The notes beneath the pieces are model-generated. The model had not been told where the DNA came from and did no database searches. It worked only from the letters and a program-made list of their open reading frames with translations. A program made the translations under genes and the position numbers. Below are positions 1-64,000 of a stretch of 64,000 nucleotides of DNA, piece after piece (position 1 is the stretch's first letter; each line of letters starts with the position of its first letter). This DNA is from Chitinophaga terrae (ex Kim and Jung 2007) (GTDB lineage Bacteria; Bacteroidota; Bacteroidia; Chitinophagales; Chitinophagaceae): the NCBI RefSeq assembly GCF_900107795.1, contig NZ_FNRL01000004.1:62001-126000 (forward strand), in the 5' to 3' direction.

Positions 1-396
1 GTTTTTGGTAAGGGCATTGTCGTAGCGTTTCTTTTTCCAGCCGCTTACCAGGTCATACCCGTCTTCCACGATCATGCGATACAGTTCAGGAATTTCATCA
101 GGACTATCCTGCAGGTCGGCGTCCATAGTGATCACCACATCGCCCTGAGCGGCATTGAAGCCTTCGTTAAGGGCGGCAGATTTACCATAGTTCCGCTGGA
201 ATTTAATGCCTTTAATGTTAGGGTTTTGTGCAGCCAGTTGCAGGATTACGTTCCAGGAATCGTCCGTACTCCCATCATCTACCATCCATACCTCATAGGT
301 AAAGCGGTGCGTATCCATCACCCTTTCAATCCATGCGGCTAATTCTGGTAATGATTCTTCTTCGTTTTTTAAAGGAACGATTACGGATATGTTCAT
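1..396 (-). CDS. Glycosyltransferase family 2, C-terminus beyond the window
   Basis: Only the N-terminal 132 residues are visible; the gene continues past the left edge. The protein starts MNISVIVPLKNEEE and carries a VDDGSTDDS segment (nucleotide-sugar site) and DADLQDSP (metal site), the typical GT-A fold arrangement. The DLQDSPDEIP pattern resembles the dolichol-phosphate-mannose / GtrB branch, which transfers a sugar to a polyprenyl phosphate at the inner membrane; that specificity is inferred, and the C-terminal membrane helices that would support it lie outside the window. It sits 21 bp downstream of the DUF4199 gene on the same strand and is probably the last visible gene of an operon that begins with the dihydroorotase-like gene. 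Confidence 0.85.
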   Translation of the reverse strand, partial: MNISVIVPLKNEEESLPELAAWIERVMDTHRFTYEVWMVDDGSTDDSWNVILQLAAQNPNIKGIKFQRNYGKSAALNEGFNAAQGDVVITMDADLQDSPDEIPELYRMIVEDGYDLVSGWKKKRYDNALTKN

Positions 397-417
397 CTTT
401 TAATGATAGATTGGTAT

Positions 418-948
418 TTACCTGGGCTGAGGGGCTTTTCTTCGAACGATCAAAGCCAGCACCACGGTCCAGACAAAAAATTTGATTAAGTTTTTCAGAT
501 AATCCAGGATGGTCGAAGTTACAGTAATACTGTTATCTCCCGTTTTAATATCTTTTAATTGTTTGTCAATTTCTTCCTGCGGCGCTTTCATCGCTTTCAA
601 CAACCATTCTGTGTCCTTCATCAGGTAAGTACGGGACGTTTCCACCAACGACGGATCTATCACTGTATACAACAGATAGGTGAAAATGGCTACGATCAGC
701 GTACTGATGACATAAGTCGTGAATATAGGTTTGATTGCGGCTTTGAAACCGATATATCCATGCTGTTGTTTCCTCGCTTCCAGTCCGGCCATTAAAGCCA
801 TTACGGCCCAGACAACAAGAGATACCAGCCTCAGTTTATAGGAAAAGAAATAATCCGTTCCCATTTTCCATTCTGCCAGGTACCACAGTACCATTACTAT
901 GCCGGCAATAATACCCCATTTAACCCCGGGATTCGCATTCTCCTTCAT
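418..948 (-). CDS. DUF4199 family membrane protein
   Basis: A 176-residue protein with four predicted membrane helices: roughly residues 10-27, 40-57, 73-97 and 150-167. A hydrophilic stretch, rich in Lys, Asp and Glu, lies between helices three and four. This layout and the opening NPGVKWGIIAGIVM match the DUF4199 family, which is common in Bacteroidota and has no established function. It starts 2 bp after the stop codon of the upstream dihydroorotase-like gene and is followed 21 bp later by a family 2 glycosyltransferase. Co-transcription is therefore very likely, and a role in envelope glycan chemistry is an inference from that neighbour only. Confidence 0.8.
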   Translation of the reverse strand: MKENANPGVKWGIIAGIVMVLWYLAEWKMGTDYFFSYKLRLVSLVVWAVMALMAGLEARKQQHGYIGFKAAIKPIFTTYVISTLIVAIFTYLLYTVIDPSLVETSRTYLMKDTEWLLKAMKAPQEEIDKQLKDIKTGDNSITVTSTILDYLKNLIKFFVWTVVLALIVRRKAPQPR

Positions 949-950
949 CT

Positions 951-2216
951 TTATTTATTAATATGAAAAACAGCGCCATTCACAGTGGCATGAACCTTTC
1001 CTTTCAGCTGTTTTCCAAGATACGCTGAATTTTTTGACCGCGAGGCGATATGAGCGGTGGTGAACTCCCATGTGGCGCCTGGGTCGAAGATCGTCAGGTT
1101 GGCGGCGGCGCCTTCTTTGATCTCCGGTAACGTAATGTTGAAGATCTGGCGCGGATGCACTGTCAACATAGTGATCAACCGGTCGAGCGGGAGGTCCGGC
1201 AGGTATTGGCCTATCGCTCCAAAAGCGCTTTCCAGCCCGATCATCCCGTTTTTCGCATATTCGAATTCCAGCACTTTTGCATCCCAGTCCTGCGGTAAAT
1301 GGTGCGTTGCGAAGCAATCTACCACGCCGCTGACAACGGCTGCCTGTATGGCTTTTACATCTTCTTCGGTGCGGAGAGGCGGGTTTACTTTCAGGTTGGT
1401 ATCGTAATTTACCAGCGCCCCATCGCTGAGGGAGAGGTGATACGGCGTAACAGAGCAAGTCACTTTTACTCCTTCCGCTTTAGCGGCGGCGATCAGTTCT
1501 ATAGACTTGCGGGTGCTTACGCCTGTAAAGTGGATGCGTGAATCGGTATACCGGGCGATCTCAAGATCGCGTTGTATGATCAGTTCTTCTGCCAGCGCAG
1601 GTTTGCCGGGCATCCCCAGGCGGGTGGAATGAATGCCTTCGTTCATAAGGCCGTGCGCTGAAATACTCTGATCGTCAGGCAATTGAATAATGGTGCCGTC
1701 AAATGCTTTGATGTATTGCAATGCTTTGAGCAACAAACCGGGAGATTGCACAGGTTTAATACCGTCAGAGAAAGCAACAGCGCCTGCTTCGCGCATTTCG
1801 TACATTTCCGCCAATCCTGTTCCTTCAAGGTTTTTCGTAACTGCGCCAATTGGCAGTAAGGTAGCCGCCGAATGACGTGATTTACTTACCACGTATTCAA
1901 CCTGCGGTTTGGTATGCAAGGCTGGTTGCGTGTTTGGAATAACCATAACCGTAGTGAAACCGCCGGTTGCAGCAGCTTGTATACCGCTATTGATATCCTC
2001 CTTATGTTCCTGTCCCGGATCGCAGAAATGTGAGAATATATCCATCCATCCGGCGGAAACATGGAGGTTGTCGCCGGCTATAACAGTTGCCCGGGCATCT
2101 TCCAATCCATCACCTATCTGTTGGATCACACCGTTCTGAATGGAAATATCTTTTTTTTGCCCGTGAAAAGGGGAGGAAGGAGCAGTTATCTGTACGTTCT
2201 TGAGTAATATGTGCAT
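951..2216 (-). CDS. Dihydroorotase-like amidohydrolase with degenerate metal site
   Basis: 421 residues with the overall pattern of class I dihydroorotase: a metal-loop region at residues 58-74 (DIFSHFCDPGQEHKED), VIPNTQP near 92-98, GAVAFSDG near 145-152, VTPYHLSL and GLESAFG. Class I enzymes normally have HxH before the R-E/D-P-G loop; here the first His is Phe61 and the Arg is Cys65. The usual I-A-H-V-S is F-T-G-V-S at 230-234, and the usual A-T-D-H-A-P-H is A-T-H-H-L-P-Q at 303-309. Several metal or substrate ligands are thus missing, so activity is doubtful; PyrC-like inactive partners of aspartate transcarbamoylase are known. The ATG at 2216 was chosen over a more upstream codon because a TACATTTG -7 box lies inside the longer reading frame. 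Transcribed with the DUF4199 gene and the glycosyltransferase. Confidence 0.75.
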   Translation of the reverse strand: MHILLKNVQITAPSSPFHGQKKDISIQNGVIQQIGDGLEDARATVIAGDNLHVSAGWMDIFSHFCDPGQEHKEDINSGIQAAATGGFTTVMVIPNTQPALHTKPQVEYVVSKSRHSAATLLPIGAVTKNLEGTGLAEMYEMREAGAVAFSDGIKPVQSPGLLLKALQYIKAFDGTIIQLPDDQSISAHGLMNEGIHSTRLGMPGKPALAEELIIQRDLEIARYTDSRIHFTGVSTRKSIELIAAAKAEGVKVTCSVTPYHLSLSDGALVNYDTNLKVNPPLRTEEDVKAIQAAVVSGVVDCFATHHLPQDWDAKVLEFEYAKNGMIGLESAFGAIGQYLPDLPLDRLITMLTVHPRQIFNITLPEIKEGAAANLTIFDPGATWEFTTAHIASRSKNSAYLGKQLKGKVHATVNGAVFHINK

Positions 2217-2262
2217 GCTTTTCTTTCTATTCAGTATCAAAACCTGTCTGAAAATACAGGGG

Positions 2263-2270
2263 CAAATGTA
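2263..2270 (-). promoter_or_regulatory. Candidate Bacteroidota -7 box (TACATTTG)
   Basis: Read on the minus strand, the eight bases are TACATTTG, which fits the TAnnTTTG -7 consensus of the Bacteroidota primary sigma factor. It is 46 bp upstream of the ATG at 2216 and supports that start for the dihydroorotase-like gene. No convincing -33 TTG was seen. Confidence 0.4.
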
Positions 2271-2361
2271 ACATAAAACTGTTAATTGAGGAAAGGCGTA
2301 AACCGGCTTCTTGAGGTTGGTATGATAATTGAAAATAGGGGGTAGCAGAAAATTATAAGCC

Positions 2362-3312
2362 ATGATTGACTATCTAAATAACCTAATAGCACGGATATGC
2401 GATCGATCGGAGCAACTGCATAATGGTCAGACAACTGGCTGGCAAGCCCTCAGAGAAGCCGAACAACTAGCCAATCACGCCTATATTCCGTTACTCTACC
2501 AATATATCGAACAGGAAAGCGACAAGGAAAAAAGACGTGCTGCAGGCTACATCATCACCCAATTATCGCGTAATACCAACGACACTGAAGTGATCCGGTT
2601 CCTCCTGGACCGCCTGAGAACTGAGCAGGATGCAGATATGCAAACCGCGATACAGCAAGACCTGGAAAGAGGTTTACCGATCCCGGGGTACATGAACCTG
2701 GACCCCTTATTTAACAATACTTTATCAAATAATAACAACGTTCGCAGGTCGGCATTGCTGGCATTACGGCAAACTTCCAACCCGGCTGTTGAAGATTGGG
2801 CGCTGTCTTTACTTAAAAGAACAGTGAACGAATACGACGTATATTACCTGGCGTTACTACTTAATAAAGTAAGTACCCGGAAAAGTTTGCCGGCATTAAG
2901 AAGGCTGCTGGAATATCACCGGCAGGATGTAAAAAGCCTGGCTTTTGCCACGATTGCCGATATAGAGAAAGAAAAAGAATCTTTGTTCTATACCCGTTGC
3001 CTGTTGCGGGGTCAATTGAAGTTCGAAGCCATGGAGGCTATCTATAAATATGCCGACGAAAACGCTATCCAGGCCGTAACTACCCGGATCATGGAGCTGC
3101 TCTCGAAGCGCCGTTCAGATACCCGGATGACCATCGAAACCGTGAAAAACGGTTTTACAGATCTGATGCTGGGAATGGAATTCCTTTTCAGGTTCCGCAC
3201 CGCCAAAGCAGACATCAAGAAAACATTTTCCTGGATCAAGGAAAAGAAAGCAGATTACCTGTTGCCGGAAGAGCAGGAGTGGGTGAGAAGGCATATGGTG
3301 GAGTTTCCATAA
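2362..3312 (+). CDS. HEAT-repeat-like protein
   Basis: 316 residues, with no signal peptide or membrane segment, so probably cytoplasmic. The sequence is made of alternating short amphipathic helices. Examples are ALREAEQLANHAYIPLLYQY, then segments ending RRAAGYIITQLSR, VRRSALLALRQTSNPAVEDW and KSLPALRRLLEYHRQDVKS, spaced about 35-40 residues apart, as in HEAT / PBS-lyase-like helical repeats. Such solenoids usually act as protein-binding scaffolds; no partner can be named. The gene diverges from the dihydroorotase-like gene and is followed 22 bp later by the secreted peptidase gene on the same strand, so the two may be co-transcribed. No family-specific catalytic residues were seen. Confidence 0.7.
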   Translation: MIDYLNNLIARICDRSEQLHNGQTTGWQALREAEQLANHAYIPLLYQYIEQESDKEKRRAAGYIITQLSRNTNDTEVIRFLLDRLRTEQDADMQTAIQQDLERGLPIPGYMNLDPLFNNTLSNNNNVRRSALLALRQTSNPAVEDWALSLLKRTVNEYDVYYLALLLNKVSTRKSLPALRRLLEYHRQDVKSLAFATIADIEKEKESLFYTRCLLRGQLKFEAMEAIYKYADENAIQAVTTRIMELLSKRRSDTRMTIETVKNGFTDLMLGMEFLFRFRTAKADIKKTFSWIKEKKADYLLPEEQEWVRRHMVEFP

Positions 3313-3334
3313 CTTCGCTGCCAAAAATAGCGAC

Positions 3335-5503
3335 ATGAAGAAAGCTTTCCTGGTGCTTTTGACGGGATGGATGATAAGCGGCTGGCAAATTGCCGGCGCC
3401 CAGCAACGACAGTTTACAATGGCCGAAGCAACGAACGGATTACGTATGCAGCTGGCCCCAGAAAGACTCAGACAATTTGAATGGATCCCGGGCGAAAATG
3501 CCTACACGCTCTTAACTACCGGGAACGGGACTACTTCCTGGGTGAAGTTCACTCCTTCTTCCAAAAACGGCCAGCAGACCGACACCCTGCTGACTACCGC
3601 CGCACTTAACCAGCAACTATTTGCCGATAAACCACTGAGAGGACTGCCGCCTTTAAAATGGTTAACTAACCAGGAGGCATGGTTCGCCCTTGGCAACAAA
3701 CTTTACAAAGGAACGATACAGAACAGCCGCCTGCAATGTAGCCCCTGGTGCGAACTGCCACAGGATGCCGAAAACATCACCGTAAGCAAAAGCGGATTGA
3801 TCGCATTCACGGTTAAGAATAACCTGTTTGTAAGAAATACTGACGGGCAGATACAACCCGTAACCAACGACACCGACGAAAATATCGTTAACGGTAAATC
3901 TGTACACCGCGAAGAATTTGGCATCGACAAAGGCATATTCATTTCCCCGAAAGGCGACCTGGTAGCATTTTACCGCATGGACCAGCGGATGGTGAACGAT
4001 TATCCCATCATCGACTGGTCGGTGACCCCGGCAAAAAATAAAAATATCAAGTATCCAATGGCCGGCGGCACTTCCCACGAAGTGACCTTGGGCGTTTACC
4101 AGCCTTCTACGCAAAAAACAGTTTTCCTTAAAACAGAAGGACCTAAAGACCAATACCTCACCTGTGTAACCTGGGCGCCTGACCAGCAATCGGTATACGT
4201 GGCTCTGCTGAACAGGGATCAGAATCATTTACGGCTGAACCAGTACAACGCAGGTACCGGTGAGTTGATCAAAACTCTTTTCGAAGAGCAGGACCCTAAG
4301 TATGTACATCCCACTCACCCGCTTACGTTTGTTCCCGGGAAAGACGACCAGTTTATCTGGTGGAGCGATCGTTCGGGCTATAACCAGCTTTATCTCTACA
4401 ACACAGAGGGCAAATTGCTGAAAGCCATTAATGACGGGCCATACGTGGTAAATGAAATACTTGGTTTCAATACTGAAAAGAACGAGATCTTCTTCACAGC
4501 GGCCAAAGACGGCGCAATGGAGAAGCACCTGTATAAATCGAGCTATGTGCGCCCGGCGGTTAAACGTTTAGACAATGCAGCCGGATGGCATGATGCGCAA
4601 CTGAACAGCAATGGCCGTTATATTTTTGATGTTTACAGCTCAGAAACTGTTCCTTATGCCGCCAGGATTGCCGCTACTGACGGCAGTTCCGAGAGAACGC
4701 TGTTGACAGCAGCAGATCCGCTGAAAGACTTTCAACGCCCCCAGATCAGGCAGGTAACACTGAAAGCCGACGACGGCACCCCGCTGTATGGCAAGCTGAT
4801 GTTGCCGGCAGATTTTGATTCTACCAAAAAATACCCGGTTGTTGTTTACCTCTATAACGGGCCTAATGTTCAGCTGGTGAAAAACAGTTTCCCATACAGC
4901 GGAAACCTCTGGTTCGAATACATGACCCAACATGGTTATATCATGTTCGTTATGGATGGGAGAGGAAGCGATAACCGCGGTAAAGCCTTTGAACAAGCTA
5001 CTTTCCGCCAGTTAGGCACTGTGGAAATGGAAGACCAGTTAAAAGGCGTGGCTTACCTGCAATCGCTGCCTTATGTAAACAAAGACAAAATGGGTGTACA
5101 TGGCTGGAGCTTCGGCGGTTTTATGACCACTTCACTGATGCTGCGCCATCCGGGCGTTTTTCAGGTAGCAGTGGCCGGTGGCCCGGTTATGGACTGGAGT
5201 ATGTATGAAGTAATGTATACAGAAAGATATATGGATACTCCTGCAGCTAATCCTGAAGGATATACCGCTTCCAACCTGTTAACGAAAACAAAGAACCTGC
5301 AGGGCAAGCTGTTGTTGATCCACGGAACGAACGACGATGTTGTGGTATGGCAGCATTCCATCAACTTCCTCAGGGCCTGTGTTGATAATGAAGTCCAGGT
5401 AGATTATTTCGTGTACCCGGGGCACCTGCACAATGTGTTAGGAAAAGACAGGGTACACCTGATGCAGAAGATCACAGATTATTTTGACCAGTATCTGAAA
5501 TAA
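3335..5503 (+). CDS. Secreted S9 family (DPP-IV-like) serine peptidase
   Basis: 722 residues with an N-terminal signal peptide (MKKAFLVLLTGWMISG, cleavage near AGAQQ). Residues 80-450 form the DPP-IV-type beta-propeller and residues about 490-722 the alpha/beta hydrolase domain. The catalytic triad can be read: Ser592 in GWSFGG, Asp667 in HGTNDD and His699 in YPGHLHN. The propeller contains VHREEFG near residue 193; a Glu pair here is the feature that holds the free amino terminus of substrates in DPP-IV-like enzymes, so removal of N-terminal dipeptides in the periplasm or at the cell surface is the likely role. Length is normal for S9B. The gene ends in a clear hairpin terminator. Confidence 0.9.
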   Translation: MKKAFLVLLTGWMISGWQIAGAQQRQFTMAEATNGLRMQLAPERLRQFEWIPGENAYTLLTTGNGTTSWVKFTPSSKNGQQTDTLLTTAALNQQLFADKPLRGLPPLKWLTNQEAWFALGNKLYKGTIQNSRLQCSPWCELPQDAENITVSKSGLIAFTVKNNLFVRNTDGQIQPVTNDTDENIVNGKSVHREEFGIDKGIFISPKGDLVAFYRMDQRMVNDYPIIDWSVTPAKNKNIKYPMAGGTSHEVTLGVYQPSTQKTVFLKTEGPKDQYLTCVTWAPDQQSVYVALLNRDQNHLRLNQYNAGTGELIKTLFEEQDPKYVHPTHPLTFVPGKDDQFIWWSDRSGYNQLYLYNTEGKLLKAINDGPYVVNEILGFNTEKNEIFFTAAKDGAMEKHLYKSSYVRPAVKRLDNAAGWHDAQLNSNGRYIFDVYSSETVPYAARIAATDGSSERTLLTAADPLKDFQRPQIRQVTLKADDGTPLYGKLMLPADFDSTKKYPVVVYLYNGPNVQLVKNSFPYSGNLWFEYMTQHGYIMFVMDGRGSDNRGKAFEQATFRQLGTVEMEDQLKGVAYLQSLPYVNKDKMGVHGWSFGGFMTTSLMLRHPGVFQVAVAGGPVMDWSMYEVMYTERYMDTPAANPEGYTASNLLTKTKNLQGKLLLIHGTNDDVVVWQHSINFLRACVDNEVQVDYFVYPGHLHNVLGKDRVHLMQKITDYFDQYLK

Positions 5504-5532
5504 CAGGCTGCGAAAATTACAGAAGGAAGAAG

Positions 5533-5562
5533 GGCATAGGATCTCGGATCTTATGCCTTTTT
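5533..5562 (+). terminator. Rho-independent terminator of the S9 peptidase gene
   Basis: An 11-bp stem (GGCATAGGATC pairing with GATCTTATGCC, one G-U pair) with a 3-nt loop is followed by TTTTT, 30 nt after the peptidase stop codon. Confidence 0.8.
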
Positions 5563-5566
5563 GCTT

Positions 5567-5603
5567 ACGCAAACGCTTGCGCATCTAACGCAAGCGTTTG
5601 CGT
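5567..5603. promoter_or_regulatory. Twin LacI-type operator-like palindromes
   Basis: Two 14-bp sites, CGCAAACGCTTGCG (5568-5581) and CGCAAGCGTTTGCG (5589-5602), lie head to head 7 bp apart. Each has the GCAA-N-CG-N-TTGC pattern of LacI/GalR-family operators with a central CG, and together they form a 15-bp inverted repeat. They are about 150 bp beyond the 3' end of the LacI-family gene and just after the peptidase terminator. The site is therefore odd: no gene start is visible here. They could serve autoregulation by looping, a hidden promoter, or be a plain hairpin. Confidence 0.5.
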
Positions 5604-5746
5604 GAACGAAATGTTAAAATAAAGCCTTAGAATTGTTGAAGCAATTAATCAGATAATAGTTCTGCAGAAAAGCAGCGATAGACAGCGAACAATGAAGTCG
5701 TAACCTCTGCCACGGCCTCTCCAGCTGTGGCAAGGTTTGCGATAAT

Positions 5747-6790
5747 TTATTTTTTCTCCTCGTGTATGACCAACCGGGAAGCCATCACTTTACTCTGATA
5801 ATCATTTAATGCATGTTCTCCCCGCAGCAATGACAGCAACATATTTGTAGCTGTTTGTCCCTGTTCATACGGGAACTGTTCTACCGATGCAGCGGGAGGG
5901 AATGCTGTATACCCGCTAACCGGGGTATTGGCGTAAGATACGAAAGTAATGTCTTTATTTATAACCAGTTGTTTTTTCAGGGCGTATTGTACAGCGTCCA
6001 TTGCTACGTAGTCGTTGAACGTAACAATAGCGGTGACTTTCCGTTTCAGCGACAGGAGGTAGTCCATAGCCTGCCCGGTGCCGGTGGCTGTCAGGTCTGA
6101 ATTCACAATAAGGTTTGGGTCATATTTCAGCCGGTGTTGCTGTAGTGCTTTAATATAGCCGGCAGCTCTTTCTTTGCTGGCAACCATGGTTTCGGGTCCG
6201 TTGATCATCCCGATAACACGGTGGCCTTTTTTCAGCAGGAAATCGACCGCCTGGATAGTGCCTGATTCCAGGTTGCAGGAAACAGCGTGAATATTTGGCA
6301 GGTCGGGGATCCGGTCGAAGAAAACGACAGGAATGCGGGCCTGGCGCAGCATTTCAAAATGGTCATAATTGCTGGTGTTTTTGCCGATAGATACGATACA
6401 ACCGTCGACCCGGTGTTGTTTCATACTTTGTATGATCTGTTTTTCCCGGGCTTCATCATCGTGCGACTGGCCCAGCAAAACCGTGTAATTGTTGCTGTAG
6501 GCGGTATCTTCGATACCACTGATAGCACTGGCAAAAAATGCTTCTGATAATTCAGGCAGCAGGATGCCTATGGTAAATGTTTTTCCTTGTTGGAAATAGA
6601 TCGCAGTCTGGTTGCGCTCATAGTTGAGCTCAGCTGCTAATGCTTTTACTCTGGCTTTGGTTCTGAGACCGATGCTATGGTGATCATGCAGGGCCCTTGA
6701 AACGGTAGATACAGAGATATTCAACCTTTTGGCAATTTCCTTGATTGTAGGTTGACCCGAAGAAACCACCTTTTTCATACTTTTCAGCAA
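5747..6790 (-). CDS. LacI family transcriptional regulator
   Basis: 347 residues. An N-terminal helix-turn-helix (TIKEIAKRLNISVSTVSRAL, residues about 15-34) with the hinge segment LAAELNYERN is followed by a periplasmic-binding-protein-like effector domain (TFTIGILLPELSEAFFASA onwards). This is the standard LacI/GalR build, so it should bind DNA as a dimer and respond to a small molecule, usually a sugar; the ligand cannot be told. The start at 6790 is ATG; a second Met four residues later (MKKVVSSG) is a possible alternative. It is transcribed alone, convergent with the S9 peptidase and divergent from the OmpA gene, and has no sugar-use genes beside it. Candidate operators lie downstream at 5567-5603. 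Confidence 0.93.
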   Translation of the reverse strand: MLKSMKKVVSSGQPTIKEIAKRLNISVSTVSRALHDHHSIGLRTKARVKALAAELNYERNQTAIYFQQGKTFTIGILLPELSEAFFASAISGIEDTAYSNNYTVLLGQSHDDEAREKQIIQSMKQHRVDGCIVSIGKNTSNYDHFEMLRQARIPVVFFDRIPDLPNIHAVSCNLESGTIQAVDFLLKKGHRVIGMINGPETMVASKERAAGYIKALQQHRLKYDPNLIVNSDLTATGTGQAMDYLLSLKRKVTAIVTFNDYVAMDAVQYALKKQLVINKDITFVSYANTPVSGYTAFPPAASVEQFPYEQGQTATNMLLSLLRGEHALNDYQSKVMASRLVIHEEKK

Positions 6791-7045
6791 TTAATAGAAA
6801 CAGATTCAACAACGCTCTGCCAGCCAAGTTACTTAGATATTATAAAATTGCAGTTTTTTTTTATTGATGCTAACGGTCTATGGCATACGTCAAAAATTCT
6901 TTCCCCTGACCAGGTATAGGTTTTAATCAGTTTTTAACGGGCTCAGAAGTGTTTCGGCCTGCTATTTGCGGTAACCGGCTATCACCATTGTTACGATTCC
7001 ATTAAAAAGGCACAATTATTTATATAACATAAAATATATATTTTT

Positions 7046-7912
7046 ATGAAACTAGCACAATTCGCCTTGCCTGTAGCTTTAGTGACTATTTTTGCTTCCT
7101 GTTCGGCGCCGCGCAAACTGAGAGAAACGCAAGCGAGAAATGCACAACTGGATAGTTTATACAGAGCCACTTACAGTAAATTAAGGACCTGTGAAGAAGA
7201 TGCCGCCCGTGCTGCTGCGTCCTATAAGGAAAAGGTGACCAATTTAACTGAACAGCAAGAGCAATTAAAGAGCAATAATTCACAGATGCTGGAACACCTG
7301 AAAGAGTTGTCGGTTATTTCCAGTTCCCAGGCAGAAAGCATCAAGAAATCATTGGATAACATCGGTGCAAAGGATGCGTATATCAAGGACCTGCAATCTG
7401 CTATCGCACGTAAGGACTCTTTGAATATGCAGCTGGTGATGAACCTGAAAGGCGCTATTGGTAACCTGGATGATAAAGACATCAATATTAAAGTAGATAA
7501 AGGTGTGGTATACATCGATATTTCAGATAAACTGTTGTTCAAGAGCGGCAGCTACGAGATCACTGAAAGAGCGAAAGAAGTATTGGGTAAAGTAGCGAAA
7601 GTATTGCTTGCACAGCCGGATATTGAATTTATGGTAGAAGGCCATACTGATAATGTTCCTTATCGTCCGAATGTGTTGCTGGATAACTGGGATCTGAGTG
7701 TGAAGAGAGCCACTTCTGTGGTACGCGTACTGCAAAACCAATATGGTATTCCTCCTGCGCGTATGACTGCTGCCGGTAGAAGTGAATACGTACCTGTAGC
7801 TTCTAACGATACGCCGGAAGGAAAGGCTGCTAACCGCAGAACAAGGATTGTGATCTTGCCGCAACTGGATCAGTTCTTCAAGCTGCTGGAAAAACCAGCC
7901 GGTCAGCAATAA
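7046..7912 (+). CDS. OmpA family lipoprotein
   Basis: 288 residues. The N-terminus is a lipoprotein signal with lipobox F-A-S-C (Cys19). Residues about 30-120 are rich in Ala, Gln, Glu and Lys in a heptad-like pattern, suggesting a coiled coil. Residues about 150-280 form an OmpA-C domain with LLFKSGSYEI, VEGHTDNVPY and the peptidoglycan-binding signature NWDLSVKRATSVV ... GRSEYVPVASNDTPEGKAANRRTRI. It probably tethers the outer membrane to peptidoglycan. It is a single gene divergent from the LacI regulator, preceded by a very AT-rich leader and ended by a strong terminator. Confidence 0.92.
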   Translation: MKLAQFALPVALVTIFASCSAPRKLRETQARNAQLDSLYRATYSKLRTCEEDAARAAASYKEKVTNLTEQQEQLKSNNSQMLEHLKELSVISSSQAESIKKSLDNIGAKDAYIKDLQSAIARKDSLNMQLVMNLKGAIGNLDDKDINIKVDKGVVYIDISDKLLFKSGSYEITERAKEVLGKVAKVLLAQPDIEFMVEGHTDNVPYRPNVLLDNWDLSVKRATSVVRVLQNQYGIPPARMTAAGRSEYVPVASNDTPEGKAANRRTRIVILPQLDQFFKLLEKPAGQQ

Positions 7913-7939
7913 TAATGTGAGAATTTCTTTAAATAACAG

Positions 7940-7971
7940 ATCCCCTCTACACTGATAGAGGGGATTTTTTT
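7940..7971 (+). terminator. Rho-independent terminator of the OmpA gene
   Basis: A perfect 10-bp stem (ATCCCCTCTA / TAGAGGGGAT) with a 6-nt loop is followed by a run of T residues. The T run overlaps the stop codon of the convergent outer-membrane barrel gene. Confidence 0.9.
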
Positions 7972-10648
7972 ATTGTGCTGTTTTCTTCTTTCCAAAAAAC
8001 CAGGTAACGCTTCCCAGGAAGTATTGGGTAATATTGTTATTGCTAGTTTGCTCAATATAAGTAGCTGTTTGTTGGGTAGAAAAGGACTTATATTGCCTTA
8101 GCAGGTCGAAACAATAAAATTTCGTTTGTATGCTTTTATCAGCCAGCCAGGTTTTGGCAATCCATATGTTAAGGAGCGAATTGGATTGTTGTTGGGCGGT
8201 ATTATGAGAAAACATATAAGCGGATCCGATATTGATCTGTAAAGGAAGGAATGCAGCTACGCTGAGGTTGCAACCATAAGTTAAGTAATCAAAGTAATTA
8301 TCCTGGATGGAATATCGGCTTCCATTGTAACTCCAATCGATCATAAAATTGCTTTCCAGCACTTTCCTGAAATTCCAATTTAAAAATATGCCCTGGCTTG
8401 CACCGTAGGTAGATGTCATATTCTTCGCGGAATTGATAAAATTGGTATTCCTGCTTATCATTGGCTCCAGGCCGTAGTTGATAGTTAAAGATAATTTATC
8501 GAACCGTTTACCTATGCCGATTGTCATCTTAGACTCCCAGTTGCCATTTACGTTCACTGGCTTGCTGATTTGCCTGCCAATACTATCGGAATATACGTTG
8601 GTGCTGATTCCGTTTCTGTCAAAGCTGGTATTGGATCTGAAATTAAAACTGACTCCCTGCAGGCCGACGGAAGTATATTCTACGTTAATCATGTTCTTTA
8701 TGATTGGCTTCAGGTCAGGGTTTCCGAGCTGGATATATAGAGGGTTGGTTGTAGAAACGATGGGGATCAGAGATTCCATGCGTGGAAGATCAACTGCCCG
8801 GTTGAAGTTCAGGTTAAATGTTTTAAAATTGTCTATACGATAGGTAAGGGCAAGGCCGGGGGACCAGTAGTTTATATTTTGCTCCACATGCTGATCATCC
8901 ACATAGTTCCGGCTTGACGATTTATTCATCGCATAAGCCACGGAAAGGTTGGCCGACAGTTTATCCCTGCTGTAAAGGAAACCGGTGGTGAAACTATGAG
9001 TAACCTGGTTATTCCTGAAGATATAGGAAAGGTTTTTATTCTCTTTGGAATAAGACATGGTATTTATGTCGTAGTCCGATGCATATTGCTCGTTCCTGGT
9101 TAATGAATTGCTGAGCGAATATCTCAGGTCTAGTGTAAGGGTTTTGGAAATCGGTTCCCTGAAAGCAGGACCCAAATTCAATGTATGGTTGCTGGTTTTA
9201 AGATGAATTTTCTGGTTGATGGTATCCCGGGCGTTTGACAGGAATAATTCATTTAATGTAACATTCTGCTGGTCTTCAACATTCCCATTGTGCAATAGAC
9301 CAACATTAAAGAGAAGCATTCTTCCCGGTTTTTTAAACGACTGGTTAAAAAAGGCGGACAACATGTAATTTGTTTTATCAGCCACGCTACTGTTACGGGT
9401 ATTACCTGTATTGATTTTGTTGGCGGTTGTTTTACCGGTAGTAGAGAAGCCGGTATTCGTTTCTTTATCGAACCGCCCTATACCTCCCGTAAAACTTAGG
9501 TTGAGGCTTGCGAGGGAATTCAGTTTCTGTTCGATTATAGCACCAATTCCGCCGATTTTACCTTTTGAAGAATTGCTGGAATTGCTTTGGTATTGAAAAA
9601 TGCTGTCGGGTAATATATTGGTGCGATCGGTGACCGTTTGAACGTCGGTAGCGTTTTGGCCAAGTCTTGCGTTCAGGGAGATCTTGCCGCCGGAAGCTGC
9701 ATCAAAGGAGGTGGATCCGGACATTGATTGGATGTCGTAATTACCTGCTTGTATAGGAGCATAGGCAAGTTCTTCATAGGCCCCTACCGGGGCAATTAAG
9801 CCAGTGTTATTAGCTCCGCCGGAGACGATAGTCATCTTTTTTTCCCTAAAGGCGTTGAGGTTTCCGCTCGCTGTATATCTTCCCTCTGTTCCATAACCGC
9901 CGCCGAGCTTTCCATTCACCCCTTTCTTCATTTCTTTCTTTATGGTGATGTTTATGACCTTATCGGAGCTGCCCGGTGGGGTAGTGCCATCCAGGCCTCT
10001 TTTGTCGGCAAACTGTATCTTATCAACCAGGTTCGATTGCAGGAGCATGGAAAGTTCTTTTGGATCCCCGGAGCTGTTTGCACCTGTGGAAAACGCCGGC
10101 CGCCCATCGATATACAGGTCATTTATTTTCTTTCCCTGGAAATAGAAAGCGCCGTCTTTGCCTACCGTTAATCCGGGTATTTTCTGCAGAAGATTTTTTA
10201 AGCTGGCATTTTCCGCTGTATAGAAATCGCCGGCCGAAAATTCGATGGTATCTTTGCGGACAGTGATCAGTGGCTTATTGCCCCTGACGTTAACCGTATT
10301 GAGTTTGATACTGTTGGGTACAAGCCCCGTTTGCTTCATATCAAGTTTATATGTTTTGGCGGCATTGCTAACGGTAATGGGTATACGGTGCGCCTGGTAG
10401 CCCAGGTAACTGATGATAAGATTATAATTTCCAGCAGGCGGATTGGCAATGGTGAACTGACCATCGTGATCCGTAACGGCCTGCCCCTTTATGACAGATC
10501 TTTCAGCAGTGTAGATCGTAACGCTTGCGCCGGAAAGAGGCGAGCGGGTATTATTGTCGTAAACCGTACCTTTGATTACCTGCTGGGCTGAAGAGCTAAC
10601 ATAAATAAACTGCAGTACTAGCGTAAAAATTGTAAAAAATCTGACCAT
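7970..10648 (-). CDS. Outer-membrane beta-barrel protein with N-terminal CarboxypepD-like domain
   Basis: About 892 residues from the chosen start. After a signal peptide (MVRFFTIFTLVLQFIYVSSSAQQ) comes a carboxypeptidase-regulatory-like domain (VIKGTVYDNNTRSPLSGAS), then a TonB plug-like region (TAENASLKNLLQKIPGLTV, KINDLYIDGRPAF) and a long barrel of the OMP_b-brl_3 type. These proteins resemble TonB-dependent receptors, but no SusD-like lipoprotein is adjacent, so this is not a SusCD pair and the substrate is unknown. The start is uncertain: an in-frame ATG at 10720 would add 24 residues before the signal peptide. The gene is monocistronic and divergent from a DinB gene. Confidence 0.85.
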   Translation of the reverse strand: MVRFFTIFTLVLQFIYVSSSAQQVIKGTVYDNNTRSPLSGASVTIYTAERSVIKGQAVTDHDGQFTIANPPAGNYNLIISYLGYQAHRIPITVSNAAKTYKLDMKQTGLVPNSIKLNTVNVRGNKPLITVRKDTIEFSAGDFYTAENASLKNLLQKIPGLTVGKDGAFYFQGKKINDLYIDGRPAFSTGANSSGDPKELSMLLQSNLVDKIQFADKRGLDGTTPPGSSDKVINITIKKEMKKGVNGKLGGGYGTEGRYTASGNLNAFREKKMTIVSGGANNTGLIAPVGAYEELAYAPIQAGNYDIQSMSGSTSFDAASGGKISLNARLGQNATDVQTVTDRTNILPDSIFQYQSNSSNSSKGKIGGIGAIIEQKLNSLASLNLSFTGGIGRFDKETNTGFSTTGKTTANKINTGNTRNSSVADKTNYMLSAFFNQSFKKPGRMLLFNVGLLHNGNVEDQQNVTLNELFLSNARDTINQKIHLKTSNHTLNLGPAFREPISKTLTLDLRYSLSNSLTRNEQYASDYDINTMSYSKENKNLSYIFRNNQVTHSFTTGFLYSRDKLSANLSVAYAMNKSSSRNYVDDQHVEQNINYWSPGLALTYRIDNFKTFNLNFNRAVDLPRMESLIPIVSTTNPLYIQLGNPDLKPIIKNMINVEYTSVGLQGVSFNFRSNTSFDRNGISTNVYSDSIGRQISKPVNVNGNWESKMTIGIGKRFDKLSLTINYGLEPMISRNTNFINSAKNMTSTYGASQGIFLNWNFRKVLESNFMIDWSYNGSRYSIQDNYFDYLTYGCNLSVAAFLPLQINIGSAYMFSHNTAQQQSNSLLNIWIAKTWLADKSIQTKFYCFDLLRQYKSFSTQQTATYIEQTSNNNITQYFLGSVTWFFGKKKTAQ

Positions 10649-10875
10649 CAATCCAGGAATAATCGTGAGAGACTTGAGTTTGTTGGTTACTTTGTGTAAT
10701 ACAAGTTTACGCCCCGTCATGGCAGAAAGGGTGAGACAGTTGTGAAAAAAGGCGGATTGACAAATTGTTAACAAATCGCCTGATCATAAATAGATCAAAA
10801 AATCGTATCGGAAATTAAATGGTCTGGATGTTGATCAGATTGATAGAAATTGAATAAAATAAATTTTAATGATCC

Positions 10876-11352
10876 ATGAAAAACCAGTCAGAAATTGTCA
10901 GCACACTCAAACAAATGCTTTCACAGGCCAACGCCCATGTCACCTTCAGCGATGCAGTAAAAGGCCTGTCATTAGACCAATGCACGAAAACGCCTTCCAA
11001 CATGCCGTATAACATCTGGCAGCTGGTAGAACATATTCGCATAACCCAGTGGGATATCCTGGAATTTTGCAGGAATAAAGATTACAAAGAAATGAACTGG
11101 CCGGATGATTACTGGCCCGCAAATAAGCAGCCTGAGAGCGAAGCCCAGTGGAAGCACAGCATAGCGGAAGTGAAAAAAGACCTGAAAGAATTCATTGAAT
11201 TGCTGGAAGCTCCCTCAGCGGACCTGTTCGCACCTATTCCTCATGGTAACGGTCAGCACCTGCTGAGAGAAGCCATCCTCATAATTGATCATACCAGCTA
11301 TCATACCGGCGAAATTATTGCTATCCGCCGGCTGATAGGCGCCTGGCATTAA
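10876..11352 (+). CDS. DinB family protein
   Basis: 158 residues forming a four-helix-bundle DinB domain. Metal-ligand His residues are visible in QLVEHIRITQWD and in the C-terminal HTSYHTGEI, the usual three-His pattern of DinB/YfiT proteins. Some members are bacillithiol-dependent S-transferases, but most are uncharacterised; no substrate can be assigned. Its last codons overlap the 3' end of egtD on the other strand by 4 bp. EgtB in the neighbouring cluster also carries a DinB-like domain, yet nothing in the sequence shows a functional link. Confidence 0.85.
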   Translation: MKNQSEIVSTLKQMLSQANAHVTFSDAVKGLSLDQCTKTPSNMPYNIWQLVEHIRITQWDILEFCRNKDYKEMNWPDDYWPANKQPESEAQWKHSIAEVKKDLKEFIELLEAPSADLFAPIPHGNGQHLLREAILIIDHTSYHTGEIIAIRRLIGAWH

Positions 11353-12338
11353 TAACATTCCCATAAACAGTCGGTGAACCAACGTTTGCTGTCGAAGAAA
11401 TACGTTACCGGTTCAAAGCCTGAAGTTGCCGCTAATTGCGCAATTTCAGGCAGACTGTATTTCTGGGAGATCTCCATATAAATAGTTTCGTGCTCTGCAA
11501 AAGTTATTACAACATCGTCGCCTATACGTACTTTCTGGTTGGCTAAGCTGACCAGGTAACTTTTACAGGCGCCGGTACCCGGGTCGTAAGTAGGGAAATG
11601 ATCAAACCTGGAAATATCAAAATCTGCATCCAATTCCCTGTTGATCCTTTCCAGCAAATTGAAGTTGAACGCCCGGGTGATTCCCGCTCCATCGTTGTAG
11701 GCGCTCAATATCATTTGCGGATGTTTTTTAAGATCGAAACCTGTTAACAGCCGGTCGCCGGGCGAAAGCATGCTTCGCAATTCCCGGCAGAAACTCCTGG
11801 CCGCTGCCACGTTGAAGTTGCCGATATTGGCTCCCATGAACAACAACACCTTTTTCCGGGTGCTGAGATTGCCGACCCGTTTCAACATGTCAAAATATTC
11901 CCCGTTGAGTCCATGCAGCTTTAACCCCGGCACGTTTGCCGGTAAGGTCTTTTCCAGCAGTGAGATCACGTTTTTGGAAATATCGATAGGGTAGTAGGTG
12001 TAATCCACACCTTTTTCTGCCAGGTATTTCAACAGATGGATAGATTTAGTGGCATCACCAGCGCCCAGCTCAATAATATCGAATGCCTCGCCTGAAGAGC
12101 AGAGTTCTGCTGCAATAGCGGCAGCCTGCGAGCTTAGAATTTCCATCTCGCAACCTGTCAGGTAATATTCATGGCATTGCATGATCTCCTGGAACAAGGC
12201 GTCTCCCTTTGCATCGTAAAAATATTTGGAATCAAGGTACTTCTGTGGAGCTGTAAGTCCACGTACCACATCCTGGTAGAAGTTTTCAATAGCTGCTCTA
12301 CGCTTTCCCGGGGCAAGGGTAATTGGAATTACAGTCAT
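11349..12338 (-). CDS. egtD: L-histidine N-alpha-methyltransferase EgtD
   Basis: 329 residues, the normal EgtD length (about 320). EgtD trimethylates histidine with S-adenosylmethionine to give hercynine, the first step of ergothioneine synthesis. Family features are the N-terminal GLTAPQKYLDSKYFYDAKGD segment, CHEYYLTGCE, and the SAM-binding IIELGAGDATKS near residues 91-102, followed by YYPIDIS and NIGNF. The gene is 33 bp downstream of egtB on the same strand and closes the five-gene ergothioneine cluster. The 3' end overlaps the DinB gene by 4 bp, tail to tail. Confidence 0.95.
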   Translation of the reverse strand: MTVIPITLAPGKRRAAIENFYQDVVRGLTAPQKYLDSKYFYDAKGDALFQEIMQCHEYYLTGCEMEILSSQAAAIAAELCSSGEAFDIIELGAGDATKSIHLLKYLAEKGVDYTYYPIDISKNVISLLEKTLPANVPGLKLHGLNGEYFDMLKRVGNLSTRKKVLLFMGANIGNFNVAAARSFCRELRSMLSPGDRLLTGFDLKKHPQMILSAYNDGAGITRAFNFNLLERINRELDADFDISRFDHFPTYDPGTGACKSYLVSLANQKVRIGDDVVITFAEHETIYMEISQKYSLPEIAQLAATSGFEPVTYFFDSKRWFTDCLWECY

Positions 12339-12371
12339 AACTTTAATTTGAGGGTCAAAATATGGTTGCCA

Positions 12372-13523
12372 CTACCTGGCTAACCTTATGCCAGTAAACT
12401 GCCATCTTAATGGCGGATGAAAGAAGTTTCTGTAAGTTATCCTGCTGTGACCAGGCGGGGTAACTTCCGAAGCTCCTCTTAAAACCATTTGATTAACCAT
12501 GAACTTGCCATTATATTCTCCTATAGCTCCCGGCGCTTTTGTGAACCCCGGGTAAGGCAAATAAGCGCTTTCCGTCCATTCCCATCTCTGCCCCCACGCC
12601 AGTTGCGGCGCCGCTATTTCCCATTCTGCTTCCGTTGGCAACCGGTATCCCTTCCACGCTGCAAATGCCGCCGCTTCATAAAAGCTCACATGGGTAACCG
12701 GTGCATCCGGCATTAATGGCTGCAATCCCTGCCAGGTATAGTGCATCCATTTGCCGTCAATATTATACCAATACATGGGCGTGGTTACCTGGTTATTCTT
12801 CACCCAATCCCATCCTTCGGCATGCCAGAAACGGAAATCGCTGTACCCGCCGGCCAGGATGAAATCAAGATATTCGGCGTTCGTTACCAACTGCTCACAT
12901 ATAGCATAATCGTTCACGTATACTTTGTGCCTGTTCAACTCATTGTCGAAACAGAAACCTTCTCCTTCAAACCCTATTTCATATACTCCCGCGCGTATAT
13001 TTAACCACGATTCTCCCTGATTGTTCGGCATACGGATATCCGGTCGCGAAACATCATATGGCGGGAATAAAGGGTTATGCCCGAGGATGTATTTGATATC
13101 TGTATACAGCAGTTCCTGGTGCTGCTCTTCATGGTTCAGGCCAAGCACAAGCAATGCCTGCAACTCGGGCGAAAGCTCCCGGTCCAGGAACGATTCCATT
13201 GCTTCGTCTACATACCTGCGGTAGCGCATCACCTCTTCCACCGCCGGCCTGCTCAGGTTACCCCTGTTGGTCCTGATCACCCTGGCGCCAACAGATTCGT
13301 AATAACTGTTGAATACATAGTTGTATTGCGGATCAAATTCCGTGTAATCTTTCGCGTTGGGAAGCAGGATAAATGTTTCGAAAAACCAGGTAGTATGCCC
13401 CAGATGCCACTTAGGCGGACTTACATCAACTACCGGCTGTACTACATAGTCTTCCGTTTTTAATGGTGCGCAGATCATCTCTGACCGTCTTCTGACTTCC
13501 TGGTAAGCTTTGCGTAATGACAT
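12372..13523 (-). CDS. egtB: Hercynine oxygenase / sulfoxide synthase EgtB
   Basis: 383 residues. An N-terminal DinB-like domain is followed by a formylglycine-generating-enzyme-like (FGE-sulfatase) domain. The three-His iron site can be read as His43 (WHLGHTTWFFE) and His131 / His135 (NHEEQHQE). The FGE part shows PVTHVSFYEAAAFAAWKG and RLPTEAEWE. EgtB uses oxygen to join a thiol (gamma-glutamylcysteine or cysteine) to hercynine. No egtA or egtC is in the window, which would fit an EgtB that accepts cysteine directly, but those genes could lie elsewhere. The C-S lyase step (EgtE) is also not encoded here. Next to egtD and an EgtUV-like transporter. Confidence 0.93.
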   Translation of the reverse strand: MSLRKAYQEVRRRSEMICAPLKTEDYVVQPVVDVSPPKWHLGHTTWFFETFILLPNAKDYTEFDPQYNYVFNSYYESVGARVIRTNRGNLSRPAVEEVMRYRRYVDEAMESFLDRELSPELQALLVLGLNHEEQHQELLYTDIKYILGHNPLFPPYDVSRPDIRMPNNQGESWLNIRAGVYEIGFEGEGFCFDNELNRHKVYVNDYAICEQLVTNAEYLDFILAGGYSDFRFWHAEGWDWVKNNQVTTPMYWYNIDGKWMHYTWQGLQPLMPDAPVTHVSFYEAAAFAAWKGYRLPTEAEWEIAAPQLAWGQRWEWTESAYLPYPGFTKAPGAIGEYNGKFMVNQMVLRGASEVTPPGHSRITYRNFFHPPLRWQFTGIRLAR

Positions 13524-13560
13524 ATCTTATGGATGGGTTTATTACGGATAACAACCGATC

Positions 13561-15129
13561 TTAACGGTGGTTTACATAATTTGTCAATGCACTGATATCC
13601 TGAATATTCAATTTCTTCATATCTTCTTTTCTCATCATTAATGCATACGTATTATTAAATCCTATCGGTTTGAGCCATTTAATTTTAAATCGGGTACGAA
13701 ATTCTCCGCTTACATAGTCGTAAACCTGCTGACTGTTGGCAATCAGGCTGTCGACCAGTTGTTTGGGAGGCGTTAACAGCACAAGCAAACCGGTTCCGGT
13801 ATACTCCGGGTACATATCAAGCTGGTTGTTCACCAGCGCATCAAACACTATTTTGGTGCCGCCTAAGCCGGTTTTGGTGACAACAGACAGATCGGTATTT
13901 CCTTCTATCAGCATCTTATAAATATTTGCCAGTATATACCCGTCCCCAAAGATCTTGGAACCTATCCTGATAGTTCCTTTATTGCCGCCCCGTGGCGCTT
14001 TCCATAAATTGTTCGCGACCAGGAAATCTTTTGCCACTCGCGCCGGGTCCTGTTTCAGGTAATCAACTCTATAGTTGAGCTCCGTCATCACACTATCATT
14101 AATTGTACCAGACAAACTGTTCAGCACTGCCTCTATTTCCGGGTATTGTTCCAATGTGGCCTCTCTTACAATGGGGGCGGCATAATAGGGCGGAAATATA
14201 TGTTTGTCGTCTTTCAATACCGCCAGATCAAATGCCTTTACCCGCCCATCGGTGCTGCTGCCGCTGATCACATCCAGCTTCTTTTCGTAGATGGCTTTAT
14301 ACATGATCATATCATTGATCACAACGGTGCGGATATTGAGGCCGTACACCGATTTCAGACCCAGGTAGCCATCCTGCCGGCCCATGAACTCGGGTGTAAA
14401 TCCTGCTTTTACCTTGCTTTCGTATGCTTCCGGAAGCAGGTAGAAGGAAGAAAGCAGAACCAGTATCAGGGGCAGGATATACAGCCGCCTGCGAAGTTTG
14501 CTGAAGTTCAGGTGTTGCAGGCGGGACAACAGCCAGTCGAACAGTATGGCCAGCAAAGCCGCAGGTATGGCGCCTGCCAGCATCATGGTAGTGTTGTTCA
14601 GCGCAATTCCCCCGAAAATAAATTCTCCCAGTCCCCCCGCAGCGATGTACGCCGCCAGTGTAGCTACGCCTACGTTAATAACAGTGGCAGTTCTGATGCC
14701 TGCCAGTATCACCGGCATGGCTAATGGAAGCTGCACTTTGTAAAGCAGTTGCCTGTTGCTCATTCCCATACCTGTGGCAGCTTCTGTAACGGTTGGATCT
14801 ACGCCGATTATCCCCGTATAGGTGTTCCGGATTATAGGCAGCAAGGCATAAAGAAAAAGCGCCACTATAGCAGGTTTGGCGCCGATGCCCAGCAAAGGGA
14901 TCATAAATCCCAGCAAGGCAATACTAGGTATGGTTTGCATAACGCCGGCAAATCCCAGCACTATGGAAGAGAGCTTTTTTTTGCGTGTGATCAGGATGCC
15001 CAACGGAACGCCGATCGCCACGGCGATAAGCACGGAAATGAATGTCAGGCCGGTATGGGTAATGGTTTGTTCTACCAGTTTGCCGGACTGCTGTTGTATG
15101 AAATCCAATAAGGTTTCTTTTTCTTCCAT
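13561..15129 (-). CDS. ABC permease fused to substrate-binding domain, EgtU-like
   Basis: 522 residues. The first about 210 residues are an OpuB/ProW-type permease domain with five or six helices and the coupling motif AAGGLGEFIFGG. One more hydrophobic segment (near 215-233) leads into an OpuAC-type solute-binding domain (about 240-520). This permease-binding-protein fusion is shared by glycine-betaine/choline uptake systems and by EgtU, the ergothioneine importer described in Streptococcus pneumoniae and Helicobacter. Lying between an ABC ATPase and egtB-egtD, an ergothioneine role is the better guess than osmoprotection; this rests on context. It is 3 bp from the ATPase stop codon and 37 bp upstream of egtB. 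Confidence 0.85.
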   Translation of the reverse strand: MEEKETLLDFIQQQSGKLVEQTITHTGLTFISVLIAVAIGVPLGILITRKKKLSSIVLGFAGVMQTIPSIALLGFMIPLLGIGAKPAIVALFLYALLPIIRNTYTGIIGVDPTVTEAATGMGMSNRQLLYKVQLPLAMPVILAGIRTATVINVGVATLAAYIAAGGLGEFIFGGIALNNTTMMLAGAIPAALLAILFDWLLSRLQHLNFSKLRRRLYILPLILVLLSSFYLLPEAYESKVKAGFTPEFMGRQDGYLGLKSVYGLNIRTVVINDMIMYKAIYEKKLDVISGSSTDGRVKAFDLAVLKDDKHIFPPYYAAPIVREATLEQYPEIEAVLNSLSGTINDSVMTELNYRVDYLKQDPARVAKDFLVANNLWKAPRGGNKGTIRIGSKIFGDGYILANIYKMLIEGNTDLSVVTKTGLGGTKIVFDALVNNQLDMYPEYTGTGLLVLLTPPKQLVDSLIANSQQVYDYVSGEFRTRFKIKWLKPIGFNNTYALMMRKEDMKKLNIQDISALTNYVNHR

Positions 15130-15132
15130 CTG

Positions 15133-16077
15133 CTATAATGCTTTTTTGTAACGTGCGATCGCTTCCAGTATGGTGTTGCCATTTACCAGCTTCTGTTGGC
15201 CGTTGTATTGAACAACCGATTCATTTATGCCCGCCGCCAGCGCTTCCCAGCAACTGTTGCCTGGTTCCAGGGTCAGGTCCGGGCTGCCGTTGGTCGTATC
15301 CGGGAGCCAGTTGATAATATCTTCCACCAGTAATGTTTTCAGTTCAAGCTCAAATTGTTTGGGTTGCAGGAATTGTTGCACAAAGGCATTGGCTGGCCTG
15401 AACAAAAGGTCTTTGGGCGTGCCCAACTGCTGCATGCTTCCCTGGTTCATCAGTCCTATCCGGGTACCCAGTTCAAATGCTTCTTCTACATCATGCGTAA
15501 CGAGAATTACGATCTTGTTATGCAGCTCATCCAGTTTCCTGAATTCCTGGCGCACGTTGATACGGGTGAGCGGGTCCAGTGCGCCGAAAGGCTCATCCAT
15601 CAGCAGGATAGGAGGGTCTGCGGCCAGGGCCCTTGCCAGGCCTACCCGTTGTTGCTGCCCGCCGCTTAACTGGTGGGGGTATACATGCGCATACTCAGCC
15701 GGCGAAAGTCTCAGCTTCTCCATGAGAGACCTGGAACGCTTTTCAATGGCGGTTTTTTCCCATTTCAGCAGTTGCGGCACTACGCCGATATTTTCCAGGA
15801 CGGTATAATGAGGGAACAAGCCTGTGTTCTGCAGCACATAACCAATTTTCCTTCTCAGGTAAGTGGGCTGCAGTTGTCTGATATCCTTACCATCGATGGA
15901 AATACTGCCTTCATCAGGTTCTATCAGGCGGTTGATCATCCTCAATGTAGTGGTTTTGCCTCCGCCGCTGGTGCCCAGCAACACCAGCGTTTCTCCTTCT
16001 TTCACTTCAAAGGATACATCTTTCACTGCAGTTGCTCCGGAATCAAAAAATTTTGTGACATGCGATACTTGGATCAT
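15133..16077 (-). CDS. ABC transporter ATP-binding protein, EgtV / OpuBA-like
   Basis: 314 residues from the chosen ATG. Walker A is GTSGGGKTT, the signature LSGGQQQR and Walker B ILLMDEPFGALDP, all as in QAT-family (betaine/choline) ATPases. After about residue 235 a C-terminal tail resembles a degenerate CBS region (EPGNSCWEALAAGINESVVQ), normally a regulatory module. It energises the permease-binding-protein fusion encoded 3 bp downstream. A more upstream in-frame ATG at 16113 would add 12 residues; MIQVSHVTKFF was preferred because family members usually begin there. The upstream disulfide reductase ends 45 bp before this start, so one transcript is likely. Confidence 0.88.
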   Translation of the reverse strand: MIQVSHVTKFFDSGATAVKDVSFEVKEGETLVLLGTSGGGKTTTLRMINRLIEPDEGSISIDGKDIRQLQPTYLRRKIGYVLQNTGLFPHYTVLENIGVVPQLLKWEKTAIEKRSRSLMEKLRLSPAEYAHVYPHQLSGGQQQRVGLARALAADPPILLMDEPFGALDPLTRINVRQEFRKLDELHNKIVILVTHDVEEAFELGTRIGLMNQGSMQQLGTPKDLLFRPANAFVQQFLQPKQFELELKTLLVEDIINWLPDTTNGSPDLTLEPGNSCWEALAAGINESVVQYNGQQKLVNGNTILEAIARYKKAL

Positions 16078-16122
16078 GACAGATAAAACAGGGATGAGGA
16101 AAAATATGCGCATATTGACGCG

Positions 16123-17508
16123 CTATTGGTCCAGCGACATAAATAAATTATTCAGGGATTCTGCATACAAAGGATGCGCGAATATCATATCTCGTACTTG
16201 CGTTGCCGTTATACCTCCGAGCATTGCCATTTGCAGAACAGACACCAGTTCTCCGCCTTCTTTCCCGATAATGGCGGCGCCCAGTATGGTGTTATCGTAC
16301 TCATGGACCAATGCCTTGATAAATCCTGTTATATGGCCGGTTTCAACAGCCCTCGCTACTTTATTCATCGGCAGTTTGGCGACTTTGAACGGCAATCCTT
16401 TTTTCAGGGCGGCCTGTTCAGATAAGCCTATTCTTCCCAGTTGCGGATCGGTGAACATGCAGTAGGGGAGCTGCCTGTCTTTGGTTGAAAGATTGGCGCT
16501 CTCGAACAGGTTCTTGTAAACAAGAAGGTGATCGTTATAGGAGATATGTGTGAATGCAGGTCCCCCGTTCACGTCGCCCAGCGCATATATGCCAGGTGCG
16601 CTGGTTTCCAGCTTTTCATTCACTTGTATAAAGCCTTTGTCGTTTGTGAGCACATTGGTTTTATGCAGTTCCAGCGCCGCTGTTTGCGGTTTGCGCCCGG
16701 TAGCTACCAATAAATGAGTGCCTTGCAGGGTTTGCGGTTTGCCTTCTATGGTGGCCGTTACAGCGATAGAATTATCTGTTTTACTTACCTCGGTTGCACT
16801 GGCATTGGTATGGATCTGCATACCTTCCTGTTCCAGCATATTCCGGATAACGACTGAAACATCGGGGTCTTCTTTGGAGAGCAGTTGGGAAGCGGCTTCC
16901 AGTATTATCACGCTGCTGCCCAGGCGGAGGTATAATTGTCCTAATTCCAGCGCCACATAGCTGCCCCCGAGAATGATCAGTTCTTTAGGAACCACCACCT
17001 GGTCAAGAATTGTAGTAGAGGTAAGATAAGGCACCTTATCGATTCCCTTGATGGGCGGGATATACGGGGTTGTGCCTGTATTGATAAATATATATTCTGC
17101 TGCCAGTTTATGTTCTTCTCCCAATTCTTCCCCCATCACCTTTATGCTTTTAGGGCCTGTAAACACCGCCGTACCCATAAAGAGCGTGAGGTTGGGAGTT
17201 TCATCCAGCCGGGTATTTATCCCATTCCGGAACTCTTCAACAATGTTGTTTTTTCTTCCGACAACAAACGGCATATCAACATTGAAACCTACGCAGTGAA
17301 CTCCCCACCTGTTGCTGTGCAGCACTGTATTCGCTACTTCTGCGCATGCGATCATTGCTTTGGTAGGCGTACATCCATCATTGATGCAGGTACCGCCAAC
17401 ATAACGCTGTTCTATTATTGCGGTTTTCCAGCCTTTGGCGGCCAGCTTTCCGGCGAGCGGAGTGCCTCCCTGGCCGGAACCAATGATAATGGCGTCAAAT
17501 TTTTGCAT
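16123..17508 (-). CDS. Class I pyridine nucleotide-disulfide oxidoreductase (mercuric reductase-like)
   Basis: 461 residues with the layout of dihydrolipoamide dehydrogenase and mercuric reductase: FAD-binding IIIGSGQGGTPLA, redox-active C-x4-C in GGTCINDGCTPTK, NAD(P)-binding ILGGSYVALELG, FAD-binding YALGDVNGG, and a C-terminal dimer-interface His-Glu pair in FAHPLYAES. The N-terminal HMA domain and the paired C-terminal Cys of MerA are absent, so mercury reduction is unlikely. It is the first gene of the minus-strand run with the EgtUV-like transporter, egtB and egtD. Reduction of a low-molecular-weight disulfide, perhaps oxidised ergothioneine, is an inference from that position. Confidence 0.88.
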   Translation of the reverse strand: MQKFDAIIIGSGQGGTPLAGKLAAKGWKTAIIEQRYVGGTCINDGCTPTKAMIACAEVANTVLHSNRWGVHCVGFNVDMPFVVGRKNNIVEEFRNGINTRLDETPNLTLFMGTAVFTGPKSIKVMGEELGEEHKLAAEYIFINTGTTPYIPPIKGIDKVPYLTSTTILDQVVVPKELIILGGSYVALELGQLYLRLGSSVIILEAASQLLSKEDPDVSVVIRNMLEQEGMQIHTNASATEVSKTDNSIAVTATIEGKPQTLQGTHLLVATGRKPQTAALELHKTNVLTNDKGFIQVNEKLETSAPGIYALGDVNGGPAFTHISYNDHLLVYKNLFESANLSTKDRQLPYCMFTDPQLGRIGLSEQAALKKGLPFKVAKLPMNKVARAVETGHITGFIKALVHEYDNTILGAAIIGKEGGELVSVLQMAMLGGITATQVRDMIFAHPLYAESLNNLFMSLDQ

Positions 17509-17611
17509 GGTTACGGGGTTTTGAGTGCCAATGCCAAAGATTATACCAACGGAATGTAACTAAAAATTGTGAATCAGCAGGTTATTTTAATATAAATCCC
17601 CGCAGGTTCTG

Positions 17612-17619
17612 TATCTTTG
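17612..17619 (+). promoter_or_regulatory. Candidate -7 box (TATCTTTG) for dusB
   Basis: TATCTTTG fits the Bacteroidota TAnnTTTG -7 consensus and ends 22 bp before the dusB start codon. No good -33 element was found. Confidence 0.4.
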
Positions 17620-17641
17620 CGCTTCTTAAAACTGATCGAAA

Positions 17642-18679
17642 TTGGTAAAAATCGATAATATACAACTGCCTGATTTTCCATTGCTGCTTGCGCCAATGGA
17701 AGACGTCAGTGATCCTCCTTTCCGCGCCGTCTGCAAGGAAGCGGGAGCAGATCTCATGTATACAGAATTTATCTCAAGTGAAGGGTTGATCAGGGATGCG
17801 ATCAAATGCAAAAAGAAACTTGACATTTTTGACTATGAGCGCCCGGTAGGCATCCAGATCTTCGGAGGAGACGAGGATAGCCTGGCTATGGCAGCTAAAA
17901 TAGTGGATGTTACACAACCAGACCTGCTGGATATTAATTTCGGTTGTCCTGTAAAAAAGGTAGCCGGAAGAGGCGCCGGGGCCGGCGTTTTAAAAGACCT
18001 GGACCTGATGGTAAGGTTAACCGCTGCCTGTGTGAAGGCTACCAGTTTGCCCGTTACGGTTAAAACCCGCCTGGGATGGGATGAGAATTCGAAGAATATT
18101 GAAGAAGTAGCGGAACGCCTGCAGGATGTGGGCATAAAAGCGCTTTCTATCCACGGCCGGACACGCAGCCAGATGTACAAGGGCCAGGCCGACTGGGAGC
18201 TGATAGGAAAAGTGAAGAACAACCCCCGTATCAAGATCCCCATTTTCGGAAACGGGGATATCAATAGCCCGCAGAAAGCGGTCGAATACAAGAACAGGTA
18301 CGGTGTGGATGGTATCATGATAGGACGCGCGGTCATCGGCTATCCATGGCTGTTCCGGGAAATAAAACACTATGTGAAAACAGGCGAGTTAATGGCTGGT
18401 CCAACCCTGGAAGAAAGGATCGCTGTCAGCAAACGGCACCTGCGCCTCTCTGTTGAATGGAAAGGGCCCGTGCAGGGGATCAACGAAATGCGCGGCTGTT
18501 ATGCCAACTACCTGAAAGGATTACCGGATATCAAGCAATTCAGAAGCCGCCTGGTTACCCTGAAAACCGTTCCGGAAGTAGAAGAGGTATTGGACGAGAT
18601 AGAAGCCCATTATAAGGGAATCCAGATCGAAAATACCTCTATTGAAATCATCGATTATCACCAGAAATGCCCCTTGTAA
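17642..18679 (+). CDS. dusB: tRNA-dihydrouridine synthase DusB
   Basis: 345 residues. Dus enzymes are FMN and NADPH-dependent and reduce uridines in the D-loop of tRNA. Visible signatures are LLAPMEDVSDPPFR near the N-terminus, DINFGCPVKKV with the catalytic Cys, VKTRLGWDE, IHGRTRSQMYKG and GNGDI ... DGIMIGRAVIGYPW, which fit the DusB branch. The start codon appears to be TTG at 17642, because a stop codon lies three codons upstream and the next ATG falls inside the conserved core. Divergent from the ergothioneine cluster, with a -7 box just upstream. Confidence 0.93.
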   Translation: MVKIDNIQLPDFPLLLAPMEDVSDPPFRAVCKEAGADLMYTEFISSEGLIRDAIKCKKKLDIFDYERPVGIQIFGGDEDSLAMAAKIVDVTQPDLLDINFGCPVKKVAGRGAGAGVLKDLDLMVRLTAACVKATSLPVTVKTRLGWDENSKNIEEVAERLQDVGIKALSIHGRTRSQMYKGQADWELIGKVKNNPRIKIPIFGNGDINSPQKAVEYKNRYGVDGIMIGRAVIGYPWLFREIKHYVKTGELMAGPTLEERIAVSKRHLRLSVEWKGPVQGINEMRGCYANYLKGLPDIKQFRSRLVTLKTVPEVEEVLDEIEAHYKGIQIENTSIEIIDYHQKCPL

Positions 18680-18687
18680 ATAATCAG

Positions 18688-18744
18688 GAATTTTATGATA
18701 TAACAAAACTTATTATTCGATCGTTTTGTTATATCATAAAATTC
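18688..18744. repeat. Perfect 22-bp inverted repeat with 13-nt loop
   Basis: Left arm 18688-18709 and right arm 18723-18744 are exact reverse complements over 22 bp, very AT-rich (core TATGATATAACAAAAC). The left arm starts 8 bp after the dusB stop codon and the right arm ends 5 bp before the ATG of the following lipoprotein gene. There is no T run, so it is not a classic terminator. As RNA it would place the lipoprotein ribosome-binding region in a strong stem; as DNA it could be an operator. Confidence 0.8.
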
Positions 18745-18749
18745 AACTG

Positions 18750-19331
18750 ATGCAGAAATTAGTATTGTTCCTTACCGCTATTGCCCTCTTCTCATGTAAT
18801 GCTGGCAACCAGCATCCTAAAAATACAGCGGCTCCCGATACCATCTCCTCCGCTTCCGCCTATACGAATTACGTCAGGTTTAAAGACAAGCAGTTAATTG
18901 AACACGTGATATACAGCTTTTGCGAGCATTTCGATAACGGGAAGCTCGATAAATGCCTGGAGTTTATGGACGACAGCATCGAAGGAAATATCGATAACAT
19001 CAGGCTAAAGGGAAAAGAAAACTGGAAAGCCAAGATCAACACCTTATTGGAAAGTACAAAGAACTCGCATTACCAGCCAAGGCATATGCTCACCAACCTG
19101 CAGGTTAAGCCGGGCAATAACGATACTATCAACGTAAGCATGTACGGCTCCTGTTTATGGACCGACCTGGAAACCGGGCAGATACAACTCATGTCTGTAG
19201 GTTCCTACAAAGGCAGCCTGGTATACAAAGAAGGGCAGTGGCTGATCACCAGGTTGTATACATTGCCTGACAGCAGGCTGGTTAAGTATTTTTATAAAGA
19301 TGCAGCGATGGACAGCACCATCTCCCTCTAA
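18750..19331 (+). CDS. NTF2-like (SnoaL-type) lipoprotein
   Basis: 193 residues with a lipoprotein signal MQKLVLFLTAIALFSCNAG, Cys16 being the likely lipidation site. The mature part (LIEHVIYSFCEHFDNGKLDK followed by MDDSIEGNIDNIRLKGKEN) has the helix-plus-cone pattern of NTF2/SnoaL-like folds, often ligand-binding with no conserved catalytic residues. The function is unknown. The ATG at 18750 was chosen; an in-frame TTG at 18726 lies inside the inverted repeat. Expression may depend on that repeat, whose right arm ends five bases before the ATG. Confidence 0.75.
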   Translation: MQKLVLFLTAIALFSCNAGNQHPKNTAAPDTISSASAYTNYVRFKDKQLIEHVIYSFCEHFDNGKLDKCLEFMDDSIEGNIDNIRLKGKENWKAKINTLLESTKNSHYQPRHMLTNLQVKPGNNDTINVSMYGSCLWTDLETGQIQLMSVGSYKGSLVYKEGQWLITRLYTLPDSRLVKYFYKDAAMDSTISL

Positions 19332-19372
19332 AAAAATTCTTGGCATCAGTGATCATGGTTACTAGCTTTGTA

Positions 19373-19380
19373 CCGAATAT
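19373..19380 (+). promoter_or_regulatory. Candidate -7 box (TAGCTTTG) for the aldo/keto reductase gene
   Basis: TAGCTTTG fits TAnnTTTG and lies 54 bp upstream of the ATG at 19435, in the gap after the lipoprotein gene. Confidence 0.35.
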
Positions 19381-19434
19381 CTGATCTTTTAAAACAAATT
19401 TGGAAACCTGTTGTTTCCGGAAAAAAAGAGAGTT

Positions 19435-20268
19435 ATGCAAATAACAGACATTAACGGTACAGTTACCCTCGCTAACGGAGTAAAAATGCCCTACTTCGGA
19501 TTAGGTGTATTCAAGACAAAAGAAGGCAAGGAAGTGATCGATTCTGTAACCTACGCACTGGATGCAGGATACAGGCATATCGACACAGCGGCCATCTACC
19601 AGAATGAAGAGGGGGTTGGATTGGCAATTGAACAGAATAAAACCAACAGGAAAGATATTTTCCTTACCAGCAAAGTATGGAACGCAGATCAGGGGTACGA
19701 CAGCACATTAAAAGCCTTTGATACTTCCCTGCAGAAGCTGAAAACGACTTACCTGGACCTTTACCTGATCCACTGGCCTGTAAAAGGCAAATACAAAGAT
19801 ACCTGGAAAGCCCTGGAGAAATTATATGCAGACGGACGCGTGAAAGCGATTGGCGTCAGCAATTTCCTGCAACCGCACCTGGAGGACCTGCTGCAATCGG
19901 CTGACGTGGTGCCCATGGTTAACCAGCTGGAATTCCATCCTTACCTGGTGCAGCAGCCATTGCTGGATTTCTGCAACCAGCATAAAATCCAGTACGAGGC
20001 CTGGAGCCCGCTGATGCAGGGCAAGATATTCGAGATCCCCTTGCTGAAGGAACTGGCGGAAAAATATAAAGTAACCATTCCTCAACTGGTTTTAAGATGG
20101 GATCTACAGAAGGGAGTAGTCACCATTCCTAAGAGCATCAGGCAGGACAGGATCATTTCCAATGCCGGGCTTTGGAATTTTGAGATCAGCGAAGAAGATG
20201 TAGACAAGATCTCAAGCCTGGACAGGGGCGAGCGCATAGGACCTGATCCTGCTAACTTTAATTTCTAA
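19435..20268 (+). CDS. Aldo/keto reductase
   Basis: 277 residues, a single-domain (beta/alpha)8 NADPH-dependent reductase. The catalytic tetrad is visible: Asp50 and Tyr55 in GYRHIDTAAIYQNE, Lys in FLTSKVW and His in YLIHWPV. IPKSIRQDRI near the C-terminus is the NADPH 2'-phosphate binding signature. It resembles the 2,5-diketo-D-gluconate reductase / YvgN group, which reduces sugars and toxic carbonyls such as methylglyoxal; the true substrate is unknown. The ATG at 19435 has a purine-rich leader (AAAAAGAGAGTT). A strong terminator follows. Confidence 0.93.
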   Translation: MQITDINGTVTLANGVKMPYFGLGVFKTKEGKEVIDSVTYALDAGYRHIDTAAIYQNEEGVGLAIEQNKTNRKDIFLTSKVWNADQGYDSTLKAFDTSLQKLKTTYLDLYLIHWPVKGKYKDTWKALEKLYADGRVKAIGVSNFLQPHLEDLLQSADVVPMVNQLEFHPYLVQQPLLDFCNQHKIQYEAWSPLMQGKIFEIPLLKELAEKYKVTIPQLVLRWDLQKGVVTIPKSIRQDRIISNAGLWNFEISEEDVDKISSLDRGERIGPDPANFNF

Positions 20269-20286
20269 TCAGGATATCATTTAGAA

Positions 20287-20355
20287 AGGCTGCATTAAAA
20301 GTATCTTAACGGCTATACGAAACGCCGCTGAATTGCTTTTAATGCAGCCTCTTTT
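20287..20355 (+). terminator. Long-stem terminator after the aldo/keto reductase gene
   Basis: A perfect 15-bp stem (20287-20301 with 20336-20350) encloses a 34-nt region with its own small GC stem and is followed by CTTTTTATG. It separates the reductase from the convergent antiporter gene. Confidence 0.8.
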
Positions 20356-20364
20356 TATGTTTTT

Positions 20365-21597
20365 TTACGCGAACCGGTCAACTACCTTCTTTAGGGTGAG
20401 CCCCTGTACTATGATGGAGAACAACACAACGAAGTAGCTGGCGGAGAGAATAGTTTCTTTGTAGGGAGAGTCGGGCAGCGACAATGCCAGCGCTACGCTG
20501 ATACCCCCGCGAAGCCCGGCCCATACCAGGATGGCGATGCTGTTGTAATTCATGTCGAGCGTGCGTTTCAATACCGCTGCCGGCACAGTGATGCTCAGCG
20601 CCCTTGCGATCAGTACAAACAAGGTAGCCAGCAGGCCGATGAGCCAATAGTGGCTGAAGTAAGGCATTATCACTATCTGCAACCCTATCATCACGAAAAG
20701 TATGGTGTTCAGTAATTCATCTATCAGGCTCCAGACGTTATGGAAATAATGCTGCATTTCTTCCGATTGCCTGGCGCCCAGGGAAGTGTTGCCCAGGATC
20801 AGGCCTGCTGAAACCGCCGCCAGGGGGATAGATACATGCAACATGGCTCCCAGTACCGAGATCACCATCACCATAGACAATGACACCATTACAATGATCT
20901 GGAAATCATCTACCCGTTTCATCGTCTGGTAGGCGACAATAGCAGAAACAACTCCCAGCAGGATGCCTCCAAATACTTCCTGGGCAAAAACTTCCGCCGT
21001 GTGCGCCAGGGTAACATGAGCATGCGACTGTTCCGCCACTTCTTTCAGGATCACGAAAAGGAGAATGCCTGTACCATCGTTCAGCAGCGATTCTCCGCCG
21101 ATAATGGTTTCCAGGGAGGAAGGAACTTTCGACTTTTTCAGGATCGACAATACCGCTACAGGATCGGTTGGCGAGATCAGTGCGCCGAACAGGAGGCAAT
21201 AGATCAGCGGCAGATCAATATGCAGCATTTCAGCGGCATAATGCAAAAGAAAACCAAAAACAAAAGTGCTGCCCACTACCCCGATAGTACTCAATACCAA
21301 GACGGGATACCGTTGTTCCCTTAGTTTATTTACATCGAAATGCAGGGCGCTGGCAAACAGCAGGAAGCCAAGCATGACATCCAGCAATACTCCTGTAAAA
21401 TCAATTCCATTTGTCAGGTCTTTGATAAAAGTAAATGCGTCAGGAAATATCTTACCTGTTAGCAGGATCAGTACAGACAACAACAAAGAAACTACGATCA
21501 CCCCAATGGTTCCGGGTAGTTTGATAAATCGGTTATTGATGTAGGAAATCAATGCGCTAATAGTAACTAAAGCCGTTATTAACGTAAAAGTGTTCAT
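20365..21597 (-). CDS. Sodium/proton antiporter, CPA1 family (NhaP-like)
   Basis: 410 residues, about 11-12 membrane helices. The transport core motif SPTDPVAVLSILKK and the GGESLLNDGTGILLF segment are diagnostic of CPA1 antiporters. GLRGGISVALALSLP near the C-terminus is also conserved. The protein exchanges Na+ (or K+) for protons across the inner membrane and has no large cytoplasmic C-terminal domain, as is usual for short bacterial members. The start at 21597 is the ATG of MNTFTLI. Transcribed alone. Confidence 0.93.
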   Translation of the reverse strand: MNTFTLITALVTISALISYINNRFIKLPGTIGVIVVSLLLSVLILLTGKIFPDAFTFIKDLTNGIDFTGVLLDVMLGFLLFASALHFDVNKLREQRYPVLVLSTIGVVGSTFVFGFLLHYAAEMLHIDLPLIYCLLFGALISPTDPVAVLSILKKSKVPSSLETIIGGESLLNDGTGILLFVILKEVAEQSHAHVTLAHTAEVFAQEVFGGILLGVVSAIVAYQTMKRVDDFQIIVMVSLSMVMVISVLGAMLHVSIPLAAVSAGLILGNTSLGARQSEEMQHYFHNVWSLIDELLNTILFVMIGLQIVIMPYFSHYWLIGLLATLFVLIARALSITVPAAVLKRTLDMNYNSIAILVWAGLRGGISVALALSLPDSPYKETILSASYFVVLFSIIVQGLTLKKVVDRFA

Positions 21598-21934
21598 AAG
21601 CAATCGAATAATGCCGGTTAAATAATCAGGTTCCTAAAATATAAATGCTACAATACTTGCTGAGACGGTTAAAGATAATAAAAAAATGCCGGAGACCCTC
21701 CACAGATCAGCGTTACCCGCGGATCATCGTTAGAAAACCCAGCATTTTCGTTGAATTTTAAGAGCATTTTAATTTGGATGGGACAGGAAGATAACCGGGC
21801 GTTGATGTAGTGATGTAGTAGTAAAATGTATTAAAATTCAGCGGTTTAGAACCGCGTGTAGTGGAAATGAAGGGGTAGCAGGGCGCAGGATTTCAGATTT
21901 AATTACAGATCTTGTCAGCAAATCAAAAAAGAAT
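21598..21934. other. Gap between divergent antiporter and GH5 genes
   Basis: This 337-bp divergent region should hold the promoters of both neighbours. No gene, hairpin terminator or TAnnTTTG box was recognised. A short imperfect direct repeat of GATGTAGT occurs near 21803-21818. Confidence 0.4.
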
Positions 21935-23668
21935 ATGCTAAGAAAATTCCACGCATTTGTATTGATAGCTGTTTTATTATTTAACGCGGTAAAAGGACAG
22001 GGATTCCTGAAAGCAAAAGATAAGATCATAGTAGACGAACAGGGAAAAGAAGTGATACTCCGGGGAATGGGCCTGGGAGGATGGATGCTGCAGGAAGGTT
22101 ATATGTTCAGGCTGGGAAATATCGGGCAGCAGTACAGGATAAAAGAGAAGATCCGGGAACTGGTAGGACCTGAAAAAACGGAAGAGTTATACAATGACTG
22201 GCTGAATAACCATACAACCAGGAGAGATATTGACTCGCTGGCCGCCTGGGGATTTAATTCTGTTCGTTTACCCATGCACTTTAACCTGTACACGCTTCCG
22301 GTAGCCGATGAACCAACACCGGGACAAAATACCTGGTTGGAAAAAGGGTTTGCATTAACGGATTCTTTGCTCGGCTGGTGCAAGGCCAACAAGATCTATC
22401 TCATTTTAGATCTGCATGCGGCGCCGGGCGGACAAGGAAACGACCTGCCGATCTCCGACCGGCATCCCGACCAGCCCTCGTTGTGGGAAAGTGAGGCCAA
22501 TAGGAGCAAGACCATCGCATTATGGAGGAAGCTGGCGGAAAGATATGCCAACGAACCCTGGATAGGAGGGTACGATATTATCAATGAACCCAACTGGGGA
22601 TTTGAAGACAAGGAAGATACAAGAGGAACAAAGGAAACGCAGAATAAGCCGTTGAAGCAGCTGATGCAGGATATCACAGCCGCCATCAGGGAAGTGGACA
22701 AGAAGCATATCATTATCATTGAGGGTAATGGGTTCGGGAATAATTACAGGGGAATTATGCCGCCCTGGGATGATAACATGGTGTTGAGTTTTCATAAGTA
22801 TGGAAATTTTACGACCATCCCTACCATCCGGCAATTCCTGGACCTGAGAGAAACTTACAATGTGCCCATCTGGCTGGGAGAATCAGGAGAGAACTCTAAT
22901 ACCTGGTTCACCAACACCATTAGTATGGCAGAGGAGCAGCATATTGGCTGGGCGTGGTGGCAATTGAAGAAAATGGGGATCAACAACCCGCTTGAAATAA
23001 AGAACGCGCCGGGATACCAGGCTATCCTGGATTACTGGAGCGGCAAAGCGCCGGCGCCTTCGGCAGAGGAAGCATACCGGTCGCTGAAAGAGTTTGTGAA
23101 CAATACCAGGATAGAAAATAATATTTATCACCCTGATGTAACCGATGCCATGTTCAGGCAGGTCAGGTCTGCCGAGGCTATTCCTTTTAAAACGCATTGG
23201 ATTGAAGACAGATCCCTGATCAAAGCGGTAGATTATGATCTTGGAAGGAATTTATCTGCCTATGCCGACGCCGATACAGCCAGCTATCATTATACCCCTG
23301 GCGTTAATACCCAGGGAAACAGGGGATATGCTTACAGGAATGATGGAGTGGATATCAGGAAGGAGGGAGAGGATTATTATGTTTTTCAGGTAGAAGATAA
23401 TGAATGGCTGCAGTATACCTTAAACGCCGGGAAGGGCGGTACTTTTGATCTGCAATTCACGATGGCGGCGGATGGAGAGAACAGGTCGCCTAAGTTTGAT
23501 GTACTCGACAATGATAAAGTGATAGCGGCGGGAGTAGCGGTGCCGGGTCAGGGCTGGCAAACCATACCGGTACGTAACCTGAAGTTCACAAAGGGATTGC
23601 ATCGACTTAAAATTGTTTTTACAAGCGGCGGATGCCGGTTTAAAGATATTTTAGTTTCGAAACCATAA
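21935..23668 (+). CDS. Secreted GH5 glycoside hydrolase with C-terminal CBM6-like domain
   Basis: 577 residues with a signal peptide (about 22 residues, ending near VKGQG). The catalytic domain spans about residues 30-380: acid/base Glu218 in DIINEPNWG and nucleophile Glu316 in WLGESGEN, as in GH5 endo- or exo-glucanases. Residues about 440-577 look like a CBM6/CBM35 beta-sandwich (DNEWLQYTLNAGKGGTFDL, RLKIVFTSGGCRFKDI). It should cut beta-glucans or related polymers outside the cytoplasm; the exact linkage cannot be told. Single gene; the hydrolase gene 37 bp downstream may be co-transcribed. Confidence 0.9.
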   Translation: MLRKFHAFVLIAVLLFNAVKGQGFLKAKDKIIVDEQGKEVILRGMGLGGWMLQEGYMFRLGNIGQQYRIKEKIRELVGPEKTEELYNDWLNNHTTRRDIDSLAAWGFNSVRLPMHFNLYTLPVADEPTPGQNTWLEKGFALTDSLLGWCKANKIYLILDLHAAPGGQGNDLPISDRHPDQPSLWESEANRSKTIALWRKLAERYANEPWIGGYDIINEPNWGFEDKEDTRGTKETQNKPLKQLMQDITAAIREVDKKHIIIIEGNGFGNNYRGIMPPWDDNMVLSFHKYGNFTTIPTIRQFLDLRETYNVPIWLGESGENSNTWFTNTISMAEEQHIGWAWWQLKKMGINNPLEIKNAPGYQAILDYWSGKAPAPSAEEAYRSLKEFVNNTRIENNIYHPDVTDAMFRQVRSAEAIPFKTHWIEDRSLIKAVDYDLGRNLSAYADADTASYHYTPGVNTQGNRGYAYRNDGVDIRKEGEDYYVFQVEDNEWLQYTLNAGKGGTFDLQFTMAADGENRSPKFDVLDNDKVIAAGVAVPGQGWQTIPVRNLKFTKGLHRLKIVFTSGGCRFKDILVSKP

Positions 23669-23705
23669 TCTTTCAGGCTATATTAGCGCTAAAGTGAGCC
23701 TATCT

Positions 23706-24611
23706 ATGTTTCAGATTTTTAAACCCATCCTGGCCGCAGGTTTTACGCTGGCAAGCATTGCCGCAACTGCGCAGGTAAAATTATCAGAATTAGCGCCTTC
23801 AGCAACACAGGCGGGAATCAAAGATGTACATTCTGGCCACCAGGTTGCCGAGCCTGTTGGAAAAAGTAAGAATTTGCTCATCCTCATGGTGCCGGGAACG
23901 GGAGGTACTGCCATTCATTTCAGATCGCTGGACAGCAGCTATGCCGCTATGGGCTATCATGTGCTGGCGCTTGATTATGTGAACCAGGTGGTTACTACTG
24001 TATGTTCTAAGAGTGAAGACAGTACTTGTTTTGATCATTTCAGGGAAGAGATCTTTTACGGACGCCCGGTGAGCGATAAAGTGGAAGTGGATTCAGTAAA
24101 TAGTTTGCTGAACAGGATCACGGCGGCGCTGAACTACCTGGCGGCGCATGATGCAAAAGGAGGTTGGAAGAATTTTGTGAAGAATGGAAAACCAAGATGG
24201 GAACGGATCATCGCTTCCGGCCATTCCCAGGGCGCTGGCCACGCAGGCTTTATAGGGCTGCATTACCCGGTGAAGGGAGTAATGATGTTATCGGGCCCGC
24301 AGGATTACCTGCAGAACTTCCAGATGCCCGCGCCATGGCAACGGCAGAAAAGCGTAACACCTGCGGATAAATACTATGCCTTCCTGCATTTGCAGGACTC
24401 ATATGTTTATGATTACCAGTTAAAGGATGTGCAGGCATTGCGCAAGACCAATATTCCCGATACGCTGATGGTAGAGCCAGGAGTGCCTGTTAAAAGCAAC
24501 CGGCATGTGATGGTAACAAATATTCCAACCAATAATGCCCATGGATCTACGCTGGGCGAGCAGTTTAATAATGTAAGAGCTTACATACTGGATGCTATCA
24601 GCAAAAAGTAA
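23706..24611 (+). CDS. Secreted alpha/beta hydrolase, BPSS1187-like
   Basis: 301 residues from the ATG, with signal peptide MFQIFKPILAAGFTLASIAA. An alpha/beta-hydrolase core shows LMVPGTGGTAIHF (oxyanion region), and the nucleophile elbow GHSQGAGH near residue 170, plus a possible catalytic His in NRHVMVTN or NNAHGST near the C-terminus. The pattern fits the BPSS1187 family, whose substrates are unknown. A GTG at 23694 is an alternative start that adds four residues. It follows the GH5 gene by 37 bp, so a joint role in glycan or ester degradation is possible but unproven. Confidence 0.8.
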   Translation: MFQIFKPILAAGFTLASIAATAQVKLSELAPSATQAGIKDVHSGHQVAEPVGKSKNLLILMVPGTGGTAIHFRSLDSSYAAMGYHVLALDYVNQVVTTVCSKSEDSTCFDHFREEIFYGRPVSDKVEVDSVNSLLNRITAALNYLAAHDAKGGWKNFVKNGKPRWERIIASGHSQGAGHAGFIGLHYPVKGVMMLSGPQDYLQNFQMPAPWQRQKSVTPADKYYAFLHLQDSYVYDYQLKDVQALRKTNIPDTLMVEPGVPVKSNRHVMVTNIPTNNAHGSTLGEQFNNVRAYILDAISKK

Positions 24612-24644
24612 ACAGGCGTCTCAAATACTTTTGAGACACCTGTT
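24611..24644. terminator. Terminator hairpin between convergent hydrolase and SDR genes
   Basis: A 14-bp stem with one C-A mismatch (AACAGGCGTCTCAA / TTGAGACACCTGTT) and a 6-nt loop. On the minus strand it is followed by a T-rich run, so it best serves the SDR gene; on the plus strand it begins at the hydrolase stop codon. Confidence 0.65.
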
Positions 24645-24665
24645 TCGCCTTTCGTTCTTAAATAT

Positions 24666-25463
24666 TTAATTAACTACCGGGAAATTGCCTCCGTCGATAA
24701 CCAGGTTTGCGCCGGTGATATAGGAGGCGGCTGGTGTAACCAGGAAGTAGATCAGTTCGGCCGTTTCTTCGGGAACGGCCATTCTTCCCAACGGAACGCC
24801 GCCAACTCTCTGGAAAAGTTTTCCGGTCATTTCCTCTACTGTAATGCCTGCCTGTTTTGCGTAATCTTCCAGGAAGGCAGTCATCGCCTCTGTTTTATTT
24901 AAACCGGGAGACACGGTGATCACTCTCACACCTTTTCCGGCTACTTCGGTAGCCAATGCTTTGCTATAAGTGTTCAGTGCAGATTTTGCGGCGCTATAGG
25001 CCATAGTAGACTCCCATATCGGGAACTGGCTGCTGGTGGACGATACGTGGATGATCACACCGCTTTCCTGCTCGAGCATTTTGGGCAGCAAAGCCCTGTC
25101 GAGGCGCACCGAAGAAAGCAGGTTGACCTGCAGGGCCTGAGTCCAGTCTTCGTCGGTCAGCGTGCTGAATCCTCCTCCCGGAAATGTGTTGGCTCCCATA
25201 TTGTTGATGAGTATATCTATGCGCCCGAATTGCTCATTGATGATATTGGCTACTTTAGTCACCTCTTCAGCCCGTGATAAGTCGGCAGCAATGAAGGTAT
25301 AAGCAGCATGCTGTTCTGCCGGTTGATTTCGGGCGGTGACAACAACCGTTGCACCTGCGTCTGCCAGCTTACTGACAATCGCTTTGCCGATTCCTTTGGT
25401 TCCCCCTGTTACCAGGGCAATTTTACCTGTTAATACCCTATTTGTTGTTGGTTTGTTTTCCAT
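24666..25463 (-). CDS. SDR family NAD(P)-dependent oxidoreductase
   Basis: 265 residues, classical short-chain dehydrogenase. The cofactor site is VTGGTKGIGKAI, the N-N-x-G motif is INNMGAN, and the catalytic Ser and Tyr-x3-Lys are in HVSSTSSQ and AYSAAKSAL. The substrate is unknown. It is divergently arranged with an HxlR regulator gene 162 bp away, a common pairing in which HxlR represses the reductase in response to electrophiles or quinones. Repeated GTAAC motifs in the shared gap support such control. Confidence 0.92.
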   Translation of the reverse strand: MENKPTTNRVLTGKIALVTGGTKGIGKAIVSKLADAGATVVVTARNQPAEQHAAYTFIAADLSRAEEVTKVANIINEQFGRIDILINNMGANTFPGGGFSTLTDEDWTQALQVNLLSSVRLDRALLPKMLEQESGVIIHVSSTSSQFPIWESTMAYSAAKSALNTYSKALATEVAGKGVRVITVSPGLNKTEAMTAFLEDYAKQAGITVEEMTGKLFQRVGGVPLGRMAVPEETAELIYFLVTPAASYITGANLVIDGGNFPVVN

Positions 25464-25528
25464 GCCTTATGTTTTTAATTACATGATTTTCGTTAACCGA
25501 AAAATTAGATTTACTTTAGTTTCATAAA

Positions 25529-25626
25529 GTAACTAAAACTGTTGCTTGTGATTATTCTCACAGCCCTAATTGGCGGTAACGTTTATGTAACTAAAAGCCG
25601 AAAAGTGGTAACATTCATGTAACTAA
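25529..25626. promoter_or_regulatory. GTAAC direct repeats, candidate HxlR operators
   Basis: GTAACTAA(A) occurs three times, at about 25529, 25586 and 25618. The last two belong to two longer copies, GGTAACGTTTATGTAACTAA (25575-25594) and GGTAACATTCATGTAACTAA (25607-25626), 32 bp apart (three helical turns). Each long copy holds two GTAAC units 11 bp apart. The second overlaps the HxlR start codon, which suggests autorepression. Confidence 0.55.
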
Positions 25627-25988
25627 TGAAGAAATTCGAAACACATACCTCCACCTGCCCTATCGTTCATACGATGAGCTACATCGGCGGGAAGTGGAAG
25701 CCCATAATCCTCGGGCGGCTGTTAAACGGAGCGGTTCGGTTTGGAAAGCTGGCAGTGCAGATACCGGATATCTCCCGTAAAATATTAACAGAGCAACTGA
25801 AGGAATTAGAGGAAGATGGGTTGATCATCCGGCACAGCTACAGTGAGAAGCCGCCGCGTGTTGAGTACGAACTGAGCGAGATCGGTCAGACAGTTATTCC
25901 TGTTTTGATGGCGATGACCGAACTGGGAAGCAAAATGCATGAAGCTATAACCCAACATAAGCGCAGTGCTGCACGGGCTCACCGATAA
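25626..25988 (+). CDS. HxlR family winged-helix transcriptional regulator
   Basis: 120 residues, the usual HxlR size. The N-terminal Cys (STCPIVHTMSYIGGKWKPII) is in the position where HxlR proteins such as YodB sense quinones or aldehydes by thiol chemistry. The winged helix shows FGKLAVQIPDISRKILTEQL and ELEEDGLI, then PPRVEYELSE. It probably dimerises and represses the divergent SDR gene and itself. The ATG at 25626 overlaps the second GTAAC repeat. A terminator lies at 26030. Confidence 0.92.
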   Translation: MKKFETHTSTCPIVHTMSYIGGKWKPIILGRLLNGAVRFGKLAVQIPDISRKILTEQLKELEEDGLIIRHSYSEKPPRVEYELSEIGQTVIPVLMAMTELGSKMHEAITQHKRSAARAHR

Positions 25989-26029
25989 ATATACTTGAAA
26001 CAACAACGCTCCAGAGAGCACAAAGTAAA

Positions 26030-26059
26030 AAGGGGCGCCGTTTTGAGGCACCCCTTTTT
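26030..26059 (+). terminator. Terminator of the HxlR gene
   Basis: A 10-bp stem with one mismatch (AAGGGGCGCC / GGCACCCCTT), 7-nt loop, followed by a T run, 41 bp after the HxlR stop codon. Confidence 0.75.
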
Positions 26060-26285
26060 CTTTTTCTCGTCACCCTACACACTATTTACGATCGGGCACT
26101 GTTCTAAGCATGGTTCCGTTGTTTCTTCAGCCTTACATGCCAGCTGGTGTCTTCCTGCATTGCAGGCATTGATCTTAGTACCCGTTCAATTCATCTTGTC
26201 AGCTGGAATGTATGACCGCAAAACTAGCACAGATGTAGCTGGCTGAGATGCGGGTTTGGGTCAATTATTTGCTAAAACCGGTCAG
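26060..26285. other. Intergenic DNA without recognised gene
   Basis: No convincing coding frame was found in this stretch between the HxlR terminator and the palindromic element. It has a few short palindromes (CCTGCATTGCAGG near 26155). Codon quality is poor in all frames. It may be the leftover of a decayed element. Confidence 0.3.
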
Positions 26286-26472
26286 GGGAGTTTCACGCAA
26301 AGATGCAAAGTAGCAAAGCACGCAAAGAAATTTTTGACAGAAGCGAATTTTAAGAAGCAAAGAGAAGAGTGGGTTTATTAAACAACACAATCACTTATTC
26401 TCTTTGCCTTCTTATTTCCTTAAAAAATTTCTTTGCGTGCTTTGCTACTTTGCATCTTTGCGTGAAACTCCC
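26286..26472. repeat. Palindromic GCAAAG-repeat element, copy A
   Basis: Two arms of 50 bp (26286-26335 and 26423-26472) are exact reverse complements. Each arm holds spaced GCAAAG units (CACGCAAAGATGCAAAG and so on). Inside lies an imperfect hairpin (26351-26371 with 26392-26414) with a 20-nt apical loop. A further CTTTGCGTGAAAC unit follows at 26482-26494. The plan matches copy B at 29254-29460, so this is a repeat family rather than a single chance palindrome. As RNA it would fold into a very long stem. Confidence 0.85.
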
Positions 26473-26478
26473 TCCTCA

Positions 26479-26486
26479 TAGCTTTG
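26479..26486 (+). promoter_or_regulatory. Candidate -7 box (TAGCTTTG) for the nuclease gene
   Basis: TAGCTTTG fits TAnnTTTG, and its last five bases belong to an extra CTTTGCGTGAAAC unit of the repeat element. It lies 45 bp upstream of the nuclease ATG. Confidence 0.3.
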
Positions 26487-26531
26487 CGTGAAACAACTAA
26501 ATCGTATATTCGCGCCCGTTCGATTCGTAAT

Positions 26532-28037
26532 ATGCCACAGAGGAAAAAGAAAGGGATACAGAAGGGAAAAGGAAAAGGGAAAGGGAAACAAAATGAGGTT
26601 GGTTATAACAGTTTAGCCGTTATCGTTATACTCGCCATTGCCGCTTTTGTAGTAAGCACCTGTAACAGGCAGATCGTTACAGGCAAACGGGAGCCAGGTA
26701 CTGAGCAACCATCCTCCCCTAAAGGAAAACCCAATAAGAAAACTCACAAGAAGGAAAACAATAATAGAGCTGGTACGCAAACCAGTGCTGTTCCGCTATT
26801 GCTGAAAGAAGACTTTGAATGGGGACATAAAACCAATTACAACTCCGAAAATGTTGAGTTGAAAACGGGGCAGTGGTCTTTGAAAAATGCGGTGCTGGGT
26901 AATGGAAATGAAGATAAAAAAATAGGCAAACAATCGTTGCGGTTGCGTGATAACGGAACAGCAACCATGAACTTTGATATTAATTATTCAGGCGCTGTTA
27001 CGGTTACCGTGAAGTATGCCATGTATGGAAGCGATGAAGCAGGAGAGTGGGAGTTGTTATCTTCATCCAACAGGGGGCAGCGGTTCATAAAAGTGGGAGA
27101 AACGGTAAAGGTTGAAGCAGGGAGCCTGCGTACCGCTACATTCGTGGTGAATGCGGATGGCAACATCCGTTTCCAGGTCAGGAAAACATCCAGGGAGGGC
27201 GGCAGGATCAACCTGGATATGCTCACCGTGGAAGCAGGAGGCAAGGTAGCGGAGCCGAAACCGGGCGATAAGAAGGTAGCGGGAGATGATGATAATTTAC
27301 TGTTGGGGAATCCCAGCGGGGCAGCCAGCGACCTGGTAATGGCGAATAATTATCTCATGGATAAGGAATACTACCAGTTGTCGTATAACCGGGAGAAAGC
27401 CACGCCTAACTGGGTAAGCTGGCATGTCGACAGGCGGGACATCGGGAAAATGGGCAGGGCGAACAATTTCAGGCCGGACTTCGATCTGCCTGCCAATTGG
27501 TACCAGGTATCAGAGAACAGCTATAAAGGCAGCGGGTTTGACCGCGGGCATAATTGTCCGTCGGGCGACCGCACATTCAACAGGGCCGGCAACGAGGCCA
27601 CGTTTTTGATGAGCAACATGATCCCGCAGGCGCCGAATCATAACCAGCATTTATGGAAAAACCTGGAAGAATATACCCGGGAACTTGTAATGAAGGGCAA
27701 CGAGGTATATATCGTCATGGGCAGCTATGGAAGCGGCGGCACAGGAGCCAATGGCAGCAGCAAAAAGATCGACAGGAACAGGATAAATGTTCCTTCGCAT
27801 ATCTGGAAAGTGATCCTGGTATTGCCGGATGGAGGAAATGACCTGAAAAGGATCAGCAAACATACCCGGATCATTGCGGTGAACACTCCTAACAGGAATG
27901 ATGTGAATGCCAGGTGGTCTGCCTACCTGACTTCCATCTCCAATATTGAGCAGGCGACGGGCTATAAAATTTTTGACAAAATCCCCGACAGCGTACGCCA
28001 GGAGCTCGTTAAGAAGATCGATACAGGAGCAAATTGA
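26532..28037 (+). CDS. DNA/RNA non-specific endonuclease, membrane-anchored
   Basis: 501 residues. A very basic N-terminus with Gly-Lys repeats (KGKGKGKGK) precedes one membrane segment (about residues 28-46, SLAVIVILAIAAFVV). A beta-sandwich region, about residues 80-240, carries NADGNIRFQVRKTS. The C-terminal NUC1-type domain has the active-site motif DRGHNCPSGDRT with the catalytic His, then NMIPQAPNHNQHLWKNLE, whose Asn residues bind the metal. It should cut DNA and RNA in the periplasm or outside for nutrient uptake or defence. The start is ATG; an upstream TTG lies inside the repeat element. Confidence 0.88.
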   Translation: MPQRKKKGIQKGKGKGKGKQNEVGYNSLAVIVILAIAAFVVSTCNRQIVTGKREPGTEQPSSPKGKPNKKTHKKENNNRAGTQTSAVPLLLKEDFEWGHKTNYNSENVELKTGQWSLKNAVLGNGNEDKKIGKQSLRLRDNGTATMNFDINYSGAVTVTVKYAMYGSDEAGEWELLSSSNRGQRFIKVGETVKVEAGSLRTATFVVNADGNIRFQVRKTSREGGRINLDMLTVEAGGKVAEPKPGDKKVAGDDDNLLLGNPSGAASDLVMANNYLMDKEYYQLSYNREKATPNWVSWHVDRRDIGKMGRANNFRPDFDLPANWYQVSENSYKGSGFDRGHNCPSGDRTFNRAGNEATFLMSNMIPQAPNHNQHLWKNLEEYTRELVMKGNEVYIVMGSYGSGGTGANGSSKKIDRNRINVPSHIWKVILVLPDGGNDLKRISKHTRIIAVNTPNRNDVNARWSAYLTSISNIEQATGYKIFDKIPDSVRQELVKKIDTGAN

Positions 28038-28449
28038 GGTAGCGGGGCCGGAAAAGGTCTCCTAAAATTATTATGCAATTATGCTAATAATGTTATAAAT
28101 TGCATAAATTTGTTATATTTTTATTTAAGTAAATTGACCATAAGATCTGACAAACTAATTCTAACTAGTCCAATTTTGGCACAATTTTATTGAAAGTACC
28201 GAAGTGCTTGTAACTTATTTTCATTATTATCCGTTTATCTAGTAAATGAGAGTAATTGCATGCACTTAATAAAGTAAGTATTTAGTAAAGGTAAACCTAC
28301 AAAACGTTCGTTATTGCATGTGTAGTGCGAAGGAAGGCCGGAAGACTGGAACACGATTAAACTGAAATAATTTACTAACTATGACCGTTATTAAGCCTGC
28401 AATATTGATCGTGCAAAGCCTTAAACATTAATTATATATAACTATCTAT
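28038..28449. other. AT-rich gap upstream of a glycosyltransferase gene
   Basis: No gene was found in these 412 bp. The left part is strongly AT-rich and has a TAAATTTG -7-like box at 28105-28112. If that is the promoter of the glycosyltransferase gene, the untranslated leader would be about 330 nt, long enough for regulation, but no known riboswitch was recognised. Confidence 0.35.
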
Positions 28450-29253
28450 ATGGTTGAAAGAGTGTCGGTAGCTCTGCTTGTTACAACTTATAACTGGCCT
28501 GAAGCCCTGAAATTAGTGTTAGACAGTGTATTGGTTCAAACCGTTCTCCCGGACGAGGTGATCATCGCCGACGATGGTTCCGGAGAGGCGACCAGACAGG
28601 TGATTGAAGCATTCAGAAGAAAAACCAATATCCCGGTAAAGCACTTCTGGCATCCGGATGAAGGTTTCAGAAAAACGCAGATCATTAACCAGGCCATCAC
28701 AGGAACAGAATCAGAATATATAATCGAAATAGACGGAGATATTGTGATGCATGAACTTTTTATCAGCGATCATCTGAAGGAAGCGGAAAGAGGGTATTAT
28801 ATCAGGGGAAGCCGGGTTTTGCTGATGGAAGAAATTACAAGGGATTATCTAAAGAACGGTTTCCGCCCGGTATCCAGCTTTAGAAGAGGTATCAGGAATC
28901 GTTTTAATTCGTTGCGCCTCCCTTTCTTTGCGCCGCTGGTAATAAGGAGAACCAAACGAAGCAGGAACTGGATCGGCTGCAACTGTGCCTTCTGGAAAGA
29001 CGACTTCCTGCGCGTAAACGGCTATAACAACGAATTAAGAGGCTGGGGCCATGAAGATATTGAACTGGCAGCCAGGTTTATCAATTCCGGGTTATTGCAG
29101 AAAAAGATCAAACTGAAAGCAGTTTGTTATCACCTGCATCACCCGTATAACAGCCGCGCCCAGGAAAACATCAATTACCGTGTGTACCTCGATACCCTGA
29201 ACCGTAAAATAGCCTACTGCCGTAATGGCTATTATTGCCACGAAGCGGTTTAG
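28450..29253 (+). CDS. Glycosyltransferase family 2 with C-terminal galactosyltransferase-like region
   Basis: 267 residues, a soluble GT-A enzyme. The N-terminal part has LLVTTYNWPEALKLVL and IIADDGSG, then the metal-binding IEIDGDIV. The C-terminal part contains NWIGCNCAFWKDDFLRVNGY and GWGHEDIELAARF, the Glyco_transf_7C region with the likely catalytic acid in HEDIE. Proteins of this build often add sugars to lipopolysaccharide or capsule. The acceptor is unknown. Its stop codon abuts the palindromic element, across which lies the convergent MsbA-like gene. Confidence 0.88.
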   Translation: MVERVSVALLVTTYNWPEALKLVLDSVLVQTVLPDEVIIADDGSGEATRQVIEAFRRKTNIPVKHFWHPDEGFRKTQIINQAITGTESEYIIEIDGDIVMHELFISDHLKEAERGYYIRGSRVLLMEEITRDYLKNGFRPVSSFRRGIRNRFNSLRLPFFAPLVIRRTKRSRNWIGCNCAFWKDDFLRVNGYNNELRGWGHEDIELAARFINSGLLQKKIKLKAVCYHLHHPYNSRAQENINYRVYLDTLNRKIAYCRNGYYCHEAV

Positions 29254-29460
29254 TTTCACGCAAAGGGGCTGAAAGCGGAGTTTCACGCAAAGAGGCAAAG
29301 ACGCAAAGACGCAAAGAATTTATATTAAGAAAAGTAAGGAAGCAAAGAGAGCGAAGATTGTGTTAATCTTCGCTCTCTTTGCTTCCTAAAAAAAATTCTT
29401 TGCGTCTTTGCGTCTTTGCCTCTTTGCGTGAAACTCCGCTTTCAGCCCCTCTGCGTGAAA
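29254..29460. repeat. Palindromic GCAAAG-repeat element, copy B
   Basis: Outer arms of 68 bp (29254-29321 and 29393-29460) are reverse complements with a single mismatch; each contains GCAAAGACGCAAAGACGCAAAG tandem units, here given only by period: 7 bp. Inside is a perfect 22-bp hairpin (29338-29359 with 29365-29386) with a 5-nt loop. The element starts on the base after the glycosyltransferase stop codon and ends on the base before the stop codon of the MsbA-like gene, so it makes up the whole convergent gap. It may end transcription from both sides or protect both mRNA ends. Confidence 0.88.
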
Positions 29461-31281
29461 TCAACTCGCGAAGGTTTGCATTTCGATCAATCGCTTATAA
29501 ACGCCGTTGTTGTTCAGCAGTTCCTGGTGGGTGCCCTGTTCGATGATCCTGCCGTTGTCCAGCACTACGATGATATCGGCGTTTTGGATGGTGCTCAGGC
29601 GGTGCGCGATAACCAGGGAAGTACGGTTCTTCATCAGGTTGTTCAGGGCTTCCTGTACCATCTTTTCAGACTCTGTGTCCAGAGCGGAGGTAGCTTCATC
29701 CAGCAGCATCAGCGGCGGGTTGCTTAATACGGCGCGTGCAATACAGATACGTTGTCTTTGCCCCCCGGATAATTTTGAACCTTTATCGCCAATATTGGTT
29801 TCATATCCCTGCTCCGTATTCATAATAAAATCGTGGGCATTTGCGATCCTTGCCGCTGCTTCTACTTCTGCCTGGGTGGCATCCGGTTTGGCGAAAGCTA
29901 TATTGTTGAATATTGAATCGTTGAAAAGGATGGATTCCTGGTTCACTATTCCCATCATCGAACGGAGCGACTCCATGGTCACATCTTTGATATTATGCCC
30001 GTCGAACAGGACAGCGCCTGAGTTGGGGTCCATGAACCGGGGGATGAGGTCCATCAGGGTGGATTTACCGCCGCCGGAAGGGCCTACCAGCGCTACAGAA
30101 GCGCCTTTGGGAATAGTCAGGTTAACATCTTTCAGGATAGCTTTTTCCGCGTAAGAGAAGTTGATATTCTCGAAACGGATCGCTTCCTTGAATTCCGTTA
30201 ATGTTATTGCATTAGGAGCATTCACTACTTTCGATTTCTCATCTATCAGCTGTAAAACCCTTTCACCTGCTGCGATACCGGAGTGGATGTTGGTAAACGC
30301 GCCTGAAATAGCTTTTGCAGGGCGCATGATCTGGGAGAAGAGGGCAATGTAAACCACGAACGTGGAACCGCTCATATTCCCTTCATTGTTGATGATCAGG
30401 GAACCGCCGTAATAAACGATGCAGGCAACCATTAATACGCCAAGGGTTTCGGAAACCGGCGAGGCCAGTTGCTGGCGTTTAGCCATGGAACGGGTGATCT
30501 TGGAATACTTCTGGTTTTGTTTATCGAAACGATCTGTAATGAAGTTGACAGCGTTGAATGCTTTGATGATCCTGATGCCGTTCAGCGCTTCATCCAGGTA
30601 GCTGATCATCAGGCCGTAGGTTTCGTGCGAGGCAGTTGCTTCTTCTCTCAATCTTCTAACAATCCTTGAAATAAGCAGGCCGGCTACGGGGATCACCAAC
30701 ATAGCCATCAAAGTAAGTTTATAGGAGATCACGAACAGCATTACCAGGTAAGCCAGGAGGGTAGCAGGTTCTTTGATCAGGACCTGCAGTGTGGCGGTAA
30801 CGGTATATTGAACGGTTTGTACATCGGAAGCGATCTTCGAAATAATGTCTCCTTTCCTTTCGTTGCTGAAATAACCAAGATGAAGGTTCATTACGTTGTT
30901 AAACACAGAACGGCGCAGGTTTAACAAGGTTTGGATACGAAGGCTCTCCATAGTCCGGTCGGCGAAATAACGGAACAGGTTTCCCAATAACACCGAAGTG
31001 GCAATACCCATACATACGAACGCAAGACTTTTCATCCTGCCGTATTTCACAGCGATCAGCGTAGAATAGTGTTTAAAAACATCGAAGATGGCGAAATAAT
31101 TATCGGGCATCGCTGCTACCTTGCCTCCTCCGTTATTGGAAAATAAGGTATCAAGCAATGGGGCAAGTAATGCCAGGTTCAATGTACTGAAAAGAACGGC
31201 CAGCAGGGTACAAAAAAGGTATGGTAAGGCAAATTTGTTAATAGGTTTGGCGAAAGATAAAAGTCGGAAGTACGTCTTCAT
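29461..31281 (-). CDS. ABC transporter, fused permease and ATPase (MsbA-like)
   Basis: 606 residues from the ATG of MKTYFRLLSF. The first about 340 residues are a six-helix ABC exporter domain, and the rest the ATPase: Walker A GPSGGGKST, signature LSGGQRQR, Walker B LMLLDEATSALD and the H-loop IAHRLST. Half-transporters of this type form homodimers; MsbA flips lipid A-core across the inner membrane, and the closeness of a glycosyltransferase fits an envelope-lipid role, but drug or peptide export cannot be excluded. An upstream terminator at 31326 means it probably has its own promoter within a gap of under 50 bp, or depends on readthrough. Confidence 0.9.
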   Translation of the reverse strand: MKTYFRLLSFAKPINKFALPYLFCTLLAVLFSTLNLALLAPLLDTLFSNNGGGKVAAMPDNYFAIFDVFKHYSTLIAVKYGRMKSLAFVCMGIATSVLLGNLFRYFADRTMESLRIQTLLNLRRSVFNNVMNLHLGYFSNERKGDIISKIASDVQTVQYTVTATLQVLIKEPATLLAYLVMLFVISYKLTLMAMLVIPVAGLLISRIVRRLREEATASHETYGLMISYLDEALNGIRIIKAFNAVNFITDRFDKQNQKYSKITRSMAKRQQLASPVSETLGVLMVACIVYYGGSLIINNEGNMSGSTFVVYIALFSQIMRPAKAISGAFTNIHSGIAAGERVLQLIDEKSKVVNAPNAITLTEFKEAIRFENINFSYAEKAILKDVNLTIPKGASVALVGPSGGGKSTLMDLIPRFMDPNSGAVLFDGHNIKDVTMESLRSMMGIVNQESILFNDSIFNNIAFAKPDATQAEVEAAARIANAHDFIMNTEQGYETNIGDKGSKLSGGQRQRICIARAVLSNPPLMLLDEATSALDTESEKMVQEALNNLMKNRTSLVIAHRLSTIQNADIIVVLDNGRIIEQGTHQELLNNNGVYKRLIEMQTFAS

Positions 31282-31325
31282 ATTTGTTAAATGTCGTGCT
31301 ATGATCAATCAGGTGTTACGTACAT

Positions 31326-31357
31326 AAAAAAGAACCGCACCGATGCTGATGCGGTTC
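31326..31357 (-). terminator. Terminator on the minus strand upstream of the MsbA-like gene
   Basis: Read on the minus strand: GAACCGCA, 10-nt loop, TGCGGTTC, then TTTTTT. It would end transcripts coming from the sulfatase gene, whose stop codon is about 220 bp away. Confidence 0.75.
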
Positions 31358-31576
31358 CTTAAGGCTTTAATTACTTATATTTCAATAACTTAAAAGCAAT
31401 ATTATTCGTCACACCTTCCAGTAGCCATCCAATGGCAATCGGGGGGCAAAAATAGCCACTTTTGCCGGAATTGACAAAAGATTTGCAGTACCAGCGGAAC
31501 TTTTGACGTATCTGTGTATCTTTTTTCCGCCAGGTAATTGCTTCCCGGTAATTAAACGAATTGGAAAGCCTGGTTG

Positions 31577-33112
31577 TTACTCTGCTTCCAAAATTTTTAA
31601 CGCCGCCGTATCCTTGTATTGGATCATCAGTTGTTTTAATTTCTCTTTCAGCGCCGCAGTCGTTTTTTCCATTCCTTTCTGCCCGTAAATATTATTCACC
31701 TGGTGCGGATCTTTTTTCAGGTCATACAGTTCCCAGCTTTTGCCGGGGTTGTAAAACCTGACAAGCGTATACCGGGCGGTGCGGATGCCAAAGTGAGGGT
31801 AAACATGATGAGGCTGGGGGAACTCATAGTAATGATAATACACTTCTTTCCTCCAGTTCTTCTTGTCGCCGCCCGGTTTTACCAGTGGCAGGAAAGACGT
31901 GCCCTGTATATCGGCCGGCGGTTTTACGCCTGCAAGATCGAGGATGGTTGGCGCCCAGTCGATGTTCGCCATTAATTCATTGACCTGCGTTCCTGGTTTG
32001 ATCACTCCCGGATACCGGATAACGAAAGGCGTTTTCAGCGATTCTTCATATATGAACCTCTTATCGAACCAGCCATGTTCTCCCATATAAAAGCCCTGGT
32101 CGGAGGCATAGATCACGACAGTGTTCTCGGCCAGCCCGTTTTTGTCGAGGTAGGCAAGTATTTCGCCTATGTTGCGGTCGAGCGAGCGGGCGGTCGACAG
32201 GTAATCGCGGAGGTAGCGCTGGTATTTCCATTCTACCAATGCTTCTCCTGCCAGCTTTTTTTCGTCAAATTCTTTACTTACCTTATTCTCGTAGTAGTTT
32301 TCAAACACCCGGCGTTGTTCCGGCGTAAACCTGCCATAGATGCCTTTTTCGTAGTTGGCATGCACTTTCAGGTCTTCTTTCAGGCGCATGGTTTTATCGA
32401 TGGTCATGTCCTGGTTCTGAGCGGCTTCCCTGTTCCGGTAGTTATCCCGGAACGTTGGAGGCAGTGGGAAGGTGATATGATCATAGGCGCCCAGGTCCTG
32501 CAGGTCGGGCAGCCATTCGCGGTGCGTAGCTTTTTCGCCTACTACCAGGAAAAACGGCTTCGAAGTATCGCGGTTTTTCAGCCAGTTCAGCGACATGCCG
32601 GTGATCAGGTTGGTAACATAGCCTTCCATTCTCACCGTATCTTTCGGGCCAATGAAATCGGGGTTGTAGTATTGTCCCTGCCCGTTCAGTATCCGCCAGA
32701 AATCAAATCCCTTGGGCAGGTTACCCAGGTGCCATTTGCCTATCCAGGCGGTCTGGTAGCCATGCTGCTGTAATAATGCAGGGAAGAGCTGCTGGTTTAC
32801 ATCAAACCGTTGCTCGTTCAGCGGGTAGCCGTTGATATGAGAGTATTTGCCGGTAAGCAATGTGGCGCGGCTGGGGCCACAGATGGAATTTGTTACCAGC
32901 GCATTGTTAAACCGGGCGCCCTGCTTCGCTATCCTGTCAATGTTGGGCGTTTGCACCTGTTTATTGCCATAAGCGCTGATGGCCTGGTAGGCATGATCGT
33001 CGGAAAAAATAAATATGATATTAGGTCGTTTTGGTTGTTGGGCGTAGCTTCCTGCTGCCAATAGCAACAGCAGTACCCAGGTTTTCTTCAGGCCGCCCGC
33101 AGAGATTTTCAT
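31577..33112 (-). CDS. Secreted sulfatase (type I, formylglycine-dependent)
   Basis: 511 residues with signal peptide MKISAGGLKKTWVLLLLLAA. Near the N-terminus NIIFIFSDDHAYQ supplies the Asp pair for calcium, and SICGPSRATLLTGKY is the sulfatase signature with the Cys that is converted to formylglycine by a maturase (not seen in this window). HGWFDKRFIYEES and later DWAPTILDLAG are also typical. It resembles N-acetylglucosamine-6-sulfatase or heparan/mucin sulfatases that act in the periplasm on sulfated glycans; specificity is not decided by sequence reading. No SusCD pair lies beside it, so it is not part of an obvious polysaccharide locus. Start ATG at 33112. Confidence 0.92.
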   Translation of the reverse strand: MKISAGGLKKTWVLLLLLAAGSYAQQPKRPNIIFIFSDDHAYQAISAYGNKQVQTPNIDRIAKQGARFNNALVTNSICGPSRATLLTGKYSHINGYPLNEQRFDVNQQLFPALLQQHGYQTAWIGKWHLGNLPKGFDFWRILNGQGQYYNPDFIGPKDTVRMEGYVTNLITGMSLNWLKNRDTSKPFFLVVGEKATHREWLPDLQDLGAYDHITFPLPPTFRDNYRNREAAQNQDMTIDKTMRLKEDLKVHANYEKGIYGRFTPEQRRVFENYYENKVSKEFDEKKLAGEALVEWKYQRYLRDYLSTARSLDRNIGEILAYLDKNGLAENTVVIYASDQGFYMGEHGWFDKRFIYEESLKTPFVIRYPGVIKPGTQVNELMANIDWAPTILDLAGVKPPADIQGTSFLPLVKPGGDKKNWRKEVYYHYYEFPQPHHVYPHFGIRTARYTLVRFYNPGKSWELYDLKKDPHQVNNIYGQKGMEKTTAALKEKLKQLMIQYKDTAALKILEAE

Positions 33113-33382
33113 GTTCAATGTTTTTAGGCAGAAAAATAATTGTTGATAGCTGATGTTTGTGTCAATGTTCCCGTTGCAGAACCAAGATAGAACATTCCGC
33201 TGTTATTTTATTATCTTTTACCGGCTGTTGCCGGCCGTTCGCTGAAACTCAGTATAGGCGTGGCAGTTAGGCAACGGGCTCGTGATACCGGCAAAAGAAA
33301 TAGGGGGATAATTGTTGAGGAATTAAAAAATAATCTCAGTATCTTAGTAATACCTTGTTTGTTAATATTAGAACCACGTTTT

Positions 33383-34039
33383 ATGAGTACTGGAAACCCG
33401 GAGAGTCATCAGAAACTGGCAGCCGTTATCGTGGCGCATCCTGACGATGAAACGTTATGGGCAGGAGGTACAATGCTCTATCACCAGAACTGGAACTGGG
33501 TAGTGGTGAGCTTGTGCAGGGCCGGGGATGCGGACAGAGCCCCCAAATTTTTCAAAGTATTAAACGCGTATAAAGCAAAAGGAGTCATAGGAGATATGAA
33601 CGATGGCCCGGAACAGGCGCCATTGGACCCGGAAGCAGTAGAGCAGCAAATATTGGATCTTTTACCAGCTCAGCATTATGATCTGATCGTTACACATCAC
33701 CCGCACGGGGAATATACCCGTCATTTACGGCATGAAGAAACCAGCCTGGCAGTTATTAATTTATGGAAGAAAGGAAAGATAGACGCCGATGAACTATGGG
33801 TGTTTGCATACGAAGACGGGATGAGGGCTTATTACCCGGAAGCAATACCGGAAGCAACAATTTACCACGTTTTAGATAAGGAGATCTGGCAGCATAAATA
33901 TGCGTTGATGACCGAAACTTATGGCTTTAAGACGGATAGCTGGGAAGCTGCCACAACGCCAACCGCCGAATCGTTCTGGTGTTTTTCGCACCCCGATGAG
34001 GCTATGCAATGGCTTAACAGTTTATCACGAGAACCATGA
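33383..34039 (+). CDS. PIG-L family deacetylase
   Basis: 218 residues from the ATG of MSTGNPESHQ. The zinc site is AHPDDE near residue 18, with the third ligand probably in THHPHGEYTRHLRHEE. Members remove N-acetyl groups from sugars, for example GlcNAc-malate (BshB) or GlcNAc-phosphatidylinositol. The end overlaps the next gene, a GT4 glycosyltransferase, by 4 bp (ATGA), so the two are translationally coupled. That pairing recalls bacillithiol synthesis (BshB with BshA), but the GT here does not look like BshA and a GH-like gene follows, so another amino-sugar glycoconjugate is more likely. Confidence 0.88.
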   Translation: MSTGNPESHQKLAAVIVAHPDDETLWAGGTMLYHQNWNWVVVSLCRAGDADRAPKFFKVLNAYKAKGVIGDMNDGPEQAPLDPEAVEQQILDLLPAQHYDLIVTHHPHGEYTRHLRHEETSLAVINLWKKGKIDADELWVFAYEDGMRAYYPEAIPEATIYHVLDKEIWQHKYALMTETYGFKTDSWEAATTPTAESFWCFSHPDEAMQWLNSLSREP

Positions 34040-35178
34040 AAGTATTATTGATGTACGACTATCCTCCGGGACCAGGAGGACTTTCCACGCAAGGCGACCT
34101 GTTGTTCCAGGGTCTGAAATCCATAGGGGTTGAAGTGCATGCAGCACACTACGACTCTCCACTTGAAAAGGAATGGTATTACCGGAATTTCCAGCCGGAT
34201 GTAGCAGTAGGGGTAGGGTATTGGGGCTATACTCCCCAGCTCGTATTGCATCCCCAGAAATTTGGTATACTCCCCGTACCATGGCTGCTAGCAGATGGTT
34301 ATGTCGCCAATTACCAGGATGTGCTGAATAAACTGCCGCTGATCCTGGTTACCTCGGCATGGGTGAAAGAAATGTACATAAGGGACGGTATCAATGGCGA
34401 TAACATTGAAATATTACCTATAGGCTGCAACACCTGCAGCTTCGCCCCTGTATCGCGCGATCATCCAAAAGTACAGGAAATAAGGGCCTCCCTGGGTATT
34501 GAGCCAGATGAACTGATGCTCCTGACCATTGGAGGCGACGCCTGCTCCAAGGGCGCCAGGGAAGTAATGCAGGCCCTGGCCGAACTGAAAGACAAAGTGC
34601 CTAAATACAAATATGTTTGCAAGGTATGGCCGCAGCAACGTACAGCCGTTCAGAATGAGCTGGATAAAGCCCTGGCCGAAGACCTGGGATTGCAGGACAA
34701 AGTACGTTATGTTACCAGCGTTATTTCGCGAAGTGAAATGCCTTACCTCATCAATGCCTGTGATATTTATGTAGGCCCATCCCGCCTGGAAGGATTCGGG
34801 ATGACGCAGGTGGAAGCCAGCGCCTGCGAGAAACCGGTGATAGGAATAAAGGCTATGGGCATGCTGGATACGCTGGTGCATGAAGAAACCGCTTTACTGG
34901 CCGATGTAGAAGAACATATCATTGTAAAAGAAGTGACGCTGGGCGCTGAGGCAGGTTATAAAGATGGTCGCAAAATTGTATTCGATACTCCAAGAACGGT
35001 CGACTACCGGGCGAAAGTAAGCGATATACAAACGCATTTGTACAAACTGATGAATGATATCGCTTATGCCAATAGGCTGGGAAAAGCCGGCAGGCAAAGG
35101 GTTTTGGAGAAGTTTGATTACAGGGAGGTAGCCAGGCAGTTTGTGAAACTGATCAATACGCGGTTAAATATTTACTGA
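34036..35178 (+). CDS. Glycosyltransferase family 4
   Basis: 380 residues, GT-B fold, cytoplasmic. The N-terminal acceptor domain begins with MKVLLMYDYPPGPGGLSTQG, and the C-terminal nucleotide-sugar domain carries PSRLEGFGMTQVEASACEKP, the E-x7-E signature of retaining GT4 enzymes. Start ATG at 34036 overlaps the PIG-L deacetylase stop codon, and the next gene starts 1 bp after this one ends. It therefore works with a deacetylase and a GH100-like protein in one operon; donor and acceptor are unknown. Confidence 0.9.
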   Translation: MKVLLMYDYPPGPGGLSTQGDLLFQGLKSIGVEVHAAHYDSPLEKEWYYRNFQPDVAVGVGYWGYTPQLVLHPQKFGILPVPWLLADGYVANYQDVLNKLPLILVTSAWVKEMYIRDGINGDNIEILPIGCNTCSFAPVSRDHPKVQEIRASLGIEPDELMLLTIGGDACSKGAREVMQALAELKDKVPKYKYVCKVWPQQRTAVQNELDKALAEDLGLQDKVRYVTSVISRSEMPYLINACDIYVGPSRLEGFGMTQVEASACEKPVIGIKAMGMLDTLVHEETALLADVEEHIIVKEVTLGAEAGYKDGRKIVFDTPRTVDYRAKVSDIQTHLYKLMNDIAYANRLGKAGRQRVLEKFDYREVARQFVKLINTRLNIY

Positions 35179-35179
35179 G

Positions 35180-36355
35180 ATGAATGCGGACCAATGGCTC
35201 GAAATCACTGCAGCGAGGGATGCTGCCATCCGGGTGTTGTTGCATAATGTGAAAGGACCGGTGGAAGGACTTCCCCGAACCGCAGGTTGGGGATACCCCG
35301 AGCCATATACCCGCGATCTTTTGATCTCATTTTTCGGCGTTGCCACATCCGGCAACGAAGTGCTGATGGCCAGCATACGACGGGTGCTGGAAACCCTCGC
35401 ACAAAATCAAACTCCTCATGGCCACATCGCTTCCCTGGTGCACGATAAAGAAGACCTGGGAGCCAGCGACAGCACCCCGCTTTTTTTGCTGATAACCGGC
35501 ATGTACCGGAACCTCACAAGCGAAAAGGATTTCCTGAATGAAGCAGTAGAAAGATCCTTACGCTGGATGGAGTACCAGAGCCCGTCTGACAGGGTGCTTG
35601 TAGCCCAGCAGCCAACCAGCGACTGGCGCGACGAGCAATGGGTACTAGGTTACGGCCTGTTTGTAAACACATTGGTATACGGTTACCTGAAAGCCCTGGG
35701 CAATCACTCCCGGGCCGCGCTGGTGAAAAAGGCCATGTCGCGTTTTACAATTACCGCCGGCGTACAGCACCGGTACGTACATGAAGGCCTGGTGGTAAAG
35801 AAAAAACCTTATTACGCTTTATGGTCTTATAAAGTTTTAAGCAGCGAACGTTTCGATCTGCTGGGCAACAGCCTGGCCATCCTTACGGGGCTGGCTTCGC
35901 CTTCCCGGGCAGAAGAGATGATCAACTGGATAGAGGAAGAATGCAAGGCCTTGAAAGAAAACGATCTGCTTGCGGTAAACCTGCCTCCTAACTTTTTCCC
36001 ATATACGAAGCCGGGCGATTTCGACTGGCACGAACGGTATAAATCGTTCAACCTGCCGGGCGACTACCATAACGGGGGGATCTGGCCCTTTATCTGCGGT
36101 TTTTATGTAGCGGCCCTGGTAGCTGCCAGGAAATATAAACTGGCGGAAGAAAAGTTAAGAGAGTTGACGGCTCTAAATAAACTGGTTAACTGCCGGGAGG
36201 TAGACTACGGGTTTAACGAGTGGATCAAAGCGCAGGATGGCAAAGCAAAAGGCCAGGATTGGCAGACCTGGAGCGCGGCGATGTATATCTATGCGGTGAA
36301 ATGCGTAGAAGAGAGAAGAACCCCGTTCTTTGAAGAATTGAGGGTGAGCGTTTGA
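35180..36355 (+). CDS. GH100 / amylo-alpha-1,6-glucosidase-like (alpha/alpha)6-barrel protein
   Basis: 391 residues without signal peptide, so cytoplasmic. The sequence has helix pairs typical of an (alpha/alpha)6 barrel, with EPYTRDLLISFFG, DWRDEQWVLG, PGDYHNGGIWPFICGFYVAA and DWQTWSAAMYIYA. HNGGIWP and the Asp in DWRDEQW match the conserved core of neutral invertases (GH100) and related glucosidases. Hydrolysis of a glucoside is the best guess. It could trim or recycle the product of the preceding GT4. The coupling by 1-bp spacing shows that it is part of the same operon. Confidence 0.72.
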   Translation: MNADQWLEITAARDAAIRVLLHNVKGPVEGLPRTAGWGYPEPYTRDLLISFFGVATSGNEVLMASIRRVLETLAQNQTPHGHIASLVHDKEDLGASDSTPLFLLITGMYRNLTSEKDFLNEAVERSLRWMEYQSPSDRVLVAQQPTSDWRDEQWVLGYGLFVNTLVYGYLKALGNHSRAALVKKAMSRFTITAGVQHRYVHEGLVVKKKPYYALWSYKVLSSERFDLLGNSLAILTGLASPSRAEEMINWIEEECKALKENDLLAVNLPPNFFPYTKPGDFDWHERYKSFNLPGDYHNGGIWPFICGFYVAALVAARKYKLAEEKLRELTALNKLVNCREVDYGFNEWIKAQDGKAKGQDWQTWSAAMYIYAVKCVEERRTPFFEELRVSV

Positions 36356-36404
36356 TCTTTATTTCTGCCTATCTTTATAGCTAAATAGAGATTTCCTGCA
36401 AAGG

Positions 36405-36447
36405 TGCATAAAAAGTTTTGACCGAAGCGAATTTAATAAAGCAAACG
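36405..36447 (+). repeat. Probable relic of the palindromic GCAAAG element
   Basis: Bases TTTTGACCGAAGCGAATTTA followed by ATAAAGCAAA closely match the inner left part of copy A at 26332-26361 (TTTTGACAGAAGCGAATTTT and so on). The bases just before (TGCAAAGGTGCATAAAAAG) resemble an arm unit. No matching right arm follows. The relic forms the leader of the AraC-type regulator gene. Confidence 0.55.
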
Positions 36448-36448
36448 C

Positions 36449-37261
36449 ATGCAGTATCTACAAATTCCGCCACCCGCTGAGCTTCAGCCATACATTAGGC
36501 ACTTCTGGGTGTTGGAAGGAGATACGACCAGCCAGGTGCGGTCTTTCAGGACCCTGGCGGATGGCACGCCCGGTTTTATTTTTCAGAACAAAGAAAAAGG
36601 TATCCTCTACCAATTCGATAAACAACTCCCTGCCTCCTTCCTGTACGGCCAGGCTACGAAAGCCGCCGCTATTCACATCGATGGGGAGTTTGATACCATA
36701 GGAATATTTTTCCAGCCATATGGCCTGAAAGCCATTTTCGGGATCGATGCCCAGGAACTGACAGACGACTGCATGGAACTGAACCCGTATTTTTCAGCAG
36801 TAGGAGATATGTTGTCGGCCGTTCTGCAACGCGAGCCTACAACGGAGATGCGTATACGTAAACTGGTTGCTTTTATCAGCGAACAGGCAAACCGTCAAGC
36901 CAGGAACCAGGACAGCGCTATCATTTACGCAGCCCAACAGATCTGGAAACATAGCGGGAACCTGGGGCTGGCAGACCTCCGCTCAGAATTGTTCCTTACA
37001 GAACGCAGTTTTGAAAGGAAGTTTAAACAATACGTAGGGCTCTCGCCAAAACTGTTTTCCAGGATCGTGAAATTTCAATCCAGCCTTCAGAGCCTCCGCA
37101 CCGCCAGTTTCGAAAAACTTTCCGATATCGCGTATCGGCACCAATACGCAGACCAATCCCATTTCATCAGGAATTTCAGGGAGTTTGCAGGTTGTTCTCC
37201 TCTCCAGTTGCAACAGCTCCGGGAGAAGGTAATGGACAGCAGTGTTACCGTCATCCTTTAG
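36449..37261 (+). CDS. AraC family regulator with DUF6597-like N-terminus
   Basis: 270 residues. An N-terminal sensing domain (PPPAELQPYIRHFWVLEGD, typical of DUF6597) is followed by two helix-turn-helix motifs of the AraC type (LGLADLRSELFLTERSFERK, then FEKLSDIAYRHQYADQSHFI and FREFAGCSPLQLQQ). It probably activates nearby genes; the NAD(P)H-binding protein gene begins 81 bp downstream on the same strand and DUF1772 follows, and such regulators are often next to their targets. The signal is unknown. Confidence 0.9.
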   Translation: MQYLQIPPPAELQPYIRHFWVLEGDTTSQVRSFRTLADGTPGFIFQNKEKGILYQFDKQLPASFLYGQATKAAAIHIDGEFDTIGIFFQPYGLKAIFGIDAQELTDDCMELNPYFSAVGDMLSAVLQREPTTEMRIRKLVAFISEQANRQARNQDSAIIYAAQQIWKHSGNLGLADLRSELFLTERSFERKFKQYVGLSPKLFSRIVKFQSSLQSLRTASFEKLSDIAYRHQYADQSHFIRNFREFAGCSPLQLQQLREKVMDSSVTVIL

Positions 37262-37316
37262 GACCTTTTTCTCTTATTTTGTCGATTTTGTTCAATTTTT
37301 AGCTTCCGGGCCGTGA

Positions 37317-37324
37317 TAATTTTG
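37317..37324 (+). promoter_or_regulatory. Candidate -7 box (TAATTTTG)
   Basis: TAATTTTG fits TAnnTTTG and lies 18 bp upstream of the ATG at 37343. It suggests a separate promoter for the oxidoreductase gene after the AraC gene. Confidence 0.4.
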
Positions 37325-37342
37325 TTTCAAAATAATTTAACT

Positions 37343-37984
37343 ATGAAACGGATTATCATATTCGGCGCTACCGGCGGAACCGGTTTGGAACTCCTGAAAC
37401 AGGCATTGCAACAGGGCTTCGAGGTTACTGCATATGTGCGGGACCCTTCCAAACTGCCTGTAACCAATCCGCATTTAACTGTAGTAAAAGGAGATATACT
37501 GGATGCGGGGGCAGTGCAGAACGCCCTCAAAGGCCAGGACGCTGTTTTCTGTACATTAGGCGCGCCTGCGAATAAAACGGGCGTCATCCGTTCACAGGGC
37601 AGCCTCAATATCATTAAAGGGATGCAGGCAAACGGGATTAAACGGCTTATCTGTCAAACTTCTTTAGGCTACGGCGATGGTAAAGCGGCGCTGAAACAAA
37701 CGTCTTTCATCTTCAAAAACATTATCGTTCCATTCCTTCTGAAAAAAGCATTTGAAGATCATGCTATCCAGGAAGAGCACATTAAACACAGCGGGTTGGA
37801 ATGGACCATTATCAGGCCGGGAAACCTTACAGACGGGGCGCTTACAGGCAGTTACCAGCATGGAGAGGAACTGCATAAGAAAAAAATAGCGGTGAAAGTA
37901 AGCAGGGCGGATGTTGCACATTTTATGTTGCAGGAACTGCATAATCCGGGATATTTATACAGGACACCGGGTATTTCCTATTAA
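37343..37984 (+). CDS. NAD(P)H-binding oxidoreductase (atypical SDR)
   Basis: 213 residues. The N-terminus MKRIIIFGATGGTGLELL is the glycine-rich cofactor site of atypical SDRs of the BLVRB / SDR_a5 type. AVFCTLGAP and GLEWTIIRPGNLTD are other family marks; there is no classical Tyr-x3-Lys. Members act on flavins, quinones or carbonyls, or are regulators. It follows an AraC-type regulator and precedes a DUF1772 gene by 11 bp. The ATG chosen gives the standard length; an upstream GTG would add ten residues. Confidence 0.85.
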   Translation: MKRIIIFGATGGTGLELLKQALQQGFEVTAYVRDPSKLPVTNPHLTVVKGDILDAGAVQNALKGQDAVFCTLGAPANKTGVIRSQGSLNIIKGMQANGIKRLICQTSLGYGDGKAALKQTSFIFKNIIVPFLLKKAFEDHAIQEEHIKHSGLEWTIIRPGNLTDGALTGSYQHGEELHKKKIAVKVSRADVAHFMLQELHNPGYLYRTPGISY

Positions 37985-37995
37985 ATTCTCACATC

Positions 37996-38487
37996 ATGAC
38001 ATCATTTAGTTCAATAGTCGCTATCGTTACGGCGGGGCTGATAGCCGGGCTGTTCTTCGGGTTCAGCACCGCCATAAATCCTGCGTTCCTGAAATTAGAC
38101 AACCTGGCTTATATCAAAGCCATGCAGGGTATCAACGAACGTATCCTGAACCCCGTGTTCCTGTCTTGCTTCGTATTGCCATGTATCTTATTGCCGCTCT
38201 CGGCCTGGCTGCATTTCAAAGCGGGAGCCGGTTTGGGAGGAATATTGTTCGCAGTTGCTGCGTTGATCTACATTATCGGGGTATTTGGATTGACGGCAGT
38301 AGTAAATGTGCCATTAAATAACCAGCTGGCTGCGTATAATACGGGGGCGATGACAGGAGAACAACTTGCTGTTGCCAGGGATCATTTTGCCATTCCCTGG
38401 AACCAGACGCATACCTGGAGAACTGTTTTATCGGTGATCTGCTTTGCAATAAGCGTGGTAGCCCTTTACATCGGCAAATCCAGGTAA
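37996..38487 (+). CDS. DUF1772 family membrane protein
   Basis: 163 residues, four membrane helices (about 8-28, 55-72, 82-105, 140-158). NPAFLKLD, the central RILNPVF and the C-terminal HFAIPWNQTHTWRT match DUF1772, a family related to anthrone oxygenases. Function here is unknown. Eleven bp after the atypical SDR gene, so co-transcribed; a two-gene unit of a reductase and a possible oxygenase for aromatic or quinone substrates is a guess. Confidence 0.85.
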   Translation: MTSFSSIVAIVTAGLIAGLFFGFSTAINPAFLKLDNLAYIKAMQGINERILNPVFLSCFVLPCILLPLSAWLHFKAGAGLGGILFAVAALIYIIGVFGLTAVVNVPLNNQLAAYNTGAMTGEQLAVARDHFAIPWNQTHTWRTVLSVICFAISVVALYIGKSR

Positions 38488-38508
38488 AACAGTTCTCAAT
38501 AAGAAAGA

Positions 38509-39762
38509 TTACCGCGATTGCCTGTTTTCCCAGATCTCTTTAATAACAGTCTCGTCATTCATCCCATCCGGGCAATTGGCAGAACGGGTATTGGCCCTAT
38601 ACTTCACCCGCGGTTTTTTATAACCCAATGTCACTATCCTTGTAACGGGCATCTGCAAATGCCCGTTAGGATCATGTTCGGTCACCCATTTGTCGGCATA
38701 CCGGAGCCAGTTGTGCCGGTATTCTTCAGGTTGCTGGTAGAACCAACTGATCTCGTCAAAGCCCCATGGGTAAATAGTTGTTGTATCCGGTACGCCCGGG
38801 TGATTGCTGACACCGAAATTGTCTAACTCTACGAGATAGGGCAATGATGCCGCTTTCCAACCACTGGGGGAAATGCAGCCTTTGCTGCGTCCGAAGAGCG
38901 CATCTGTAAAACCCATTTCCAGTATGCCTTCCTGGGGTTTCCCCGGAACAGATTTAATGCGAAGAGGGAAGGAATTAAAATCCAGCAGGCTTTTGCCTTT
39001 GTACAACATGCCGCCCGACGGCGTATGCGCATCCAGCAGCACCCAGTGGCTCCTGGTATGCGCGCCTGCGTATTTACGCAACCGGGCAATGAATGCCGCC
39101 CAATGGTCGAGGTTTGGGTCTTCCATCCCAATGAGCGCGATCTGGCCCAGGTGCAGCGCTTCACAGCCAACATTCATATAAGTGCCTGCCAGGAACATGA
39201 ACCACAGCTGCGTTTCGGGCCTGGTAATATCCGGCACACTGTTTCCCTTGCTCCAATGGTCGACCAGTTTTCCTTTCAGGTTCAACATGCTGTCGTAGTT
39301 GAAATTCCGTTGTTCAACGGGCATGTCCAGCGCTTGAAAGGCCCAACCGGGGATGGGTACCTGGTTTACCTGGTGGCTGATCTGTTCAAACAAAGCGGCC
39401 TGAAAGATAACTTCCGGGTCGTTTTTCCGTACTTCATCCGCCAGCGCTTTTGCTTTCTGCAGGAAATCGGGATTAGCCAGTACGGCTTCGCCGCCCCACC
39501 TGTAAATAGCGCGGCCAATGAATTTAGCGCCTATGTTTTTAATTAACCGGATATCGTCTTCCTTATTAGGATAAGGCGCATCGCTGGCATACGGGTCAAC
39601 AGACAGGAACTCTGTCATGGTAACCGCATGATCCAGGTAGTATTCCAGGTTTTTACGTGAGATCCCTTTTTTACCGGGCAAATGTTGGGCGTTCGCTAAC
39701 ATGACGCCAAAGAGGAAGAAAGCCAGCACGAAGATTGCCGGACGCTGAGTGATAATTCGCAT
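38509..39762 (-). CDS. Secreted protein of unknown function
   Basis: 417 residues with signal peptide (MRIITQRPAIFVLAFFLFGVMLANA, cleavage near AQH). No family was recognised with certainty. The sequence contains IKNIGAKFIGRAIYRWGGE, and then KYAGAHTRSHWVLLDAHTP, and is rich in Trp, His and Tyr, giving the impression of a TIM-barrel glycosidase-like or substrate-binding fold, but no catalytic motif is clear. It is transcribed alone, divergent from the phenolic-lipid-type operon, so the two could share regulation. Confidence 0.75.
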   Translation of the reverse strand: MRIITQRPAIFVLAFFLFGVMLANAQHLPGKKGISRKNLEYYLDHAVTMTEFLSVDPYASDAPYPNKEDDIRLIKNIGAKFIGRAIYRWGGEAVLANPDFLQKAKALADEVRKNDPEVIFQAALFEQISHQVNQVPIPGWAFQALDMPVEQRNFNYDSMLNLKGKLVDHWSKGNSVPDITRPETQLWFMFLAGTYMNVGCEALHLGQIALIGMEDPNLDHWAAFIARLRKYAGAHTRSHWVLLDAHTPSGGMLYKGKSLLDFNSFPLRIKSVPGKPQEGILEMGFTDALFGRSKGCISPSGWKAASLPYLVELDNFGVSNHPGVPDTTTIYPWGFDEISWFYQQPEEYRHNWLRYADKWVTEHDPNGHLQMPVTRIVTLGYKKPRVKYRANTRSANCPDGMNDETVIKEIWENRQSR

Positions 39763-39892
39763 TTCGTGGAAAATATTTTTTCGAAAGATAGATTTTTTGA
39801 CCGGCTATCGATAAAATTTGGGATAAAGGTCGATGGACGCGTGATGAAAGGAAACAGAGAAATTCTTTATCTTCACAAATCGGCTTACAGTT

Positions 39893-41020
39893 ATGAGCAC
39901 AACAGATGTAATCATTATCGGCGGGGGGCTTGCGGGCCTGACAAGTGCTATCCATTTAACGAAAGCGGGGTTGAAGGTCATTGTAATTGAAAAGAGCCGT
40001 TATCCTTCTCATAAAGTATGCGGGGAATATATTTCCAACGAGGTGTTACCCTATTTACAGTGGCTGAACATAGATCCAGCTCCTTTACAACCGGCCAGTA
40101 TCTCCAGGTTATTGCTTTCAGATCACCAGGGAAAAACGCTGACAGCCCAATTGCCGCTCGGCGGTTTCGGGATCAGCAGGTATGCATTCGATCATTTCCT
40201 GATGGAGCGGTTTTTGGCGCAGGGAGGTGAATTGATCAATGATGCGGTGACCGATGTGCGGATGGAGAACGACAGGATGTATGTGCAAACCAGGGAACGG
40301 GGCGTGTTTGTTGCGCCGCTGGCAGTAGGAGCTTATGGTAAACGCGCATCGCTGGATGTAAAGCTCTCGCGGGGTTTTGTTCAGCAAAGATCGCCCTGGC
40401 TGGCCGTTAAGGCGCATTATAAGGGAGATTTCCCGGCAGATACCGTGAGCCTGCATAATTTCAGGGGAGGGTATTGCGGGGTGTCGACTGTTGAAGGAGG
40501 GATCATCAATATTTGTTACCTCGTGCATTACGATAGTTTTAAAAAATACCAGGATATCGAAACGCATCAGCAGGAAGTGGTATACGGAAATCCTTTCCTG
40601 AAAGAGGTTTTGACCAACAGTACTTTAATATTCGAAAAGCGCCTGGCTATCAGCCAGATCTCTTTTGCCAGGAAAGAAAAAGTATTTGATCATATACTGA
40701 TGGCAGGCGATACCGCGGGGTTGATCCACCCGCTTTGCGGAAATGGCATGGCAATGGCTATTCATAGCGGGCAAATAGTTTCCAGGAACATCCTGGATTA
40801 TTTTTTTACTTATAAAAAAGATCGCAGGCGACTGGAAACTACGTATATACATGACTGGGAGAAAGCGTTCAGCCGCAGGCTGAGGATGGGAAGGGTTTTA
40901 TCTGCCTGCTTTCAGCACGAGCAGCTGGCCGTATCCATGATGAAGGGGCTTACCTGCTTTCCCCGGTTGCTTCCAAAGATCATTAAAATGACGCACGGAA
41001 AACCATTAACATGTGGATAG
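39893..41020 (+). CDS. FAD-dependent oxidoreductase, geranylgeranyl-reductase family
   Basis: 375 residues. FAD-binding starts at the N-terminus (DVIIIGGGLAGLTSAIHLTK), with the RYPSHKVCGEYIS segment of the geranylgeranyl reductase-like group and a second FAD motif ILMAGDTAGLIHPLCGNGMA. Such proteins hydroxylate aromatic rings or reduce alkenes. As the first gene of the type III PKS operon it may oxidise the methylated phenolic product to a quinone or hydroquinone, by analogy with the SrsC flavoprotein of the Streptomyces srs system; the analogy is functional, not shown by sequence. It overlaps the methyltransferase gene by 10 bp. Confidence 0.88.
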   Translation: MSTTDVIIIGGGLAGLTSAIHLTKAGLKVIVIEKSRYPSHKVCGEYISNEVLPYLQWLNIDPAPLQPASISRLLLSDHQGKTLTAQLPLGGFGISRYAFDHFLMERFLAQGGELINDAVTDVRMENDRMYVQTRERGVFVAPLAVGAYGKRASLDVKLSRGFVQQRSPWLAVKAHYKGDFPADTVSLHNFRGGYCGVSTVEGGIINICYLVHYDSFKKYQDIETHQQEVVYGNPFLKEVLTNSTLIFEKRLAISQISFARKEKVFDHILMAGDTAGLIHPLCGNGMAMAIHSGQIVSRNILDYFFTYKKDRRRLETTYIHDWEKAFSRRLRMGRVLSACFQHEQLAVSMMKGLTCFPRLLPKIIKMTHGKPLTCG

Positions 41021-41724
41021 ACACGACGTACAGAAGTAGGGAAACGGAGATCATGGACGATTTTAATATGGAAGGACCCATGTTAAAAGAGACCCTGGTA
41101 AAGATAGACCAGATCAACCGCCGGTTAGGCGGCAATGACGTGACAATAAACGGGGTGTTGCAGCTGCTCAGGGAGCTGCCGGCAGATCAGATGGTGACAA
41201 TTATGGACGCGGGATGTGGAAGCGGGGAAATGCTGAGACAGTTGGCAGATACGGCAAAAAAGATCAACCGCCGGTTCAGGTTAATAGGGGTTGACGCTAA
41301 TGCTACGACCATCGGGTTTGCAAAAGAGTTATCGGTATCCTATCCTGATATTGAGTATTATTGTGAAGATATTATGTCGGAGTGGTTTGAAAAACAGGAG
41401 TCCGACATAATACTGGGGACACTTACCCTGCATCATTTCCCGGAAGAGGAAGTAAAGACCTTACTGCGTCTTTTTCTCCGGCAGGCCAGGGTAGGGATTG
41501 TGATCAACGATCTGCAAAGAAGTGCGCTGGCTTACCGTTTATTCAGCCTGTTGTGCATTGTTTTCAACTGGAACCGGATGGTAAGAACAGATGGTAAGAT
41601 TTCAATATTGAGAGGATTTAAGAAAAAAGAATTAGAACAACTGGCTGCCTCATTGCAGATTAATCATTACTCTGTTAAATGGAAATGGGCGTTCCGGTAT
41701 CAATGGATAATAAAGAACTTATGA
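41011..41724 (+). CDS. SAM-dependent methyltransferase of the type III PKS operon
   Basis: 237 residues, class I methyltransferase. TIMDAGCGSGEMLRQL is the SAM-binding motif I, with GVDANATT and DIILGTLTLHHF (motif II/III) after it. The N-terminal TYRSRETEIMDD and NRRLGGNDVT segments occur in methyltransferases that neighbour type III PKS genes. The start at 41011 overlaps the FAD gene; an ATG at 41053 preceded by GGAG is an alternative but would remove the conserved segment. It likely O- or C-methylates the PKS product. Overlap with the next gene is 4 bp (ATGA). Confidence 0.88.
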   Translation: MWIDTTYRSRETEIMDDFNMEGPMLKETLVKIDQINRRLGGNDVTINGVLQLLRELPADQMVTIMDAGCGSGEMLRQLADTAKKINRRFRLIGVDANATTIGFAKELSVSYPDIEYYCEDIMSEWFEKQESDIILGTLTLHHFPEEEVKTLLRLFLRQARVGIVINDLQRSALAYRLFSLLCIVFNWNRMVRTDGKISILRGFKKKELEQLAASLQINHYSVKWKWAFRYQWIIKNL

Positions 41725-42773
41725 GCGTAAAAATTCAAGCTGTCGCAAAAGCCTTACCGCCCTATACCAGAACTACGCAAGAGATACTTCCTTTTTTGGA
41801 TCTTTGGTTATCCGGCCAGGAAGACCGTTTTGTAAGGAAGGTAAAGAAGATATTTGAAAATGCGGGAGTAGACAGACGTTATTCGATCATGGGACCGGAG
41901 GAGGTTTTTACCAAAACATCGTTTGAAGAGAAGAATAATATTTATATAAAAGAGGGTACCAGGTTAGGACGTCAATGCCTGGAAGCAGCGCTGGAAAAAG
42001 CATCGCTGCGCCCTACAGATATTGATTTTATTATTACCGTTAGTTGTACCGGTATCATGATCCCTTCGATGGATGCTTACCTGATCAATGAGTTGCAGAT
42101 GAAACAGGATATAGTGCGTTTACCCGTTACCGAGATGGGTTGCGCAGCTGGCGTATCAGGTATGCTCTATGCAAAAAAAATGCTGGCGGCCAATCCCAAT
42201 AAACGGGCGGCGGTAATAGCGGTGGAATCGCCTACCGCAACCTTCCAGCTGGACGACTATTCGATGCCGAATATTGTGAGCGCAGCGATCTTCGGAGACG
42301 GAGCCGCCTGCGCTATCCTGAGTTCTTATGATACAGATAAAGGGCCGGAAATACTGGAAGAGGAAATGTATCACTTCTATGATGCGGATCACCTGATGGG
42401 TTTCCAGCTCACGAACGGCGGTTTAAAAATGGTGCTGGACGTGGAAGTGCCGGAGAAGATAGAAGCGCATTTCGGGGATATCGTACATCCTTTCCTTGCC
42501 AAACACCAACTTTCGATCGAAGATATAGATCACCTGATCTTTCACCCGGGAGGAAGGAAGATCATCAACCTGGTAGAATCGTTGTTTGTGTCTATGGGCA
42601 AACAGCTGGACGATACGAAGGAGGTGCTACGGCAATATGGAAATATGTCGAGTGCTACTGTGTTGTATGTACTGGAAAGATTTTTGGACCAGGAGATACC
42701 TGCGGGGAAAAAAGGACTGATGCTGAGCTTTGGACCTGGATTTTCAGCACAAAGAATTTTGTTACAATGGTAA
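41721..42773 (+). CDS. Type III polyketide synthase (chalcone/stilbene synthase family)
   Basis: 350 residues. The catalytic triad is complete: Cys141 (EMGCAAGVSG), His275 (IFHPGGRK) and Asn308 (YGNMSSATVL). VSCTGIMIPSMDAYL and the C-terminal LSFGPGFSAQRILL are also typical. These homodimers extend an acyl starter with malonyl-CoA and cyclise to pyrones or resorcinols. The downstream genes supply acyl-ACP-making enzymes, so a long acyl starter is the likely substrate. The start ATG overlaps the methyltransferase stop codon; the longer frame with MEMGVPV was rejected. Confidence 0.95.
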   Translation: MSVKIQAVAKALPPYTRTTQEILPFLDLWLSGQEDRFVRKVKKIFENAGVDRRYSIMGPEEVFTKTSFEEKNNIYIKEGTRLGRQCLEAALEKASLRPTDIDFIITVSCTGIMIPSMDAYLINELQMKQDIVRLPVTEMGCAAGVSGMLYAKKMLAANPNKRAAVIAVESPTATFQLDDYSMPNIVSAAIFGDGAACAILSSYDTDKGPEILEEEMYHFYDADHLMGFQLTNGGLKMVLDVEVPEKIEAHFGDIVHPFLAKHQLSIEDIDHLIFHPGGRKIINLVESLFVSMGKQLDDTKEVLRQYGNMSSATVLYVLERFLDQEIPAGKKGLMLSFGPGFSAQRILLQW

Positions 42774-43540
42774 AAATATTCGAAGGCTCCTGGGCCGTGG
42801 TGTTGGGAGGCAGCAGCGGGTTGGGTTTGGCGGCGATACAAAAGCTGGCAAGGCATGGCATGAATATCTGTGTTGTTCATCGTAATACACGGGTAGAGTT
42901 GCCGGCCATACAAGCGGCGTTTGAAGCGGTCAGGCAGGAGGGTGTGGAGCTGATCTCCTTTAACGTGGATGTTTTGAATGCGGCGCAGCGGGATGAAGTA
43001 TTGCAGGCGCTTCAAACAGCCATCGGTACAGGAAAGGTAAGGTGCCTGCTGCATAGCATTGCCAGGGGAAACCTGAAGGAGATCCCCCAGCTGCAGCGGG
43101 AGGATATTGATATTACGTTGCAATATATGGCTACCAGTTTATACGACTGGGCGGCAGCATTGCTGAAATCAGGATTATTTGCAGCGGATGCGAGGATCAT
43201 TGCATTTACAAGTGATGGCAGTTATAAAGCTATCCCGAACTATGCGGCGGTATCGGCGGCCAAAGCTGCGCTGGAAGCGATTGTCAGGAGCCTGGCCCTG
43301 GAAATGGCGCCCTATGGGATAAGAGCCAATTGCATAAGGGCGGGTGTTACAGATACGGCGGCGTTGCGGCGGATCCCCGGCAGCGATACGTTGCTGGAGT
43401 ATAGCAAAGAGAGGAATCCTTTTGGCAGGACCACTACGCCCGAAGATGTAGCCAATGTTGTGTACCTATTATGTTGCGATGAAGCGGCCTGGATCAATGG
43501 AACCATTATACCGGTAGACGGAGGAACACATTTACAGTAA
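42767..43540 (+). CDS. FabL-like enoyl-ACP reductase (SDR)
   Basis: 257 residues. The cofactor site is VLGGSSGLGLAAI. The active site is Tyr159-x6-Lys166 (NYAAVSAAKAALEA), the spacing of enoyl-ACP reductases FabI/FabL rather than the Tyr-x3-Lys of ketoreductases. TSDGSYKAIPNYAAV, IRAGVTDTAALRRIPG and GTIIPVDGG align well with FabL of Bacillus. It would reduce the trans-2-enoyl group on an ACP in the private fatty-acid module of this operon. The start lies 7 bp before the end of the PKS gene. The operon has no ketoreductase, which may come from primary metabolism. Confidence 0.85.
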   Translation: MVKIFEGSWAVVLGGSSGLGLAAIQKLARHGMNICVVHRNTRVELPAIQAAFEAVRQEGVELISFNVDVLNAAQRDEVLQALQTAIGTGKVRCLLHSIARGNLKEIPQLQREDIDITLQYMATSLYDWAAALLKSGLFAADARIIAFTSDGSYKAIPNYAAVSAAKAALEAIVRSLALEMAPYGIRANCIRAGVTDTAALRRIPGSDTLLEYSKERNPFGRTTTPEDVANVVYLLCCDEAAWINGTIIPVDGGTHLQ

Positions 43541-43546
43541 AGGATT

Positions 43547-43987
43547 ATGACTAAAGAAGAAGTACTGACATACCTGCCTTACAGCCATCCTTTTCTATTC
43601 GTGGAGCGGCTGGAGTATATAGATGAAGAGAAAGTGACAGGTTATTATACTTTGCATGCCGACCATTATTTTTACCAGGGCCATTTTGTTAACAACCCGG
43701 TGACGCCGGGTGTTATATTAACGGAGATAATGGCGCAGATAGGCCTGGCCTGCCTGGGTATTTACCTGGTAAGAGATACTATTGCAACAATGCAGCCGGC
43801 AATTGCGATGACTTCTTCAGAAGTGAATTTTTACCATCCGGTTTTACCGGGAGAAACGGTGAAAGTAACAGCGGAAAAAGTTTATTTCCGCTTTGGTAAA
43901 TTAAAATGCAAAACTTCCCTTTGGAGTAATGAACGGTTGATTTGTGACGGGGTATTATCGGGGATGATCAGACAAAAGACAGTATGA
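43547..43987 (+). CDS. FabZ-like 3-hydroxyacyl-ACP dehydratase
   Basis: 146 residues, a single hot-dog domain. The catalytic pair is His46 (GHFVNNPVTPGV) and Glu60 (LTEIMAQ), 14 residues apart as in FabZ. LPYSHPFLFVERL is the usual N-terminal strand. FabZ has HFPG where this protein has HFVN, a mild change seen in dehydratases of specialised pathways. It dehydrates 3-hydroxyacyl-ACP before FabL-like reduction. The stop overlaps the ketosynthase start by 4 bp. Confidence 0.92.
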   Translation: MTKEEVLTYLPYSHPFLFVERLEYIDEEKVTGYYTLHADHYFYQGHFVNNPVTPGVILTEIMAQIGLACLGIYLVRDTIATMQPAIAMTSSEVNFYHPVLPGETVKVTAEKVYFRFGKLKCKTSLWSNERLICDGVLSGMIRQKTV

Positions 43988-45264
43988 GTAACAGAGTAGT
44001 GATAACAGGACTGGGCGTGGTATCGCCCAACGGCGTTGGGATACCTGCGTTCAGAACGGCTATTCAGCAAGGAGTTTCAGGGATCAGGTTTGAAGAGCAG
44101 CTGGCGGCGCTGAATTTTTCGTGCCAGATTGCAGGTAAGCCGGAGGTAAGCCAGGAAATATTAACAGCTTATTTCAATGAACTGGAATTAAAGCAACTGA
44201 CCAGTTCAGGAATTATATACGGCATTATCGCCGGGCTGGAAGCCTGGCAGGATGCGGGTTTAAGCATTGGCGATGAAAACGGCGATCCCGATTGGGATAG
44301 TGGAACGATATTCGGAACAGGGACATCAGGAGTTGAAAAATTCAGGGAATCTGTTTATAAAGTAGATGAAGGGCAGGTGCGTCGTTTAGGCAGCAGCGTT
44401 GTACCGCAGACAATGGCCAGTGGGGTGAGCGCTTACCTGGCGGGAAAACTGGGGTTGGGCAACCAGGTGACTACCAATTCCTCTGCCTGTACCACCGGCG
44501 CCGAAAGCCTGTTGCTGGCCTACGAACGTATTAAGAACGGCCAGGCTGTTCGCATGCTGGCGGGAGCCACGAGCGACAGCAGTCCTTATATCTGGGGAGG
44601 TTTCGACGCCCTGAAAGTATGTACCTATAAATTCAACGCAACGCCTGAAAAAGGTTCCAGGCCCCTCAGCGCATCTGCCAGCGGTATAGTGCCGGGAAGC
44701 GGGGCGGGGGCGTTGTTGCTGGAATCGCTGGAGGCGGCGCTGGAACGCGGCGCCAATATCTACGCAGAGGTTTTGGGTGGTAACATTAATGCAGGCGGGC
44801 AGCGGAACGGGGGAACCATGACGGCGCCAAACAGCAAAGCAGTGCAGCATTGCATAACCGCGGCTCTTGCAAATGCCGGCGTAAACGGCGCAGATATCGA
44901 CCTTGTTAATGGCCATCTTACAGCTACGGGAAAGGATGCGGAAGAAGTGATGAACTGGAGCAAAGCATTGGGAGTGGAAGGAGAACGCTTCCCTTATCTT
45001 AATGCGCTGAAATCGATGACCGGCCACTGTTTGAGCGCTTCCGGCAGCATTGAGCTGGTGGCATCGGCGTTGCAGATCAAAGAAGGGTTTATTTTCCCTA
45101 ATATCAATTGCGAAGACCTGCATCCGGAAGTAACGGCGTTGGTTGATCCGCAAAGAATTCCCCGGACCCTATTACATAAAAGCATAAATTTATTGGCAAA
45201 AGCGAGTTTTGGTTTCGGCGATGTGAACGCCTGTGTTATTTTGAAAAAATACCTGCAATCTTAA
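43984..45264 (+). CDS. Beta-ketoacyl-ACP synthase (FabF-like)
   Basis: 426 residues, thiolase fold. The triad is Cys169 (NSSACTTGAES), His311 (NGHLTATGKDAEE) and His348 (KSMTGHCLSASG). The second motif differs from the usual N-A-H-G-T-S/G-T by having Leu after the His, hinting at a specialised acceptor pocket. It lengthens an acyl-ACP with malonyl-ACP, presumably producing the starter of the type III PKS. Its ATG overlaps the dehydratase stop codon. No chain-length-factor partner is present, so it is not an aryl-polyene-type KS pair. Confidence 0.92.
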   Translation: MSNRVVITGLGVVSPNGVGIPAFRTAIQQGVSGIRFEEQLAALNFSCQIAGKPEVSQEILTAYFNELELKQLTSSGIIYGIIAGLEAWQDAGLSIGDENGDPDWDSGTIFGTGTSGVEKFRESVYKVDEGQVRRLGSSVVPQTMASGVSAYLAGKLGLGNQVTTNSSACTTGAESLLLAYERIKNGQAVRMLAGATSDSSPYIWGGFDALKVCTYKFNATPEKGSRPLSASASGIVPGSGAGALLLESLEAALERGANIYAEVLGGNINAGGQRNGGTMTAPNSKAVQHCITAALANAGVNGADIDLVNGHLTATGKDAEEVMNWSKALGVEGERFPYLNALKSMTGHCLSASGSIELVASALQIKEGFIFPNINCEDLHPEVTALVDPQRIPRTLLHKSINLLAKASFGFGDVNACVILKKYLQS

Positions 45265-45275
45265 AGTTACCAGCA

Positions 45276-45530
45276 ATGGAAACATCCGTGTTTATCGAAC
45301 AAATCAGAGAAATAGTAAAGCCTTACGCAAAGAATACAGAAGCACTGGCTAACTTAAATACATCTACAGACTTTATTAATGATCTCAAGATCAATTCTGC
45401 CAACCTGGTAGATGTAGTATTGGATGTTGAAGAGAAGTATGATATTGTTATCCAGAATGAAGAAATGGAGAAGATGTTGAATGTACAGGCTGCACTGGAT
45501 ATTGTAACTGCCAAGTTAAAAGAAAAATGA
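45276..45530 (+). CDS. Acyl carrier protein
   Basis: 84 residues, helical and acidic. The phosphopantetheine attachment is probably Ser41 in LKINSANLVDVV; the classical D-S-L is N-S-A here, while the following hydrophobic helix and EEKYDIVI are well preserved. The gene sits between the ketosynthase and the PPTase that would activate it, and its stop codon overlaps the PPTase start (ATGA). It should carry the growing chain in this operon. Confidence 0.88.
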   Translation: METSVFIEQIREIVKPYAKNTEALANLNTSTDFINDLKINSANLVDVVLDVEEKYDIVIQNEEMEKMLNVQAALDIVTAKLKEK

Positions 45531-46093
45531 TAGGCAACGACATCGTTGACCTCCAGGCGGCAGCTGCAGAAAGCCGCATTACCAGGAAAGGGTTCCTGGA
45601 CAAACTTTTCCTGCCTGCCGAAAAAAAACTGGTACAGGATGCCGGCAACCCGGTATTGATAACCTGGCTTCTGTGGAGCTGCAAAGAAGCTGTTTATAAG
45701 ATCGTTAACCGGCAAACGGGCGACAGGCGTTATACGCCGCATCATTATACCGTGCAGGTAGAGGGGATGAATGACGAGGACGCCTGGGGATCTGTCGTAC
45801 ATGCTAACATGGCTTACCCTTTCCGTACTTGTTTTACCAGCCAGGCTGTTCATACCTATGCGGCCAGCTCTATCGCCCTGCTTAAGCAGCTAACACCTCT
45901 CGCCGGCTGCTTTCAAACCCCTTCCTTCACCGCGTTGTTGCAGCAAAACGGCAGGTTGCCTTTACTCGAAAAACTATACAAAGACCCGTCCGGCATTCCA
46001 TGGATCCGCGATCCTCATACCGGTGAAATGAGCCCCATATCTCTTAGCCATCATGGTAATTACACAGGCATCCTATTGCCTCCCGGTTTTTGA
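45527..46093 (+). CDS. 4'-phosphopantetheinyl transferase (Sfp/AcpS-like)
   Basis: 188 residues. MIGNDIVDLQ is the N-terminal motif with the metal-binding Asp, and WLLWSCKEAVYKI is the W-S-x-K-E-A-x-x-K signature. It transfers phosphopantetheine from coenzyme A to the Ser of the ACP encoded just upstream. Having its own PPTase suggests the operon can act independently of primary metabolism and may be mobile as a unit. Last gene of the type III PKS operon. Confidence 0.9.
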   Translation: MIGNDIVDLQAAAAESRITRKGFLDKLFLPAEKKLVQDAGNPVLITWLLWSCKEAVYKIVNRQTGDRRYTPHHYTVQVEGMNDEDAWGSVVHANMAYPFRTCFTSQAVHTYAASSIALLKQLTPLAGCFQTPSFTALLQQNGRLPLLEKLYKDPSGIPWIRDPHTGEMSPISLSHHGNYTGILLPPGF

Positions 46094-46116
46094 TTTGTAT
46101 GTATGTTCATACAAAT
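46093..46116 (+). other. Hairpin after the PKS operon
   Basis: A perfect 9-bp inverted repeat ATTTGTATG / CATACAAAT with a 6-nt loop starts at the last base of the PPTase gene. It lacks a T run, so it may be a weak terminator or an operator for the following gene. Confidence 0.4.
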
Positions 46117-46144
46117 GAGAAAATAATACCAGTTTCAGGTAAAA

Positions 46145-46203
46145 TAACATCTGAATGGTATAATTTATTCCCCGATCTTTATAACAGCTATAGTAACATC
46201 TGA
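46145..46203 (+). repeat. Direct repeat TAACATCTGA
   Basis: TAACATCTGA occurs at 46145-46154 and 46194-46203, 49 bp apart, upstream of the planctomycete-type operon. It could be a regulator site; the evidence is two copies only. Confidence 0.3.
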
Positions 46204-46262
46204 CAGGGGATTTCCCAGACGCGGGAGAAGTGAACACGCGAATTCTAATCTAAATCAAACCC

Positions 46263-48584
46263 ATGTTCCATCGTTATGTAGGACCAGCAATCTGTGGTTT
46301 GTTTTTTATGCTGGCTTGTAACAACAATAACACAGCTTCAGAACAGTTAGCAGAAAAACTACCGGATTCAGTCGACTATAATTTTCATATCAGGCCGATA
46401 CTTTCGGATAAATGCTTTGCCTGTCATGGCCCTGATGCCAACAAGCGGGAAGCGGGTTTGCGCCTGGATATAGGCGACAGCGCCTATAAAGCATTGAAGG
46501 AGTCGCCCGACGCACATGCCATTGTACCCGGCAATCCCAAGGCCTCTGTTCTATACCAGCGCATCACATCTACCGACAGTACGATGCGGATGCCGCCCGT
46601 GAGTTCCAACATTACTTTAACTGCCCACGAGATCAGCCTGATAGAGAAATGGATCAGGCAGGGCGCTAAATATAAGCCTCACTGGGCCTTTGTGCCGCCG
46701 GTAAAGCCTGCATTGCCGAAGGTTGCCGACCAGCAATGGGGGTATAATGAAATTGACAGGTTCGTGCTGGCGAAGATGGAAGAAAAAGGGCTGCAGCCTA
46801 ACGGGCAGGCAGATCATGAACGCCTGCTGAAAAGATTATGTCTTGACCTGACAGGCCTGCCTCCGTCTATTGACCGGATGCAGCGGTTTGCCGCCGATAC
46901 CAGCAACCAGGGTTATGAAAAGATGGTAGACGAGTTGTTGAAAGACAGCGCCTACGGAGAAAAGATGGCCATTCACTGGATGGACGTTGCCCGGTATGCC
47001 GACTCACATGGCTACCAGGACGACAACTATCGCAGCATGTGGCCCTGGAGGGATTGGGTAATCCACGCATTCAACGGGAATCTTTCCTATAAAGATTTTG
47101 TGACCTGGCAACTGGCGGGCGATATGATCCCCAACGGTACCAGGGAACAATTACTGGCATCAGGTTTCAACCGCAATCATAAGATCACGGAAGAAGGAGG
47201 AGTGATAGATGAAGAATACCGCGTAGAATATGTAACAGACCGCACAAATACCTTTGGCAAAAGCCTCCTGGGTATTACCATCGAGTGTGCGCATTGTCAT
47301 GATCACAAATACGATCCATTTTCACAGAAAGAATATTACGAGCTGTTTGCCTTCTTCAATAATGTAAGGGAAGTAGGGCTTGAATCTACAGTAGGCGGCC
47401 CCAATACCTATGCAAAGACGCCGTTGATGGAGATCACGAAAGAAGACCTGCAAGGCGTGCTGCATTTCATCAACAAACAGGATTCAGCTAAGCTCATCGT
47501 GTCGGTAATGGGAGAGCGCGACAGTGTTAAAAAAACGTATGTGCTTGGCCGTGGGAACTACGATAATCCCACTGTTGAAGTGCATCCTGAAACGCCTAAA
47601 GCCATCTTATCATTTGATCCGGGCCGCTATCCGCCTAACAGGTTAGGACTGGCGAACTGGTTGTTTGATCCCCGTAACCCTTTAACTGCAAGGGTTTTTG
47701 TAAACCAGCAATGGCAGGAGATCTTCGGGCGGGGTATCGTTAAGAGCACGGGCGATTTCGGGATGCAGGGCGATCTGCCTTCCAACCCCGAATTGCTGGA
47801 TTGGCTGGCCGTTGATTTCATGCAACACGGATGGGATATCAAACGCCTGGTTAAACAAATGGTAATGTCGGCCACTTACAGGCAATCGGCTGTGGCAACG
47901 CCTGAAAAACTGAAAGCAGATCCTGAGAATATTTATCTGTCCAGGGGCCCAAGATTCAGGCTGCCGGCCGAACTGGTGCGCGACCTGGTACTGGAAAGCA
48001 GCGGCCTGCTGGTACATACCATCGGCGGTCCCAGCGTGAAACCTTATCAACCCAAGGGGCTTTGGGAAATGGCTACATCAGGAAGAGGGATACTGGCCAG
48101 TTATAAGCAGGACCATGGCGAAAGCCTTTATAGACGAGGATTATACACTTTCATTAAAAGAACGGTGCCCCCTCCGTCGATGATGTTGTTCGACGCCAGT
48201 AACAGGGACCAGTGCGAGGTGAAAAGAGTGAACACCAATACCCCGTTACAGGCCTTGATCATGCTCAATGACCCGACAGTGCTGGAGGCGTCGAGGGTTT
48301 TGGCTGCGAAGCTCATTAAACAGAACAATAATGTTGCAGATAATATAAAGCAGGCTTTCAGGTTAATTGTTTGCAGGCAGCCGGCCGAAAAAGAGCTGGC
48401 TATCCTGCAGCAGTATTATGCAAAGCAACAGCAATTATACCAGCAGCAACCTACCGTAGCTGTGAAACTATTAAAACAGGGCGAATACCCGATGGCTACA
48501 GGGCTTGATAATGCGTCATGGGCCGCCATGATGCAGGTGATCACCACTATTTACAACCTGGAGGAAACCCTCTCAAAAACCTGA
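46263..48584 (+). CDS. PSC1 / DUF1549 / DUF1553 planctomycete-type cytochrome lipoprotein
   Basis: 773 residues. The N-terminus looks like a lipoprotein signal (GLFFMLACNNNN). Near residue 50 KCFACHGPD is the C-x2-CH haem site of the planctomycete cytochrome C domain. DUF1549 (about 150-360; NEIDRFVLAKMEEKGLQP, MAIHWMDVARYADSHGYQ) and DUF1553 (about 440-720; NRLGLANWLFDPRNPLTARV, ...) follow. These proteins are abundant in Planctomycetes, where they are tied to degradation of complex polymers; the reaction is not established. First gene of a four-gene operon; DUF1501 starts 2 bp after its stop codon. Confidence 0.9.
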   Translation: MFHRYVGPAICGLFFMLACNNNNTASEQLAEKLPDSVDYNFHIRPILSDKCFACHGPDANKREAGLRLDIGDSAYKALKESPDAHAIVPGNPKASVLYQRITSTDSTMRMPPVSSNITLTAHEISLIEKWIRQGAKYKPHWAFVPPVKPALPKVADQQWGYNEIDRFVLAKMEEKGLQPNGQADHERLLKRLCLDLTGLPPSIDRMQRFAADTSNQGYEKMVDELLKDSAYGEKMAIHWMDVARYADSHGYQDDNYRSMWPWRDWVIHAFNGNLSYKDFVTWQLAGDMIPNGTREQLLASGFNRNHKITEEGGVIDEEYRVEYVTDRTNTFGKSLLGITIECAHCHDHKYDPFSQKEYYELFAFFNNVREVGLESTVGGPNTYAKTPLMEITKEDLQGVLHFINKQDSAKLIVSVMGERDSVKKTYVLGRGNYDNPTVEVHPETPKAILSFDPGRYPPNRLGLANWLFDPRNPLTARVFVNQQWQEIFGRGIVKSTGDFGMQGDLPSNPELLDWLAVDFMQHGWDIKRLVKQMVMSATYRQSAVATPEKLKADPENIYLSRGPRFRLPAELVRDLVLESSGLLVHTIGGPSVKPYQPKGLWEMATSGRGILASYKQDHGESLYRRGLYTFIKRTVPPPSMMLFDASNRDQCEVKRVNTNTPLQALIMLNDPTVLEASRVLAAKLIKQNNNVADNIKQAFRLIVCRQPAEKELAILQQYYAKQQQLYQQQPTVAVKLLKQGEYPMATGLDNASWAAMMQVITTIYNLEETLSKT

Positions 48585-48586
48585 CA

Positions 48587-50038
48587 ATGAAAAATGAATT
48601 CTTAGAACATCATCTGAATATGAACCGCCGCAAGTTCCTGTCGAACCTCAGCATTGGGGTAGGCAGCCTGGCGTTGGGTTCCCTGCTCATTCCTGATATT
48701 TTCAGCAAGGGTACAGATGAATTGGCATTTACACCCGGCGTACCTCATTTTGCGCCTAAAGCCAAAAGGATCATTTACCTCTTTCAGAATGGCGCCCCTT
48801 CCCAGTTGGAGAGCTTCGACTATAAACCCAAGCTGAGAGAGATGATGGGACAGGAATTGCCCCCTTCTATCCGGAACGGACAGCGGCTGACGGGCATGAC
48901 CTCCGGACAGTCGTCTTTCCCGCTGGTAGGTTCGTACTACGACTTTAAGCAATACGGCGCTTCCAGGGCCTGGATCAGCGACCTGTTCCCGCATACCGCC
49001 AGTATTGTAGACGACATCTGCATCGTAAGATCCATGTATACAGAAGCGATCAACCACGATCCGGCGCTTACCTTTTTCCAGACAGGAGCCCAGCAGGGAA
49101 ACCGCGCCAGCTTCGGCTCGTGGATGAGCTACGGCTTAGGCAGCGAGAATAAGAACCTACCGGCTTTTTGCGTGTTGTTATCGCGGGGTAAAGGAAACGG
49201 CCAGGGGGTGTACAGCAAGTTATGGTCTAACGGCTTTTTAGACAGCATTCACCAGGGCGTACAGTTCAGCAGTGGGGAAAGCCCGGTGCTGTACCTCAAT
49301 AATCCCGAAGGCATGGATATGGCTAACAGGCGGCAGATGCTGGACCAGCTGGCAGCCTTAAACGAACAATCGTATAAAGAGTTTGGCGATCCGGAGATCA
49401 GCACTAAGATACAGCAGTATGAGATGGCCTACAGGATGCAGACAGCCGTACCTGAACTAACCGATCTTTCGAAAGAACCGGACGATATTGTAAAACTCTA
49501 CGGACCGGAATGCCTTGTTCCCGGTACATTTGCGGCCAATTGCCTGCTGGCCAGGAAGCTTTCTGAAAGCGGTGTGCGCTTTATCCAGTTATATCACCAG
49601 GGCTGGGATCAGCATGGCAACCTGCCGAACGAAATGGCGGGCCAGGCAAAAGATGTGGACAGGGCTTCCGCGGCACTGATCACCGATCTCAAACAACGGG
49701 GACTGCTCGATGAAACACTGGTGATCTGGGGAGGAGAATTCGGGCGTACCAATTACTGCCAGGGCAAGATACAGGCAGATAATTACGGGCGGGATCACCA
49801 TCCCCGCTGCTTCTCCATCTGGATGGCGGGAGGCGGAGTGAAACCCGGGATCGTATATGGAGAAACAGACGAATTCGGGTATAACATTATCAAAGACCCG
49901 GTGCATGTGCATGACTTTCATGCCACCGTTCTGCACCTGATGGGGCTGGATCACGAGAAATTAACTTATAAACACCAGGGCCGCCGCTACAGGCTTACAG
50001 ATGTAGCCGGAAAAGTGCTGCCCGGTTTAATGGCGTAA
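48587..50038 (+). CDS. DUF1501 family protein with Tat-like signal
   Basis: 483 residues from the ATG at 48587. The N-terminus holds NRRKFLSNLSIGVGSLALG, a twin-arginine signal. DUF1501 belongs to the alkaline-phosphatase/sulfatase superfamily; metal-ligand-like motifs include YHQGWDQHGN and WGGEFGRTNYCQG, then DHHPRCFSIWMAGGG. It is almost always next to DUF1549/DUF1553 proteins, and the pair is thought to act together in the periplasm. Function unknown. 18 bp separate it from the NHL-type gene. Confidence 0.9.
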   Translation: MKNEFLEHHLNMNRRKFLSNLSIGVGSLALGSLLIPDIFSKGTDELAFTPGVPHFAPKAKRIIYLFQNGAPSQLESFDYKPKLREMMGQELPPSIRNGQRLTGMTSGQSSFPLVGSYYDFKQYGASRAWISDLFPHTASIVDDICIVRSMYTEAINHDPALTFFQTGAQQGNRASFGSWMSYGLGSENKNLPAFCVLLSRGKGNGQGVYSKLWSNGFLDSIHQGVQFSSGESPVLYLNNPEGMDMANRRQMLDQLAALNEQSYKEFGDPEISTKIQQYEMAYRMQTAVPELTDLSKEPDDIVKLYGPECLVPGTFAANCLLARKLSESGVRFIQLYHQGWDQHGNLPNEMAGQAKDVDRASAALITDLKQRGLLDETLVIWGGEFGRTNYCQGKIQADNYGRDHHPRCFSIWMAGGGVKPGIVYGETDEFGYNIIKDPVHVHDFHATVLHLMGLDHEKLTYKHQGRRYRLTDVAGKVLPGLMA

Positions 50039-50056
50039 TAATAAACTATTATCATA

Positions 50057-51082
50057 ATGGAAAGAAGGAAATTCATACAGGCTTCAGCGTTAGTAACAGC
50101 ATCATTTTATATTTCGCGCGATCTGTTCGCGAAGCCTAAAGGACCGGTATACGGGCATAATAATAAAAAGTATGTCCTGGATACAAAGTGGGGAACACTT
50201 GATAGTAGCAGGTACCCGGTAAAAGACTGCCATGAAATGGTGCAGGACAAAAAGGGCAGGATCATTTTGCTGACAAATGAAACAAAGAACAACATCCTTA
50301 TCTACAATACCTCCGGTAAATTATTGGAAAACTGGGGACATGAATTTCCCGGCGCCCACGGCCTGACCCTCTGGAACGAGAACGGCACGGAGTATTTATT
50401 TATCACAGATACGGAAAAGCACCAGGTATACAAGACCACCATGGATGGCAAGGTGTTGCTGACAATAGACTATCCTGCAGAATCGGGAGTTTATAAAAAG
50501 AAAGAAGAGTTTGTACCAACAGAAACAACGATAGCGCCGAACGGCGATATTTTCGTTGCCGATGGCTACGGCGCACAGTATGTACTGCATTACGACAGCA
50601 AAGGGAAACTGCTCAATTTCTTCGGAGGCCGGGGAGAAGGCACGGAACACCTGGATAATGCACATGGTATTTGCGTAGATTACCGCAAAGCAGATCCGAC
50701 CCTCATTGTGACGGATAGAACAAGGAATTGTTTTAAACGGTTTTCTATGGACGGAAAACTGATGGAAGTGATTTCGACGCCCGGGGCTTGTGTTTGCCGG
50801 CCTGTGATAAAAGGACAATACCTGTATGCCGCCGTATTGCGTTCGCCGAATATGGATGCCAACGCCAGTGGGTTTGTAACGATCCTGGATAAGGATAATA
50901 AAGTAGTATCCAACATTGGCGGTACCGCGCCTACCTATGTGAACGGTGCATTGCAGCCAATGCAGCAGGCGGAGAAAATATTTGTACATCCTCACGACGT
51001 ATGTGTAGACAGCGATGAAAACCTGTACGTTGCCCAGTGGGCTTCAGGTAAAGTTTACCCATATAAATTGAAGAGAGTCTAA
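50057..51082 (+). CDS. NHL-repeat / six-bladed beta-propeller protein with Tat signal
   Basis: 341 residues. MERRKFIQASALVTASFYIS is a twin-arginine-like signal. The mature protein has repeated units such as DKKGRIILLTNETKNNILIY, PNGDIFVADGYG and HGICVDYRKADPTLIVTDRT, typical of NHL propellers. It probably folds in the cytoplasm and is exported folded. It may bind a ligand or sugar lactone; related sequences occur next to DUF1501 modules. Stop and next start overlap by 1 bp (TAATG). Confidence 0.85.
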   Translation: MERRKFIQASALVTASFYISRDLFAKPKGPVYGHNNKKYVLDTKWGTLDSSRYPVKDCHEMVQDKKGRIILLTNETKNNILIYNTSGKLLENWGHEFPGAHGLTLWNENGTEYLFITDTEKHQVYKTTMDGKVLLTIDYPAESGVYKKKEEFVPTETTIAPNGDIFVADGYGAQYVLHYDSKGKLLNFFGGRGEGTEHLDNAHGICVDYRKADPTLIVTDRTRNCFKRFSMDGKLMEVISTPGACVCRPVIKGQYLYAAVLRSPNMDANASGFVTILDKDNKVVSNIGGTAPTYVNGALQPMQQAEKIFVHPHDVCVDSDENLYVAQWASGKVYPYKLKRV

Positions 51083-53244
51083 TGAACGAACCGACAGGTA
51101 AATGGTACCGTGTTGGCGGCAGTATCCTGCTTGCCGCCAATACCTTCGTACTTTTTTTGGTATGTTTCAGCAATAGCATCGTATTGCCGCCCTGGTTGCA
51201 GGTAGTTGGCCGGATGCATCCTTTACTGTTACACTTTCCTATAGTTATTTTATTGCTGGCGGCGTTGATAGCGTTTATACGGCCGCGTGATCCCGCCTTG
51301 CAGAAATGGAAACATGTGGCAATCCGCGTATTGCTGCTTACAGGCGCGTTGCTGACCGCCTTTACCGTAATTATGGGGATTTTCCTTTCTAAAGAAGCGG
51401 GCTACGATGAAGCCGGTTTGCAATGGCATAAATGGGGAGGAGTGATATTGCTTTGGCTGGTATCGGCGCTCTATGTACTAACCCGCAGGCAGTTGGAAGA
51501 TCAGTGGTGGATGAAAGGCGGTATGTTGCTGGTAACGTTGCTGTTATTAGTTACCGGGCATTTAGGAGCGGATATCACCCATGGGGCTAACTTTGTTTTA
51601 GCGCCGGTAACGCCGCAACAGCCTAAACTGGTGCCATTGGAAAAGGCGGAAGTCTATACCGACCTGGTGCAACCTATACTGGAAGAGAAGTGTATGGGTT
51701 GCCATAACGCAGGTAAAGCAAAAGGCGGGCTGGTACTGGAACATCCTGCACAACTGTTGAAAGGAGGGAAGAACGGCAAAGCAATAGTGGCCGGGCATCC
51801 CGATCAAAGCCTGATCTATGCGCGGTTGCTGCTGCCGCCCGACGATAAGAAGCATATGCCGCCTGCCGGCAAACCGCAACTCAACGAAAAGGAAACTGCA
51901 TTACTTTATCATTGGATCAAATCAGGAGCATCCTTTAACCTTAAAGCAATCGCCCTGCCGATGGATGATAGCTTGCGGATGGCGGCAGCCAGCCTGTTGC
52001 AGGCGCCGGCAAGCGAACCGGTATATGATTTTGCGCCGGCAGACGAAAAGCTCGTACAGCAACTCAATAACAACTACCGGGTAATTTACCCTATTGCCCA
52101 GCATGCAGCGCCTTTGGTGGTAAACTGTTATAACAAAGACCAGTTCAATTCCAAAACGATCGAAGAGCTGTTGCCTTTAAAAAAGCAGATCATTGAAATG
52201 CACCTGCAAAAGATGCCGGTTGAAGACAAGGATCTGAAGTTACTGGCATCGTTTAAAGAGTTAAGGGTATTGAATCTGAATTTCACGAATATCAAGGGGC
52301 AAACATTGGCCGAACTGGCTTCCCTGCCTAAATTGGAACGTTTGTCGTTGTCCGGAACGCCTGTGACCCTTGCTGCTTTGCAGGCATTGAAAAGCGCTAA
52401 AGCGTTAAAGGAACTTTATCTCTGGAACAGTGGCTTAGCAGCCGGTGATTTTGAGAAATTGCAGAAGCAGTTGCCTCAAACCGCCATCGTAAAAGGGTTT
52501 ATCGAAGACGGGTCACATCCCCTGAAATTAAACCAGCCTATACTGGCATCTACCGACCTGGTGTTCAAAGATAAAATGCAGGTCTGCCTCCGGCACCCGG
52601 TAAAAGGAGTGGCTATTCATTATACCCTGGATGGCACAGCCCCGGATACTGTTAATTCGCCGGTCTTGAAAGATAGTGTAGAGATCAGCCGGAATACTGT
52701 AGTAAGGGCTGTTGCTACCAAGAATGGCTGGTATGCCAGCGACCCTGTGCAATTTGCTTTCTCCAGAACAACCTATATCCCCGACAGCGTGGTTTTGATC
52801 ACCACGCCCGATGGCAGCTATGCCGGTAGCGGAGCGCTCACCCTGAACGATAAACAGCGCGGAGGCGCAGAACAGGGGAACGGCAAATGGCTGGGCTATT
52901 ACAAAGATCCTTTGGCAGCCTTGCTGATATACAAAACTCCCGTTCCTGTATCGCAGGTCTGCGTAGGCATACTGAGTAACGTAAACGGATATATTTTCCC
53001 GCCATCAAAAATTGAAATTTACGGAGGCCAGGACCCCAAACACCTGAAACTGCTGAAAAAAGTAATACCCGCACCGGGAAAGAAAGATGATCCTTCTATG
53101 TCGATGGATGTAAAATGCGATTTCCCTGCTACCAATGTAAGTTGCCTGAAGGTAGTGCTCACAGGGTTGGAAAAGATCCCTGACTGGCATCCGGGCAAAG
53201 GAGGCCGGGGTTGGGTGTTTGCAGATGAACTGATGATCAATTGA
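51082..53244 (+). CDS. DUF2231 membrane protein with cytochrome, LRR-like and chitobiase-C-like domains
   Basis: 720 residues. Four membrane helices at the N-terminus (about 10-30, 42-62, 78-100, 115-165) include MHPLLLHFPIVILLLAALIA, typical of DUF2231. A cytochrome site KCMGCHNAGK (about residue 210) belongs to a planctomycete C-type domain. Then come leucine-rich segments (LRVLNLNFTNIKG, LERLSLSGTPVT; about 390-460), a chitobiase C-terminal-like domain (IHYTLDGTAPDT) and a final jelly-roll-like domain. It probably anchors electron transfer for the operon in the inner membrane with its large part in the periplasm. Ends the operon. Confidence 0.85.
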   Translation: MNEPTGKWYRVGGSILLAANTFVLFLVCFSNSIVLPPWLQVVGRMHPLLLHFPIVILLLAALIAFIRPRDPALQKWKHVAIRVLLLTGALLTAFTVIMGIFLSKEAGYDEAGLQWHKWGGVILLWLVSALYVLTRRQLEDQWWMKGGMLLVTLLLLVTGHLGADITHGANFVLAPVTPQQPKLVPLEKAEVYTDLVQPILEEKCMGCHNAGKAKGGLVLEHPAQLLKGGKNGKAIVAGHPDQSLIYARLLLPPDDKKHMPPAGKPQLNEKETALLYHWIKSGASFNLKAIALPMDDSLRMAAASLLQAPASEPVYDFAPADEKLVQQLNNNYRVIYPIAQHAAPLVVNCYNKDQFNSKTIEELLPLKKQIIEMHLQKMPVEDKDLKLLASFKELRVLNLNFTNIKGQTLAELASLPKLERLSLSGTPVTLAALQALKSAKALKELYLWNSGLAAGDFEKLQKQLPQTAIVKGFIEDGSHPLKLNQPILASTDLVFKDKMQVCLRHPVKGVAIHYTLDGTAPDTVNSPVLKDSVEISRNTVVRAVATKNGWYASDPVQFAFSRTTYIPDSVVLITTPDGSYAGSGALTLNDKQRGGAEQGNGKWLGYYKDPLAALLIYKTPVPVSQVCVGILSNVNGYIFPPSKIEIYGGQDPKHLKLLKKVIPAPGKKDDPSMSMDVKCDFPATNVSCLKVVLTGLEKIPDWHPGKGGRGWVFADELMIN

Positions 53245-53331
53245 CCTGAAATTGCCGGGGAGAAGATGTTTTTTACCCGGGAAAATATAATTTCAGATAA
53301 GAAGAAGGTAATACGGTAGCGGCAGATACCG

Positions 53332-53339
53332 TAATTTTG
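53332..53339 (+). promoter_or_regulatory. Candidate -7 box (TAATTTTG) for the FMN reductase gene
   Basis: TAATTTTG fits TAnnTTTG and lies 20 bp upstream of the ATG at 53360. Confidence 0.4.
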
Positions 53340-53359
53340 GCCTGGTAATAACGATCATA

Positions 53360-53938
53360 ATGAAATCACTCCCTAAGTTATTGGCTATTTGTGGCAGCAC
53401 CCGGCAGGCTTCTTCCAATCATCAACTTATTAATGCAGTCAAAACGCTGGCAGAAGGAATATTCGAGATAACTGACGCCATGCCGTTGGTTAACATCCCG
53501 CATTTCAATCCCGATGAAGATATGGACCCAGAACAGGCTCCGGCGCCGGTAAAGGCGTTCAGGGAACAGTTGGAGGCGGCAGATGCAGTGCTGATCAGCA
53601 CTCCCGAATATGCAATTGGAGTGCCCGGCACCCTTAAGAACGCCATCGACTGGACCGTTTCTTCCATGCACTTTTCTTCAAAACCCGTAGCGCTGATAAC
53701 AGCAGGAACCTCCGGATATAAAGCCCACCAATCATTACTGGGAACGTTGCTGATCATAGAATCGCGGATAACAGAAGCAACGCAGCTGGTTATCCCCGCG
53801 GTTAAGACCAAAATAAACAGCCAGGGAATTATCACAGATGAACTAACGTTGAACAACGTACGTAAACTGGTTAATTCGCTGGCTGATATAACAGCGGGGA
53901 AAGAAGTTACCTTGCTTCCTTCCCCGGGTTTGAGATAG
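53360..53938 (+). CDS. NADPH-dependent FMN reductase family protein
   Basis: 192 residues, flavodoxin-like fold. AICGSTRQASSNHQLI is the FMN phosphate loop, and STPEYAIGVPGTLKNAIDW is the second FMN loop and the mark of the family (PEYNxSxPGxLKNAIDW). It reduces FMN, quinones or azo and nitro compounds with NADPH. Single gene; its stop codon is 2 bp from that of the convergent sialate O-acetylesterase gene. Confidence 0.92.
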   Translation: MKSLPKLLAICGSTRQASSNHQLINAVKTLAEGIFEITDAMPLVNIPHFNPDEDMDPEQAPAPVKAFREQLEAADAVLISTPEYAIGVPGTLKNAIDWTVSSMHFSSKPVALITAGTSGYKAHQSLLGTLLIIESRITEATQLVIPAVKTKINSQGIITDELTLNNVRKLVNSLADITAGKEVTLLPSPGLR

Positions 53939-53940
53939 GT

Positions 53941-55905
53941 TTACAGTTGAACTGCGAACTTATTGGTTTCGGTAATACCTTTCCAGTTATCTGTTCTGAA
54001 CGGAGCAGCTGGGAAACCTTCCTGGTTGAAGAGGTTATCTTCCAGGTTATTGTCTGCCCATCCGAAACGAACGGCAACAGGGCTGGCTACTTCATCTGAA
54101 TAAACAACTACTTTATTGCCATCCAGGTATGCTTTCGCATAATGGAACTGCTGGTCGGCCCCTGCTACTTCAAAACCGCGGATATAGCCGTATTTATCGT
54201 TTACTTTTAACCCGCCGCCGACGTTGGTATAAGTGATGGTTACCTTATTGCCGTTAACGGCCATCGACTGGTAGGTTGGACCTGCGCTTACCTGCGCCAT
54301 TTTATAAGTATCGTTAAGCGCAATGGCTGCCAGTCGTTTACCCACATCCTGTTTATTGCGCGGGTGAATGTCTGTAGGCTCACCGATGTCGGTGATCACC
54401 GCCATTCCTGTATTAGGCAGCTGCAAAGTGAGGGTTTGCGCTTCTCTTAACTCTGCCCAGGAGCTTCCCACTTTACTGTTGCCGTTGCTGGCGTTGAAAG
54501 ATGCCAGTTGCACAAAGTAGAAAGGAAAATCGCCCTGTTTCCATAGTTTTCTCCAGTCCTGGATCATTAACGGGAAAGACTGGCGATATTCATAAGCCCT
54601 GCCTGCGTTGGTTTCGCCCTGGTACCAGATAGCGCCTTTGATGCCCAGTTGGAGGATAGGGTGGATCATGGCGTTATAGAGGAGGCATGGGTAACTGTTG
54701 GGTCCGAGGCTGGAAGCGCCTGGCGAAACTGCGGCAACCTGGAATCCCCATTCGCCGGCCAGTGGCTGTTTGCGGCCGTTTATTTCCAGGAACAGGTCAT
54801 CTTTCTGGCCATATACGCCGCCATTCCCTGCATTGTCAGTTACTTTTATGGCAATTACATTTTCGCCGGCCTTTAATATGCCTGCCGGTACTTTATAGAC
54901 CCGCTGTGCGCTGTAATCGTTGGTGCTGCCTACCTGTACGCCATTGATATAGGTAACGTCGTTATCGTCAATAGCGCCCAGGCTCAGGGTTGCTCCCTTA
55001 CCTGCATCTTCTGCCGGAATGTTAACGGTTTTACGATACCATACCACGCCGTCGAAATCTTTCAGTTGTTTGGTTTCCCAGTAGCCAGGCAGGCTCATTT
55101 TAGGCCAGCTCTGATCATTCAGGCCGGCATCTTTAAAAGCGGCTGCTGTAGTAGCGTCAGGGAGTTTTCCCTGCAGGGTTGTAATCTTCCGGATAAGCTT
55201 GTCCCTGATCGCTCCATTGAGCGAGTCGAGGTTCAGCACAGGAGTCCGTTTCATCAGCTCGCTGAATGTGCTGCTGTTAGCCATGCCTTCCCGGCTGATC
55301 CAGGTTTCTACCATGGTGCCGCCCCACGAAGTATGGACAAGGCCAATAGGTACATGCAGTTGCTCATTCAAGGCTTTGGCAAAGAAATAGCCTACGGCGG
55401 TAAATTCGCCGGTATTGTCGGGCGACGCCGGTTTCCAGGCGCTTGGCTTTACATCATCTTTAGGCGTTGCGGAAACATCTTTCGGCAGGTAAAAATGGCG
55501 GATGTTCGGGTTAGCCGACTGGGCGATCTCGTTAGTAGCATTGAACACCCTGCTTACCGGCCATTCCATATTGGATTGACCGCTGCATATCCAAACATCT
55601 CCCATTACGATATCGTGCAGCGTAATGCTGTTATTCCCTTTTACAGTGAGGGTATAAGAACCGCTGCCAGCGGCTACCGGAGCCAGTTCTACTTTCCATT
55701 GACCATTTTTATCGGCTTTCACCGTTTTTGTCTGGTTATTGAACTGAACGGTGACTTTTTCATTTTTATCGGCCCATCCCCATACCGGGATAGGTTTATC
55801 GCGTTGCAATACCATGTTATCGCCGAAGATATTCGGGAGGCGTACATTGGCAAAGGCCGCAGCCTGCAGCAGGCTGGCGGATAATAAAAGAACTGTTTTC
55901 TTCAT
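53941..55905 (-). CDS. Sialate O-acetylesterase (SGNH, secreted)
   Basis: 654 residues with signal peptide MKKTVLLLSASLLQAAAFANV. The SGNH nucleophile Ser is in GQSNMEWPV, and the C-terminal Asp-x-x-His is in PTDIHPRNK. Between them lies a jelly-roll insert (about 235-400), as in other bacterial sialate 9-O-acetylesterases. The enzyme removes O-acetyl groups from sialic acids or from plant polysaccharides such as xylan; substrate undecided. It is transcribed alone and divergent from the copper operon. Confidence 0.9.
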   Translation of the reverse strand: MKKTVLLLSASLLQAAAFANVRLPNIFGDNMVLQRDKPIPVWGWADKNEKVTVQFNNQTKTVKADKNGQWKVELAPVAAGSGSYTLTVKGNNSITLHDIVMGDVWICSGQSNMEWPVSRVFNATNEIAQSANPNIRHFYLPKDVSATPKDDVKPSAWKPASPDNTGEFTAVGYFFAKALNEQLHVPIGLVHTSWGGTMVETWISREGMANSSTFSELMKRTPVLNLDSLNGAIRDKLIRKITTLQGKLPDATTAAAFKDAGLNDQSWPKMSLPGYWETKQLKDFDGVVWYRKTVNIPAEDAGKGATLSLGAIDDNDVTYINGVQVGSTNDYSAQRVYKVPAGILKAGENVIAIKVTDNAGNGGVYGQKDDLFLEINGRKQPLAGEWGFQVAAVSPGASSLGPNSYPCLLYNAMIHPILQLGIKGAIWYQGETNAGRAYEYRQSFPLMIQDWRKLWKQGDFPFYFVQLASFNASNGNSKVGSSWAELREAQTLTLQLPNTGMAVITDIGEPTDIHPRNKQDVGKRLAAIALNDTYKMAQVSAGPTYQSMAVNGNKVTITYTNVGGGLKVNDKYGYIRGFEVAGADQQFHYAKAYLDGNKVVVYSDEVASPVAVRFGWADNNLEDNLFNQEGFPAAPFRTDNWKGITETNKFAVQL

Positions 55906-56006
55906 GTCGTGGACGATTTGAGCATGTCATAAATGTAATAAAGACAATCTTAAAATTATATACATCAAATACTAAATAATGTAAAAGGGAAGGAGCAGGG
56001 CGGTTC

Positions 56007-56014
56007 TACCTTTG
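56007..56014 (+). promoter_or_regulatory. Candidate -7 box (TACCTTTG) for the copper operon
   Basis: TACCTTTG fits TAnnTTTG and lies 15 bp upstream of the copA start codon. No -33 TTG was found, which may reflect the need for an activator. Confidence 0.45.
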
Positions 56015-56029
56015 TAAAAAAGAAAGAAG

Positions 56030-58279
56030 ATGGCTACAACCCTATCAATACAACCGAAAGTTGCAAATAGTCAGAAGATCATAAAAGAAACATTCCCGGT
56101 GCTGGAAATGACCTGCGCCGCCTGTGCGGTAAGCGTCGAATCAATGCTCCAGGCTGTGCCTGGCGTAAAGGCTGCCGGGGTGAACTTTGCCAACCAAACC
56201 GCCTGGGTCGAATACAGCCCCCAGTTGGTCACTCCCGAGATGTTGCAGGGCGCTATCAGGAGCATTGGTTACGACCTGCTGATCAATAAAGAGAACCAGG
56301 AAGAAGAACAGGCGGCGGCACAACAACAGCATTACAGGAAGATCAAACAACGAACTATCTGGTCGGCTATCCTGGCGGCGCCGGTAATGATCATCGGTAT
56401 GTTCTTCATGGATATGCCTTATGGTAATTTTATCATGATGGCACTGTCTGCGCCGGTAGTATTCTTCCTGGGCCGTTCGTTCTTCATCAACGCCTGGAAA
56501 CAGGCCCGGCATGGCAAAGCCAATATGGATACCCTGGTAGCTTTAAGTACAGGTATTGCCTGGGTGTTCAGCGCTTTCAATACGCTGTACCCTGAGTTCT
56601 GGCACCAGCGCGGATTGCATGCGCATGTTTATTTTGAAGCGGCGGCAGTAGTGATCGCCTTTATCTCGCTTGGCAAGTTGCTGGAAGAAAGAGCTAAATC
56701 CAATACTTCTTCAGCCATTAAGAAATTAATAGGACTGCAGCCGAAAACGGTGATGAGGATCAACCAGGATGGCCAGCCTGAAGAGGTATCCATTTCGTTG
56801 GTACAAGCCCGTGATATACTGATGGTTAAACCCGGCGACAAGATCCCGGTAGACGGCGAGGTAGTGGAAGGGCAATCGTATGTTGATGAAAGCATGATCA
56901 CCGGCGAACCCCTGCCGGTATCAAAAGCTGCCGGTGCAAAAGTATTTGCCGGAACCATTAACCAGAAAGGCAGCTTCAGGTTTGAAGCTGAAAAAGTAGG
57001 GGCAGATACCCTGTTGGCGCAGATCATTAAAATGGTGCAGGAAGCGCAGGGCAGTAAAGCGCCTGTACAAAAGCTGGTAGACAAGATTGCCGGCATCTTT
57101 GTACCCATTGTTATTGGCATATCTATACTCACTTTCCTTGCCTGGATTATATGGGGCGGCAACAATGCCTTTACCCATGCATTACTGGCGGCAGTAACCG
57201 TGCTGGTGATCGCCTGCCCATGCGCCCTGGGCCTTGCTACTCCAACAGCTATTATGGTTGGAATAGGCAAAGGTGCAGAAAACAATATGCTGATCAGGGA
57301 TGCAGAGAGCCTGGAGTTAGCATATAAAGTAAATGCTTTAATACTTGATAAAACAGGCACTATTACAGAAGGCAAGCCGGAAGTAACGAATATCCATTGG
57401 CTGAAAGAAGACGGTGTTGCGGCCGGGGTATTGTATGCGATCGAACACCAGTCGGAACATCCGCTGGCGAATGCGGTAGTAGCATACTTCAGGGATGCAG
57501 ATAAAAGAATAAGCCTTGAACATTTCGACAGTGTTACCGGCCAGGGAGCCGTTGGCATGTATAAAGGACAGCGATACCTGGTAGGTAATGAAGCGTTGAT
57601 GAACGCTAACAAAGTGGCGTTGCCGGCCCAGGTATCAGCAACTGTACAAAGCTGGCAGGCTAGCGCTCAAACAGTTATCTTCTATGCCCGTGAAAAAGAA
57701 CTGCTGGCCGTCATAGGTATAGCAGATAAAGTAAAACCAGGTTCAGCGGCGGCTATTAAAGCATTGCAGCAAAGCGGCATAGAAGTATATATGCTGACAG
57801 GCGATAATGAACACACAGCAGCGGCAGTGGCGTCGCAAACCGGTATTAGACAATACAAGGCGGAGGTAATACCTTCAGGGAAAGCGGAGTTTGTGAAAAC
57901 CCTGCAGGCGGCAGGCAAAGTAGTGGCAATGGCAGGCGACGGGATCAACGACTCACAAGCCCTTGCACAGGCAGATGTGAGTATAGCGATGGGTAAAGGA
58001 ACAGATATTGCCATTGATGTGGCCAAGATCACACTCATCACTTCCGATCTGAACAGCATCCCGAAAGTGTTGAAACTTTCTGCAAAAACAGTGAGCACAA
58101 TTAAACAAAATCTCTTCTGGGCGTTTATATATAACATCATCGGGATACCGATTGCGGCAGGCATCCTGTACCCGGTTAACGGGTTCCTGTTGGATCCTAT
58201 GATCGCCGGCGCTGCAATGGCACTGAGTTCTGTAAGTGTGGTAAGCAATAGCCTCCGGTTAAAAACGGCGAAACTATAA
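56030..58279 (+). CDS. copA: Copper-exporting P1B-type ATPase CopA
   Basis: 749 residues. One N-terminal HMA domain binds Cu(I) through TCAACAVS. The transmembrane part has eight helices and the CPC ion motif (C396-P-C398, [11 protein letters not shown]). Phosphorylation Asp440 is in [11 protein letters not shown], with the HP motif in SEHPLANAV and the hinge [17 protein letters not shown]. It exports Cu(I) (or Ag(I)) from the cytoplasm. The last helix has [12 protein letters not shown]. First gene of the copper cluster; start codon has an AAAGAAAG purine leader. Confidence 0.93.
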
Positions 58280-58298
58280 AGTGATAATTATATAAAAG

Positions 58299-58317
58299 GT
58301 TATATGAATTGTATAAC
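58299..58317. promoter_or_regulatory. Short inverted repeat GTTATA-N7-TATAAC
   Basis: A 6-bp perfect inverted repeat with a 7-bp spacer lies between copA and the CopZ-like gene. It could be an operator or part of a promoter of the downstream genes; evidence is weak. Confidence 0.3.
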
Positions 58318-58373
58318 AGCCGCCCCTCGTTATCATACTACTTTTACATCATCAAACTAAAACATTAAATAAA

Positions 58374-58580
58374 ATGGAAGCAAAATTCAAAACGAATATC
58401 AAATGCTCAGGATGTATTGCAACAGTAACGCCGGTATTGAATGAACTGGTAGGACCAGATAACTGGCAGGTAGACCTGCAGAGCCCTGATAAAATACTGA
58501 CCGTTAAAAAGGTTGAAGATAAAAGCGAAGTACGGAATGCTATAGAAAAAGCTGGATTTAAAGCGATTGATATAGCGTAA
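58374..58580 (+). CDS. CopZ-like heavy-metal-associated (HMA) protein
   Basis: 68 residues, a single HMA domain. Copper-binding Cys residues are in IKCSGCIATV. Two Cys in a C-x-x-C loop with a ferredoxin-like beta-alpha-beta fold are the marks of Cu(I) chaperones that hand copper to CopA. It is 94 bp downstream of copA and 18 bp before the DUF3347 gene. Possible operator in the gap. Confidence 0.88.
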   Translation: MEAKFKTNIKCSGCIATVTPVLNELVGPDNWQVDLQSPDKILTVKKVEDKSEVRNAIEKAGFKAIDIA

Positions 58581-58598
58581 TCTTTTAAAATATTTTTT

Positions 58599-59099
58599 AT
58601 GAAGAAGATAATGTTTGCACTATTGGCAATGGTAACGGCGCTCTTACAAACAGCAGGAGCGCAGAACAGGAATGTATCTCCCCAGTTATCGCCTATCCTG
58701 ACCCAGTATTACAGTGTTAAAGAAGCGCTGACAAACAACGATGCCGCCGCGGCGGCAGCCCGGTCAGGCAAGCTGGCGAAAACGATCCAGGATATTACTA
58801 TCAGCGCTTTGCCTGCTGCAGAACAGGCAGCCTTTGAGCCGTTGTCTGGCAAGTTGCTGACTTCTGCGCAAACCATTGCCGGCGCCAATGATTTAAACAA
58901 ACAACGGGACGCGTTTAAAACATTGTCAGACGATCTTACCATCCTGGTTAAAGCAGTGCCATTATCCGCCGGCCCTGTTTACCAGCAATACTGCCCCATG
59001 AAAAAGGCTTATTGGTTAAGTGATAACAATACGATAAAAAATCCGTATTACGGCAAGCAGATGTTGACCTGCGGAAAGGTTACAGGTACTATTGAATAG
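58599..59099 (+). CDS. DUF3347 secreted protein
   Basis: 166 residues with signal peptide MKKIMFALLAMVTALLQTAG. The body is a helical DUF3347 domain (LSPILTQYYSVKEALTNND). Near the C-terminus QYCPMKKAYWLSDNNTIKNP contains C-x-M, and YYGKQMLTCGKV is another conserved block; the Cys and Met residues may bind copper. DUF3347 proteins are often found with copper exporters, where they are thought to be periplasmic metal binders. Sits between the CopZ-like gene and the multicopper oxidase. Confidence 0.88.
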   Translation: MKKIMFALLAMVTALLQTAGAQNRNVSPQLSPILTQYYSVKEALTNNDAAAAAARSGKLAKTIQDITISALPAAEQAAFEPLSGKLLTSAQTIAGANDLNKQRDAFKTLSDDLTILVKAVPLSAGPVYQQYCPMKKAYWLSDNNTIKNPYYGKQMLTCGKVTGTIE

Positions 59100-59114
59100 A
59101 TTTAGTTAGATCGA

Positions 59115-61322
59115 ATGAAAGCATTATTTCTGTATATCGCCTTTATGAGCCTGTGCAGCACGGTTGTTGCGCAGGCTTCTTTAACCGGGAACCAACCTAA
59201 GGTTGTAAGATATGATCTGTATGTTGGCGATACCATGGTTAACTACTCCGGCAAAACAAGACATGCGCTGGCTGTTAACGGAACCACGCCCGGCCCTACA
59301 CTTTATTTCACGGAAGGCGATACCGCCGAAATCCATGTGCATAATACCCTCCGCGAAGAAACATCCATTCACTGGCATGGCATCATACTGCCTAACCAGT
59401 ACGACGGCGTACCTTATTTAACCACTCAACCTATTAAAGCGGGGAAAACGCACATATTCAGGTTCCCCGTAGTACAGCACGGCACTTATTGGTATCATAG
59501 TCATACCATGTTGCAGGAGCAAAGCGGGCTGCATGGCGCTATCGTGATGCGCAAAAGAGGCGAGGAGCCGAAGAATGAATATACCTTACTGCTGAGCGAC
59601 TGGACGGACCTGCACCCTCATACCGTGAACCGTTACCTGCATAACGCGAACGACTGGTTCGCCATTAAAAAAGGCTCTGTACAGAGTTATGCCGAGGCAG
59701 CAAAAACCAACCATTTTAAAACGAAACTGACGAACGAGTGGAAGCGCATGAACGCTATGGATGTAAGCGATGTTTATTACGAACGCTTCCTCTCCAATGG
59801 CCAGGTAACGGACAGTCAGCCACAATTTAAAGCCGGCGATAGCGTACATCTGCGCATAGTTAACGGCAGCGCCTCTACGTATTTCTGGCTGCGCTATTCC
59901 GGCGGTAAGATCACCGTTATTGCCAACGATGGGGCCGATGTACAGCCCGTGGTAGTAGACCGGCTGCTGATAGGCGTTTCCGAAACCTATGACCTGGTGG
60001 TACCCGTACCTGAAAATATGCAGTACGAATTTATGGCTACAGCGGAAGACAGGACAAGGTCTACTTCCCTGTGGCTGGGGCAAGGCATGAAAATGCCGGT
60101 AGGCGAACTCCCCAAGCTGAAGTATTTCGAAGGGATGAAGATGATGAATGATATGATGAAGATGAACGGGGACCTGGATACCAGCACAGGAATGCAGATG
60201 TCTAACCAGGTAATGGATATGAATACCGTTATGTATCCCGAACTGGACGCTCCGCCCGCTAATGATCACAGCCGGCATGGCCGGATGAAAGGCATGGACA
60301 TGAATAACAGCGGCGATATTGTTACCCTGAACTACGGCATGCTGAAAGCGCCTGAAAAAACAACATTGCCAGACGGCCCGGTTAAGCTTTTGAATTTTGA
60401 ACTAACGGGTAATATGAACCGTTATGTATGGAGTATCAACAACAAAACTGTTTCAGAAACAGACAAGATACTTATTAAGAAAGGGGAAATAGTGAGGATG
60501 GTGATCTTCAACAATACCATGATGCGGCATCCTATGCACCTGCACGGGCACTTTTTCAGGGTGCTGAACGGCCAGGGCGATTATTCGCCGCTGAAAACGG
60601 TGTTGGACATCATGCCGATGGAAGTAGATACGATCGAATTTAAGGCGACAGAGAGCGGCGACTGGTTTTTCCACTGCCATATTTTATACCATATGATGAG
60701 CGGAATGGGACGGGTGTTCAGTTATGAAGACTCGCCGCCTAACCCTGAAGTGCCTGACCCGCGGATGGCTTACAGGATGTTGAAGAAAGATGACAGGATG
60801 CTGCATGTGATGGGAAGGGTAGGACTGGAAAGCAACGGCAGCGACGGAGAACTGATTGTTGCCAATACCAGGTATCGTTTGTCTACCGAATGGAGAGTGG
60901 GCTTAAACGCAGATCATGGCTATGAATCGGAAAGCCATTTCGGGCGGTATTTCGGGAAGATGCAATGGTTGTTCCCATACATCGGTTGGGATGTCAGGTA
61001 CCGGCGCATGAGAGAGGCCGAGAAGAACCTTTTTGGGCAAACCAATACAAAAGATTACAGGCAGGTGTTCCATGTCGGGCTTGAATATACGTTGCCCATG
61101 CTGATCATTGCAGATGCTTCGGTAGATACAGATGGAAGGATAAGAGTGCAGTTAAGCAGGGAGGATGTACCGGTGACAAGGAGGTTGAGATTTAACTTCA
61201 TGGTGAATACAGACAAGGAATACATGGCCGGTTTCAGGTATATCGTTACCAGGCGCCTGGCAATTTCAACACATTATGATAGTGATATGGGATATGGAGC
61301 GGGAATAACATTAAGCTATTAA
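59115..61322 (+). CDS. Multicopper oxidase with C-terminal CopB-like barrel
   Basis: 735 residues with signal peptide (about 20 residues). Copper ligands are visible in SIHWHGI, WYHSH, HPMHLHGHFF and HCHILYHMMSGMG, the standard T1 and T2/T3 sites. A Met- and His-rich loop (MMNDMMKMNG, NDHSRHGRMKGMDMN; about residues 335-400) probably binds Cu(I), as in CueO. The last about 170 residues (RLSTEWRVGLNADHGYESES, FGKMQWLFPYIGWDVRYRR, ending ITLSY) look like the CopB outer-membrane barrel. The protein may oxidise Cu(I) in the periplasm and be fixed to the outer membrane. 15 bp downstream of DUF3347. Confidence 0.88.
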   Translation: MKALFLYIAFMSLCSTVVAQASLTGNQPKVVRYDLYVGDTMVNYSGKTRHALAVNGTTPGPTLYFTEGDTAEIHVHNTLREETSIHWHGIILPNQYDGVPYLTTQPIKAGKTHIFRFPVVQHGTYWYHSHTMLQEQSGLHGAIVMRKRGEEPKNEYTLLLSDWTDLHPHTVNRYLHNANDWFAIKKGSVQSYAEAAKTNHFKTKLTNEWKRMNAMDVSDVYYERFLSNGQVTDSQPQFKAGDSVHLRIVNGSASTYFWLRYSGGKITVIANDGADVQPVVVDRLLIGVSETYDLVVPVPENMQYEFMATAEDRTRSTSLWLGQGMKMPVGELPKLKYFEGMKMMNDMMKMNGDLDTSTGMQMSNQVMDMNTVMYPELDAPPANDHSRHGRMKGMDMNNSGDIVTLNYGMLKAPEKTTLPDGPVKLLNFELTGNMNRYVWSINNKTVSETDKILIKKGEIVRMVIFNNTMMRHPMHLHGHFFRVLNGQGDYSPLKTVLDIMPMEVDTIEFKATESGDWFFHCHILYHMMSGMGRVFSYEDSPPNPEVPDPRMAYRMLKKDDRMLHVMGRVGLESNGSDGELIVANTRYRLSTEWRVGLNADHGYESESHFGRYFGKMQWLFPYIGWDVRYRRMREAEKNLFGQTNTKDYRQVFHVGLEYTLPMLIIADASVDTDGRIRVQLSREDVPVTRRLRFNFMVNTDKEYMAGFRYIVTRRLAISTHYDSDMGYGAGITLSY

Positions 61323-61333
61323 AATCCAGGACT

Positions 61334-63415
61334 ATGGACCATCAGCATCATGAAGGGCATGCCGGTCACGGCGCCCATCAGCATCCGCAGGTGAAAGCAG
61401 GCGGTGAAATACAACATGAACATCACGAACATCATGGACAGCATGAAGATCATGGGCATCACGGGCATCATGACCATCACGCCATGATGATCGCCGACTT
61501 CAGGAAACGGTTTTATGTGGTGCTGGTACTGACCATACCTGTAATGTTATTGTCGAAGATGATCCAGCACTGGATGGGTATGGAAATAAGTTTCCCGGGA
61601 GATAATTACCTGCTGCTGGCTCTTTCTACCGTTGTGTTCTTTTACGGGGGATGGCCTTTCCTGAAAGGATTGTGGGATGAAATGAAAGCGAAGGATCCTG
61701 GTATGATGACCCTGATCGGCTTTGCGATCACTGTGGCATATGTTTACAGTGTAGCTACAGTCCTGGGCTTAGCAGGAATGGATTTCTTCTGGGAGCTGAC
61801 AACCCTGATCCTGATCATGTTATTGGGCCACTGGATAGAAATGAAGTCTATCGTTGGCGCCAGCAGGGAGCTGGAACTCCTGGTAAAACTCATGCCGGAT
61901 ACTGCGCACCTGGTAAAGGGCGACCAGGTAACAGAAGTGAAGACAGCAACCCTGAAACCCGGGGATATAGTGCTCGTGAAACCGGGAGAAAAGGTAACGG
62001 CCGATGGCGATATAACAGAAGGCGCCACATCACTGAACGAGAGCATGTTAACGGGCGAATCGCGTCCTGTGCAAAAGAAAACAGGGGATAAGGTGATTGC
62101 GGGGTCTATTAACGGCAACGGGGCGATAAAGCTCAGCGTTACGCATAGCGCCGCCGACTCCTACCTTTCGCAGGTAGTGAAGCTGGTGGAAGATGCACAA
62201 CGATCCAAGTCCAAAACCCAGTTGCTGGCGGATAAAGCAGCACGTTGGCTTACCATTATCGCTATCCTTTCGGGCATCATTACTTTCGTGTATTGGTGGT
62301 TCGAGAAAAAAGATATGTCGTTCGCGATCGAAAGAATGGTATCAGTAATTGTGATCTGTTGCCCGCATGCCCTTGGATTGGCGATTCCGCTGGTTATTGC
62401 CCGGTCTACCGCGCTTTCAGCCAGGCATGGATTGCTGATCAAGAACAGAACGGATTTCGAAAATTCCAGGAAGATCACTACCCTGGTTTTCGACAAAACG
62501 GGTACGCTCACTGTCGGCAAATTCGAGGTATCCCGGTTGCGGGTAATTGATGGGAGTTTTACAGAAAATGATCTTGTTCGTATAGCCGCTGCTGTTGAAG
62601 GAAGTTCAGAGCATCCTATCGCTACTGGTATCATGGAAAAGTCGAAGTCTATGGGCGTAAGCCTGCCTGCTGCAGCAGAAGTAACAGCTATTACAGGTAA
62701 AGGAATAAAAGGAAAGGTAGAGGGAAAAGAAGTACTGATCGTTAGCCCGGCATATATTGCAGAGCAGTTCCCGCAAGTGGATATAAACAATAATATTCAA
62801 CCGGGAGAAACAGTGGTGTATGTGGTTGCTGATCAGAAGGTGGCGGGATATATTGCCCTTGCAGACCAGGTAAGGCCTGAATCCGCGGGCGCTATCACTG
62901 CACTGAAGAAAATGGATATCAAAACCGTTTTGTTAACCGGCGATAATAAAGTAGTAGGAGAGAGCGTATCCCGTTCGCTGGGTATGGATGGTTACATTGC
63001 GGAAGTATTGCCGCATCAGAAGCTGGAAAAGATTCAGCAATTACAGTCGCAGGGCGAGTTCGTGGCAATGACTGGCGATGGCATCAACGACGCCCCGGCG
63101 TTAGCGCAGGCGGATGTGGGAATAGCCATCGGAAGCGGAAGCGATGTAGCTGCCGCTTCCGCCGGTATCGTATTAGTGAACAGCAACCCTGAAGATGTGG
63201 TAAGCCTTATCCAATTTGGTAAGGCAACATATCGGAAAATGATCCAGAACCTGGCCTGGGCAACCGGGTATAATGTGATTGCCATGCCCCTTGCCGCAGG
63301 CGTATTATATCACCAGGGTATTGTATTGAGCCCGGCCGCAGGTGCGGTGCTGATGACCGTTAGCACGGTAGTAGTGGCTATCAATGCAGGTATGCTGAAG
63401 GTCCGCAGATCATAG
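61334..63415 (+). CDS. copB: P1B-type ATPase, CopB type (CPH motif)
   Basis: 693 residues. The N-terminus is very His-rich (first about 52 residues, with repeated HHG/HEH/GHH units) instead of an HMA domain. The ion motif is CPH (C343-P-H345, ICCPHALGL), which in known enzymes favours Cu(II) or Ag. Phosphorylation Asp387 is in DKTGTLTVGK, and AMTGDGINDAPALAQAD is the hinge. It is the last gene of the copper operon, 11 bp after the multicopper oxidase gene, and overlaps the convergent amidohydrolase by 6 bp. Together with CopA it would give two exporters of different copper state. Confidence 0.9.
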   Translation: MDHQHHEGHAGHGAHQHPQVKAGGEIQHEHHEHHGQHEDHGHHGHHDHHAMMIADFRKRFYVVLVLTIPVMLLSKMIQHWMGMEISFPGDNYLLLALSTVVFFYGGWPFLKGLWDEMKAKDPGMMTLIGFAITVAYVYSVATVLGLAGMDFFWELTTLILIMLLGHWIEMKSIVGASRELELLVKLMPDTAHLVKGDQVTEVKTATLKPGDIVLVKPGEKVTADGDITEGATSLNESMLTGESRPVQKKTGDKVIAGSINGNGAIKLSVTHSAADSYLSQVVKLVEDAQRSKSKTQLLADKAARWLTIIAILSGIITFVYWWFEKKDMSFAIERMVSVIVICCPHALGLAIPLVIARSTALSARHGLLIKNRTDFENSRKITTLVFDKTGTLTVGKFEVSRLRVIDGSFTENDLVRIAAAVEGSSEHPIATGIMEKSKSMGVSLPAAAEVTAITGKGIKGKVEGKEVLIVSPAYIAEQFPQVDINNNIQPGETVVYVVADQKVAGYIALADQVRPESAGAITALKKMDIKTVLLTGDNKVVGESVSRSLGMDGYIAEVLPHQKLEKIQQLQSQGEFVAMTGDGINDAPALAQADVGIAIGSGSDVAAASAGIVLVNSNPEDVVSLIQFGKATYRKMIQNLAWATGYNVIAMPLAAGVLYHQGIVLSPAAGAVLMTVSTVVVAINAGMLKVRRS

Positions 63416-64000
63416 CGGGCCTTTGCTCACCATAACTCCCGCCTTATATACCGCTGCAATGTTCTGGGTATGTTTTATGTTGGCTGCAGGATTGTGATGC
63501 AGGATCAGCAGGTCGGCTACCTTCCCTTTTTCGATAGTTCCGTAACGGTCGGATATCCCAATAGCCTTTGCCGCGTTTTTAGTGGCAACAGTAATGGCTT
63601 CCAATGGCGTTAACCCTGCTGCCACCAGCAATTGCATTTCAAGGTGTTCAGAAAAACCTTGCGCCCTCACGGGGTTAGCGCCTGAATCGGTGCCTAACGC
63701 AATGATAATACCCGCATCATACAGTTTCTTCACATTTTTAGTGGCATTTTGAAAAGCCTGTTCGTTTCTTGGCAGGGCTTTAGACTGCAGTTGCTCCTGC
63801 TGGTACCTGGTGCTGCTCAGTTGTTCGTGTACGCCGGCTTCCAGCGACCGGGTAAAGAACGGATCGTTGATCCAGGACGGCGAATGCGTATAGGCGATAG
63901 CGTATTGATCCAGCGCCAGGGTTGGTATATAGATGGTATGATGCTTCTTTAGTTCCTGGACGGTTGTATTATCTATTTCTTTATCACGGATACTGTGTGC
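63410..64000 (-). CDS. Amidohydrolase family protein, N-terminus beyond the window
   Basis: The visible 196 residues are the C-terminal part; the gene continues past the right edge. The reading frame is open to the end of the window (HSIRDKEIDNTTVQELKK at the edge). ALGTDSGANP carries the conserved metal-binding Asp, AHS near the edge may be a His ligand, and TVATKNAAKAIGISDRYGTI followed by EKGKVADLLIL is the usual end of imidazolonepropionase-like amidohydrolases. The substrate cannot be told. It overlaps the end of the CPH-type ATPase gene by 6 bp, tail to tail. Confidence 0.85.
   Translation of the reverse strand, partial: AHSIRDKEIDNTTVQELKKHHTIYIPTLALDQYAIAYTHSPSWINDPFFTRSLEAGVHEQLSSTRYQQEQLQSKALPRNEQAFQNATKNVKKLYDAGIIIALGTDSGANPVRAQGFSEHLEMQLLVAAGLTPLEAITVATKNAAKAIGISDRYGTIEKGKVADLLILHHNPAANIKHTQNIAAVYKAGVMVSKGPL

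Follow-up and report, generated by a model that had tools for sequence, protein, structure and literature searches.

How does a type III polyketide synthase (PKS) obtain its starter? The operon analysed here raises this question by placing such an enzyme beside genes resembling those of fatty-acid synthesis. It lies in a 64-kb window (the whole stretch of DNA that was analysed, 64,000 nucleotides) from Chitinophaga terrae, a soil-type bacterium. The initial annotation proposed that the acyl chain is made on a dedicated acyl carrier protein (ACP) and handed to the PKS. Our comparative analysis supports that interpretation, and we consider it likely that the operon makes a phenolic lipid (or an alkylpyrone) and carries a discrete type II cassette of its own for supplying the acyl chain.

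Gene content and layout of the operon

The ORF list of the window places eight ORFs at 39893-46093, all on the plus strand and in the order FAD oxidoreductase, SAM methyltransferase (MT), type III PKS, FabL-like SDR, FabZ-like dehydratase, FabF-like ketosynthase (KS), ACP and 4'-phosphopantetheinyl transferase (PPTase) (Table 1). The gene set claimed around the PKS, with MT and FAD genes upstream and five module genes downstream, was therefore borne out. ATGA overlaps of 4 bp were found at three junctions (MT/PKS, FabZ/KS and ACP/PPTase) rather than the four that had been reported; the PKS and SDR genes overlap by 7 bp and the FAD and MT genes by 10 bp, while gaps without overlap separate SDR from FabZ and KS from ACP. 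The PKS start is best placed at 41721, as opposed to the longest-ORF start at 41679, since relatives align from the residue at 41721 onward. When ORFs lying up to 9 kb to either side of the best 80 of 172 loci were clustered, no family occurred in more than 18 of the 80, and in view of this lack of a widely shared neighbour the PPTase was taken as the end of the operon. A Bacteroidetes-type promoter pattern was sought in 39501-39900 and not found.

Table 1. Genes of the operon in window coordinates, with the features on which each predicted assignment rests.
Feature	Coordinates	Strand	Features noted
FAD-dependent oxidoreductase	39893..41020	+	PHBH/flavin-halogenase fold
SAM-dependent methyltransferase	41011..41724	+	Pfam Methyltransf_25; NCBIfam PRK06202 126 bits, under cut-off
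Type III PKS	41721..42773	+	PF00195/PF02797 over cut-off; triad C141-H275-N308
FabL-like SDR, predicted enoyl reductase	42767..43540	+	Y159-x6-K166; best solved match FabL 3oic
FabZ-like 3-hydroxyacyl-ACP dehydratase	43547..43987	+	PF07977; H46/E60
FabF-like ketosynthase	43984..45264	+	NCBIfam fabF 262 bits, under cut-off; C169/H311/K343/H348
Dedicated acyl carrier protein	45276..45530	+	S41; E. coli ACP-like
4'-phosphopantetheinyl transferase	45527..46093	+	PF01648 36 bits, over cut-off

Judged by its CHS N- and C-terminal domains and its triad, the PKS is a type III PKS of the chalcone synthase superfamily. The complete Cys-His-Asn triad described in the initial annotation proved invariant in 81 of 81 sequences. 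The closest solved structures are PKS11 and CylI. Met237, the residue that aligns with the gatekeeper region, is invariant in 40 sequences; in the alignments PKS11 has Leu at this position, THNS has Phe and CylI has Asn, a pattern that favours neither a resorcinol nor a pyrone as ring type.

The two tailoring genes accompany the PKS closely: the MT gene is present in 80 and the FAD gene in 77 of the best 80 of 172 loci. The best fold matches of the FAD enzyme are the flavin halogenases PltA, ChlB4 and Mpy16, followed by epoxidases and hydroxylases. We do not assign it as a halogenase, since the WxWxIP motif of flavin halogenases was not seen on inspection by eye; a hydroxylase is the likelier candidate.

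The functions of the KS, SDR, ACP and FabZ-like proteins are predicted from homology that scores under the NCBIfam cut-offs. The SDR, with its Tyr-x6-Lys motif, is nearest FabL and reaches 165 bits against the FabL equivalog cut-off of 328, for which reason we name it a predicted FabL-like enzyme rather than FabL. Its catalytic Tyr is kept in 53 of 53 sequences and its Lys in 52, the remaining one being a gap. Elsewhere in the module, H46 and E60 of the FabZ-like protein are kept in 80/80, the four catalytic residues of the KS in each of the 77 sequences that span these positions (with gaps in 2 more), the ACP serine S41 in 75/75, and D5, K53, E54 and K58 of the PPTase in 71/71. The ACP matches both the Pfam (21 bits, cut-off 32) and NCBIfam ACP models under their cut-offs, and the PPTase has no NCBIfam match. 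There is no ketoreductase among the eight genes, so the acyl module is not self-sufficient; a single FabG scoring above cut-off is encoded elsewhere in the genome.

Conservation and clade-specific linkage

We examined the best 80 of 172 loci, picked by similarity to the window PKS (a selection that favours the PKS in any rate comparison), and for gene order set aside the 8 that were truncated. All eight genes occur in the same order in 39 of the 72 untruncated Bacteroidota relatives, and a further 26 keep seven genes with the SDR alone missing, so that, if the SDR is allowed to be present or absent, 65/72 share this order, which is beyond chance. Among the rest of the 72, only the PPTase went undetected in 4 and both ACP and PPTase are absent in 1; in 2, both Dyadobacter (L067/L069), the module lies divergently upstream and the FAD gene is absent. 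At the level of whole genomes, 33 of 395 carry this PKS, and all 33 (mostly from one family, and including our own) carry the operon KS on the same contig at a distance of 0.45-1.53 kb. The linkage between the PKS trio and the fatty-acid genes, which the initial annotation had singled out for checking across Bacteroidota, thus holds in both samples.

Some loci depart from this pattern. At one locus (L173) the PKS sits beside SDR-FabZ-KS, and adjacent FAD, MT and ACP genes were undetected; at another (L177) FabZ and KS are separated by three other ORFs. In support of the linkage, genome G612, whose module (L172) has no PKS next to it, encodes a PKS of 62% identity on a different contig. When the eight genes were compared by mirror-tree, correlations ranged from 0.44 to 0.85 (PKS-KS 0.73, PKS-MT 0.64, FAD-MT 0.83, FAD-KS 0.84); they did not single out the PKS-module pairs, and we do not count them as evidence.

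In a PKS tree built from a sample of rows, which drew a long-branch warning and included just 4 references, all on long branches, with Srs and Hid sequences left out, the module-linked enzymes form clade B (27 rows, 100/99), apart from clade A (13 rows, 100/95), whose members have the trio without the module, and clade C (7 rows, 100/100), whose members have neither. None of the 20 clade-A (13) and clade-C (7) loci, which belong to the same family, has a module nearby in the flanks that were fetched; they represent 20 of the 91 genomes matching at under 70% identity and were mostly the best-scoring rather than randomly drawn, with L114, L116, L119, L120 and L129 among those near a contig end. 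Both MT and FAD genes are present at 12 of the 13 clade-A loci, and the MT alone at the other, which is at a contig end. In the loci opened, module linkage is specific to PKS clade B.

The KS tree, likewise built from sampled rows and carrying a long-branch warning, separates 49 cassette KSs, united with 100/100 support, from 7 paralogues of the window's own genome; of the 35 sampled KSs linked to the type III PKS, 34 fall on a single branch (96/99). The operon KS is, by this phylogenetic placement, not a housekeeping copy.

Related modules and known systems

A survey of related KSs (10 + 20 regions fetched) showed that similar modules also stand beside other pathways. In 6 loci a related SDR-FabZ-KS-ACP-PPTase module adjoins dialkylresorcinol/flexirubin (Dar) genes, as identified by NCBIfam for the neighbours in L150 only and by BLAST to L150 for the other five (DarB 72-75%); related modules or parts of them also adjoin NRPS (1 locus), GT2 and other genes without this PKS. 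In the 12-genome KS set, all 5 of 5 genomes opened from genus g117 have Dar genes, and all three opened of the 7 from genus g116 have the PKS. In the 18-genome set, the PKS stands beside the KS in 11 and Dar genes in 1, a contig end cuts 2 (L178, L181), and in the remaining 4 the KS lies among different genes (L171, L172, L179, L180). The window operon itself contains no Dar gene, the genome's one DarB match lying on contig C25 and the operon on C32; in Dar systems, moreover, the resorcinol is made by darA and darB, according to the available part of PMC3992019. These arrangements suggest that the related modules are a portable acyl-ACP supply cassette. More tentatively, and leaning slightly against it ourselves, we raise the idea that two unrelated resorcinol-forming systems, the type III PKS clade and the DarB ketosynthase pathway, each recruited this Bacteroidota cassette for themselves as a portable type II source of acyl-ACP, that others did so in part, and that the type III PKS may have come to accept its starter, perhaps a beta-ketoacyl-ACP, straight from the discrete type II system, making the whole a type II FAS/type III PKS hybrid.

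With MT and flavoprotein genes next to a type III PKS gene, the operon resembles hid/srs-like phenolic-lipid operons, and, as the initial annotation proposed, the trio may parallel the Streptomyces srs system in function. The trio operons compared by sequence are those of clade A in other Chitinophagaceae, which have a homologous MT (28-37%) and FAD enzyme (37-44%) but a PKS of another clade (27-33% identical), the order PKS-MT-FAD and, at 13/13 loci, no module in the fetched flanks. As described in the accessible portions of PMC10896814, the cyanobacterial hidABC and planctomycete operons share the trio, and planctomycete type III PKSs made alkylresorcinols in Corynebacterium; the order there, likened by description, is MT-oxidoreductase-PKS as against FAD-MT-PKS here, and those portions do not mention an acyl-supply module.

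For chain supply, the nearest precedent is the ars system of Azotobacter vinelandii, where, in the sections available (PMC6274091, PMC3098273), FAS genes around the type III PKS genes supply ACP-bound chains, so that a dedicated fatty-acid synthase (ArsA/ArsD) serves type III PKSs (ArsB/ArsC). That synthase is a multidomain type I FAS, whereas no such protein is encoded in our operon: KS, FabZ, SDR and ACP are individual proteins of a type II-like kind, the ACP being free-standing and accompanied by a PPTase, and the MT and FAD genes lie inside the operon. An FAS-fed type III PKS of the Ars type is thus already known, and by this comparison the discrete type II version would be new. CylI (26% identity), of cylindrocyclophane biosynthesis, receives a chain assembled by an ACP and type I PKSs, the latter carrying out the upstream elongation, and turns it into an alkylresorcinol; PKS11, the other of the closest solved structures, makes alkylpyrones. 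In the part of PMC9864124 available, every type III PKS cluster from three sponge metagenomes was most similar to an alkylresorcinol cluster, which does not concern this operon but agrees with the phenolic-lipid reading. A published cluster with the eight-gene order was not found in the open-access literature, outside which most subscription journals fall; within the same limits no product was found for the gene combination, as the initial annotation had stated, and the open-access texts available named no product of a Bacteroidota type III PKS cluster.

A model for acyl supply and its alternatives

On the reading we favour, the PPTase would arm the dedicated ACP, on which the FabF-like KS, FabZ and, where present, the SDR would build or extend an acyl chain, with housekeeping FabG supplying the missing ketoreduction. 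The type III PKS would then take the chain, add malonyl units and cyclise the product to an alkylresorcinol or alkylpyrone, whose ring the MT and FAD enzyme may methylate and oxidise. We infer the passage of the chain from ACP to PKS (direct or via CoA), as well as chain length, ring type and the order of tailoring.

Alternatively, the acyl group made by the module could be attached to the finished ring, for instance through an ester bond, with the PKS starter being an acyl-CoA or acyl-ACP from primary metabolism. The clade-A operons, which lack a linked module, imply that such PKSs do not generally require a private starter encoded alongside, and in flexirubins a polyene acid is indeed esterified to the resorcinol (available text of PMC3992019). 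We nevertheless regard ring decoration as unlikely, given that Pfam and NCBIfam identify no acyltransferase among the eight conserved genes and that the flanks, whose families are known by clustering alone, offer no widely shared candidate.

Somewhat less probable still is that KS, dehydratase and a housekeeping ketoreductase yield an unsaturated or polyene starter that ends up in an aryl-polyene-like pigment, the SDR then contributing an optional reduction. No SDR was found in 28 loci among the best 80 of 172, and 11 of 12 SDR-less genomes searched had no relative of it at E<=1e-25; this also counts against the reading we favour, as it means that the complete private cycle of fatty-acid synthesis is not a conserved feature. 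Housekeeping FabI, however, could replace the SDR in enoyl reduction; FabF/FabB enzymes of fatty-acid synthesis head the matches of the operon KS, ahead of polyketide KSs; and the operon has a single KS, with no second one to form a KS/CLF pair. That the PKS genes and the module serve separate functions, being co-regulated from one promoter and spreading jointly with no metabolic link, as the modules beside Dar, NRPS and GT2 genes might suggest, is very improbable in the face of the 33/33 co-occurrence, the clade specificity and a linkage that persists with rearranged order (Dyadobacter) or on different contigs (G612).

The phenolic-lipid or alkylpyrone operon with its own cassette would offer a widespread and testable example of a type III PKS coupled to an acyl carrier system of the separate type II kind. 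The operon could then dictate the choice of starter, which in most cases depends on the acyl-CoA pool. Clades A and B, without and with the module in one family, provide a natural comparison of the module's role, and its presence beside Dar genes suggests that one type of acyl-supply kit serves two unrelated resorcinol routes. The pairing of this PKS with a fatty-acid kit is conserved in many related bacteria.

The eight-gene operon and its catalytic residues

Eight ORFs lie in succession on one strand of the window's ORF list, and Pfam and NCBIfam assign an FAD oxidoreductase, a methyltransferase (MT), a type III PKS, an SDR, a FabZ-like protein, a FabF-like ketosynthase (KS) and an ACP, with Pfam supplying the PPTase assignment. 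This agrees with the gene content read from the sequence in the initial annotation, which had also counted four 4-bp ATGA overlaps; we find three, along with two longer overlaps (7 bp and 10 bp). The GC content of the operon (48.0%) matches that of the window (47.4%). Since none of the eight proteins reaches an NCBIfam cut-off among the matches listed, we regard them as divergent relatives rather than curated primary-metabolism enzymes.

Features of the operon, its surroundings and one related locus
Feature	Coordinates	Strand	Observation
Operon	39893-46093	+	FAD, MT, PKS, SDR, FabZ, KS, ACP, PPTase
Type III PKS start	41721	+	Best reading
Small protein	37996-38487		PF08592 (Anthrone_oxy) match; second gene upstream of operon; found in 0/80 related loci
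417-aa protein	38509-39762	-	N-terminal hydrophobic stretch; divergent from operon; no match in Pfam or NCBIfam; in 4/80 loci
Run of large ORFs	46263-53244	+	Downstream of operon; first ORF with weak TIGR03806 (diheme cytochrome) match, below cut-off, in 9/80 loci
Locus L171 (relative)	9133-15815		KS of cassette type with ACP and PPTase, immediately upstream of NRPS (two condensation domains, one adenylation domain)

In alignments with relatives, the PKS triad, already described as complete, proved invariant (81/81 sequences), as did the KS Cys/His/Lys/His residues in all 77 sequences that cover these positions, the ACP serine (75/75), FabZ His46/Glu60 (80/80) and the PPTase motif residues (71/71). 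Because the SDR carries Tyr159-x6-Lys166 and has FabL as its best solved match, enoyl reductase is the likelier predicted role. A single FabG over cut-off, encoded elsewhere in the genome, could provide the missing ketoreduction.

Conservation and linkage to one PKS clade

Conservation was assessed in the best 80 of 172 loci from a genome-collection scan (PKS identity 70-87%), which span Chitinophaga, Pedobacter, Dyadobacter, Taibaiella, Spirosoma, Kaistella, Flavobacteriaceae, Saprospiraceae and others. Across these 80, tblastn detected MT and PKS in every locus, FabZ and KS in 79 each, FAD in 77, ACP in 74, PPTase in 70 and SDR in 52. With truncated loci set aside, 39 of 72 keep the full eight-gene order that the initial annotation had suggested searching for across Bacteroidota, and 26 keep it minus the SDR; four lack only a detected PPTase, one lacks ACP and PPTase, and two, from Dyadobacter, have the module upstream and divergent, with no FAD gene. 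The SDR is dispensable, since it gave no tblastn match in 28 of the 80 loci; when 12 genomes of this kind were searched, 11 showed no relative elsewhere at E<=1e-25. Median identities to the window are 73% (PKS), 67% (KS), 54% (FAD) and 51% (MT), the PKS being the best-conserved protein in loci that were picked by PKS similarity.

A single phylum-wide sample of 395 genomes yielded the PKS (E<=1e-100) in 33, the window's own included, and the KS (E<=1e-110) in 38. All 33 PKS genomes carry the KS as well, on one contig with a gap of 0.45-1.53 kb, which upholds the proposed linkage of the PKS trio with fatty-acid genes; most belong to one family and are thus not independent.

Of the 195 genomes in the window's family, 97 match the type III PKS at E<=1e-20, and only six (own included) do so at 70% identity or more. 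We opened 20 of the other 91. Thirteen belong to clade A, ordered PKS-MT-FAD (12 with both partners, one at a contig end with MT only), and seven to clade C, with neither MT nor FAD in the fetched flanks; the fetched flanks of all 20 lack the module. Clade C enzymes are 33-37% identical to the window PKS and 54-83% identical among themselves, and no fatty-acid genes lie within their fetched flanks. Clades A, B (the window type, with the module) and C occupy separate branches (support 100/95, 100/99 and 100/100) of a tree whose four references are long-branched, so that placement among known enzymes is unsure.

Related modules beside other genes

Five genomes of the 395 have the KS and no PKS. 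In two (L150, L151), SDR-FabZ-KS-ACP-PPTase adjoins dialkylresorcinol (Dar) genes, divergently; in the other three, FabZ-KS-ACP adjoins a GT2 glycosyltransferase and a GNAT-like gene, with an SDR in one. DarB (NF053539, 615 bits), DarG and DarH of L150 all exceed their NCBIfam cut-offs. In wider searches, the L150 KS had matches in 18 genomes of the order (298 searched) and in 12 of a different family (121 searched), and the opened regions include six Dar loci (L150, L151, L182-L185), the Dar genes of the other five being recognised by BLAST to L150. Their SDR, FabZ and KS are 44-54% identical to the window's. These loci come from two families, and the module there adjoins DarB/DarG/DarH and ABC transporter genes (dialkylresorcinol/flexirubin) in divergent orientation. 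Elsewhere, an acyl-AMP ligase adjoins FabZ-KS-ACP (L179), SDR-FabZ accompanies tandem KSs (L180), and KS-ACP-PPTase adjoins an NRPS (L171), where it might provide the acyl group that starts a lipopeptide.

When 56 KSs were placed in a tree, 49 cassette KSs fell on one branch (100/100), apart from seven paralogues of the window's own genome, which drew long-branch warnings. The six Dar-linked KSs group as a single clade (100/100), and all but one of the 35 KSs linked to the type III PKS share a branch (34 KSs, 96/99); the remaining one (L173) groups beside that branch with the KS of L172, which has no adjacent PKS and whose genome encodes, on a different contig, a PKS of 62% identity. An StlD/DarB-family ketosynthase is present in all 13 genomes examined, on a contig other than the operon's in the seven with the PKS operon. 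Since the cassette KS is single and within the operon in the four PKS-operon genomes that the wider KS search of the order also covered (G000, G006, G177, G764), and the six Dar-module genomes have type III PKS matches only at 30-37% identity, the module sits in one context or the other where tested.

Proposed pathway and known systems

We propose that the PPTase would arm the ACP, that KS, FabZ and SDR would build an acyl chain with a housekeeping KR, that the type III PKS would extend and cyclise this chain, and that MT and the FAD enzyme would tailor the ring. Gene content and conservation argue for chain building by the module; co-occurrence, clade specificity and precedent point to a predicted hand-over to the PKS, and homology to a predicted tailoring role for MT and FAD.

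The type III PKS germicidin synthase reportedly takes acyl-ACP as substrate. ArsB and ArsC are described as receiving their chains straight from ArsA, a type I FAS, by way of its ACP domain (PMC6274091), and planctomycete trio operons, likened to hidABC, as making alkylresorcinols (PMC10896814). Type III PKS clusters are listed in Bacteroidota surveys (PMC10734526, PMC10752948, PMC12565237, PMC9323603, PMC12843772), making up 10.74% of Flavobacteriaceae clusters in the first; the available portions of these five name no product for them, and the words type III and T3PKS are absent from the main text of PMC9248904. We found no published account of the eight-gene cluster in the open-access literature, which omits much of the field. 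Type III PKSs fed by acyl-ACP are already known; less expected are a type II cassette of discrete proteins, its linkage to one PKS clade across several Bacteroidota families, and a related cassette adjoining Dar genes.
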